DNA of 64,000 nt from Tubiluchus corallicola (Eukaryota; Priapulida; Priapulimorpha; Priapulimorphida; Tubiluchidae), in NCBI GenBank assembly GCA_030141605.1, contig JAQGDQ010000218.1, positions 248,001 through 312,000 on the forward strand, given 5' to 3'. The number at the start of each line of letters is the position of its first letter. The first letter of the stretch is position 1. This document shows, piece by piece, positions 1 through 64,000 of this stretch. A model generated the notes under the pieces. It did no database searches, was not told where the DNA came from, and was given only the letters and a program-made list of their open reading frames with translations. The position numbers and the translations under genes were made by a program.

Positions 1-1597
1 GAGTACGGCAATGTTAGAGTATAACAGGTTTTATAAAAATGAAGTGTACATAATTTTTTCTGACACTGAAAAGTGTTTTGATAAGTTGTGGTAGAAAGAT
101 GCATTGACAGAACTATGGAGGATGGGCATATCACCAGGAGAAATTTTTACGACATATAAACTAAATGAAATTGCAGAAATAGTTATACAAACACCATTAG
201 GTAAAACAGACCAGATAGAAATAAATGAAATAGTCCGACAGGAACTGTGCTGGGACCATTACTATGTTGTGCTGCAATAAACCGGATTAATGAGATAGTG
301 ATAACAGGTACTGTAATGGGCAGCAATTTACCTGTGGGTATGTTATTATTCATTGGCGATATTGTGGGAATAGGACAAGAAACTATAATCAAACAGATGA
401 TTAAAAACTGTCAAGAAATTGAATGAACAAAAAAATTATCATTCAATATACAGAAAACGCAATATATGAGAACAAACATGACACGAAAGAAAAGGATTCC
501 AGAATTATGTGAGTCACTAAGGAACGGAGAGGTTAAGGAAGCAGAGGAATACAAGTATTTGGGAGATTGGATTAATACAAAATGTAGTTATGAAACAATG
601 TCCGGAAAACGCACCGGGAAAAATAAAATGATAATTAATTATATCAATACAATAGGAGGTGAGCTGAAAGTGGGAGATTGCTCAATAGGGGTTAAACTAA
701 TGCTATACAAGCTTCCTTCAGTGAGTGCAGTGCTAAATAGTTTTGAGACAAGGTCGAATTTGACAACTGATTGGGAGAAATTAGAAATGATTCAAGCAAA
801 TGCTTTAAAAACCTTATTTAATATTAGTGAATCAACACCATATTGGGGATTAGTAACTGAAATAGGCATATGGCCTCTAAAACATAAAGTGAATTATAGG
901 AGATTGATGTTCTATCGGAATTTACTGATTAGTAAACCAAAGAGATTAGCATCAGGGGTACTCGAAATGCAAATAAACAGTGCACATGAAAGGTCATGGT
1001 ATAATGATGTAGTTGAGGCTGCAAAAAATATACCATAGATGCTAATAAAGAAAGGGTGAAGGTCATGAAAACGTCTGAATGGAAGAAAGAAATAAAGAAT
1101 AAGATTGAATGTTGTATAAAGAATGAATGTGCAGAAAATACAGGAGCAGCACTAAATTAAGATTTTTAAGGCATACCGAGTGGAAACGACAAAATTACAT
1201 AGACACATGCAAGCCGGAAGAGGTTAAAGATATATTGAAAATAAGACTGAATATGATTAAAGTTAAAGGGAACTACAAGAATGAGTTTAAGGATCAGTTA
1301 TTATGCCCAGTGTGTGGGGAAGATGATGATACTACTGAACATATGCTTAGATGTGACAGATATGGAGAATGGAAAAAAAATTGAACTCAAGATATATTAA
1401 TGAACAGTGAAAAGGAAGGACTGCTAGAAATTAGAAATCTAGTGAACGAATGCATGGAATACAGGATAAAGGCAAATAAAGGCATTAAACTTGGAAAAGA
1501 CAACTAAAAGATCAGCGTTACAGAAGAATAGACTTTACACCCTATAAAGGTGCCCGCCTCGGATAGGTGGAGAGTCGAGTATCGCAATCGTAATCGC
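1..1597 (+). pseudogene. Degraded non-LTR retrotransposon (LINE), RT and C-terminal part
   Basis: Remnant of a LINE reverse transcriptase, entering from outside the window. In translation I see RT motif A (SDTEKCFDKLW, about 60-92), motif B (GTVLGPLLCCAA after a frameshift near 240) and a decayed motif C (FIGDIVG, about 350) in which the first catalytic Asp of the usual Y/F-x-D-D is Gly. A stop lies at about 91, and a further stop separates the RT part from the open block 466-1038. The C-terminal block 1127-1384 carries a zinc-type motif CPVCGEDDDTTEHMLRC, as in several LINE clades. The 3' end is near 1597 with a short tail related to ATCGCAATCGTA. Stops, frameshifts and the lost Asp make it dead. 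Clade not assigned. Confidence 0.8.
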
Positions 1598-2056
1598 AAT
1601 GCTAAGTAATAATATATAAATACGTATCCAAGCAAATCAAATTATTGATATGATAGTAATAACAGTAAACGGGTAACTAAAATAGATGACTAATACTTAC
1701 TAGTTTCACCAACGCAAATGAAACAAAGAAATAGCGAGCAGTAAATTGTCCGATTCTACTACAAAACCTCAGTTTTCCACTTGAATCGCTATAACCATGT
1801 TGTTGTCGTCGTTGCACAGTTTTGGCGGCATCTACTGGCAACTAGATCATTGACGTCAACTGCTTTATGAAGTCCACATCATAGATTTTAAAGAGTAAAA
1901 GAAGTTGCCATTTTTTCAAAAGTTGTGTCATTATTAGAAATAACAACAAAAGTTAAACCGTTGCACTTTTTGTCAATTTATTACACTTGCACTTGACCAA
2001 ATACACATCTGTGTCCGAGTGTGTCAACTTACGATCCCAATCGGTTCCGGATGATT
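1598..2056. other. Spacer between two inverted LINE 3' ends
   Basis: AT-rich sequence between the tails of the two LINE fragments. I see no coding region, RNA gene or clear repeat in it. Confidence 0.4.
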
Positions 2057-2600
2057 GGTTACGATTGCGATACTCGACTCTCTCCACCTATCAGAGGCGG
2101 GCACCTTTATAGGGTGCAAAGTCTATTCTTCTATAACGCTGATCTTTTAGTTGTCTTTTCCAAGTTTAATGTCTTTATCCTGTATTCCATGCATTCGTTC
2201 ACTAGATTTCTAATTTCTAGCAATTCTTCCTCTTCACTGTTCATTAATATATCTGAGTTCAAAATTTTTTCCATTCTCCATATCTGTCACATCTAAGCAT
2301 ATGTTCAGTAGTATCATCATCTTCCCCACACACTGGGCATAATAACTGATCCTTAAACTCATTCTTGTAGTTCCCTTTAACTTTAATCATATTCAGTCTT
2401 ATTTTCAATATATCTTTAATCTCTTCCGGCTTGCATGTGTCTATGTAATTTTGTCGTTTCCACTCGGTATACCTTAAAAATCTTAATTTAGTGCTGCTCC
2501 TGTATTTTCTGCACATTCATTCTTTATACAACATTCAATCTTATTCTTTATTTCTTTCTTCCATTCAGACTTTTTCATGACCTTCACCCTTTCTTTATTA
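2057..2600 (-). pseudogene. 5'-truncated copy of the same LINE family
   Basis: Minus-strand copy of the 3' part of the LINE at 1-1597. The 85-residue block 2259-2516 is nearly identical to that encoded at 1127-1384, including CPVCGEDDDTTEHMLRC, and the 3' UTR (2060-2170) matches 1490-1597. Its 5' side stops at 2600, exactly where the Gypsy 3' LTR begins. With the first copy it forms a large imperfect palindrome. Confidence 0.8.
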
Positions 2601-3109
2601 GTGTGGCACAGCTCGGCTTAAGGGTATGATATTAGGTTAAAGTGCCACCTATCATTGACTTCTGCAACTAACTTTATTTTGCTTTATTTTTACATAAAAA
2701 AAATGTTGGGTTCAGCTTTGACAATATCTTGAGGCTACTTGTAATTCAAATTTAAACTGAGTAAAAGCAACAACAAGTGAACTAAGATTAAAAATAATTT
2801 ATTCTATTGGCTTTACTATAAAATACAGCTAATTTTAGTTAGGTAAAATCCACAATCATCAATACTATTCTTGTTTCTAGTTAAAGAAATCTTCTGTAGC
2901 AATTGCAATTGGTCATGCAAAGAATGCTAGAGTCCAGGTTTCAGTAAGATTAAGCAGTTGCAATTTTCATGCCAGTCCTGTGTATAGGTACTATGTTCCT
3001 GTTCCACATTTAACTAAAAGTGAGCAAAACTATGATCCAGTCTCTTCTTTCACTTATTTGTATAAGATCTCGAATAACCCCGGATCAATAGCTAGCTGAC
3101 TTGTGATCT

Positions 3110-3790
3110 GCAACTTTTTTTTAAGTGGAACTTTTTCATTCCAGGAATTTTCTGCAACTTTTCTATTCTGCAACTCTTTAAATTCTGCAACTCTTTAAGT
3201 TCTGCAACTCTTTAAATTCTGCAACTCTTTTCAATTCTGCAACTCTTTTCAATTCTGCAACTCTTTTAATTCTGGAACTCTTCTATTCTGCAACTCTTTT
3301 CAATTCTGCAACTCTTTTAATTCTGGAACTCTTCTATTCTGCAACTCTTTTAATCCTGGAACTCTTTTATTCTGGAACTCTTCTATTCTGCAACTCTTTT
3401 AATTCTGGAACTCTTTTAATTCCTGGAACTCTTTTAATTCTGCAACTCTTTTAATTCTGGAACTCTTTCATTCCAAGAATTTTCTGCAACTCTTTTAATT
3501 CCAGGAAATTTCTGCAACTCTTTTAATTCCAGGAAATTTCTGCAACTCTTTTAATTCCAGGAAATTTCTGCAACTCTTTTAATTCCAGGAAATTTCTGCA
3601 ACTCTTTTAATTCCAGGAAATTTCTGCAACTCTTTTAATTCCTGGAAATTACTGGAACTCTTTTGATCTTGGATTTTCCTGGAACTCTCAGCAACTCTTT
3701 TAAATCTTGGATTTTCCTGGAACTCTCAGCAACTCTTTTAAATCTTGGATTTTCCTGGAACTCTTTTTGTCTCTGCAACTGCTTCAATCC
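3110..3790. repeat. Tandem array inside 3' LTR
   Basis: Imperfect units of about 13-32 bp built from CTGCAACTCTTTTAATT and CTGGAACTCTTTTAATT. The other LTR has the matching array at 12785-13400 with a different unit number, so it has changed length since insertion. Confidence 0.85.
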
Positions 3791-4044
3791 TGAAACCCTT
3801 TTCTAGCTTCTCTTTTGGTTTCTAGAACCTAGTGTTTCTGAAACTCTTTTCATTTCTGGAACTCTTTTCTAGGTTCTAGATTCCTGACACATCCTAGCTA
3901 GTTTTGAAAGCTAGCTTTATCTAGTAAGTTAAAACTTACTTCTCATCCTGCTTCTTTTCCATGTTTAGATGAATCTTCAGTTGCTGTAGCTCTTTATCAC
4001 TTTGAAAATGTTCGGATGTGTGTGGTCAATGGCCTGGCCCTCCC

Positions 4045-4052
4045 TTTATATA
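4045..4052 (-). promoter_or_regulatory. TATA box of 3' LTR
   Basis: Minus strand reads GGCTATATAAAGGGAGG, a consensus TATA box in the LTR. The same site is at 13659-13666 in the 5' LTR, where it would drive the element. Confidence 0.6.
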
Positions 4053-4447
4053 GCCGCCTGAGCGTCGGCGTCGCTAAGTTACCATGGATTGTGCATTGTA
4101 ACCGAGGGGTGGGCTGTTCATTACACTTTGTTACTTTCAGTCTTCTAATTATAATTTCATCAATTTGTTTTGCTCTTTTTTTAACAGCGCATATGTTTGT
4201 CTACATTTAATCTAATTTATCAGCTTATGTTTGATCCTTTTTGTTTTTATTTTCTTGTTTTCCAAACCGGGAATTCACCGGGTTCTAAAGTTTCATCGCC
4301 CTGTGTTTATCTTTCGGTCAGCATCTGGTGTGCTCGCCGAATAGCGAAGATGTGCATAACATAAGAGCATCCATAATGGCTGCGTCCATAGTGCGTGTAA
4401 ACAATATTAAAATTCCGATGATTATATTTTTTTTAGAGAATATTACA

Positions 4448-4462
4448 ATTCCCCCTTTCTTA
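4448..4462 (-). other. Polypurine tract of Gypsy element
   Basis: Minus strand AAGAAAGGGGGAA immediately before the 3' LTR start, the expected position and composition of the plus-strand primer. Confidence 0.75.
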
Positions 4463-4900
4463 AAACTGCACCTGCCCTCAGGTGCTCTGTCTCCTGTCAG
4501 CATCAGGTATGCTTACCAAACTATTGTTGAGTTTTGTTGACTGCTCCTTTAAAATTTTTTTTTTTTGTTTCTTTGCCATCCTGATATTGAAATCCAATAC
4601 AGCTTATATACTTACTAAACTGAATACAGCTTTATTTACTTGTAAAATATAACGGAATTTTTATACATCCATACATATTCTTGATAGCACCATTCTAGTA
4701 AACAATATAAGTAAATAAGCAAGTATATAATACTGGAACAACCCGTTGTAGATATGCTGATATATTCCTTCAAATGATATATATATATATATAAAAGATA
4801 TATAATTTTTAATCTAATTTATCTAGGAAATATTGGAATGTATATATGAACGTAGGTTGAACGTAGGTATGAATATATATTGGAACGTAGCTGCATGGCC
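4463..4900 (-). other. Gypsy non-coding region between ORF3 and PPT
   Basis: AT-rich, with a (TA)n stretch near 4778-4795. No open frame of note. Confidence 0.4.
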
Positions 4901-5887
4901 TTAGTCCTCTTCACTGGAGAAGTCATCCGAGGAGACAGCTAGATCTATAGAAATATCTGTATTTGTGGGTGGCATTTGTTGTTGACCTTCAGTGTTCTTC
5001 TTTTCAGCCAACTTTTCCACCTCCTTTCTCACCAACTTGCTTACAGTTGTTTCCATTCTCTCATACATACGATCAACTGCCTCATTCCACTCTTTTTCTT
5101 TCTTCTCCGTAATTTCTTTACTCTTCTTCTCTAAAACTGCTTCCCACTTATTTAGAGCTGCTACCCTGCATCGCTCCTCTAGTTCCATGATCTCATTTTT
5201 TAATTTTAATATCTTTTCCCTCATGACTATCTGATCTAGCTCTGTGCATGGAGGTGGAGCTTTTCGTGGCACCTTGTCCGACTGCGGTGCAAGGAATACT
5301 GGCAGATTTTTCGACTGTGTTTCCTTGTATGGTTTATAGTGTGGTAAGGCAGGTCTAGTTGGTTTTCTAACTTGGTTGGTCAGGTTATGGGTGCTGTTCT
5401 GCCTCACAATACTTCTGCTTCTGAAATTTCTGAAGGTTGAGTTGCTTGTTGGTGGCTTGAAGGCCCTGTTCTTCGGATTACTTAACTCAGGCCTTACTGT
5501 AACTGGGGAAGTTCCTCTTTTTGTTTTGGGTGATTTTGCTGTTTTGATTTTGCTTTCCTGTTCCGACCTCTGATTATGACTCTTTAAATCTCGCTCTTTC
5601 TTCCCGTCTTTTCTTTCCAGACTGCTGTCACTAGTTGTACTCCATTTGGAGCGGCTCAATCTTGGTGATCCTTCTGGTGACAGAGGTCTTTTATCAACAG
5701 AGGTTGCCTGAGGTGGCCTTTCAAGACGCTTAGTTGGCCAAGTAGCGGGAATTTGTCTACTCCCATGACATGCCTTCCAGTGTTTTGACATATAGGCAGT
5801 CCTTTGAGACCTATAGTCACAGTTTGTACAACAGTACACTGTCTCCCTCCTAAAATAGACAAAATAACAGTGTTTTAATAACTTCAT
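4901..5887 (-). CDS. Gypsy ORF3: C2H2 zinc finger plus coiled-coil accessory protein
   Basis: Open frame of 328 codons, same strand as pol, in the position where env sits in errantiviruses. It does not look like an envelope: no signal peptide or membrane anchor. Near the N-terminus is a C2H2 finger, CTNCDYRSQRTAYMSKHW and on to H (C-x2-C-x12-H-x4-H). Residues 50-210 are basic and Ser/Pro-rich, 225-300 form a charged likely coiled coil (EKILKLKNEIMELEERC), and the C-terminus is acidic. The sequence just before the finger reads TTTTGTCTATTTTAG then GAGGGAGAC (junction 5850/5849), a good 3' splice site, so the protein may be made from a spliced subgenomic RNA and the first 13 or so residues may not be used. 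Function unknown; nucleic-acid binding is inferred from the finger. Confidence 0.65.
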   Translation of the reverse strand: MKLLKHCYFVYFRRETVYCCTNCDYRSQRTAYMSKHWKACHGSRQIPATWPTKRLERPPQATSVDKRPLSPEGSPRLSRSKWSTTSDSSLERKDGKKERDLKSHNQRSEQESKIKTAKSPKTKRGTSPVTVRPELSNPKNRAFKPPTSNSTFRNFRSRSIVRQNSTHNLTNQVRKPTRPALPHYKPYKETQSKNLPVFLAPQSDKVPRKAPPPCTELDQIVMREKILKLKNEIMELEERCRVAALNKWEAVLEKKSKEITEKKEKEWNEAVDRMYERMETTVSKLVRKEVEKLAEKKNTEGQQQMPPTNTDISIDLAVSSDDFSSEED

Positions 5888-6220
5888 TTTCCACGGTTAC
5901 GTTTTTTTTTTACTAAGGTACCTTTGCCTATTTCTTTTTTTTCTACATTGTAATTGTAATAAGTGACACATTTCTAAGTGACATGTGATTATCAAGTGTC
6001 ACTAACTCATACTTTTCTATATTTTTTTTTCTTATGCTGGATGCAGTTTAATGCCTTGCCCAGGGCAACTAATCCAGATAACAGCTTTTAACAGAAAATT
6101 AATGCAGCAGCAGAGGAAAGGAAGAAAATATGGTTAAGTTATAGGTCAAGTCTGTTTGGAGGTTTCCTCATCCGCTGTCCTCTTCCTAGCATTGTGTCAG
6201 AAGTGCTACTGGACGGTTCA
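5888..6220 (-). other. Gypsy region between pol and ORF3
   Basis: No open frame. It includes the polypyrimidine-rich stretch that could serve as the ORF3 splice acceptor region. Confidence 0.4.
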
Positions 6221-9200
6221 TCATTTTTTTTCTTGAATTGTGGTAGTTCCTGTTGTATACATTTCTTCTTTCTCTGCTACTTCTTCATTAACTGTAGGAA
6301 AAATTCTACTCAATTCAAATTCTTCTAGTTGCTGTTCATCATCAGAATTTGCTAGTTTCTCTATTTCTGTCCAGTCTATTGGTGGTTCATCAGTATGATA
6401 AAGCTTCAAGTTGTCAATATGAACTACTTTAACAGGAGCTTTTGCATCTCTCTGGATTTGGTATGTCACATTATTAATCTTCTTTAGTACTAGATATGGG
6501 CCTTGCCAGCCTTGGCCTAATTTTCTCCTGGTAGCTGGTGGATACCAGTACCATACCCAGTTACCTTTATCAATGCTAAGCCTTTTCACAAATTGATCAT
6601 AATCTCGTTTTTGTCTTTCTGCAGCTTTTCCCAGTGATTCTCGAGCAAAATTGTGTGCCTCTTTTATAACATCTCTTATCCATTCTACGTATTCCTGTGG
6701 ACACTGTGTAGGTCTTTCTGGCTGTGGTGGAGGTCCCACCATCACATCTAATGGCAAATGGTTTTCCCTACCAAACATCATTAAGTTTGGCGAGCAATTG
6801 GTAGACGCATGTGCGGTTGCCCTGTATGCCATCATGACATAAGGGAGGTGGTCATCCCAGTCATCACGATGATCGTTAACAAATATAGCCAGCATTTGCT
6901 GTAATGTCCTCATAAATCTCTCAACGAGACCATCTGATTGTGGATGATACGGGGTTGTCCTTGTTTTGTCAATCTGCAAAGCAGCACACATTTCTTGAAA
7001 TAACTTTGACTCAAAGTCTGGCCCTTGGTCACTATGTATTTGAATTGGTACTCCAAACCTGCATATAAATTCGGTCACCAACACATCTGCAACAGTATAT
7101 GCCTCGTGATTAGGAAGTGCATAGGCTTCGGCCCATTTTGTAAAATAGTCACAGACGACCATCACCACCTTATTTTTCTTATCAGTCTCTTCTAGTGGTC
7201 CTAAAATGTCTATTGCTATTCTTTCAAATGGTCCAGTTGCCCTCTGTTGTTGCAGTTTACCTCTTTTTGGTCCTTTTCCAGGTTTTCTTCTGGCACAAGC
7301 AGCACAATATAGGCACCATCTTTTAATGTCTGCCTGATAACCTGGCCAGTAATACCGTTGCTTTAATAATGACAGACTCCTCTGTATTCCTTGGTGTGCA
7401 CCAGTTCTGGTTTCATGCAAAGCTCTAAATAATTTCCTTCGTAATGCAGTTGGTACAACCATCTGGTATACAGGAGCACTTGGTGTTACATCTGTTTCCC
7501 ACTTCTTGTACAGCAATCCATCTCGTACCTCTAATACATCAAACAAGTTCCAGTATGCCTTGAAATCTGGGTGTTTATCTTTCACATCTTTCCAGCTGGG
7601 TCGGTCCAAATCTTCTTCTTTCAACTCCTTGAATAACAAAACTGCTTCCTCTTCCTGTTGCATGTTAATAACATCTTCTCTTGACAAATCTAAAACAAAC
7701 TTTTTCTCTTCTTCATCTTCTACCTCTATTTCTTGACTTGCCAATATTCTGCTGGGAGCCACTACAAAACATGAACCATGCGCTGCTTCCTCAGCCATAT
7801 AGGGAGCCTCTCCTAAACACAAATCGTGCGCTGCTTCTTCCATATGAGGAGGAGCCTCTACCAAACACGATTTCTGCGCTGCTTCCCTGATATCACCAGG
7901 AGCCTCTACAGAACACAAGTCGTGCGCTGCATCCTTTCCACAAGTAGGTGCCTCTGTTATGCACAGTCTGTGCGCTGCTTCCTGGTCTTCATAAACATTG
8001 TCAAGTCCATCTTCCCCCTTTCTGGAATTACCTTCCATGCATAAGCATTCTTTTCTACATCTTACTTTACCTTTTCTGAAACTACTGCTTTCCTCTTCTC
8101 CATTTCCAGCTGGTATTGCATAGATAAAATCACACTCAGCATTGTTTGGAACTTTTAAAATATCGTTACGTGTCCTCTTGCTAATTTCTTTAGAACTGTG
8201 GGCTTCTTTCGTGCCTTTATGCCTGTCGTCATTACAGTCCTCTCTTGGGCATTTGCTAACCCTTGTATTTGGTTTTCTGGATAATCCATCAGCATTCCCA
8301 TGTTGTGTTCCTTTTCTATGCTCAACACTAAAATCATAAGTGTCTAAAATAGATAACCATCTTGCTATCATACCTTCTGGGTTCTTGAAATTGATGAGCC
8401 AAGTTAGTGCTGCATGATCAGTCCGAATCCTAAAATGTCTTCCCCATAGATAATGGTGGAATTGTTTTACAAATGTGATAACAGCCAGTAATTCTTTTTT
8501 TGTAGTACAGTACTGCCTTTGTGACTGGTTTAATGTCCTACTAGCATAAGCAATGACTTTCTCTTCATCGACTTGTAACTGGGATAAAACAGCTCCAATC
8601 CCAGAGTTACTGGCATCTGTATCTAAGATGAATTTTCCCTCCTGTGTTGGATATGCCAATGCAGGACTTCGTGTTAAAAGATCTATTAAGGTGTTAAATG
8701 CTGCCATACATGAATCATTCCAAATAAATGTTGCTCCTTTCTTTGTCAAGGCAGTAAGGGGGTCTGCAATTGAGGCAAAATGTGGAATGAATTTTCTATA
8801 ATATAAAGCAAATCCCAAGAAGCTACGTACTTGTGTAGGTGTTTTTGGGAATGTCCAATTCTTTACAGCCAGTATTTTGTCTGGATCACATCGGATGCCT
8901 TGACTATCCACTACATGCCCTAGGAACCGAACACTTGTCTGAAACAGTGTGCTTTTTGATGGCTTGATTTTCAAATTTGCTTTCCTCAAGCGAGAAAATA
9001 CTGTCTTTAAATTATTTTTAGCCTCTTCAAAGTTTTTGCCAAAAACAATAATATCATCGAGATAGACAAGACAATTCTTCCATTGTAAGCCTCTAAGTAC
9101 TTCTTCCATTAACCTCTCAAATGTGGCTGGTGCATTACAAAGGCCAAACGGCATCACTCGAAACTGAAATAATCCTTGTCGTGTAACAAAAGCTGTTTTA

Positions 9201-10387
9201 GGCTTCGACGTTTCATCCATTTCAACTTGCCAATACCCGCTAGCTAGGTCGAAAGTAGAGAACCAGTGGGACCCACGTAATGTGTCAAAAATCTCTTGAA
9301 TGTTTGGCAGTGGAAACCCATCTTTAATTGTCTTTTCATTTAACTGACAATAATCAACGCAAAATCGTGTGGAGCCATCCTTTTTAGTCACCAACACGAT
9401 CGGTGAGGCCCAGGGACTGTTGCTGTGTTCAATAATTTGTTCTTTGAGCATTTTATTTATTTCAGCTTCAGCAATGGCTCTTTTCTGTTCAGCCAGTCTT
9501 CTCGGAGCTTGTTTAACTGGGTGCTCAGTACCAGTGTCAATAACGTGTCTTACCAAGTTTGTCCTGCCATATTTATTATCGGGCCCCACAAATATATCCT
9601 GATATTCCTGTATCAAATTTACGAGAGAAGATTGCTCACTAGGTGAAAGCTTAGAGCTGATTTCTTCTATTAGTTGATGCAAGTGCTCAGGGAGCAGAGA
9701 TTTCGGAGCACCCTTTTCACCAATATTTTCTGGCAACACTAAGTCAATCTGATTATCTGAAGAAGACTCATGTTCATAATCTGAACTATCCACTGAATTC
9801 TTGAAACATTGTATAGTAACTTCACCAATATGGAGAATTCCTTGCTGCATATCTAGCACAGCACTTCTTGGTTCAAGAAAATCCAATCCTAAAATTCCGA
9901 AGGGCCCTCCAATGGAAGCGACAATCATTGTACTAGTGGTACTTATTCCAGCTAATATAACTTGGAATTCAGCTTCTCCCATTTGAATCAGTGTACTAGT
10001 GGTACTTATTCCAGCTAATATAACTTGGAATTCAGCTTCTCCCATTTGAATCAGTGTGTGTCCACTAGCTGCTTGAAGATTCTTTTCGGCGCTTTTCAAG
10101 ACTGGTCTTTCTTCTTCCGGAATACTATAATACATGTAAACATCTAATATGCTAGCACTGGCTCCACTATCGATTACAAAATCTACATCTAAACTGTTGA
10201 TTAATAATTCTACATGCCAACAATATTTATAATCTACTGGTAGAACTACAATGTTCTCACTTCTCTTCTTTATCAGATCGGAGTGAGGAGGAATAACTAC
10301 TTCTTCTTTGTTCAGAGCTGCAACTACCTCTTGCTTTCCCGTCACGGGGCCAGTGCAAGGTAGTATTCCTGAGGCCTGTGTATTCAT
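6221..10387 (-). CDS. pol: Gypsy Pol polyprotein (PR-RT-RNase H-integrase)
   Basis: Uninterrupted frame of 1388 codons. Order: aspartic protease with DSGAS (about residue 80); reverse transcriptase with FSTFDLASGYWQ and YLDDIIV; RNase H with DTDASNSGIGAVL; a linker with five imperfect EAAHDLC..VEAP repeats (7740-7990); integrase with an HHCC zinc domain (HETRTGAH ... CLYCAAC), catalytic core (IDILGP, SDQGPDF, HPQSDGLVERF) and a GPY/F-type C-terminal module (GQGWQGPYLVLKK). This order (RNase H before IN) is Ty3/Gypsy. The frame differs from gag, and the first Met lies 32 nt past the gag stop, so frameshifting or re-initiation is needed. A 63-bp tandem duplication (about 9930-10055) repeats 21 residues just after the protease active site. 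Apart from that it looks recently functional. Confidence 0.95.
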   Translation of the reverse strand: MNTQASGILPCTGPVTGKQEVVAALNKEEVVIPPHSDLIKKRSENIVVLPVDYKYCWHVELLINSLDVDFVIDSGASASILDVYMYYSIPEEERPVLKSAEKNLQAASGHTLIQMGEAEFQVILAGISTTSTLIQMGEAEFQVILAGISTTSTMIVASIGGPFGILGLDFLEPRSAVLDMQQGILHIGEVTIQCFKNSVDSSDYEHESSSDNQIDLVLPENIGEKGAPKSLLPEHLHQLIEEISSKLSPSEQSSLVNLIQEYQDIFVGPDNKYGRTNLVRHVIDTGTEHPVKQAPRRLAEQKRAIAEAEINKMLKEQIIEHSNSPWASPIVLVTKKDGSTRFCVDYCQLNEKTIKDGFPLPNIQEIFDTLRGSHWFSTFDLASGYWQVEMDETSKPKTAFVTRQGLFQFRVMPFGLCNAPATFERLMEEVLRGLQWKNCLVYLDDIIVFGKNFEEAKNNLKTVFSRLRKANLKIKPSKSTLFQTSVRFLGHVVDSQGIRCDPDKILAVKNWTFPKTPTQVRSFLGFALYYRKFIPHFASIADPLTALTKKGATFIWNDSCMAAFNTLIDLLTRSPALAYPTQEGKFILDTDASNSGIGAVLSQLQVDEEKVIAYASRTLNQSQRQYCTTKKELLAVITFVKQFHHYLWGRHFRIRTDHAALTWLINFKNPEGMIARWLSILDTYDFSVEHRKGTQHGNADGLSRKPNTRVSKCPREDCNDDRHKGTKEAHSSKEISKRTRNDILKVPNNAECDFIYAIPAGNGEEESSSFRKGKVRCRKECLCMEGNSRKGEDGLDNVYEDQEAAHRLCITEAPTCGKDAAHDLCSVEAPGDIREAAQKSCLVEAPPHMEEAAHDLCLGEAPYMAEEAAHGSCFVVAPSRILASQEIEVEDEEEKKFVLDLSREDVINMQQEEEAVLLFKELKEEDLDRPSWKDVKDKHPDFKAYWNLFDVLEVRDGLLYKKWETDVTPSAPVYQMVVPTALRRKLFRALHETRTGAHQGIQRSLSLLKQRYYWPGYQADIKRWCLYCAACARRKPGKGPKRGKLQQQRATGPFERIAIDILGPLEETDKKNKVVMVVCDYFTKWAEAYALPNHEAYTVADVLVTEFICRFGVPIQIHSDQGPDFESKLFQEMCAALQIDKTRTTPYHPQSDGLVERFMRTLQQMLAIFVNDHRDDWDDHLPYVMMAYRATAHASTNCSPNLMMFGRENHLPLDVMVGPPPQPERPTQCPQEYVEWIRDVIKEAHNFARESLGKAAERQKRDYDQFVKRLSIDKGNWVWYWYPPATRRKLGQGWQGPYLVLKKINNVTYQIQRDAKAPVKVVHIDNLKLYHTDEPPIDWTEIEKLANSDDEQQLEEFELSRIFPTVNEEVAEKEEMYTTGTTTIQEKK
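7740..7990 (-). repeat. Five in-frame repeats between RNase H and integrase
   Basis: Units of about 16 codons, consensus (E/D)AAHDLC.(V/E)EAP, five copies inside pol. Not part of a known Pol domain. Confidence 0.75.
9930..10055 (-). repeat. 63-bp tandem duplication in protease region
   Basis: Two adjacent copies encoding VILAGISTTSTLIQMGEAEFQ-type residues, essentially identical, so recent. The period is 21 codons and keeps the frame. Confidence 0.9.
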
Positions 10388-10419
10388 GACCGGGACACTG
10401 GCCCCATGCCCGGTCTCCT

Positions 10420-11646
10420 TTAGTTTAACTGCTTATGTACCTGGTTTTCAGAACCAACAGCTTCTTCTCTTGGTCTTTTTGGAGATGTAGCTATCGAAAA
10501 CTGTGTCATCTTGGGAAATCTTTCTCTGCAAAATCTCATCACATGTCCAGGCTTGTGACAGTAGTAACATTCAACCTTCGCACGCCAGTCATTTTGATTT
10601 CTCACCTCATTTTGTTTTTGCATATTTGATTCAACGTTAAACTTCTTTTCTTGTTTTTCAGTATTAGTGAGTTCACGCAGCTGGTATTTTACACTGTTCA
10701 GCTCTTTCATAATTTCTTCCAAAGTTATTTCTTTGCTTGATGATGCTTTGTGTGTATAATTCACTTGGTTGATTCTCGGTTGTAGCGGCTTCTTGCTTCT
10801 AGCTTCGGCGGCCTCCTTAGTCACTGCCTCATATTGTGCAACTTTTGTTATTGCATCCTCAAGCGTTTTTGGTTCCTGGAGGCTGGCATGCTTTCTGACT
10901 TCTATGTCACCAAGTCCTTCCAGGTATTTATCAATTAGTAAAGCTTCACTAGCTTCTTTTGACAAACCAGGATAGGCTAAGCCAAACAAACGTCGAACTG
11001 TAGCTCCAAATTCTTCCGGAGTTTCACTTAATTTTCTCATTCGATGCCTCAGCTCACTGCGATGTTGTAGCATGCGTTCAGCTGGATCAAAACGTTTACC
11101 CAGTGCTTGGATGAGTGACATGTAAGTCACTTCACCAGAATCCAAATCCATTTCCATTGCAACTTCAAGTGCATCCCCTTCCAAGCATAAGGGTAGGTGG
11201 GTCACCCATTCAGTTCTTGGCCAACTGTTGTGTTTTGCAACTAGTTCAAACTTTGCAATAAATTGTCTGAACTGCAAGCCATCTCCTGTTTTAAAAGTAG
11301 GAGGCTTCTTTTCTTTGCGTATTTTGCCTGCTCCTTTTGCTTGTGTTGTCGCAGTTGGAGTTGACTGTTTGGTAAGATGGGGCAGTGGTGTCCATCCAAC
11401 TTCAGGCTGATTTGGTGTTGTATAACTTATATGTGGCCATCTTGGTTCTACTTCTTCACCAGCTTCTGATGCATTTCCCTCTGTTGACCATTCTGACCAT
11501 GGTGAATGTACTTCTACAGGTGGTGCTTCAATCCAGCCTGTATGTCTCGCACGTTTTCGCTTGCTTTCAGTACTAGGTGTACCGAGATTGGATAAAGTTG
11601 TTTTTGGTTTTACAGATGGTGTTATCTGTAATGTAGTCGGCTGCAA
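10420..11646 (-). pseudogene. gag: Gypsy Gag, main part
   Basis: Frame of 408 codons holding the capsid-like region (QFRQFIAKFELVAKHN; a retrotransposon gag domain around residues 120-260) and a C-terminal CCHC zinc knuckle, CYYCHKPGHVMRFC (C-x2-C-x4-H-x4-C). The true N-terminus is in the frame at 11622-12185; a 338-bp tandem duplication (not a multiple of 3) now splits the two. The Met at 11646 is internal to the duplicated unit and is probably not the native start. Confidence 0.85.
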
Positions 11647-12048
11647 GCTTTCTTCGTTTTGCAGTGCTGCTGGGAGTGTTGCTCTTCTCTTGCTGAATTT
11701 TCTATCTTGTTAAGATGTGGCAGTGGTGTCCATCCAACTTCAGGCTGATTTGGTGTTGCATAACTTATATGTGGCCATCTTGGTTCTACTTCTTCACCAG
11801 CTTCTGATGCATTTCCCTCTGTTGACCATTCTGACCATGGTGAATGTACTTCTACAGGTGGTGCTTCAATCCAGCCTGTATGTCTCGCACGTTTTCGCTT
11901 GCTTTCAGTACTAGGTGTACCGAGATTGGATAAAGTTGTTTTTGGTTTTACAGATGGTGTTATCTGTAATGTAGTCGGCTGCAAGCTTTCTTCGTTTTGC
12001 AGTGCTGCTGGGAGTGTTGCTCTTCTCTTGCTGAATTTTCTATCTTGT
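11373..12048 (-). repeat. 338-bp tandem duplication in gag
   Basis: Copies 11373-11710 and 11711-12048 are nearly identical. The period is 338 = 3x112+2, so it shifts the frame. Confidence 0.9.
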
Positions 12049-12185
12049 TCTGCTCCATCTGTTTCCATCTTATGCATAGCATTTTCTATGTGGACCTCTG
12101 TATTTTGTGCTCCCACAATTGTATCAGTGTTACTTTTAGGAGTGGAAGTCAGAAAGGATTTTAAGTAGGATAATATAGCTGTCAT
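11622..12185 (-). pseudogene. gag: Gypsy Gag, N-terminal part ended by duplication frameshift
   Basis: Begins MTAILSYLKSFLTSTPKS 70 bp inside the primer-binding site, which fits the native Gag start. It runs 187 codons and shares about 100 residues with the start of the other Gag frame, then goes out of frame at the duplication junction (near 11710) and stops. The element would not make full Gag unless the duplication is an assembly error. Confidence 0.85.
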
Positions 12186-12255
12186 TTTACCAATTTTATT
12201 ACAGCTTGCCGTTCTTACTCAGTTTGAATCACAATGCCTCAAAACAAAATTCAAA

Positions 12256-12273
12256 ATCCCGGACGAGCCCCCA
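12256..12273 (-). other. Primer binding site, tRNA-Pro type
   Basis: Minus strand TGGGGGCTCGTCCGGGAT, the 18-nt PBS complementary to the 3' end of tRNA-Pro (known from murine leukaemia-type viruses). It is seven bases inside the 5' LTR. Confidence 0.85.
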
Positions 12274-12280
12274 AAATGTA

Positions 12281-14061
12281 GTGTGGCACAGCTCGGCTTA
12301 AGGGTATGATATTAGGTTAAAGTGCCACCTATCATTGACTTCTGCAACTAACTTTATTTTACTTTATTTTTACATAAAAAAATGTTGGGTTCAGCTTTGA
12401 CAATATCTTGAGGCTACTTGTAATTCAAATTTAAACTGAGTAAAAGCAACAACAAGTGAACTAAGATTAAAAATAATTTATTCTATTGGCTTTACTATAA
12501 AATACAGCTAATTTTAGTTAGGTAAAATCCACAATCATCAATACTATTCTTGTTTCTAGTTAAAGAAATCTTCTATAGCAATTGCAATTGGTCATGCAAA
12601 GAATGCTAGAGTCCAGGTTTCAGTAAGATTAAGCAGTTGCAATTTTCATGCCAGTCCTGTGTATAGGTACTATGTTCCTGTTCCACATTTAACTAAAAGT
12701 GAGCAAAACTATGATCCAGTCTCTTCTTTCACTTATTTGTATAAGATCTCGAATAACCCCGGATCAATAGCTAGCTGACTTGTGATCTGCAACTTTTTTT
12801 TAAGTGGAACTTTTTCATTCCAGGAATTTTCTGCAACTTTTCTATTCTGCAACTCTTTAAATTCTGCAACTCTTTAAGTTCTGCAACTCTTTAAATTCTG
12901 CAACTCTTTTCAATTCTGCAACTCTTTTCAATTCTGCAACTCTTTTAATTCTGGAACTCTTCTATTCTGCAACTCTTTTCAATTCTGCAACTCTTTTAAT
13001 TCTGGAACTCTTCTATTCTGGAACTCTTTTAATTCTGCAACTCTTTCATTCTGGAACTCTTCTATTCTGCAACTCTTTTAATTCTGGAACTCTTTTAATT
13101 CCTGGAACTCTTTTAATTCTGCAACTCTTTTAATTCTGGAACTCTTTCATTCCAAGAATTTTCTTTTAACTCCAGGAAATTTCTGCAACTCTTTTAATTC
13201 CAGGAAATTTCTGCAACTCTTTTAATTCTGGAACTCTTTTAATTCCTGGAAATTACTGGAACTCTTTTAATTCCTGGAAATTACTGGAACTCTTTTGATC
13301 TTGGATTTTCCTGGAACTCTCAGCAACTCTTTTAAATCTTGGATTTTCCTGGAACTCTCAGCAACTCTTTTAAATCTTGGATTTTCCTGGAACTCTTTTT
13401 GTCTCTGCAACTGCTTTAATCCTGAAACCCTTTTCTAGCTTCTCTTTTGGTTTCTAGAACCTAGTGTTTCTGGAACTCTTTTCTAGGTTCTAGATTCCTG
13501 ACACATCCTAGCTAGTTTTGAAAGCTAGCTTTATCTAGTAAGTTAAAACTTACTTCTCATCCTGCTTCTTTTCCATGTTTAGATGAATCTTCAGTTGCTG
13601 TAGCTCTTTATCACTTTGAAAATGTTCGGATGTGTGTGGTCAATAGCCTGGCCCTCCCTTTATATAGCCGCCTGAGCGTCGGCGTCGCTAAGTTACCCTG
13701 GATTGTGCATTGTAACCGAGGGGTGGGCTGTTCATTACACTTTGTTACTTTCAGTCTTCTAATTATAATTTCATCAATTTGTTTTGCTCTTTTTTTAACA
13801 GCGCATATGTTTGTCTACATTTAATCTAATTTATCAGCTTATGTTTGATCCTTTTTGTTTTTATTTTCTTGTTTTCCAAACCGGGAATTCACCGGGTTCT
13901 AAAGTTTCATCGCCCTGTGTTTATCTTTCGGTCAGCATCTGGTGTGCTCGCCGAATAGCGAAGATGTGCATAACATAAGAGCATCCATAATGGCTGCGTC
14001 CATAGTGCGTGTAAACAATATTAAAATTCCGATGATTATATTTTTTTTAGAGAATATTACA
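12281..14061 (-). repeat. 5' LTR of Gypsy element
   Basis: Partner of 2601-4447 with the same ends, TATA box and inner tandem array, about 1781 bp. It adjoins the PBS at 12273. Very few substitutions separate the LTRs outside the array, so the insertion is young. Confidence 0.92.
13659..13666 (-). promoter_or_regulatory. TATA box of 5' LTR
   Basis: Minus-strand TATATAAA within GGCTATATAAAGGGAGGG; the likely core promoter for the genomic RNA of the element. Confidence 0.6.
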
Positions 14062-14290
14062 ATATTACTCGATTTTGTTCTGCAGTAAAACCATCAATAA
14101 TTTGTTTGAAAATTGTGCACAGAAATCACAGCTAAATTATTTTAATTGCATGATGTTTCAATCATTTTAATGATATGGAACATATGTGATTGAAGTGCCA
14201 AATTATTCGAATCTATAGTTTTACATTCGAATCTAGTTCGAACTAAAAAACTCGTTCGACTCGAATTCAAATGTTCGTATTATTGATGGC
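14062..14290 (-). repeat. Fragment of the hAT-like repeat also found at 35695-36681
   Basis: Flank of the 5' LTR. It matches, in reverse orientation, sequence around 36470-36545 (e.g. CTGCAGAACAAAATC on the minus strand) and has the TTCGAATTC-rich end. Confidence 0.6.
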
Positions 14291-14977
14291 CATTATACTG
14301 CTGTACCATATACAGCATAATTGTTGTACCTCAACGAGATATTCTTTTAGCCTTGAGGGGTGATAGATAGGAGAAATAGCCTCCTAAAACATGCAGTGTT
14401 TGCAAACTAGTTGGAATGCATTCAAGGGGTATCTTGATGACATATGGCAAAACTGCTGCTGCAATACTGAAGCAGTGCCTTCAAGCAAATTTTAGTCAAT
14501 ATGTAATGTTCTTTGTAATCTTAATGAGGACATTACAGGGCTTTACGTTTTTAATGTTAAAGATGACAGGTCTCACTCATAATTAGCATTATCTTAATAA
14601 TTATTTGTATAGTTTTCAAGAACAGAATGGTCAACAGGCTAATGCCTAACACGTGGGTGATGGTATGGTGTCCTAAACCACTATTTCACATGGAGTAGTT
14701 TGCCAGCAGATATCATATTGCCTCAAGCTCTCGAGTGTAACGTTTTTTTAAAAATGGTTACTGTTTTCAACTTTCTGCAGCATTATCTTCTTTGCAATGC
14801 TTTTAAGTTATTTGTTATTTTGTTTAACCAACTTTCATGAAACACACGGACCTGTATATAATTATAATAATGACATTTACTCAGTATTTTTTTACAATTT
14901 AATAAAATTTAAAAATAAATTCTCAAAAGCATAAAGTGGTCGTGTAAGCGTACCTTTTGATGTTAATAAAATTGTAG
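14291..14977. other. Upstream region of VPS4, no feature seen
   Basis: AT-rich; no ORF, RNA gene or repeat recognised. Confidence 0.35.
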
Positions 14978-14985
14978 TGACGTCA
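14978..14985 (+). promoter_or_regulatory. CRE/ATF site upstream of VPS4
   Basis: Perfect palindromic TGACGTCA, 215 bp upstream of the VPS4 ATG. This is the consensus cAMP response element and typical of housekeeping promoters. Use is inferred. Confidence 0.45.
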
Positions 14986-15095
14986 TACGCACAGGAGTTT
15001 TTAACTATTGCTGAATTACAGTGGTTCCTTTAGCGATAAAATAGGAACTCTTGGGACGAAACATTAGTGATTTGCCGAACTTCTGTGTCTTAAAA

Positions 15096-15134
15096 ATGCC
15101 CAAACCTAACGCTGTTTTAGAAAAAAAACTTTAG
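15096..15134 (+). CDS. Possible uORF in VPS4 5' leader
   Basis: ATG followed by 11 more codons and TAG (MPKPNAVLEKKL), ending 65 nt before the VPS4 start. It counts only if transcription begins upstream of it. Confidence 0.3.
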   Translation: MPKPNAVLEKKL

Positions 15135-15199
15135 AGCAACATTGACGAGTTTAAAACCTATAACTTTGGGTAGTCACCGGTATACCTTGACATTTCAAA

Positions 15200-30679
<15,480 letters not shown>

Positions 30680-31046
30680 ATTTTGTTAGTCTGTGATGAT
30701 GAAACATGAAATGTATATTTATCAGTTTATAACCTGTTACTTGGAGTCTGTTGTAACTCATCACCTGTACGTCGTTTAGTAGTTTTGCAGGTAAATACTT
30801 TGTTTGATACGCAGGGAGGCGAGCAGTAGCAAATCCAAAAGTGCATGAAATTCCAACTTTCGGCTGTAACCGTAGCCGTAGCCGTAGGTACACAATATGG
30901 TACGTGCATTTCCATTTGTAAAGTAACAGAAACAGGTTTTCGCATTTGTTAATGTAGAACATGATAAGTATATTGCTTATTTGTGATTTTGTATGCTAAC
31001 TTCCTTCAAGTTAAAGTTGACACGTGTATAAGATGCGGCTTCGTAC

Positions 31047-31052
31047 AATAAA
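31047..31052 (+). terminator. Candidate VPS4 poly(A) signal
   Basis: First AATAAA after the stop, 368 nt downstream. Confidence 0.35.
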
Positions 31053-31114
31053 TTCAAGTTTGACAGGTCTGTGCAGCGCAATTTACCTTCAAATTACACT
31101 TATATCTTAGTTTG

Positions 31115-31665
31115 CCGGATCTCGCTTTTACGGATGTCGGAGCAAAACCTGGACTGTTAAAAAGTCCCACATACTAGAGACACAGTCCGTTGTTTCACGA
31201 GCTGAACGCTAGTTGACCGTCACTTTGTTTACATCATTACATCTGTGTAACCAAGCAGCGTGTCACTTTGTTTACATCATTACATCTGTGTAACCAAGCA
31301 GCGTGTCACTTTGTTTACATCATTACATCAGCGTAACCAAGTAGTGTGTCACTTTGTTTACATCATTACATCAGTGTAACCAAGCAGCGTGTAACGACAC
31401 GTGTGTAGCTTGTATGTCAGCTTGTTTAACTGGTTTTGATTAGCAGAGTTATTTGAGTCAATTGCTGACAGTTTTTATACACTTTTGCATAATTGCATGT
31501 GGGAGACCCGAACTAGACGTTTTTGAGACAATTTGGTGATTGATTCTACATTATCGTGAGTCTAATACACGGCAGTTACTGTATTAGTTTAGTATCGGTA
31601 AATACGGACAATCGGCAAATTTGGACTGACGTCTCCCCGCTTTTGTCCAGCGAACTGAGATATGA
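31115..31665. mobile_element. MITE with TTTGCCGGAT-type inverted ends, copy B
   Basis: Left TAGTTTGCCGGATC, right inverted CAGTTCGCTGGAC. Includes four 43-bp tandem units (31218-31390) around TTGTTTACATCATTACATC. Confidence 0.7.
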
Positions 31666-31699
31666 ATGTAGTTCATTTAGGTAAGCTGTGTCTTAGCTG

Positions 31700-32590
31700 A
31701 TACTAGCACGGCATAATTTTACTGATATGTTTACTATATAAGATACATAAATGTGGGTTTATGCTATGATTACATTTCTAATGAAATACATCAATCGTCA
31801 ACATATAAGATCAGTCAATGATTTAATCCACTGTTGTTTGTTTGTTTAATATTCGAGTATATAGTCATTTAATGAGATTTTGCTATCTAATTAATAATGC
31901 TGCACATAATCTATGCATACATGTGCATAAATTATGCAAATTTTTCCTGAGATGTAATATTTACCTCAACGTAAGCATATAATTACAATTCTTACTACAA
32001 GCGTATAATCAATACGTACAATTCCTAGAACTCACGTGAATTTTATTCTCAACATTATAGCGAGAGTGACGACCGTTTACAATCTTGCTGTTCGACGTAC
32101 CTCCATGTGCAAGCCTGCCTGCCTGTTCCTGTCGTGAATAATATCTTCACGTATTCTGCCTGCTTATATCCTGCCGTGAATAACGACTCCAAACATTCAG
32201 TTTGCCTAATCCTTCTGCGCCTTGTTGGCTGTGTTGATTAGTTGTAGATATTGAAATTATGTGATAGAATAAGTAAGCAAGTCGTTTGTTGCAGTTAGTA
32301 AAGATTGATGAATTGTAGAAACTTTGACGTAAGGTATTTCTTTTGAAAGTTTTAACACGTATGATATCCATTTCTCGAAGAACTAGGTTTGAAAATGCTG
32401 TGAGTTTTTTTCAAGTACAATGTTGTCATCCTTAAAAGTATGTTATTCTCAATTGTTAAGTGTGTTTATGTCTTGCTTATATCTAAATTGATGTAAAAAT
32501 GTTTGTTTAAATGCAGTAGCTGAACATATTTAAAAGCTAATATATTTTTCACCTTTATTATCATAAATCTTTACTTAATTAACGTCTAGC
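31700..32590. other. Intergenic, no feature seen
   Basis: AT-rich; no coding or repeat signal recognised. Confidence 0.35.
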
Positions 32591-32596
32591 ATAACG

Positions 32597-32868
32597 TCAG
32601 TCGTTCCCGTCGACCGCCCAATAAGCGTGCAAGATTTTTTCACACCCACGCAGAGCTTATTTAACGCGGTTCTTTCGGGACATTTAGCTGCAGCTGCATA
32701 TTGCCGGGCATCTAATACTGTTATGAAAAATGCAGTCATTCCCGTCAACAGCCCAATCAGCGTGCAGGGTTTTTTCACACCCACGCAGAGCTTATTTAAC
32801 GCGGTTCTTTCGGGACATTTACCTGCAGCTGCATATTGCCGGGCATCTAATACTGTTATAAAAAATGC
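32597..32868. repeat. 135-bp tandem duplication
   Basis: Two copies containing CACACCCACGCAGAGCTTAT and GGGCATCTAATACTGTTAT, intergenic between VPS4 and VPS9D1. Confidence 0.9.
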
Positions 32869-32879
32869 TCAACTTTTCA

Positions 32880-34160
32880 TTAGTTAGCGGGAGAAATATT
32901 GGCCTGGTTCTAGATTTCATTATTGTTGATTTAAATTGCCAGTGAATTGGTGGAAATATATAGTCTAGTTTTGTTTATTATAGGAAGAAATGCACAGCGC
33001 TTGAGTCTATGAGTTGCTGATTAAATCATTTTGCTATCAATAAAACACACAGTTTAGTTGTGCTTATGACTTTGCAAGTTAGATAAAAAGCTGAAACAAC
33101 CAATATGATTGAAAAGGATAAATTAACCTAACGAGGTTAGGCGATCATGATTAGACATTAGTTGTCACGTTGTTTACTAAAGACAGTTGTTATCCAGCGT
33201 GAGCTGCTGTCCCAAATACCGCTAAGCAGGCTTACGTTACAGCGCACGCGGAGCGACAGACCAATATACTTGACGTCGATTAAGACGTGATGCGTGTCAT
33301 AGATTAGAACGGACTTTGGCATTTTCAGTTTTTGTCCTGTGCCATCAGTGTCGTTGATCAACATTTTTAGTACCTGCTTTTTGTGATACGAAAGCAACTT
33401 TTGACGAATTTGAAGTAATGCAGAGTATTTTAGCTTTCAGACTGTATTATGTCGGCTAAAAACCTTGTTGTTGGTGTGGAAACTTATTAGCGTCTGATAC
33501 ACAATAATGTAAATTTATAAAAAAATAAGCTAGAATGCTACAACGTAACCCCCCTCCTGAGAACTGAAAACGAGTATTCCAGATCATTCTGATTTTCCAG
33601 GAAGATTCCCGAATAACTTGACCTAAAAATGAAATATTAAGTGGCGTTTATGTAGCATCTGGGTGTGGGGAGTCGGTTTACAATGTACCCGTTTACGCAG
33701 CCTGAACGTGCATTTTTTTCCGCAGGTGGAAAACGCACCTGCATTGGCATCCGCGATTCCGGATGCTACGAAAATGCCACATTAGTCTGAATTTCTAATA
33801 AGACTAGCAAGCAGTTCAGTGAATAACTTGTAAAAAAAAGATCATAACACGCAATGATTCAGCAAACGAGCCACAGAGCCGTTTGTTACCATTTCAGATA
33901 CAATCAATTTGTAAGCTGTAGCTAATATAAGACACTATAGTCTTTTTTTAAGCAAACATGTACACTAATGTAGTTTTTGAAGGTTCTTAGTAATTATTTC
34001 TCGTTAATCAGTCATTTAAAACATTGTAACTAGAACCAATTACATGTTCCAATTTCTTCGGGTTAATTAACTATATTAGCTACATAAAATTAAATTAAGT
34101 TTTATACATTGAATAGGAAAAACAGCTATGTCTTAGCTAGTTTTTTGTAGGACCTTTAAT
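32880..34160. other. Intergenic, no feature seen
   Basis: No gene found on either strand. Confidence 0.35.
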
Positions 34161-34168
34161 TTAAACTG

Positions 34169-34174
34169 TTTATT
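34169..34174 (-). terminator. Candidate VPS9D1 poly(A) signal
   Basis: Minus-strand AATAAA, about 590 nt after the VPS9D1 stop. Confidence 0.3.
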
Positions 34175-34464
34175 GATACGATATTTTCACTGTTTGATAC
34201 ACAGATTACATTAAAATAATTCAACAGTGATTACATGCTGGGTTAATTGTTTATGGTAAATACTGTGTTTATGTTTAAAGCAAGACTTGTAATATAATTA
34301 ATTTGTATAATAAAAATAAAAACTATTGAACGTTTAATTGAGAAATCACTTATTTCTTAACAATGATTGACGAATCATTATCATTCACATTAAAATCTCA
34401 TTCCATATCAGATACGTAATCAGTAGACATTGAATAAACAAACAGTTGTAAATTAATATAAAAC

Positions 34465-34700
34465 TTTCAATTACTTGTGGTGTATTAGAAACAGTATTAA
34501 ACTAGTTTCTACCTGGTTATTATTAATTACATGTATTTGCATAGAGCTTATATTCAAGCAGAGTGCTGTAATACCTTGCACCTGTTCGTTATGTGGTACT
34601 TATATAAAAGCTGGGGCCAGTAACTGCCTGTGGTGTGTTACAAAATGTGCCCTGGACATGAATATAAAAGCATACACATTTTGATTTTGATAAATCAATG
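34465..34700 (+). repeat. Interspersed repeat Rep-C, copy 1
   Basis: Matches 40717-40960, 40962-41110 and (inverted) 42172-42440: ATTAATTACATGTATTTGCA and TGTTACAAAATGTGCCCT. Lies in the probable VPS9D1 3' UTR. Confidence 0.75.
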
Positions 34701-34763
34701 TCATAAATAATGTCATATTACCTTGTTGCTGTCTGTACTATAATACTACACGGTAGAGTCAAT

Positions 34764-34848
34764 TTATGAACCAGTAGATAAAGATTCCAGATACTGTAGT
34801 GCATTCTGCAGGGAAATCAGACAATAGCCTTCTTCGCCCATTAAATAC
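34764..34848 (-). CDS. VPS9D1: VPS9D1 exon 14 (C-terminus)
   Basis: (E)[19 protein letters not shown] then LESLSTGS and TAA; acceptor TTTTCTCACAG. Found by its match to human GEEGYCLTSLQSAL and by phase with exon 13. Confidence 0.92.
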
Positions 34849-37800
34849 CTGTGAGAAAATCATATTTCATCATTTTGCAATTGAATTTAAACGAATGCGG
34901 GTCATTTTTATTCTGTCTAGACCAGAGCCAGATTTAAGCCAATTAGGCAGATTCGTTCCTGAGCCCTGCGTCAAGGGGGGGGGGGGCACGCATGGTTAAG
35001 CGGAGAACGCTATGGTGAATTAATGATGCTTATGAGTGTCCAGGTTGCACGAAGTTTCTTGATACTGTGAACGCAGTGAAACTATTCAATCTGTCCTCAT
35101 TTAAATTGGGTCCCGCGCCAAGAGGGGGGCACGCATGGTTGAGGAGAGGACGCTATGATGAATTAATGATGTTATGAGTGTCCAGGTTGCTTGAAGTTTC
35201 TTGATACTGTGAACGCAGTGAAACTATTCAATCTGTCCTAGTTTAAATTGGGTCCCGCGCCAAGAGGGGGGCACGCATGGTTGAGGAGAGGACGCTATGA
35301 TGAATTAATGTTATGAGTGTCCAGGTTGCATGAAGTTTCTTGATACTGTGAATGCAGTGAAACTATTCAATCTGTCCTAGTTTAAATTGGGTCCCGCGCC
35401 AAGAGGGGGGCACATATGATTGAGGAGAGGACGCTATGATGAATTAATGACGTTATGAGTGTCCAGGTTGCATGAAATAACACATCACTCTTCAGCCTTT
35501 AGGGCAGAGGGCCCCAATAATTTTCTATTTGGGCCCTGCACTTCCTAGGGCCGGGCCTGGTCTAGACAGTACTTTAATCATTCAACTGTGATTACTGACT
35601 TTAATCATTCAACTCTGATTATTGACAAGTTTTCACAAAATCTTTGCCAGCTTACAAACAAAAAACTAAACAATCGTTACACAATATTTTTGTGAGGGGT
35701 GAGCAGAGAATATTCGAGTTCAATTCGAATGAGTTTTTTGAGTTGAAATTCCATTCGAACCTAAATTGTAGATTCAAATAAGTCAGCAGCACTTCAACTA
35801 AATGTGTTGCTTGCAAACCAAAATCGTCCACGAGTCGGTTACATTATGATGCTTCAAAGTAAAATGCACCAAAAATTTGGTCAAATGTCAATCTTTCATT
35901 TTTTATAAAAACAAATGCTAAATATATTGGACTTTTATATTCTAGCATCAAATTGTCAAGAAAATGTTTAAAAAATACCAAAAATCTAATTATATAACCC
36001 GGTACCCACTTTTCTGGCTAGAAACTAGTACTGAAATTGTAAAACTTGTATTTTCAAACTCAGATAGTAGCTTGTGAAAGCAGTCATTTTGCTTTGGGTT
36101 TTGCCAAGCCCAGATCTTCGTCAGGAAGAGCCATCTACTGCATTTCAACATAACTTCAAAGTGCTCTTGTAAAGTCTGTAGCAACCAACATTTGTGCGGT
36201 TGCTAAGTGCTTTGTAGAAATACAATGGCTGACTTTAACATTGATTTTCTCAAGATTATGTTTTTCAGTGTGCAGCCTGCACCTCAACTTCAATGTGGAT
36301 TATCTCAGCTTAGAAATAACATAGAGTGATGAACTTGGTATTAAAATGATCCTCATGAAATGGAGATTCAGGATGAGTGAATAACTAGAAAAACTTAATT
36401 GCTGACTTATGGATTATTTTGCTATGCAAGTTCACATGATTTTTTCATTAAAACATTTCAAACATCAGCACAATTTAGCTGTGATTTCTGTACACAATTT
36501 TTAAACAAATTATTAGTATTTTTACTGCAGAACAAAATCAAGTACTATGCATGATCTTTGTGAGACAACTTTTTTGCTAGAGATTTCAAAATCTTTGAAA
36601 CTGAATTCGGATTAGAGTTCGAAATCCAGAAATTCAATTCGAGTTGAATTCGCTTTCTGATAGAGAATGCTGCTCAGCCCTAATTTTTACAGTTAACTGA
36701 CACACTAATGAACGTACTCATTCGCTTTCTGATAGAGAATGCTGCTCAGCCCTAATTTTTACAGTTAACTGACACACTAATGAACGTACTCATCGTGAAT
36801 GAAATCCTCTACAGCTTGTAATTCCGCAATTAACAGAGGTAACTCACTGCGCACGATTACGTAACTCAGGATGGGTACAAGATCATCTGCACCACTGTAA
36901 TGGAAAATAAAACAGAAATGAATTAAATCAACGCAGTTTAGGATGGGCACAAGATCATCTGCACCACTGTAATGGAAAATAAAACAGACATGAATTAAAT
37001 CAACGTAGTTTAGAATGGGCATAAGATCGTCTGCAGCACTGTAATGGAAAATAAAACAGAAATGCATTAAATCAACGTAGTTTAGAATGGGCACAAGATC
37101 ACCTGCACCACTGTAATGGAAAATAAAACAGAAATGAATTAAATCAACATAGCTTAGGACTGGCACAAGATCTTCTGCAACACTGTAATGGAAAATAAAA
37201 CAGAAATGAATTAAATCAACATAGCTTAGGATGGGCACAAGATCGTCTGCACCACTGTAATGAAAAATAAAACAGACATGAATTAAATCAACGTAGTTTA
37301 GAATGCGCACAAGATCGTCTGCACCACTGTAATGGAAAATAAAACAGACATGAATTAAATCAACGTAGTTTAGAATGGGCACAAGATCGTCTGCACCACT
37401 GTAATGGAAAATAAAACAGACATGAATTAAATCAACGTAGTTCAGGATGGGCACAGGCTTATCGGCACCAGAGTAATGAGAAATAAAATAGAAAAGAATT
37501 AAATCAACATAGCTTAGGATGGGCACAAGATCGTCTGCACCACTGTAATGAAAAATAAAACAGACATGAATTAAATCAACGCAGTTTAGGATGGGCACAA
37601 GATCGTCTGCACCACTGTAATGGAAAATAAAACAGACATGAATTAAATCAACGTAGTTTAGAATGGGCACAAGATCGTCTGCACCACTGTAATGGAAAAT
37701 AAAACAGACATGAATTAAATCAACGTAGTTCAGGATGGGCACAGGCTTATCGGCACCAGAGTAATGAGAAATAAAATAGAAAAGAATTAAATCAACATAG

Positions 37801-40800
37801 CTTAGGATGGGCACAAGATCGTCTGCACCACTGTAATGAAAAATAAAACAGACATGAATTAAATCAACGCAGTTTAGGATGGGCACAAGATCGTCTGCAC
37901 CACTGTAATGGAAAATAAAACAGACATGAATTAAATCAACGTAGTTTAGAATGGGCACAAGATCGTCTGCACCACTGTAATGGAAAATAAAACAGACATG
38001 AATTAAATCAACGTAGTTCAGGATGGGCACAGGCTTATCGGCACCAGAGTAATGAGAAATAAAATAGAAAAGAATTAAATCAACATAGCTTAGGATGGGC
38101 ACAAGATCGTCTGCACCACTGTAATGGAAAATAAAACAGACACGCATTGCTGTAAGAAACACGCTACGAATGGTACAAAAAGTTAGATACACGATGTTTA
38201 CACTTCATTTGAACTACCTGAACAGCTGAAATTTTTTGGCAATTTTTAACATCTAAGAGGAAAAAAGGTAAGCTGGATAAATACTACTAAAACCTTGAGA
38301 AAATGCTTACAAAATTTTCGGCTATGAAACTTATATTATATACATACACATATATATATATATATATATAATTTTTATTTGCCATTAAAATACATTGATA
38401 ATCACTGATAAAAACTTTACAAAGATGATCAATCAGTGTTAGTTAATAAAAACTTGCACTGCTGAAGGCGAATGCATCAGTGCAATCTAAACTACTGTGC
38501 AGTAATGGAAAGTAACGACGAATAAAATCAAACATATTTACAACTATGCACAAAAAAATGAAAAAATTATGATTTAATTAATACCACCGTGGATGTATAA
38601 ATTCTGAATTAGTGTGTATGTTGTCATGCTGGTGTGATGGTATTTCATATCTGGTTAATATTAGTGATTTTAATTTTGTTTTAAATGCTGATAGGGACTT
38701 GATTTGTTTAACCTGTTAATAATGATTTTCAACGAAAACGAAACTGAACCAAAAGTGCAATTATCGGCAAACGGAAACCAAATTTTCGTATTCGTAACAT
38801 CCCTGCTGACGCCAAAAACAATGATGAAAAATGACGTGTAAAAACACGCAAGACAAAAACAATGTAAAACTGAACTTGCCAAAAACAATGATGAAAAATG
38901 ACATGTAAAAACACGCAAGACAAAAACAATGTAAAACTGAACTTGCCAAAAACAATGATGAAAAATGACGTGTAAAAACACGCAAGACAAAAACAATGTA
39001 AAACTGAACTTGGCAAAAACAATGATGAAAAATGACGTGTAAAAACACGCAAGACAAAAACAATGTAAAACTGAACTTGGCAAAAACACTGATGAAAAAT
39101 GACGTGTAAAAACACGCAAGACAAAAACAATGTAAAACTGAACTTGGCAAAAACAATGATGAAAAATGACGTGTAAAAACACGCAAGACAAAAACAATGT
39201 AAAACTGAACTTGCCAAAAACAATGATGAAAAATGACGTGTAAAAACAAGCAAGACAAAAACAATGTAAAACTGAACTTGCCAAAAACACTGATGAAAAA
39301 TGACGTGTAAAAACATGCAAGACGAAAACAATGTAAAACTGAACTTGTGTTATTAGTAAAACTTACATTGAATTCCCCTGATGCTGTTGTCCTTTTGCAC
39401 TAAAGTACTCATCAACATTCATGCATATAATCTTGCATACTTGTACTGTGAGATACAAAGAAACAAATACAATAGTTTAAAAGTTGTTAATTATGTTATA
39501 AAGACAGACAGAATGCCCATCACGACTGTCTGTCCATCTGTGCATTGCCTGCCTTCGTTTGCAGTGGTCACAATGGCTTTTTAATTTATATAGTTTGGCA
39601 TTTTAACAAAACCAAATTTAGAATATTCACTTGAATTTAAAAGAAAACAAGACCCAATCTTAAACTGTAAGTCAAAATAATCTACTCCTTAAAATATTGA
39701 AAGGAAACGTACTATTTTTTCAAGAATGACTTACGTGAAAGAATTATTGCCACACAAACACAATTTCGCATTCGTGCCACTAGTTCTTCGCTGTTACATG
39801 CATTTCGCCATTCGCTAGTTAGATGGGCACTAGCACCTGAATTTTGGAAATGCATTGCACAAAAAACAAGCGATGTACCTCTCAATTTAGATGTGTTTTG
39901 TCGACTCCCAGTTTAGAGGTGTCTTGTTCACTCTCAATCTAGAGGTGTTAGTTTGTGACGTAGTGCACAGCTTCGACAGCTCTTGCATAAGCACAGCAGT
40001 AAATTATAAACTTGAATTTTTATCTTAAAACTTGTCTAGTTTTAGTTTAACACAATGAATCTCTTACAGTAGCAGTGTACTTCAATTTTCGTTTTCACAA
40101 ACACGTGCAACACAATATTTTTACTGTTGAGATTTATGTTAGTTTGTGATGTCATCAATAATTGGGCTCGCTCCCCGTTATCATTTAATTAACAGAAACG
40201 CTTTTGCAGTATTAATCGTGTTAAAATTATACTTTATATCAGACTTGAAAATGGGGGGGGGGGTGTATGAAAAATCATCCTGTCCTCTTTTAATTACCAC
40301 AGGTGAAAAGTTCACTAATAGACAAAGATTTGTTGTCAGAATTTTAGAAATACTTACCAATGATTTCTAATTTGCTGAGAGGACAAATACAATTGATAAG
40401 CTTTCTCAGTTCAAAGATGGCAGCACTGTACGGTATCTCCTCACTATCTAATAAACTCAACTTCTTCTTCACGGTTAGGTGATAAGGCAATGCACCTTGG
40501 TACAGCGTCATGGTTTTTGCCAAATTTATTTCCCTCGATTTGTAGACCAACCTGTGCAAGAAAATAGTTAGTAACTTTTATTTCAACTCAAAAGATTTAG
40601 TGTCTACTCACTAATAGCTACTGCAGTTATTTGCAGGAGCGTATCAAGACTCCCTAGGCTGATACTTCTGTCCTGCCAATCTTTATTGCAAATTTATGGT
40701 TGCTTATATAATAAGCAATTTAAACAATTACTTGTGGTGTATTAGAAATATTATTAAACTAGTTTCTATGTGGTTATTATTAATTACATGTATTTGCACA

Positions 40801-43800
40801 GCGCTTACATTCAAGCAAGCTGCGAAGCTTGTTGTGTAATACCTTAGACCTGTTCATTATGTGGTACTTATAGAAAAGCTGGATGCAGTAACTGCTTGTG
40901 GTGTGTTACAAAATGTGCCCTTTACATGAATATAAAAGTATACACATCTCTATTGTGAATTTATATGGTTATTTATATAATAAGCAAATTAAACAATTAC
41001 TTGTGGTGCATTAGAAATATTATTAAACTAGTTTCTACGTGGTTATTATTAATTACATGTATTTGCATAGCACTTATATTCAAGCAGGCTGCGATGCCTA
41101 TTGTGAATTTATGGTTGTTTGCTATAGTAATTTCACATGACTGCAAATAATGCAATTACAAGTTTCACTGTTGTGCCTGATTAACTTGCTGGCTATTGAG
41201 AAATTCACTTTTCACACAATATTCATTAATTTTATTACAATGAGAATCTGCGGGTAAAAACAACCAGCGGATCTATTATTAAGAGGGGTTCTTATTGTAA
41301 CGATCAATGCACCAATGCTGGTTAAATCATGTAAATTAAACATTTTATTCATAATTCTACTATTAATTTCTTTCTCTTTGTTTGAAACATCTATCTTTCT
41401 TACCAATGTCTGGCTAGACTTGCTAGCGATCTCTCCTCTGCCAAGCTCTGCATGGAGCGACCTTGAGACAATTTCATGTAGTATTGATGTGGTTGCTATA
41501 GCAACAGGTTAGAGACAAAATTACTTGGCATAAAGTTTAAACGCCGCTGTCACTTGATGCAAACGGCTAGAATTTAGTACATGGTCAGTCGGGAAGCAAA
41601 AACATTATAATAATTGCACTGTTTACGTTACTAATACATTTTTAGAACAAAATAAAGCAATATGTACCATTTTAATGCTTCAAATTTGCGAAAAAAAAGT
41701 TGTTGATAAAATAAAAATGGCCGTGAGCAAGGTAAAAAATTCGTCGTTAAACGAAACTGTGCGTCATTAAGTGAGGAAAAGGTGTCAACTAATAGTACTA
41801 CTTTCACATCGTGAGCAAGGTAAAAAATTCGTCGTTAAACGAAACTGTGCGTCATTAAGTGAGGAAAAGGTGTCAACTAATAGTACTACTTTCACATCGT
41901 GAGCAAGGTAAAAAATTCGTCGTTAAACGAAACTGTGCGTCATTAAGTGAGGAAAAGATGTCAACTAATAGTAGTACTTTCACATTTTTGCTTCAAGATC
42001 ATTTTTGGGTTTTGTGCGTTTTCTGTAAATTTAAGTAAATGAAGTATTTTCATGGTGTACCGGCTGATTTTCCTGAAGCAGTTATTTTATTTAACTATTG
42101 AACTAAACTAAATGATTAAGTTGAACATTTTACAAATAATCAGGTGAGTATTAACCAAATAGGCTAATCAAAATCAAAATGTGTATACTTTTATATTCAT
42201 GTAAAGAGCACATTTTGTAACACACCACAGGCAGTTACTGACCGCAGCTCTTATATAAGTACCAGATAACGAACAGGTGTAAGGTATTACACAACAAGCA
42301 TCGCAGCCTGCTTGAATATAAGTGCTATGCAAATACATGTAATTAATAATAACCATGTAAAAACTAGTTTAATACTGTTTCTAATACACCACAAGTAATT
42401 GTTGACTTTGCTTATTATATAAACAGCCATAAATTCACAATAGAGATGTGTATACTTTATACTCCCTCTCCCTCTCTCTCTTGCCGCACGCGCGCCGTTT
42501 GCCAGTATTGACAAGTATTAAGGACTGGTCTTGAGAATAAAGCAGTTTTTCTTTCAATTGTTCTTTTCTTTAACAACTGTATAACTCCATATTTTCTCTT
42601 CGACCGGCATTCTAGCAGTTCAAAAATTTTCAGGGCGCCCCGAGGGGGCCTTACACGCCCGACTTCCCCGGGCCTCGCTTAGACTGAAATAGGCCCTGAT
42701 AATCGTAAATAAAAATGTGCAACGCCGCACACTTGACAAATACAATTATCCGAGATCTCTGTCTAAATTAAAACACGAACCTGATTACCTGAACAACGGT
42801 AACAAATACGGCCACAGTCTCTCCAGAAAAGGTTGTTCTATTGAAGCGTGTACTTGATCGCGACCAATCGGTGTATCTAACTGCTCATACGCTAAAATAA
42901 ACAATTCATACAAGCGATCCATGTAGAGTCGAACGTCATTAATGATATTCTTTGAATGTCGCATCAAAGCTTCTTCTTCCAGGGAGCAGAGACCGTGACG
43001 CGTATCCTGGAAACGAAAATAAATGTAATTCGCACCAGCAAAGCTTGATCCTTCTACAGTAAGTCCTCGCTTAACGACGCTAATGCGTTCCAGCAAAACA
43101 CGGCGTTAAGTGAAACGTCGTTAAACGAAACTGTGCGTCATTAAGTGAGGAAAAGGTGTCAACTGTTCAGAGTGGTTAAGCGTCCCGGGACTTCACTGTA
43201 TGTATAATAAAAATAATTAACAGTTCAAACTAATTTTAATGTTAATAATTAAATTAACAGTAGCTAAGTACACAGAAGAAAGCTATTATAACAGCTAATG
43301 TCCATAAATGTCTGTACTTTCCGTTCATAAGTTTTTTTGTATATTTGTTAGCCTACAATACTTACTTTTTAAAAATTATTCAAAATTTTTTTAAAATTTT
43401 CTTAATTTTTTTTGATACATTTGCTAAGTTTAAGTGATACGTTTAGGTAAAAACACAACATACTGAGTGACTTGTTCTTTCCTTTAAATTTCGTACCTTG
43501 ACCTCCTCACTGCTGGGTGATTCCTCAGCTGCCGTATCACCTGTAAGTTGCCTGACTAGCCTACTGCCTTTCTCTAAAGCCTTTTCCGCATCATCTATAG
43601 ATGAAGCTACCGCATCTGCAAGATCACTACCGTCATCACCGGTCCCAGCATCACCAGGCACATGCAAATGATCACCAGACTCTAGTAGCTCCGTGTTTTG
43701 ATTGGTAGGTGGACTGGAATCATCGTCAGTGAGCCGTCGATCGTCATGAACATCGTCGTCACCGTCGTCATCATCATCATCATCGTCATCGTCGCTGGAT

Positions 43801-46800
43801 GAGTTATGTCGATGAAGTGCGCTCCCTGGTTCTATGCCACAAAACGGCACCCGAACGTAAAAGCATTCATTCAATCTGTCCACAACTAACGGTTTTAATT
43901 TGTCGTATATGACATACTGGTATTTCCTAAGAAGCTGGCACAGTGGATGGCCATCCGTACTGTAACGTAAAAAATTCCTTATTACATGTGTAACTGCACT
44001 AGCCGTACGTTGGGATTGAGGTGGGTTGCTACATTGCTACTTGAGGTGGGATTGAGGTGGGTTGCTACGCCTTCAAGGGGTGAAAAACTATTTTAACGCA
44101 GAAACACAGTGAAGATCTGTAATCAGATTACCCAAACGTCTTTACGGCTACAGAACAGGTGAAGACATATGATGGCATTCGCAAACATAGCTCCGTACAA
44201 ACGTCCCGTAATTACTAACATATTCCCTGTATTTACTACATAAATTCACTGTATAACTAATGTATTCACCGTATTTACTACACAAATTCATCATATTACT
44301 AAAGTATTCAATGTATTTGCTGCATAAATTCACTGTATTACTAACGTATTCACCGTATTTACTACACAAATTCATCATATTACTAAAGTATTCAATGTAT
44401 TTGCTGCATAAATTCACTGTATTACTAACGTATTCACCTTATTTACTACATAAATTCACTATATTACTAATGTATTCACTGTATTACTAACCTATTCACC
44501 GTATTTACTACATAAATTCACTATATTACTAATGTATTCACCTTATTTACTACATAAATTCACTATATTACTAATGTATTCAACGTATTTACTACATAAA
44601 TTCACTATATTACTAATGTATTCAACGTATTTACTACATAAATTCACTATATTACTAATGTATTCAACGTATTTACTACATAAATTCACTATATTACTAA
44701 TGTATTCACCTTATTTACTACATAAATTCACTATATTGCTAATGTATTCAACGTATTTACTACATAAATTCACTATATTACTAATGTATTCACCTTATTT
44801 ACTACATAAATTCACTATATTACTAATGTATTCACCTTATTTACTACATAAATTCACTATATTACTAATGTATTCACCGTATTTACTACATAAATTCACT
44901 ATATTACTAATGTATTCACCGTATTTACTACATAAATTCACTATATTACTAATGTATTCACCGTATTTACTACATAAATTACTATATTACTAATGTATTC
45001 ACCGTATTTACTACATAAATTCACTATATTACTAATGTATTCAACTTATTTACTACATAAATTCACTATATTACTAATGTATTCACCGTATTTACTACAT
45101 ATTCACTATATTACTAATGTATTCACCGTATTTACTACATAAATTCACTATATTACTAATGTATTCACCTTATTTACTACATAAATTCACTATATTACTA
45201 ATGTATTCACCGTATTTACTACATAAATTCACTATATTACTAATGTATTCACCTTATTTACTACATAAATTCACTATATTACTAATGTATTCACCCAAAC
45301 GTGAAATTGTGTGTGTGGTAATAATTCTTTCACGCAAGTCATTTTTGAAAAAATAGTTTGTTTTCTTTCAATATTTCAAAGTGTAAATTGTTTTGACCTG
45401 CAGTTTAAGATTGGGTTCAATTTTGTTTTAAATAGCATCTTGACTTCTTTTACTGTCATGACTGGACATTGTACTTCTTTTACTGTCATGACTGTACAAT
45501 GTACTTCTTTTACTGCCATGACTGTACAATGTACTTCTTTTACTGCCATGACTGTTCATTGTACTTCTTTTACTGTCATGACTGTACATTGTACTTCTTT
45601 TACTGTCATGACTGGACATTGTACTTCTTTTACTGTCATGACTGTACATTGTACTTCTTTTACTGTCATGACTGTACAATGTACTTCTTTTACTGCCATG
45701 ACTGTTCATTGTACTTCTTTTACTGTCATGACTGTACATTGTACTTCTTTTACTGTCATGACTGTACATTGTACTTCTTTTACTGCCATGACTGTTCATT
45801 GTACTTCTTTTACTGTCATGACTGTACATTGTACTTCTTTTACTGTCATGACTGTACATTGTACTTCTTTTACTGTCATGACTGTACATTGTACTTCTTT
45901 TACTGTCATGACTGTACATTGTACTTCTTTTACTGTCATGACTGTACATTGTACTTCTTTTACTGTCATGACTGTACATTGTACTTCTTTTACTGTCATG
46001 ACTGTACATTGTACTTCTTTTACTGTCATGACTGTACATTGTACTTCTTTTACTGTCATGACTGTACATTGTACTTCTTTTACTGTCATGACTGTACATT
46101 GTACTTCTTTTACTGTCATGACTGTACATTGTACTTCTTTTACTGTCATGACTGTACATTGTACTTCTTTTACTGTCATGACTGGACATTGTACTTCTTT
46201 TACTGCCATGACTGTATATTGTACTTCTTTTACTGTCGTGACTGTACATTGTACTTCTTTTACTGTTATGACTGTACATTGTACTTCTTTTACTGTCATG
46301 ACTGGACATTGTACTTCTTTTACTGTCATGACTGGACATTGTACTTCTTTTACTGTCATGACTGTACATTGTACTTCTTTTACTGTCATGACTGTACATT
46401 GTACTTCTTTTACTGTTATGACTGTACATTGTACTTCTTTTACTGTCATGACTGGACATTGTACTTCTTTTACTGTCATGACTGTACATTGTACTTCTTT
46501 TACTGTCATGACTGTACATTGTACTTCTTTTACTGTCGTGACTGTACATTGTACTTCTTTTACTGTCGTGACTGTACATAGTACTTCTTTTACTGTCATG
46601 ACTGTACATTGTACTTCTTTTACTGTCATGACTGGACATTGTACTTCTTTTACTGTCATGACTGTACATTGTACTTCTTTTACTGTCGTGACTGTACATT
46701 GTACTTCTTTTACTGTCATGACTGTACATTGTACTTCTTTTACTGTCGTGACTGTACATTGTACTTCTTTTACTGTCATGACTGGACATTGTACTTCTTT

Positions 46801-49800
46801 TACTGTCGTGACTGTACATTGTACTTCTTTTACTGTCATGACTGGACATTGTACTTCTTTTACTGTCGTGACTGTACATTGTACTTCTTTTACTGTCATG
46901 ACTGTACATTGTACTTCTTTTACTGTCATGACTGTACATTGTACTTCTTTTACTGTCATGACTGTACATTGTACTTCTTTTACTGTCGTGACTGTACATT
47001 GTACTTCTTTTACTGTCATGACTGGACATTGTACTTCTTTTACTGTCATGACTGGACATTGGACTTATGTGGACAAATGAGTAAAGAAATCAGAAGTCAA
47101 TATGTGAGTTTAAACTTTTAGTATCAGTTACCTACATAGATAAATACTCTAAGCTCATCATCTTACCTGACTATGAGCTTTATAAGATGGTCTATAAACA
47201 CCGTATCTTGCTGACTCTCTTTTAACCTTGCCCTCCAATCGAGAAGCCACGCCTGTAAGAGAAACCACACCTGTAAGAGAAGCCACGCCTGTAAGAGAAG
47301 CCACGCCTGTAAGAGAAACCACACCTGTAAGAGAAGCCACACCTGTAAGAGAAGCCACACCTGTAAGAGAAGCCACACCTGTAAGAGAAACCACGCCTGT
47401 AAGAGAAACCACACCTGTAAGAGAAGCCACACCTGTAAGAGAAGCCACACCTGTAAGAGAAGCCACGCCTGTAAGAGAAACCACACCTGTAAGAGAAGCC
47501 ACACCCGTAAGAGAAGCCACGCCTGTAAGAGAAACCACGAATTCTGTAGCAAGTACCTCATTCAAACCATTTTAAAACATTTTTCATCTTTTATAGTTAA
47601 AACATCACAACTTTATTAAAACTTTTACTTTAACGTAGTTAAAAATCATATCAAACATTTCGACAGAGCTACCGCTATCATCATCAATAGTACATTTTTA
47701 CAAACATACAACCTGTTTACATAGGCAGAAGTTACAGTATAAAACATTATGCACTAATTATCTATTTAAGAGAAGCAAAATAGGTCATGAATTACAGACC
47801 AAAAGAAAAGAAATTGATACAATAAATTATGCATAATGCATGCTTTTGTAAGTACATAATTAGTGCATAATCTACTGTATCAATTTCTTTTTTTCAGGTC
47901 TACTTAATCACTATCTATTTGTCTTTTGTAAATACATAATTAGTGCATAATCTACTGTATCAATTTCTTTTCTACTGGTCTGCTTAATCATTACCTATTT
48001 GACTTCTGATAATACATAATGTTCTATACTGTAGGTTCTGCCTTTGTAAACTGGTTGTATGTTTGTAAGATTTACTATTGATGATGACAGCGGTAGTTCT
48101 CCTTAAACGCTTGACATGATTTTTTTAACTATGTAAATTAAAAGTTTAAATAAACGTGAAGTGCTTAACTAGACATATCCAAATATATTAACAACCAACC
48201 TGATCTTGTTCATACTCTAATATAGCTAAATAGATTTGCTTCTTCTCATCTTCTTGCCTAGTACCAGTACCGCCACCAAATTTCCTAAAAGACCAAGAAC
48301 CTATTACAAAAATGTGCAAACAATACAGAATTACAGAAATTGTTGCGCTTTGTTTCTCTCGTACGGCTCGTAGAGAAACCCAGAAAACACTTCATCAAAT
48401 TAAACTAGTTTATTAAGCGAGAATTCTACAACATAAAAGTATGAAGGAACACGAAATGATTACAGTAAACGTGAAAATCTGGAAAACGTTTAAGTGTATC
48501 TGAAATTGCAAGTATACAAGAGAATGTGTAAGTGACGTCTCTGTGAATCTGTGTGTGTCAGCGGCTTGCTTCACCTTATATAGGGTGCCAGGGAACATTC
48601 TAGACGTTTCCTTCTAGAACATTCTACAAGGTAAGACGATTGTTCTAATGGAACATTCTACAATGTTCTATTTAATTCTAATAGATGCCAGCGATCTCCA
48701 CAATAGAAATTTAGTTTTTACATATAATCACAGTCTGAAAGTACCAGTACCACCACCAAACAATACAGAACTAGAGAAATTTAGTTTGTACATATAATCA
48801 CATGTAATAATATATATAATCACATATAATCACAGTTTGAAATCACCTTGCAGCAGCATCTTTGAGCTTTTCTCTTCTTTCTTCTCGTTTTCTTAATAGT
48901 TCCTCGTGTTTACTCTTAGCAATGGCTACATTTTCTAGCAGCCTTCGTTGTAATGAAACACCCTGTAGAATGAAATTGCAAACCAATTTTAAAATTATTT
49001 AGCGGGTCCCCACTCGCTACCTTCAACCTCTCCCAGAGGGGACCGGGTCCCCACTCGCTACCTTCAACCTCTCCCAGAGGGGACCGGGTCCCCACTCGCT
49101 ATCTTCAACATCTCCTTGTTTAACTGAATACCAGCCAAACTTAATGGAAAACACCTAATTGACTCAAAAATGTCTGGAACGGGGCACTCCTATTCAAATG
49201 TACATAAAAACCATCGGTAATTGACTCACATAACTGTGCACAATTGACTCAAATAACACCGAGTAATTGACTCAATATTTTCTCTTGGCGTACTTAAAAT
49301 AAGACACTTGTGTGTGACCAAAGAACTTTTACTGCTTTCATGTCATTTTTACATTGATGTTGTGCACTATAATATACGTAGAAACAGTCATGTTAAGTAC
49401 AGCTTTGTTTGTAAGCAGGTACAGTATCACAAGTACTAATATGTTAGCTTAGCAGTTTTGCTTTGAATCTGTCACCCACTTGTCCACTGCAATTAACCTC
49501 GTTGTTTCTGGAAGCTAAACATTTAATCACTTGACCAGCGGTTTGCTTTTGAAGTTCCTGCTGCTTTTCACAGGGGAAACAAGGTCATCACCAACTGCAG
49601 CTCAAGCACTAGGTGACTACGTGTTTTGAGTGAATATGTACAGTATACAGTAACAGATTTTCAAAGAAATGTTGCAGACCAAAATCAATGCATCTTTAAT
49701 GCTCAGGTCAAGTGTTCTCCAAGGTCAAACCTCAAGTGCATGCTTAATCTTTCTGAACGGAAATACTCAGTAGCTAAGAAAAAGTTCTTTTTTCAGTTAT

Positions 49801-51801
49801 GGAAAGACATTGTTTACAATGTAAATACAGTAAGTCTTTGCTTAATAACTCCCTGTTTAGAGATGTTTCGCTTGACATTTGACTCTTTTAGTCACCTAAC
49901 GATTCACTTTAATGATTTTTTTACTTTGTGTAAAGTCAATTTTTATTTTGTCAGCAACATTTTACCTAATTTCCTGCATTAAAATGGCATATATTGAGTT
50001 ATTTAGTTCTAAAAACGCACTAAAAATGTAAATAGTGCAATTATTATGCTTTTGCTTCCCGAATCTTGATTTGATCAACAAAATTTTTGCCTAATTTGAT
50101 GCATTACGAGAGTACAACTTGCATTATAAAATGTATGTAAAATGTTTGTGTATATATGATACAGTAAGTCCTCGCTTAATGACGCTCCGTTTAGCGACGT
50201 TTCGTTTTAATGACATTTTACGCTTTTTTCAGTTAATGACGCCCGTTTCACTTTAACCATGATTTTTTTACTTTGCTTAAAGTCAATTTTTATTTCATTA
50301 GCAACATTGTTACTTAATTTGATGCATTAAAACATCACACATTGCATTATTCTGTTCTAAAAATGTACTAATAATGTAAACAGTGCAATTATTATACCCG
50401 TTTTTCTTCTTCCCTTCTGCTGACTAAAATAAAATGCCAGCCGTTTATGTCACCTAAAACCTACCAGCAAACTTTGCACATGCAACCTGTTGCTATAGCA
50501 ACCAGACTAAGTATCTAGATAAGATCCCCATGGTTGTCCAGCGCTTGGCTTTGACTCTGCAGTGTTTATTGTTCACACCGCTGTCTAGGCTTAAACGTTA
50601 ACGAAAGAGAAGCTGCTATAGTTAAGAATGGTAAGTAAGATGTATGGGTGGTTTCAGGCAAGCAGAGAGAAATTAATCAGTAGAAATATGAATGAAACTC
50701 ATAAAATGTTTAAGTTACATATTTAATCAGCCTTGATTTTTGCCTCTGGAACGTATCTCAATTCACTTACACTAGTTTCCATGGAAGTCTTGGATTCATG
50801 TAACGATGCTTCGCTTAAAAGAAAACCGGATGATTGTGTCAACATTAGTTCAGAATCAAAAATGCTCTAAAATATTGAAAACTACAACAGCTTTTTTGAA
50901 TCAAAGCTTAGAATAAATAATAATTACCTCGGATAGTTAAATTTCGTTAAACTTTCAAAGCTACGCGCGGCTCAGTGAATCTACTAAGATTAGCAATGGC
51001 GCCTTTTTGTCGCGTGCGCATGGCCGACAAATAGAAGGCGGTACTGCGATAACCATGATCATGAACTGCAGTGTTAGTTTCTAACGTGATATGACGTAGG
51101 GCCCATTTTCGTGACATCATGCATTTAAGCAGTATTGTAACACCTATGCAAATGTGCTTGAAGCGCAAGGGAAGACGCCTGCCATCGCGCAAACTGTGGT
51201 TAGTTTCTGACGTATGCAATAGCTGTGTTCAGTTGCCGTTAATTAACTTTCTAAACTAATTATTCAAATATAAGAAGCAACTGCTAACTTTTATATTTAG
51301 GCAAGAAAACATATGTTTTGGATAGTAAATTAAAATGAGATTGAGTCTAAACAATCATCCACTTTTCCTTTAATGTCACATTTTGCTGGAACGCATTAGC
51401 ATCGTCAAACGAGGATTTACAGGAAAGAATTTAAACCGTAAATTAAAACTGTAAAGCGAAATAAATTAATTTAGTAATTAGCGACAGTTCTGTTAAACGC
51501 ATTCAAATCTTAATAAAAGAAAAATCGATACCAGTTGATATTTGGTTGTCGCTCCATGAGTCCTTGCTATACGAGCTCGATAAGCTGCTATTAATCGTTG
51601 GTTTTCTCTGGATGCAAGTTCAAGCGGGTCGTATTCTGTTCTGAGAAAGAAATTCATAAAAAATAACAATAAATCAAAGACGTAAGAATACAAGTAACAA
51701 ACTGCAATAAGAAATGGGTATTTACTGATATACAATCTGGGTAAACAAATATATTCATTTTTCATTTTTATTCTCCCCAAAGCATTTGTCTAGAGCCTTA
51801 C

Positions 51802-51858
<57 letters not shown>

Positions 51859-54800
51859 CTTTATTATTACGACTACGGCAAAATCACGTTGAAAACACCG
51901 GTTCTCGTCTGATTACCGAAGATAAGCAACATATAGCCCGGTTAGTACTCGGATGGGTGACCACCTAGGAATACCAGGTGCTGTAGGCTTGCGGGATGCC
52001 CACACTGTATCTCGACACTAGGCGGAGGAGCTGCACAAGCAGCCAACGGCTAGAGGGCGGAGGAGGTCAAGTGACCCAACGGCCATGTGTAGAGGAGTAA
52101 ACCTTCAAAATCAGGAGTGGAGCTCCGAAGGCGGACCAGTGCAGCATGCTCACTGACTCCGGCAGTTCCTGCAGCCAACCTGGTGCCAAACGTATCGTTC
52201 CGCTTTCTTTGGACTACACCAGCGAGGAAGAGAGGGGGTTCCTGTTGTCTGGGCAACTCAGGATCTCCATACACCTTGCCCAGGCATGTGCCCTGGAGAG
52301 GCCATTCCAGTGGTTCAAGGATCGGACTGCTCAGCCACAGTCGACGCTGCAGCTCCAGCAATGTGATCAATAACTGACTCTCTTGGCGCACACTCCATTG
52401 TCTTCCAAGACAGAAGGATGCCAACCAATAATAATCTTTATTTAAAGTCGGCTTTTGGGTCAAAGAGCTATTATCGCCGACTGTAAATAACAACCTACAA
52501 CTACATAACAGAGACTATTATTACCGCTTGGTTCCCAACCTGGTGTACTAGTACCCCTAGTCTGTCGAAAACTGAACAGCGATTCAAAAAGTAACTAGTA
52601 CCCCCTGGAAGTACTACTGAACACCACAAGGCGTGCACGAGAAGCCTCTTAGACAAAATTAAAAAATTAGCGGGTGATTCAGACAACTGAAGCGCCGCCT
52701 GGAAACAACATCAGTAACCGAATTTTGGTGCAGTCCGCAGATACGCGAGGCCTATCTGGTTCCATACGTCCACCCAACTACGACGTTTGTGATTGGCTAC
52801 CTGTGAAGCAGGCTGTTCAAAGATGGTGACAATGAAGACAAAAGCCCGAAACCGTGTTGACATCCGCAGAGATATGAGAGTCAGTCTGTGGAAAACTGAA
52901 CCGCGATTCATAAAGTTAGTTTCTGCTATGCAACAGCAGCCAACTCATTGGGCTTTCATTTACTGAGCTTGATCATTTATGTTCACAAATAAAAACAACC
53001 ACTGGTACATTTTAACTAACTGCACCGTTATGTTAACAACAAGCGTTCATTTATTACACCCTGAGAGCCTGAACACACGAACTGTGAGTCGCAAAAGTCA
53101 GTGTTGCCCCCCCCCCACACACACAAGGCATTTGGTTGAGTTTTTATCTGTCAGTTGTATATAAGACTGCTTAATTACCCTAATTGCACACGTTAACAAT
53201 GAGTCAGCCTAAGTAGTACCACACTGAGTACTATTAATGCGGCGTAGGTATTAGGAAAATAAAATAATCTATAATATCCTTTTTGTATTCTGTTAAACTT
53301 AACTATCTGTTAATTCGTTTCTTGGAAATAGTGGCCTAAAATAGGTTTTTAAAAGTTAATAAACAGTTAAATTTGAATAATTAACCTCTTTGTAAAGAAA
53401 TCATAGTTCTTTTGGAAGTCACCCCTACAGCAAAAATGGTTTAGTCTTCCATTCCTACTAGTTCTTAACCTGGCACGGTGCCAGCAGTTGACCTGGCACG
53501 ATGCCAGCAGTTGACCTGGCACGGTGCCAGCAGTTGACCTGGCACGGTGCCAGCAGTTGATAGTCAGTTAATTGAACTACACAACAGAGTGGCATTCAAA
53601 TTTTAAATTCTCTAACAATGGATATCGCATTACAAATGTCTGCATTTTCATTATCGGAGCCAGGTAGAAACATTAAGCTCGGGCAATTAACAATGCGGGT
53701 AATTTCTCAGGTACCCGGGAACACTAATGCTTACCTAGGACTAGCTGGCATTAATGACAAACTTCTAGACTCAGCAGAAACTGGAGAAGATTGGGATGAT
53801 GAGTGCGGAGTGGATGCTGCAGGTAAACTATGATAATTGGTAGAAACGTGTAATTTTGACTGAGACGAGTCGTCTGCAGTTACTGCAAGACTGGAAGGTT
53901 TCTGAATAACTGTATCTTTATCACCGCCTGAAAAATACAAAGTTAGGAATGAATGAACAATCAAAAAGTGGCCCGGAAAAGGGATGATTATTATAAATAA
54001 AATTAAATCATTTGTTTATAATCCTTGAAAAATTGTTTGGTAAAAGAAATGATTTGAATTAACTTCACTGTGATTTCCAGAAACGATCAAATACGGTCGG
54101 AACCGCAGATCTAGGTGCGTCCTCAGAGAGAGATTGTTAGGCCTGCGTAAAAAGTGAGGAAAACAATGGGCGTCATGTTCTAATACAAATTCTATGCTCT
54201 GCTGTTGGGCAAACAATGGGCGTCATGTTCTAATACAAATTCTATGCTCTGCCATTGGGCAAACAATGGGCACCATGTTCTAATACAATTTCTATGCTCT
54301 GATGTTGGGCAAACAATGGGCGCCATGTTCTAACACAAATTCTATGCTCTGCTGTTTGGCAAACAATGGGCACCATGTTCTAATACAAATTCTATGCTCT
54401 GCTGTTGGGCAAACAATGGGCGTCATGTTCTAACACAAATTCTATGCTCTGCTCTGCTGTTGTGCAAACAATGGGCACCATGTTCTAACACAAATTCTAT
54501 GCTCTGCTGTTGGGCAAACAATGGGCACCATGTTCTAACACAAATTCTATGCTCTGCTGTTGGGCAAACAATGGGCACCATGTTCTAACACAAATTCTAT
54601 GCTCTGCTCTGCTGTTGGGCAAACAATGGGCATCATGTTCTAACACAAATTCTATGCTCTGCAGTTGGGCAAACCATGGCCATGTTGCTGGACCAAATAG
54701 CATTTGATTGTTACGCAAAAGCTGCCCTCGAGCGACACAGTTTTGAAACATTGTTTTATACGCAAGCTAGCAATCTCTCTACACACTTCATCTAAATCTA

Positions 54801-57800
54801 CGGTCAAAACAAAATTTTTTACTATTTTTCCTCAAGATTATTCTATGCAAATGAACTACTGAAGAGATAATGTTTAATATAATCACCATTTTCCTTCAAA
54901 ATCTCTTGTGTCCGTTCAACGCACTGCAAGCAAAGCTTAAAGAACTTGTCGTCAGCTCCACCTAGTAGTAAAAATGTTTAATATAATCACCATTTTCCTT
55001 TAAAATCTCTTGAGTCCGTTCAACACACTGCAAGCAAAGCTTAAAGAACTTGCCGTCAGCTCCACCTAGTAGTAAAAATGTACACTGATATGTTTGTTAG
55101 GTATGAAATAAGGGGTTTTTACTTAAGCCTGTGTGTTTGCCGATTAAAGGTATGTGGTGATACTTTGTTAAATAGTCAAACACACAACACAAATCGCAAA
55201 TCGCATTTAGCCCCGCCCAACTTGAAGATGTAACACACATTCTCACAAACTCCCCCCGATACAAGTGCTTACAACACATTAACAAACTGAAAAGATGGAA
55301 AAAATTGGTACTAGTAAGTTTGCCAAAGGTAAATTTGGTCTAGCAATTTTGGTAAGAGGAATTTTTGGTGCAGCAAAATTTTAGCACAGCACCCGGAAAA
55401 TTGGATACAGAGAAAATCTTCTACTGGAAAAACTTAATACAGTACTGGCAAGCTTTTGTCACGCATTTTTAGTACAAGGAAATCTGGTTCAAGGTAATAG
55501 GAATTTTCACAGTTTCATTGCGCAGTTGCTGTAGGTCAAAGGTTAAGTGTGCCACAGCAACGAGCCTTAACTACAACTGTCACGTGACGTGTAGGTAAAG
55601 CAAAGCTGTCTGTCGCATCAGCTCAGTAGCTTCAGTTGTTTTACATAGACTTTACCTAATTATGCATTAGTCTGTGCATAGAGTGATTTACTAGCAGGAT
55701 TTTGCTCGGGAACAAAAAAATGAACTAGGTAACTGTTAAAACTGTAAGTATTACAATGACTTGGGCTACAAGGGGTTATCAATTGTAGACAAATGTGTTA
55801 TCTAGTACACTTAACCTTTGGTCTTTTCACGATCATCATCATTCGCTGGATCTGCAAGACTTATTACAGAGGATCAGAGAATTCTCTATAACAATGTATA
55901 AACTGCTCCAAATCTCGATGTTGCCTCCAGAAATACAGCACTCGTGTACGGCATCATTGAAACAGTGATAATAATGTTAGTTAGACAGTAAAATTGGTGC
56001 AATGATGATAAAAACAATTTTTCACACCGATACAATAAGGGAATATTCATCACAACGACATGACATTATCACTAGTGTGGTAGTTGGAATTGTACATTGT
56101 AGTCAGGTGCTGCCATCTATGTGCTAATCTTGTTACATTCTACAAGCTGACTTACCTTCAGTCTAATTGCATGGTCCAGTGACTACATACACACTGGTCC
56201 TCTCCCTATCAAAAATTAATGGTTGTTGTGAAGCCTGTGCAACTCTGCATAGTTCAAGTTCTACACCTGTATACTGGCTGTGAAACAGGTTTTACTGACT
56301 GTTTTTGCTTTTCTAGTTTTTGCTCAATGTTCAGTGCAGCAGTTTTCTGTAGTTCAATAAACACTTTTCTGTTGTGTGCAGTGCAAATATTTATTATAGA
56401 TTTTTGGTTCCTATTCACACTTCTCTGTGTCTAAACTCATTCATAACTAAGTGACTGAACAACAACTTCAAAAATGACTTTCACAACTAACATCCTTACA
56501 AGCCAGTGAACTTAACTTAATGTACATTTATCTAAGATTAATACAAACCTTTACTCCTTGCATCTGCCAGAAGATGTTGTATTACATACGTCACGCATTG
56601 TAAATAGGTTACGGAAGCTGCCTAGATAAGAGAATTAGAAAATATTTCAGAAAGTACCACTTTCTTAGTATAATTCTAATCACAAGAAATACAAATACCA
56701 AAACACAATGAACCAATACAAAATACAAATTATAATAATAATAATAAGAAGAATTTTTTTATTTATCTTGCAACACACGCAGAGTTATAATGCAGTAAGG
56801 ATAACAAAGTTTGGTGTCATTTATAATTATAGTGGTTCTTAGTAATTGTATCACGTATTACTCGAAATTTCAAGGTCAGGGCATTTTTACAAGCTTGGTT
56901 TCTTACAATACAAATCATTTAGGTGGGTAGTTAATAATTTTTTTTCAAAATTTTCTTATTACATATCTTGCAGTTTGCCACCTCTTGAATTATTGAAAAC
57001 TTTTTGCTTATTTTAATGTATTAATTTTTTATTTGTGTTGATGTGAAATAAACAATCTATATATATATATATAATAATCTTTATTTGCCATTAAAAACAT
57101 TGATAATCACTGATAAAAACTTTACAGAGATAATCAATCAGTGTTAGTTAATAAAAACTTACACTGCTGAAGGCAAATGCGTCAGTGCAATCTAAACTAC
57201 TGTGCAGTAATGACGAATAAAATCAAACATATTTACAACTATACACAAAAAAATATAAAAAAAACTATGATTTAATTAATATGGCCGTGGGTATATGAAT
57301 TCTGAATTAGTGTGTATGTTGTCGTACTGGTGTGATGGTATTTCATATCTGGTTAATATTGGTGATTTTAATTTTGTTTTAAATGCTGATAGGGACTTGA
57401 TTTGTTTAACCTGTAATGGTAGAGAATTCCAAAGTAGAATTGCTTGTTTGATTACAGAGTTCGTTCCATAGTGGGTATTTGTCCTAATTTGTTTTAGATT
57501 GCTTGTTCTGGAATTAACGATAGGATTTGGAAAAAGGTAAATCTGTTATTCTGGAATGGTTTGCTGATGTTGTTAATGTATTTAAATATAAAAAGCAGAG
57601 TAAAATATTCTTTGTGTGCTTCAATGATTGGGAATTTTAATGTTTTTCTCAGGTTAGTTGTTGAAGCTTTGAATTTTTGTCTACCTGCCTTGTGTTTGTA
57701 TGAGTACCCAGCTATCAATCTCAATGCATAGTTTTGAAGGAGATTTAATTTTAAGTAATTTTCTCTTTTGGTTTTTTGAAGTAGCGTACATCCATATAAG

Positions 57801-60800
57801 AAGTGTGGTAGAACTAAAGTTTTATATATTAGTGTTTTAGTTTCCTTTGTTAGTTGCCCTTTAACTTGTCGGAGATATGATGTGCTAGATGCCATTTTTG
57901 TGTATATGTTATTAAAGTGATCACCCCATGAAAGATTATTGTCTACCTGTATGCCCAGGAATTTAACATTGTTAGTTTGTTTGATTACAGCATTATCTAT
58001 TGTCAAAGTGGTTGATGATGCATCATTAGTATTTAATGAGGGTGACAGTATCATGAATTCTGTTTTGTCATTATTCATTTTTAGCTTGTAATGACTAAAT
58101 GCCATATTTATATTTTTTATATCTTCTTCTAAATAATTTTTTGCAGTTTGGACATTTTCATGGGCTATGTAGATTGTAGTGTCATCAGTGTATTGCGTTA
58201 TTTGTGAGTGTTTTAATACACTGGATATGTTGTTTATATATAGGCAAAATAATAACGGACCTAGTAGTGTTCCTTGCGGTATACCTCTGTTTAACGTGGC
58301 CCAGTCAGAAAAGTTGGTTGTATCTAACTTTACTCGTTGTTGTCTATCTTTGAGATAATTTTGTATCAGTTTTAACGATATCGAATCTAATCCTATTTGT
58401 TTTAAATTATCGTAAAGTAGTTCGTGATTAATGCTATCGAAAGCTTTACTTAAATCCAAAAATGCTGCTAAAATGTATTGCTTGTTGTCTAAACTATGTC
58501 TCCAATTTTCTGTTGTGTGTATTAGGGCGTCAATGGTTGAATGGTGTTTACGGAAGCCAAACTGATGTTTTGATAAAAGTTCATGTTTATTTACATATGA
58601 ATTTATCTGATCATAAATTACCCTTTCCCAAACTTTGCCGAAACAATGGATTACAGAAATTGGGCGATAATTCATGGGATCACATTTTGGATCTTTTTTA
58701 TGGATTGGAGTCACGTTTGCCATTTTACATACCGTTGGAAATTCGCCTCTCATAATTATCTGATTAGCAATGTAAGTCATATGCGGGGCTATTACAGATG
58801 CGCTATCTTTTAGAATTTTGATAGGAATATCTGATGGTCCACTCCCTTTGTTGGAACTTAGGTTATTTAATATGTCGTTAATTTCTCCTACTGTGACGCT
58901 TTTGAATGAGAATACTGTGTTAGACGATTTGTTTTTTAATTTATTAATTATATTATTGTTAATATGAGAAGCCACTCCCTTAAAATTTCCAAGATTCAGG
59001 AATATTGCATTTAGCGCATTGGCAATATCTTTGGGTTTTGTAATAACAGTGTTGTTGATCTTAATTTCGTCAACACGCGTTAGTTTGTTACGGCATTTAT
59101 TTATTACATTGTTAATAATTTTCCATTTTTCTTTGGTATTTGTTGCGTTTTTACATTGTTGTTGTATATGTTTATTTTTCAAGCATTTATTAAGATTATT
59201 AAATTGATTTCTCTTTTTTTATAATTGTTATGATTGTTTTTAGTTTTGTTCTTTTCCCATATATTATACATTCTGTTTTTCGCTATTCTTAGTTTGTCAA
59301 GTTCAGGTGTTGTCCAGGTACTTTCGTTATTGAGTTTGCTTTGTTGTGGGATTTGCTTTACGTTTTTATATGGTGCATGTACATTAAGGCAATATTCGAC
59401 ATTATATGTCAGAATATTAACTTGTGTATCTATTTTATCAGTCATATATATGGAGGTCCAGTTCATTTTTGCTAAGTCGATTAAGTATGAATGTTTGTTG
59501 TATTGGGCGTAGTCTCTCATTAAATGCCAGACTGAATTTTGGTTATTATTATGCTGTGGGGTCATTTTATCTACTAATATTATGAAATGATGATCTGAAT
59601 AATCACACGGGAAAGTATCATATGCTACGAAATTATTGTTACTATTCGAAATGAAATGGTCGATTACTGTGGCTGATGTTTTAGAAATTCGAGTAGGTTT
59701 ATTGTTGTTAAGTATGTGGACATTATATTGTTTTAAAAGCTCTGTGTATGTTTTGTATGCCAGTGTGTTTGTAGCTAAAATATCAAGGTTGAAATCGCCC
59801 ATTATAAGTACTTTTTTATTTTCGAAAACACTGCGTTCTAGTTCTTCACTAAAGTATTTGAAAAATGTTTTGTGTTTGAGATTGGGTGGTCTATATATGG
59901 TTCCTATTACATAGTTCTCAATGCTGCACCAAACAGATTCAATTTTGCCAGTTCTGATGCCTTTCATTTCTTGTGGTCTCAGGTGTGAAGGTATATACAT
60001 CGCAACCCCTCCACCTTTCTTATTTTTACATCTATCTCTTCTTATTAATGTGTGATTAGGTAATTCTATAGTGTTGCTAAGTATTTGTTTATGTAGCCAA
60101 GTTTCTGTTATGCCTACAATCAGATTTTCGGTGGCGTGAATTGTATCTTTCAGCAGCCAGTGTTTTTTGACGAGACTTTGAATATTTATATTTAGAAATT
60201 TGATGTTCTTTTTATAAGTAATCATGAATTTTTTTAGCTTATCACTGGTATTATTATTGTTGGTGTTATTATTATTATTATTTGGCAAAATGGGTCCAGG
60301 GTTAGTTTCGATACCACCAAGTATAAGTAGTAAACGAATTATGGTTAAAATGTAAGCCAGTTCAGAACATGAGTATAGAGTGCTTTCAAATTTAGATGAA
60401 ATCTGTAATTTTTCCAATTTTTTTAGAGCTACGTATTTTAGATTGACATGACGCATTTGTCTTATAGCACTGAGGTACACAACTTTTAAGATGGATACAA
60501 ATCTTTTTAAAATAAATTGCATAGAGTGTCTTATTCTATCGCTATTTACAGGAAAAGCAATGAAAAAGTTGTTTAAATTACCTTTAGTCATTACATTACA
60601 AATTACTGTTACGTAGATCATTTTCAGTTTTAGTATGGAGAGTAATGTACGTAGTATAACTAAGACGTAAGCATAGTTACAATAAAAGAACTTAACTGTT
60701 TGATATTTGGCGTTAAATATACAAAGGCTCCCATGATCACAAATAAATTTGGTAATTTTATGATAAGATACGTTAGAAATATCAACTATGATACAAGAAG

Positions 60801-63479
60801 TAAATTCGTATGGTTTCCAAAATGTACCTATTAACACAAATAAAATAACTTTAACTTGCAGTTTTTTTGCAGTAATACAGCAGCATAGTATCAAGCTTAC
60901 ACAGTAAAACGTTACACATGCGTGGTAAATTAATTTTAGAACGATCATAAGGATACTAATATCGATTGTGAGTAAAAGGGCTTGTATAGAATACAGTACT
61001 ATAAGAAGTAAATATTTCCTATTATGTAATAACGTGGGTGAGATAATTGTTATTATAATACTAGTATACACAATTGTTACGTTATAATCTTTACACGAGT
61101 TAGGATGGATTGGCCTATTTTGCCATATTATGTAAAAATTCACTAGCAGCAGTGCTAAAAATTTTCTGTTATTCAGTGTCATCATTAAAATCATAATAGA
61201 ATAGTAAAAAAAGGAGTTTTATAACAGGTTTACGCAGACTAGCTTTAAAGTTCAGAGTAATGTCTAAAACCAAGCTAAACGATACTAGGCCTATATGAAC
61301 TTGGAGATAAGCTCTTTAAAGGCTTTGGTTAGTATGTTTTCAATCTCGGATTTTACAACTGGTTCCTGAGTTAACAGCAGCGGTTCATTTTGGCTTGGCA
61401 GTGTTGTAGAACATTTATTAGGATAATGAGCTTTAGCCGATTCTGTGTAGTACAAACTGCTTCGTTCAGATGGCTCTCTCCGGTTCGAAACGGAGTAGGC
61501 TCGCTGTGGGTCGTTAATTACTGGCGTTGGGAGAAGACCAGGTTTCTTAACTGCGTCTGAATAGCTGGTATTGTGAGATGAACCAATACGTAAATTAAAC
61601 GAGTTATTTAGGCGCGAAATTGCAGAATTGTGTTGGTATGGGTTTGTATGGGACATTGGCTTGCGTCTTGTTTTCACGTACCAACGCTTAGGATCATTGT
61701 GTAAACATAAGTTCAGTCGTTCTGCTAATTTTGATACACCAGCACGACTTAAATGTAAACCGTCTCTTGCCATTAACCCTTCAGCTAAAAAATGACTTTG
61801 AATGTTGCACAATAAATAGCCCTCTTTGTTAGCTAAATAGACTAGATCATCATTGAAAGAGCGTATAAGCTCGTTTGTCAGAAAGATATTACATGGTTTT
61901 GCATTAAAATGCTTACTTTTTGAAGTCAGCGGTATATTACAAATAAAAATGTTTGCAGCTTTAAACTTACTTGCAATGTTTTTTGCACAGTTGTCTGCAA
62001 TTGTAATGATGTCTCTAACTGATGATTCTTTGTCGATTTGCTGTCCAACCTCGTCGCATTTTTGCGCTAGCCGTCTTATGTCATTTACACCACAAGCGAT
62101 GATCACATTTTCAAGCTTCATAGCTGGATAATGGTTTAACACTTTTGTGCTTAACTCTTCTAATGTTAAGCCTCTGTATGAGTGTACCTGGACGTTTTGC
62201 CCGATGTCCTTTGGATTTAAGTATACGGTCCGTGAGTCTCCCAGGACTAGCGTTTGAGTGGTTGCATGTATGGTCTTATGATTTTTCCTTCTTTGATTCA
62301 CAGTTATTGTGGCATTGCAAGTTTCCTTTTCCTGCAAGGTTTCGCCCTGCGATGGAAGGTCATTATTGCCGTGTTTCGATGAGGAGGTGTCTCCATTCAC
62401 AAGCAAAGTTTGACTTGCTTCATCTGTGTGACTGGGATCTTTGGAGGAATTATCACTTGTTTGGTTGCTTACATTTCGTTTTCTTTTTTGTAGTTCAGAG
62501 AGTTCCGTTGATAATTTATGAACCTTTTCGATGAGAGTTGACTGCTCTTTATAGCTGGCAGCTAGTTTTGACTCCAAGCATTGAATTGTCTTTTTACTCT
62601 CTTTTTCCTCATTTTTGGTTTTTATTTGTAAGGCAATTAGCATTTGTTTATATCGTTCGCCCTCTGGATCACCAACAAGTACGAAGTCGGGAAACACAAT
62701 TTCTGCCGCCTCGTGTCCATCATTTCCCATATTCGTCGTTTGCCTATGTTTTTTGAAGCACCTTTCGCACGTTGCAAGAAATAGCTGATTTTTATTTATT
62801 GGATTTTTTGCACTTTTGCAAAGCGTGCAACTTTTCCTTGCCATTCATGTATGTCTTTTAACATATACTTTGTTCGACGTAGTATCTTTTAACTATAAGT
62901 AAATTTGTACAGCCTTGGCCTCACGGCCTAATCACAATCTATTCAACACTAACTGGTATAATTAGCAACCGGAGCACGAGACAAACGATGTGCACCGGAC
63001 AACTGACAACTGACCATCTTGACTCTTAAATCTTGAAAATCGTACATAAGTTTTTTCCCTCTTTAGAATTTTTCAGCAAGCTCACAAAATGTCTTCCAGA
63101 AGCTCCGTTATTGGGGATCAATTTCTCCGGAAGTGTTTAATAGGGTTGATAAAACAATAAACTCCTGACAAAGTTTTTCACCCGGCCAAAACTTGTAGAG
63201 TAATCTGAATATATTAGCTCAAAGTTCATAGTTCTCTAATATCGAATTTGACAATTCATAAATATGATATTATATTGTTTGTATTTTTCCCTGCAAGTTT
63301 ATGTAAAAAAAAGCTCCCTTGAAACTCTGTAATCCAGCCGTACTTAGTTTCCAATAATTCAGACCCGCAAATGTGTAGACGTTACCTGGTGTTTTCCATG
63401 CTCATCCATGCGGATTCCTTCCGCGGCGATTTGTTTCGCTCTGACGAAGATCGCATCCGTGACTGTCTGTTTGCTCATT
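34764..63479 (-). CDS. VPS9D1: VPS9D1 homologue (MIT-like and VPS9 domains), 14 coding exons
   Basis: Exons in order: 63479-63387, 56621-56549, 55065-54991 or 54961-54887, 53927-53735, 51640-51532, 48962-48847, 48284-48200, 47252-47167, 43959-43497, 43006-42789, 40551-40358, 39445-39367, 36894-36790, 34848-34764. All phases join, giving 657 aa (human VPS9D1 is 631). Blocks matching the human protein as I recall it: an N-terminal MIT-like helical region; [64 protein letters not shown]; then the VPS9 core [12 protein letters not shown] and [14 protein letters not shown]9 domains are usually Rab5-family exchange factors; activity of VPS9D1 itself is not established. An acidic Ser/Asp-rich stretch lies in exon 9. 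The VPS9 tail has Ile where the human protein has Thr (GYCLTS). Exon 3 is duplicated, and acceptors of exons 8 and 13 lie in minisatellites. Confidence 0.93.
34970..35475. repeat. About 140-bp tandem repeats in VPS9D1 intron 13
   Basis: Four units containing ATGAGTGTCCAGGTTGC, GAACGCAGTGAAACTATTCA and GGGTCCCGCGCCAAGAGG. Confidence 0.88.
35695..36681. mobile_element. hAT-like element with AGGGGTGAGCAG ends
   Basis: Left AGGGGTGAGCAGAGAATATT, right inverted AGGGCTGAGCAGCATTCTC, both followed by TTCGA-rich sequence. A related fragment is at 14062-14290. No intact transposase. Confidence 0.6.
36649..36792 (-). repeat. 72-bp duplication including the VPS9D1 exon 13 donor
   Basis: Copies 36649-36720 and 36721-36792 are identical or nearly so, and each carries TGAGTACGTTCA with the exon 13 donor, plus the end of the hAT-like element. 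Confidence 0.9.
36790..36894 (-). CDS. VPS9D1: VPS9D1 exon 13 (VPS9 core)
   Basis: (I)[19 protein letters not shown] to DFIHD; acceptor TTTTCCATTACAG, donor GA|GTACGT. Matches human GADDLLPILSFVVLRSGLP. 105 nt. Confidence 0.95.
36859..38142 (-). repeat. 72-bp array of splice acceptor plus start of exon 13
   Basis: Eighteen copies of TTTTATTTTCCATTACAG followed by 35-36 nt of exon 13 (TGGTGCAGACGATCTTGTGC...). The first and last acceptors are 1224 bp apart, exactly 17x72. The frame stays open through all units. Groups of four units recur (288-bp higher-order repeat). Confidence 0.96.
38215..38800. repeat. Rep-G copy interrupted by a LINE 3' end
   Basis: Left half 38215-38340 and right half 38722-38800; the LINE fragment is between. 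Confidence 0.6.
38345..38720 (-). mobile_element. 5'-truncated 3' end of the CR1-like LINE
   Basis: About 90% identical by eye to the 3' end of the LINE at 57060-57420, including the TA-rich tail and TTTATTTGCCATTAAAA. Minus strand. Confidence 0.88.
38815..39345. repeat. 67-bp minisatellite in VPS9D1 intron 12
   Basis: Eight units with GACGTGTAAAAACACGCAAG and AACAATGTAAAACTGAACTT. Confidence 0.93.
39367..39445 (-). CDS. VPS9D1: VPS9D1 exon 12
   Basis: (V)[19 protein letters not shown] then QHQGNS; acceptor TTGTATCTCACAG, donor AAT|GTAAGT. Aligns with human VRTLRIICVCAEDYC. Its phases fit both neighbours and its last two bases plus the first base of exon 13 encode the Ile before GADD. Confidence 0.9.
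39640..40310 (+). repeat. Rep-B copy, uninterrupted (VPS9D1 intron 11)
   Basis: Matches 29450-30560 without the hAT insertion. Confidence 0.7.
40358..40551 (-). CDS. VPS9D1: VPS9D1 exon 11
   Basis: [20 protein letters not shown] to LSKLEII; acceptor TTTTCTTGCACAG, donor GTAAGT. Confidence 0.93.
40717..41110 (+). repeat. Rep-C copies 2 and 3
   Basis: A full copy at 40717-40960 followed by a partial copy from 40962. Confidence 0.75.
41723..41988. repeat. 88-bp tandem repeat
   Basis: Three units with GTGAGCAAGGTAAAAAATTC and TCGTTAAACGAAACTGTGCG, starting at 41723, 41811 and 41899; derived from a CTCGCTTAACGA-family MITE. Confidence 0.9.
42172..42440 (-). repeat. Rep-C copy 4, inverted
   Basis: Reverse complement of the other Rep-C copies. 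Confidence 0.75.
42441..42700. other. Pyrimidine and GC-rich patch in intron 10
   Basis: A (CT)n run, CGCACGCGCGCC and a GC-rich block CAGGGCGCCCCGAGGG unlike its surroundings, with AATAAAGCAG. Possibly an LTR or SINE remnant; not identified. Confidence 0.3.
42789..43006 (-). CDS. VPS9D1: VPS9D1 exon 10
   Basis: [20 protein letters not shown] to LWPYLLPLF; acceptor TTTCGTTTCCAG, donor GTAATC. Confidence 0.95.
43057..43201. mobile_element. CTCGCTTAACGA-family MITE
   Basis: Left ACAGTAAGTCCTCGCTTAAC, right inverted TACAGTGAAGTCCCGGGACG. Confidence 0.6.
43497..43959 (-). CDS. VPS9D1: VPS9D1 exon 9 (contains poly-Asp)
   Basis: [20 protein letters not shown] to SSEEVK; acceptor TTTTACGTTACAG, donor GTACGA. 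The middle (about residues 325-360) is a Ser/Asp-rich low-complexity stretch. Confidence 0.93.
44222..45295. repeat. 42-bp minisatellite in VPS9D1 intron 8
   Basis: About 25 units like TTTACTACATAAATTCACTA and TATTACTAATGTATTCACCG. Confidence 0.95.
45296..45425 (-). repeat. Rep-B fragment
   Basis: Inverted match to 39655-39765 (CAATCTTAAACTG; AAATATTGAAAG). Confidence 0.65.
45447..47065. repeat. 30-bp satellite in VPS9D1 intron 8
   Basis: About 54 units of TACTGTCATGACTGTACATT plus GTACTTCTTT with no indel, so several frames stay open on both strands. Not a gene. Confidence 0.97.
47167..47252 (-). CDS. VPS9D1: VPS9D1 exon 8
   Basis: [20 protein letters not shown] then DHLIKLIV; donor GTAAGA. 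Aligns with human [20 protein letters not shown]. Acceptor CTTCTCTTACAG is the last of an array of such acceptors. Confidence 0.92.
47241..47540 (-). repeat. 18-bp array of splice acceptor plus start of exon 8
   Basis: Sixteen units CTTCTCTTACAG|GYGTGG at exact 18-bp spacing from 47252 to 47522. One unit (near 47506) has lost the AG. In the exon 8 frame all units are open (VWLLLQ / AWLLLQ). Confidence 0.95.
47636..48138. mobile_element. Foldback element (long inverted repeat)
   Basis: Left arm about 47636-47850, right arm about 47860-48138, each carrying CTACCGCT(A/G)TCATCATCA and its inverse. The right arm also holds an inner direct repeat (CATAATTAGTGCATAATCTA twice). Confidence 0.8.
48200..48284 (-). 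CDS. VPS9D1: VPS9D1 exon 7
   Basis: [20 protein letters not shown] then ILEYEQDQ; acceptor TTGGTCTTTTAG, donor GTTGGT. Confidence 0.94.
48574..48584 (-). promoter_or_regulatory. TATA box downstream of HSE cluster
   Basis: CCTATATAAGG on the minus strand, 8-85 bp from the HSEs. Confidence 0.5.
48612..48624. promoter_or_regulatory. Heat shock element, perfect three-unit
   Basis: TTCTAGAACATTC fits TTCnnGAAnnTTC exactly. Neighbouring GAACATTCTAGA and GAACATTCTACAATGTTC give more units. Confidence 0.55.
48737..48785 (-). pseudogene. Partial copy of the VPS9D1 exon 7 start
   Basis: GTACCAGTACCACCACCAAA and ACAATACAGAA repeat the exon 7 start (48262-48284) and its upstream intron (48314-48325), but the bases at the splice acceptor are lost. 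Confidence 0.6.
48847..48962 (-). CDS. VPS9D1: VPS9D1 exon 6 (coiled coil)
   Basis: [20 protein letters not shown] to KLKDAAA; acceptor TTTCATTCTACAG, donor GTGATT. Charged helix, likely coiled coil. Confidence 0.95.
49003..49110. repeat. 41-bp tandem repeat, three units
   Basis: CGGGTCCCCACTCGCTACCT plus TCAACCTCTCCCAGAGGGGA. Confidence 0.9.
49829..49985. mobile_element. CTCGCTTAACGA-family MITE fragment
   Basis: Begins CAGTAAGTCTTTGCTTAATA and is diverged from the other copies. Confidence 0.45.
50162..51423. mobile_element. Longer CTCGCTTAACGA-family element
   Basis: Left CAGTAAGTCCTCGCTTAATG, right inverted AAATCCTCGTTTGACGATGC. About 1.26 kb, no transposase ORF seen. Confidence 0.55.
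51532..51640 (-). CDS. VPS9D1: VPS9D1 exon 5
   Basis: [20 protein letters not shown] to TTKYQL; acceptor TTTCTTTCTCAG, donor GTATCG. Matches human LTPLEEASLQNQKLKAAY. Confidence 0.95.
51807..51858. repeat. (AAT)n microsatellite
   Basis: About 17 AAT units directly before the 5S-related SINE. Confidence 0.9.
51871..52441 (+). mobile_element. SINE with 5S rRNA head
   Basis: 51871-51990 is 120 bp aligned over its whole length with 5S rRNA (CTCGTCTGATTACCGAAG, AGCCCGGTTAGTACTCGGAT, GAATACCAGGTGCTGTAGGC), followed by about 440 bp of unrelated GC-rich body and an AATAATAATCTTTATTTA tail. This is the plan of SINE3-type elements. The 5S part keeps the internal pol III promoter region but is diverged, so it is not a 5S gene. 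Confidence 0.85.
52971..53710. repeat. Rep-A copy 2, ending next to exon 4
   Basis: Matches 17772-18436. Its right end is about 20 bp from the exon 4 donor. Confidence 0.8.
53467..53556. repeat. 23-bp repeats, each a small hairpin
   Basis: Four units GTTGACCTGGCACGGTGCCA(GCA). CTGGCACGGTGCCAG is a perfect 7+1+7 palindrome. Present inside this Rep-A copy only. Confidence 0.9.
53735..53927 (-). CDS. VPS9D1: VPS9D1 exon 4 (Ser-rich linker)
   Basis: [20 protein letters not shown] to SLMPASP; acceptor TTTGTATTTTTCAG, donor CTAG|GTAAGC. Low-complexity Ser-rich linker. Confidence 0.88.
54165..54690. repeat. 50-bp minisatellite in VPS9D1 intron 3
   Basis: About 10 units of AAACAATGGGCGTCATGTTC plus AAATTCTATGCTCTGCTGTT. 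Confidence 0.93.
54887..54961 (-). CDS. VPS9D1: VPS9D1 exon 3b (duplicate)
   Basis: [20 protein letters not shown] then ILKEN; acceptor TTTTTACTACTAG, donor GTGATT. 75 nt, phase 1-1. Aligns with human KLAQQCLERAQ. Differs from 3a at four positions, three of them silent. Confidence 0.88.
54991..55065 (-). CDS. VPS9D1: VPS9D1 exon 3a (duplicate)
   Basis: As 3b but GGADGKFF at the start (Asp to Gly). Same acceptor and donor. The offset from 3b is 104 bp, leaving 29 nt between exons. Confidence 0.88.
55066..55533. other. VPS9D1 intron 2, proximal part
   Basis: No feature recognised. Confidence 0.35.
55534..55823. mobile_element. MITE with GGTCAAAGGTTAAGTGT ends, copy 2
   Basis: Same family as 22934-23237; right end inverted GACCAAAGGTTAAGTGT. 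Confidence 0.75.
55824..56548. other. VPS9D1 intron 2, distal part
   Basis: No feature recognised. Confidence 0.35.
56549..56621 (-). CDS. VPS9D1: VPS9D1 exon 2
   Basis: [20 protein letters not shown] then ARSK; acceptor TTCTCTTATCTAG, donor GTTTGT. Aligns with human EAYTEYLRSIHYISQVLLEE. Confidence 0.9.
57494..59182 (-). CDS. LINE ORF2, reverse transcriptase part
   Basis: 562 codons from the first in-frame Met. RT motifs in order: [50 protein letters not shown] (motif A), [19 protein letters not shown] (motif B), [11 protein letters not shown] (motif C), then [13 protein letters not shown]. Catalytic residues are intact. It continues the endonuclease frame after a 1-nt shift near 59214-59221, so it is one protein in an active element. 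Confidence 0.93.
   Translation of the reverse strand: MKNKHIQQQCKNATNTKEKWKIINNVINKCRNKLTRVDEIKINNTVITKPKDIANALNAIFLNLGNFKGVASHINNNIINKLKNKSSNTVFSFKSVTVGEINDILNNLSSNKGSGPSDIPIKILKDSASVIAPHMTYIANQIIMRGEFPTVCKMANVTPIHKKDPKCDPMNYRPISVIHCFGKVWERVIYDQINSYVNKHELLSKHQFGFRKHHSTIDALIHTTENWRHSLDNKQYILAAFLDLSKAFDSINHELLYDNLKQIGLDSISLKLIQNYLKDRQQRVKLDTTNFSDWATLNRGIPQGTLLGPLLFCLYINNISSVLKHSQITQYTDDTTIYIAHENVQTAKNYLEEDIKNINMAFSHYKLKMNNDKTEFMILSPSLNTNDASSTTLTIDNAVIKQTNNVKFLGIQVDNNLSWGDHFNNIYTKMASSTSYLRQVKGQLTKETKTLIYKTLVLPHFLYGCTLLQKTKRENYLKLNLLQNYALRLIAGYSYKHKAGRQKFKASTTNLRKTLKFPIIEAHKEYFTLLFIFKYINNISKPFQNNRFTFFQILSLIPEQAI
59179..61194 (-). CDS. LINE ORF2, N-terminal part with 2A-like motif and endonuclease
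   Basis: 671 codons. Residues 1 to about 290 are hydrophobic with several likely membrane segments. At about residue 290-298 is [13 protein letters not shown], close to the 2A ribosome-skipping consensus D-V/I-E-x-N-P-G-P but with Gly for Asp. The APE-type endonuclease follows: [46 protein letters not shown]. The frame ends at 59179; deletion of one base in an A7 run (59214-59221) explains it, as the other frame continues [18 protein letters not shown]. Whether the long hydrophobic start is used, or translation starts near the 2A motif, is open. Confidence 0.85.
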   Translation of the reverse strand: MILMMTLNNRKFLALLLVNFYIIWQNRPIHPNSCKDYNVTIVYTSIIITIISPTLLHNRKYLLLIVLYSIQALLLTIDISILMIVLKLIYHACVTFYCVSLILCCCITAKKLQVKVILFVLIGTFWKPYEFTSCIIVDISNVSYHKITKFICDHGSLCIFNAKYQTVKFFYCNYAYVLVILRTLLSILKLKMIYVTVICNVMTKGNLNNFFIAFPVNSDRIRHSMQFILKRFVSILKVVYLSAIRQMRHVNLKYVALKKLEKLQISSKFESTLYSCSELAYILTIIRLLLILGGIETNPGPILPNNNNNNTNNNNTSDKLKKFMITYKKNIKFLNINIQSLVKKHWLLKDTIHATENLIVGITETWLHKQILSNTIELPNHTLIRRDRCKNKKGGGVAMYIPSHLRPQEMKGIRTGKIESVWCSIENYVIGTIYRPPNLKHKTFFKYFSEELERSVFENKKVLIMGDFNLDILATNTLAYKTYTELLKQYNVHILNNNKPTRISKTSATVIDHFISNSNNNFVAYDTFPCDYSDHHFIILVDKMTPQHNNNQNSVWHLMRDYAQYNKHSYLIDLAKMNWTSIYMTDKIDTQVNILTYNVEYCLNVHAPYKNVKQIPQQSKLNNESTWTTPELDKLRIAKNRMYNIWEKNKTKNNHNNYKKREINLIILINA
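61291..62844 (-). CDS. LINE ORF1: zinc ribbon and SGNH/GDSL esterase domain
   Basis: 517 codons, intact. The N-terminus has a CxxC...CxxC module (CTLCKSAK, then CERC, residues 6-33). A coiled coil is likely at 65-120. Residues about 200-385 form an SGNH hydrolase fold: block [10 protein letters not shown], block [13 protein letters not shown], block [12 protein letters not shown], giving Ser, Asn and Asp/His. Esterase-type ORF1 proteins are known in CR1-clade LINEs; their role is thought to be membrane or lipid association during retrotransposition. It is 96 bp upstream of the ORF2 frame. Confidence 0.9.
   Translation of the reverse strand: MARKSCTLCKSAKNPINKNQLFLATCERCFKKHRQTTNMGNDGHEAAEIVFPDFVLVGDPEGERYKQMLIALQIKTKNEEKESKKTIQCLESKLAASYKEQSTLIEKVHKLSTELSELQKRKRNVSNQTSDNSSKDPSHTDEASQTLLVNGDTSSSKHGNNDLPSQGETLQEKETCNATITVNQRRKNHKTIHATTQTLVLGDSRTVYLNPKDIGQNVQVHSYRGLTLEELSTKVLNHYPAMKLENVIIACGVNDIRRLAQKCDEVGQQIDKESSVRDIITIADNCAKNIASKFKAANIFICNIPLTSKSKHFNAKPCNIFLTNELIRSFNDDLVYLANKEGYLLCNIQSHFLAEGLMARDGLHLSRAGVSKLAERLNLCLHNDPKRWYVKTRRKPMSHTNPYQHNSAISRLNNSFNLRIGSSHNTSYSDAVKKPGLLPTPVINDPQRAYSVSNRREPSERSSLYYTESAKAHYPNKCSTTLPSQNEPLLLTQEPVVKSEIENILTKAFKELISKFI
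63387..63479 (-). CDS. VPS9D1: VPS9D1 exon 1
   Basis: [20 protein letters not shown] to EHGKHQ, 31 codons, donor GTAACG, phase 0. Aligns with the human MIT-like start (TVKPLQSAMKLANGAIELD). The Met is the only one in the right place; an in-frame stop lies upstream. Confidence 0.88.
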
Positions 63480-63624
63480 ATCATCTAACGACAGCAGCTG
63501 AACGAATAAAAACATTTTTTGATGAAATGGTGACACTTTTATAAGTTTTTTACTGTTAAATTACATTCTTACCTAATGCAGTACCAAAATGAATAAAAAC
63601 ATTTTTTTCAAGAAATGATTCAAC

Positions 63625-63837
63625 ATGTCCAACATTAGTACGTTTGTTACAATAAAATTAACGCAGGTTAGTTCTCAGTTAAACAATGCTAAAATTAGCT
63701 TCACCTTGTCTGAATTTTTTATTTGCATTAACTTTGCTTATTTTTTCAAAATTGACCTTTTCCGGTTGCAAGCTGGACCTTCGGCATCCGGCGCTGCTAA
63801 AGAGACAGATTGTCCAAATGTACCCAAAAAGCAATAA
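63625..63837 (+). CDS. Weak candidate exon(s) of a divergent gene
   Basis: A Met-started open stretch (MSNISTFVTIKLTQ then GTTAGT) and a C-terminal-like stretch GPSASGAAKETDCPNVPKKQ with a stop next to AATAAA. It starts 146 bp from VPS9D1, head to head. No family recognised; it may be chance. Confidence 0.2.
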   Translation: MSNISTFVTIKLTQVSSQLNNAKISFTLSEFFICINFAYFFKIDLFRLQAGPSASGAAKETDCPNVPKKQ

Positions 63838-63839
63838 AT

Positions 63840-64000
63840 CTAGCCTTTTTCAGACAATCTTAGTCTATTGAGTAGGTTAGTCTGGTGTACACTTGCGTGA
63901 TCGTACACACTATTTTATTGATCGCCTGGTTGCTACAGCCCGAGAGAAGTGTCTGCTGTGAAGAACTCGAGGAAAACTAACAGATCAGCCAAGGACAAAC
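63840..64000 (+). other. Window end, no secure feature
   Basis: An open frame with CYSPREVSAVKNSRKTNRSA runs to the window end and could be the start of an exon. Confidence 0.2.

Follow-up and report, generated by a model that had tools for sequence, protein, structure and literature searches.

The stretch of DNA analysed here, which we call the window and to which all positions refer, comprises 64,000 nt of Tubiluchus corallicola (assembly GCA_030141605.1, contig JAQGDQ010000218.1, positions 248,001-312,000, forward strand). Its minus strand encodes a gene that we take to be VPS9D1, the name given in an earlier note on this DNA, and its plus strand encodes VPS4 (Table 1). Splicing into the acceptor nearest to exon 13, at 36894, gives a clean 14-exon VPS9D1 model with 81.6% identity over its length to P0001, a spliced-looking protein from a relative. 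The corresponding junction in P0001 is free of any insert and the repeat described below is absent there, the relative being known here from the protein alone. The Pfam VPS9 profile (PF02204) matches positions 36780-36947 of the minus strand (E 3e-8, 34.4 bits, cutoff 27), and the exon 14 piece taken alone stays under the cutoff (E 1e-4, 23.1 bits). A PDB sequence search with P0001 gave weak but real VPS9 matches. Single-sequence structure prediction of P0001 was poor (mean pLDDT 40.5) and was left unused.

Table 1. Gene features and repeats of VPS9D1 and VPS4, by position in the window
Feature	Position	Strand	Remarks
VPS4 exon 6 donor ladder (comparison)	21119..21202	+	donor copies at +0, +19, +40 and +59; all further ones frame-breaking
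VPS4 exon 8 donor, 75-bp duplication (comparison)	23442..23582	+	frame kept
VPS9D1 gene model, exons 1-14	34772..63478	-	655 aa, stop-free; 3' end not reached
Perfect 72-bp tandem duplication over exon 13 donor	36648..36793	-	further donor copy leads to a stop
VPS9D1 exon 13	36790..36894	-	105 nt, in and out phase 2, VPS9 domain core
72-bp ladder, exon 13 acceptor of VPS9D1	36859..38142	-	17.8 units
Canonical (exon-nearest) acceptor boundary, CATTACAG/TGGTGC	36894..36895	-	first exon base 36894; agrees with P0001 junction
AG-less unit k = 8 (TC for AG)	37435..37506	-	the same sequence recurs at 37723-37794 (k = 12) and 38011-38082 (k = 16)
67-bp x 8 minisatellite, intron 12-13 (the ladder's intron)	38811..39347	-	
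VPS9D1 exon 12	39367..39445	-	partner donor of the ladder, AATTCAAT/GTAAGT
Second ladder, exon 8 acceptor	47241..47538	-	sixteen 18-bp units, with exon starts from 47252 to 47522
104-bp tandem duplication covering all of VPS9D1 exon 3 (75 nt) and its two splice sites	54869..55081	-	using both copies preserves the frame

At the exon 13 acceptor, the junction itself is repeated in a ladder. As the earlier note had described, each 72-bp unit joins 36 bp of intron end to the first 36 bp of VPS9D1 exon 13, with the most upstream unit (k = 17) shortened at its intron end. Exon starts fall at 36894 + 72k for k = 0 to 17, the last at 38118, and so span 1224 bp, or 17 x 72; the register is perfect and TRF reports 0% indels, which agrees with the claim that the array has no net indel. 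The same note counted eighteen acceptors in this register. Eighteen units are present and the register is exact, but the acceptors number 15, since CTC replaces CAG in three units, with exon-start positions 37470 (k = 8), 37758 (k = 12) and 38046 (k = 16). These three represent one unit type, carried within a 288-bp (4 x 72) higher-order repeat. With part-exon, part-intron units of 36 + 36 bp and a splice signal in 15/18 of them, the array has the build of a boundary-spanning minisatellite of the kind seen in the human CBS 31-bp VNTR, a repeat that yields alternative splice forms.

The array or its copy number could have been made by the assembler. The assembly is redundant, and in the stretches compared, byte-identical copies of the array with identical flanks sit on three contigs. 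Differences between units are nonetheless ordered: units 0-4 and 6 make up a unique proximal end, and the distal end is cut. Many arrays of other periods were also assembled in the same region; we consider an artefact very improbable. Because the three contigs are identical over the stretches compared, they are redundant copies of one allele, and the possibility of three array alleles was ruled out.

The reading frame through the ladder behaves as the earlier note stated. A single frame, 475 aa from stop to stop (36780-38204, minus strand), crosses all units into exon 13, and when each of the 18 unit choices was joined in silico to exons 12 and 14, no stop arose and every unit added 24 aa. The repeated segment had also been placed in the conserved part of the VPS9 domain; the real exon copy indeed lies inside the Pfam match, and its counterpart in P0001 aligns with PGADEFLP of plant VPS9a. 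The 475-aa frame had no match when its sequence was searched against the PDB.

It had further been suggested that selection holds the ladder in frame, and a check of stop codons and of nonsynonymous against synonymous change was proposed. The check did not support this idea. Against an expected 69:30, the repeated exon-derived halves show 12 nonsynonymous and 8 synonymous states; none of 28 states is a stop, an outcome that a random set would give with P = 0.63. These halves show no coding constraint and, by these values and the base rates that follow, stops, indels and replacements are no rarer in the repeat than expected by chance.

For base rates we used arrays with a period of at least 12 and at least 3 copies, taken from the window and from 192.6 kb elsewhere in this genome and counting both ladders (n = 46). 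Indels are at 0% in 28/46 arrays; the period is divisible by three in 21/46, and 14 of these 21 have one or more of the six frames open. Other acceptors of VPS9D1 and VPS4 are open in frame for at least 36 nt upstream in 12/21 cases. The plain chance of the in-frame state, a product taken by hand, is therefore about 0.26 (21/46 for the period x 12/21 for open acceptors). Given its period and its stop-poor pyrimidine tract, the ladder is probably in frame mostly by luck, and an argument for frame selection from openness and lack of indels is ruled out by the control arrays and the other acceptors.

Arrays are also abundant here, covering 17.3% of the window versus 9.7% of the 192.6 kb of other assembly pieces. 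Within the window, 9/48 splice sites lie inside arrays where rotation predicts 8.7, and six arrays touch splice sites where 5.3 are expected by rotation; arrays are thus not enriched at splice sites. VPS9D1 and VPS4 carry splice-junction repeats at five further places, two of which break the frame or meet a stop. The exon 8 ladder, with CAG in 15/16 units and CGG in one, is in frame and encodes (LLLQVW)n. The duplication over the exon 13 donor shares the 72-bp period of the acceptor ladder. In all, the frame is kept in 4/6 splice-site arrays of the window and in 2/2 acceptor ladders, proportions that exceed the rough 0.26 but come from too few cases to decide; without the whole-exon case, 3/5 keep the frame (P about 0.11, by hand, against the same rough value). 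Selection for frame is not supported, since this genome has many open in-register arrays, the share of splice sites within arrays is what chance predicts, and neither the VPS4 exon 6 donor ladder nor the copied exon 13 donor keeps the frame. The array itself exceeds chance; the features for which it was called special, namely lack of indels, a period divisible by three and openness, do not.

The ladder had been presented as a chain of alternative 3' splice sites. As a potential, frame-keeping chain it stands, short of the three units that lack an AG. In a 23-nt window, under which 18 training acceptors score 7.0-15.4, 13/18 ladder units, the canonical one included, score 6.0, two score 4.8 and the three AG-less units score -7.3. 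The canonical acceptor scores no better than other units, so the nearest site is not favoured by this window. A regulated length switch, in which acceptor choice differs by tissue or stage, could draw on the frame-neutral choice, its one point of support; with near-identical acceptor windows, nothing distinguishes one unit from another, and we think such a switch very unlikely.

The intron half varies little among AG-bearing unit types, with 3 variant states against 16 in the exon half (P about 0.005 against the base-composition rates of 26 control arrays, in a post hoc test). None of six control arrays has any half as quiet, and the private states of the AG-less unit type stand at 5 to 4 (Fisher P = 0.068). 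Such low intron-half variation is unexpected for dead intronic repeats. Together with the retention of AG in most units and the in-frame outcome of every unit choice, it points toward a working ladder of redundant 3' splice sites that would produce a family of VPS9D1 proteins in 24-residue steps, the splice module being selected while the codons drift. The signal weakens to P = 0.02 when the real exon is excluded and to P = 0.23 when restricted to the 288-bp block with its three AG-bearing types, and the AG-less unit has been amplified three times. At E 0.001, no protein with the inserted repeat was found in the protein collection among the 7997 candidates listed (261-831 aa), and adding as many as 408 residues within the VPS9 domain would likely be harmful. 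We regard a working ladder as unlikely. Its broader form, in which the acceptor ladders are a working gene feature of the lineage, whole 3' splice-site modules being multiplied in register and selected as codons drift, with VPS9D1 gaining protein-length steps through its 72- and 18-bp ladders, seems to us distinctly unlikely.

Duplicated splice junctions are known from other systems. In one of them, a tandem copy of an intron end and exon start, present in two copies of 68 bp, creates competing sites of which the distal is strongly favoured, giving normal mRNA (PMC2630376). The ladder likewise copies an intron end with an exon start and offers competing splice sites, but it has 18 copies instead of two, and 68 is not a multiple of three. 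The same source gives the human CBS repeat as c.1444_1467+7(16_21), that is, 16-21 units over an exon-intron boundary with, by the notation, 24 exonic and 7 intronic bp (PMC2630376). Like the ladder it is a minisatellite spanning such a boundary; unlike the acceptor-side, frame-neutral ladder, it lies on the donor side, has a frame-breaking 31-bp period and is a human polymorphism. In human duplicated genes, internal tandem repeats at exon-intron boundaries lead to alternative splice patterns, with 27 intron modifications retained after inspection; that survey concerns recent paralogues, and its available text describes no many-unit, near-identical acceptor ladder (PMC2812944).

Potato RdRp gained an intron by tandem duplication across an intron-exon boundary (PMC4974935). 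The duplicate bears a 3' splice site together with its branch site and pyrimidine tract, much as a ladder unit does, but there the segment was duplicated once and gave rise to a new intron. By this precedent, a donor in the repeated exon piece might pair with a later acceptor and form new introns within the array. Within unit k = 3, a GT near 37103 (CAG/GTGATC) scores 7.3, inside the 6.6-11.2 range of 20 training donors. The next best of the array's 94 GT sites scores at most 4.6, and the small exon left would be 8 nt by hand count, not a multiple of three; we give new introns very little credence.

We consider it probable that the ladder is a minisatellite grown across a splice junction and mostly removed whole by splicing, with predicted in-frame leakage. 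We favour this by-product reading because of the register anatomy, the clean 36894 model matching the insert-free P0001, the high array coverage, the chance-rate overlap with splice sites, the similar repeats at five other places in the two genes and the lack of coding constraint in the repeated exon halves; amplification of the AG-less unit along with the rest of the ladder was counted in its favour. The low intron-half variation of AG-bearing units counts against it, as do the canonical acceptor's lack of any advantage in the 23-nt window and the proportion of splice-site arrays that keep the frame. A minisatellite would have nucleated across the intron 12/exon 13 junction and grown by repeated tandem duplication, lately in 288-bp (four-unit) blocks, each unit bearing, along with 12 codons, all the parts of a 3' splice-site module: a pyrimidine tract, branch-like motifs and, in 15/18, AG. 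Most pre-mRNAs most likely join exon 12 to 36894, in which case the array is removed as part of the intron and a normal protein results. A fraction of the messages probably splices to more distant acceptors, which would place in-frame inserts of 24 residues immediately ahead of the VPS9 aspartate segment, a leakage that we infer to be tolerated. The ladder looks more like a by-product of a repeat-rich genome than like a proven switch.

Studies of how the spliceosome selects between equivalent acceptors lying close together usually rely on artificial constructs with two sites. VPS9D1 is a natural test, with 15 near-identical acceptors 72 nt apart and three natural AG-less controls, to which exon 8 adds 15 acceptors 18 nt apart. 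Since all the acceptors are frame-neutral, their use can be read straight from cDNA, with no frame-shifted messages lost. If arrays hit splice sites by chance genome-wide, as 9/48 in the window suggests, this animal would also serve to study how a genome deals with the wholesale duplication of its splice sites.

The acceptor of intron 12 in a gene that we take to be VPS9D1 lies in a tandem array, here called the 72-bp ladder. Its units are half intron and half exon: the last 36 bp of the intron (TGATTTAATTCAT..CATTACAG) are followed by the first 36 bp of the exon. In the unit farthest upstream, the intron end is truncated. A single 475-aa reading frame spans all units and continues into exon 13. 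The earlier note had counted eighteen acceptors in register. The 72-bp register and the open frame hold, but the count does not, as CAG stands at the junction in 15 of 18 units and CTC takes its place in units k = 8, 12 and 16 (k = 0 being the real exon). Units 0-4 and 6 each occur once, and identical units recur in order further along (k = 5/9/13; 10/14; 7/11/15; 8/12/16). The upstream part of the ladder is therefore a higher-order repeat of 288 bp, or four units, that includes the AG-less type.

A single protein of a relative, P0001, was recovered with the 475-aa frame as query; it is 671 aa long and comes from a 'lgn' contig of 2254 bp. Its compact length across many exons suggests that it is the product of a spliced transcript. 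Placing P0001 on the window gave the minus-strand exons, and with splice sites then set by hand the VPS9D1 model comprises 14 exons encoding 655 aa, free of stops and with 81.6% identity to P0001 along its length. Exon 13 lies within the VPS9 domain; plant VPS9a and chains of the Rab5 GDP/GTP exchange factor match weakly. The junction in P0001 is the one that the exon-nearest acceptor makes here, a comparison at the protein level that is uninformative on the array in the relative's genome.

Features of the window, with positions, strand and structure
Feature	Position	Strand	Structure
VPS9D1 72-bp ladder	36859-38142	minus	17.8 copies, 0% indels; exon starts at 36894 + 72k, k = 0..17
VPS9D1 exon 13	36894-36790	minus	105 nt
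VPS9D1 exon 12	ends at 39367	minus	
VPS9D1 exon 13 donor duplication	36648-36793	minus	perfect 72-bp; use of further donor gives a stop
VPS9D1 intron array	45443-47066		30-bp x 54; long open frames on both strands
VPS9D1 exon 8 acceptor ladder	47241-47538	minus	16 units x 18 bp; exon starts at 47252..47522
VPS9D1 exon 3 whole-exon tandem duplication	54869-55081	minus	104-bp unit, 75-nt exon
VPS4 exon 6 donor ladder	21119-21202	plus	donor copies at +19, +40, +59
Retroelement-like long ORFs	6221-11709	minus	
Similar flanking stretches	2881-4210; 12560-13824		
Matching minisatellites in flanking stretches	3150-3764; 12829-13396		
LINE-like ORFs	57494-62844	minus	reverse-transcriptase- and endonuclease-looking

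VPS9D1 contains other splice-site repeats. The exon 8 ladder, with CAG in 15 of 16 units and CGG in one, is in frame and encodes LLLQVW-like repeats; its units read TTACAG/GTGTGG, with AG adjoining GT. Use of both exon 3 copies, which differ at silent sites and by a single amino acid (G/D), creates no stop. The exon 13 donor duplication shares its 72-bp period, possibly by coincidence, with the acceptor ladder, an unrelated repeat at a distance of 66 bp, and the intron array is non-coding yet coding-looking. In the same window, the ten joined exons of VPS4 (plus strand) encode 394 aa. This product shares 87-89% identity with VPS4 of Priapulus caudatus (the top named match among the best 120 of 5631) and 99% with P0002, another 'lgn' protein, so that the source is probably a priapulid or an animal close to that group. 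Every further donor of VPS4 exon 6 leads to a stop, and these copies score 7.3 vs 5.8 for the nearest. The donor of VPS4 exon 8 lies within a duplicated segment of 75 bp, and here the frame is kept; neither the exon 6 nor the exon 8 insert is present in P0002. Read from ORFs only, the retroelement-like frames and their flanks (2881-13824) look as if an array were held in long terminal repeats; the LINE-like element is likewise an ORF reading.

Within the assembly (343.5 Mb), three contigs carry the 72-bp array. Their 4284-bp pieces are identical, as are their 10-kb pieces over 9.85-9.98 kb, and the window sequence is matched exactly by further pieces of 3.8 and 3.2 kb from the other two contigs. 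We rejected these copies as alleles: being identical, they are redundant and uninformative on polymorphism. Associated bacteria are probably included in the assembly. Among pieces sampled elsewhere, three have a bacterial look: ORFs of at least 200 aa cover 88% of L007, 83% of L012 and 53% of L023, the last with 19% GC. Some ORF fragments resemble thiamine enzymes.

Both duplicated splice junctions and minisatellites that straddle an exon-intron boundary have precedents: a 31-bp VNTR and the 844ins68 duplication in human CBS (PMC2630376), internal tandem repeats at exon-intron boundaries of human genes (PMC2812944), and a new intron arisen from such a junction duplication in a potato gene (PMC4974935). 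We found neither a ladder of many in-frame acceptors nor a priapulid minisatellite paper in the literature covered, a weak absence given that most subscription journals lie outside it. A simple matrix spanning 23 nt, trained on 18 other acceptors of VPS9D1 and VPS4, scored 13 of 18 ladder units at 6.0 (the canonical one included), two at 4.8 and the three AG-less units at -7.3, compared with 7.0-15.4 for training acceptors and 7.3-11.4 for the 18-bp units with CAG. Within those 23 nt, no feature distinguished the nearest acceptor. By analogy, the exon-nearest acceptor would be expected to win, because in CBS 844ins68, a single junction duplication, the more distal site is strongly preferred and the mRNA is normal (PMC2630376).

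Arrays with a period of at least 9 cover 17.3% of the window vs 9.7% of a 192,618-base sample drawn from 20 further sites of the assembly, which was uncleaned and had some bacterial-looking pieces, so that the latter figure may underestimate the animal's value. In rotation tests, 9 of 48 splice sites lay inside arrays (mean 8.7; both exon 3 copies counted) and six arrays lay at splice sites (mean 5.3). Among 46 arrays with at least three copies, both ladders included, 28 are indel-free and 21 have periods that are multiples of three; of these 21, 14 offer one open frame or more, vs 3 of the 25 others. Other acceptors are open in frame upstream for at least 36 nt in 12 of 21 cases and for at least 18 nt in 14 of 21. 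From these periods and rates of openness, the 72-bp ladder would be in frame by plain chance with a probability of ~0.26, and both ladders ~0.08 (by hand, independence assumed). The earlier note had proposed selection to stay in frame. We see no sign of coding selection. Across the ten unit types at k = 0-16 there are 28 variant states, none of which is a stop (P = 0.63 for a random set to lack one), and exon-half changes are 12 nonsynonymous to 8 synonymous (expected 69:30).

The intron half of the AG-bearing units is quiet. In a post hoc comparison, conceived after the units had been viewed, the nine AG-bearing types have 3 variant states in the intron half and 16 in the exon half (P = 0.002 for equal halves; 0.007 and 0.013 with G/C sites twice and three times as mutable; 0.005 when 26 control arrays supply the site rates). 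Excluding CpG sites gives 3 to 13 (P = 0.011), as does leaving out unit 0 (P = 0.02). Restricting the count to the six single types gives 2 to 16 (P = 0.0016), and to the AG-bearing types of the 288-bp block, three in number, 1 to 4 (P = 0.23). The AG-less type carries 5 private states in its intron half and 4 in its exon half (Fisher vs the rest, P = 0.068). Six control arrays were sufficiently variable for comparison, and none had a comparably quiet half. A quiet intron half could alternatively come from gene conversion acting unevenly or from mutation differences beyond base class. The pattern itself reads as if splice modules were retained and codons were free to drift, the opposite of frame selection.
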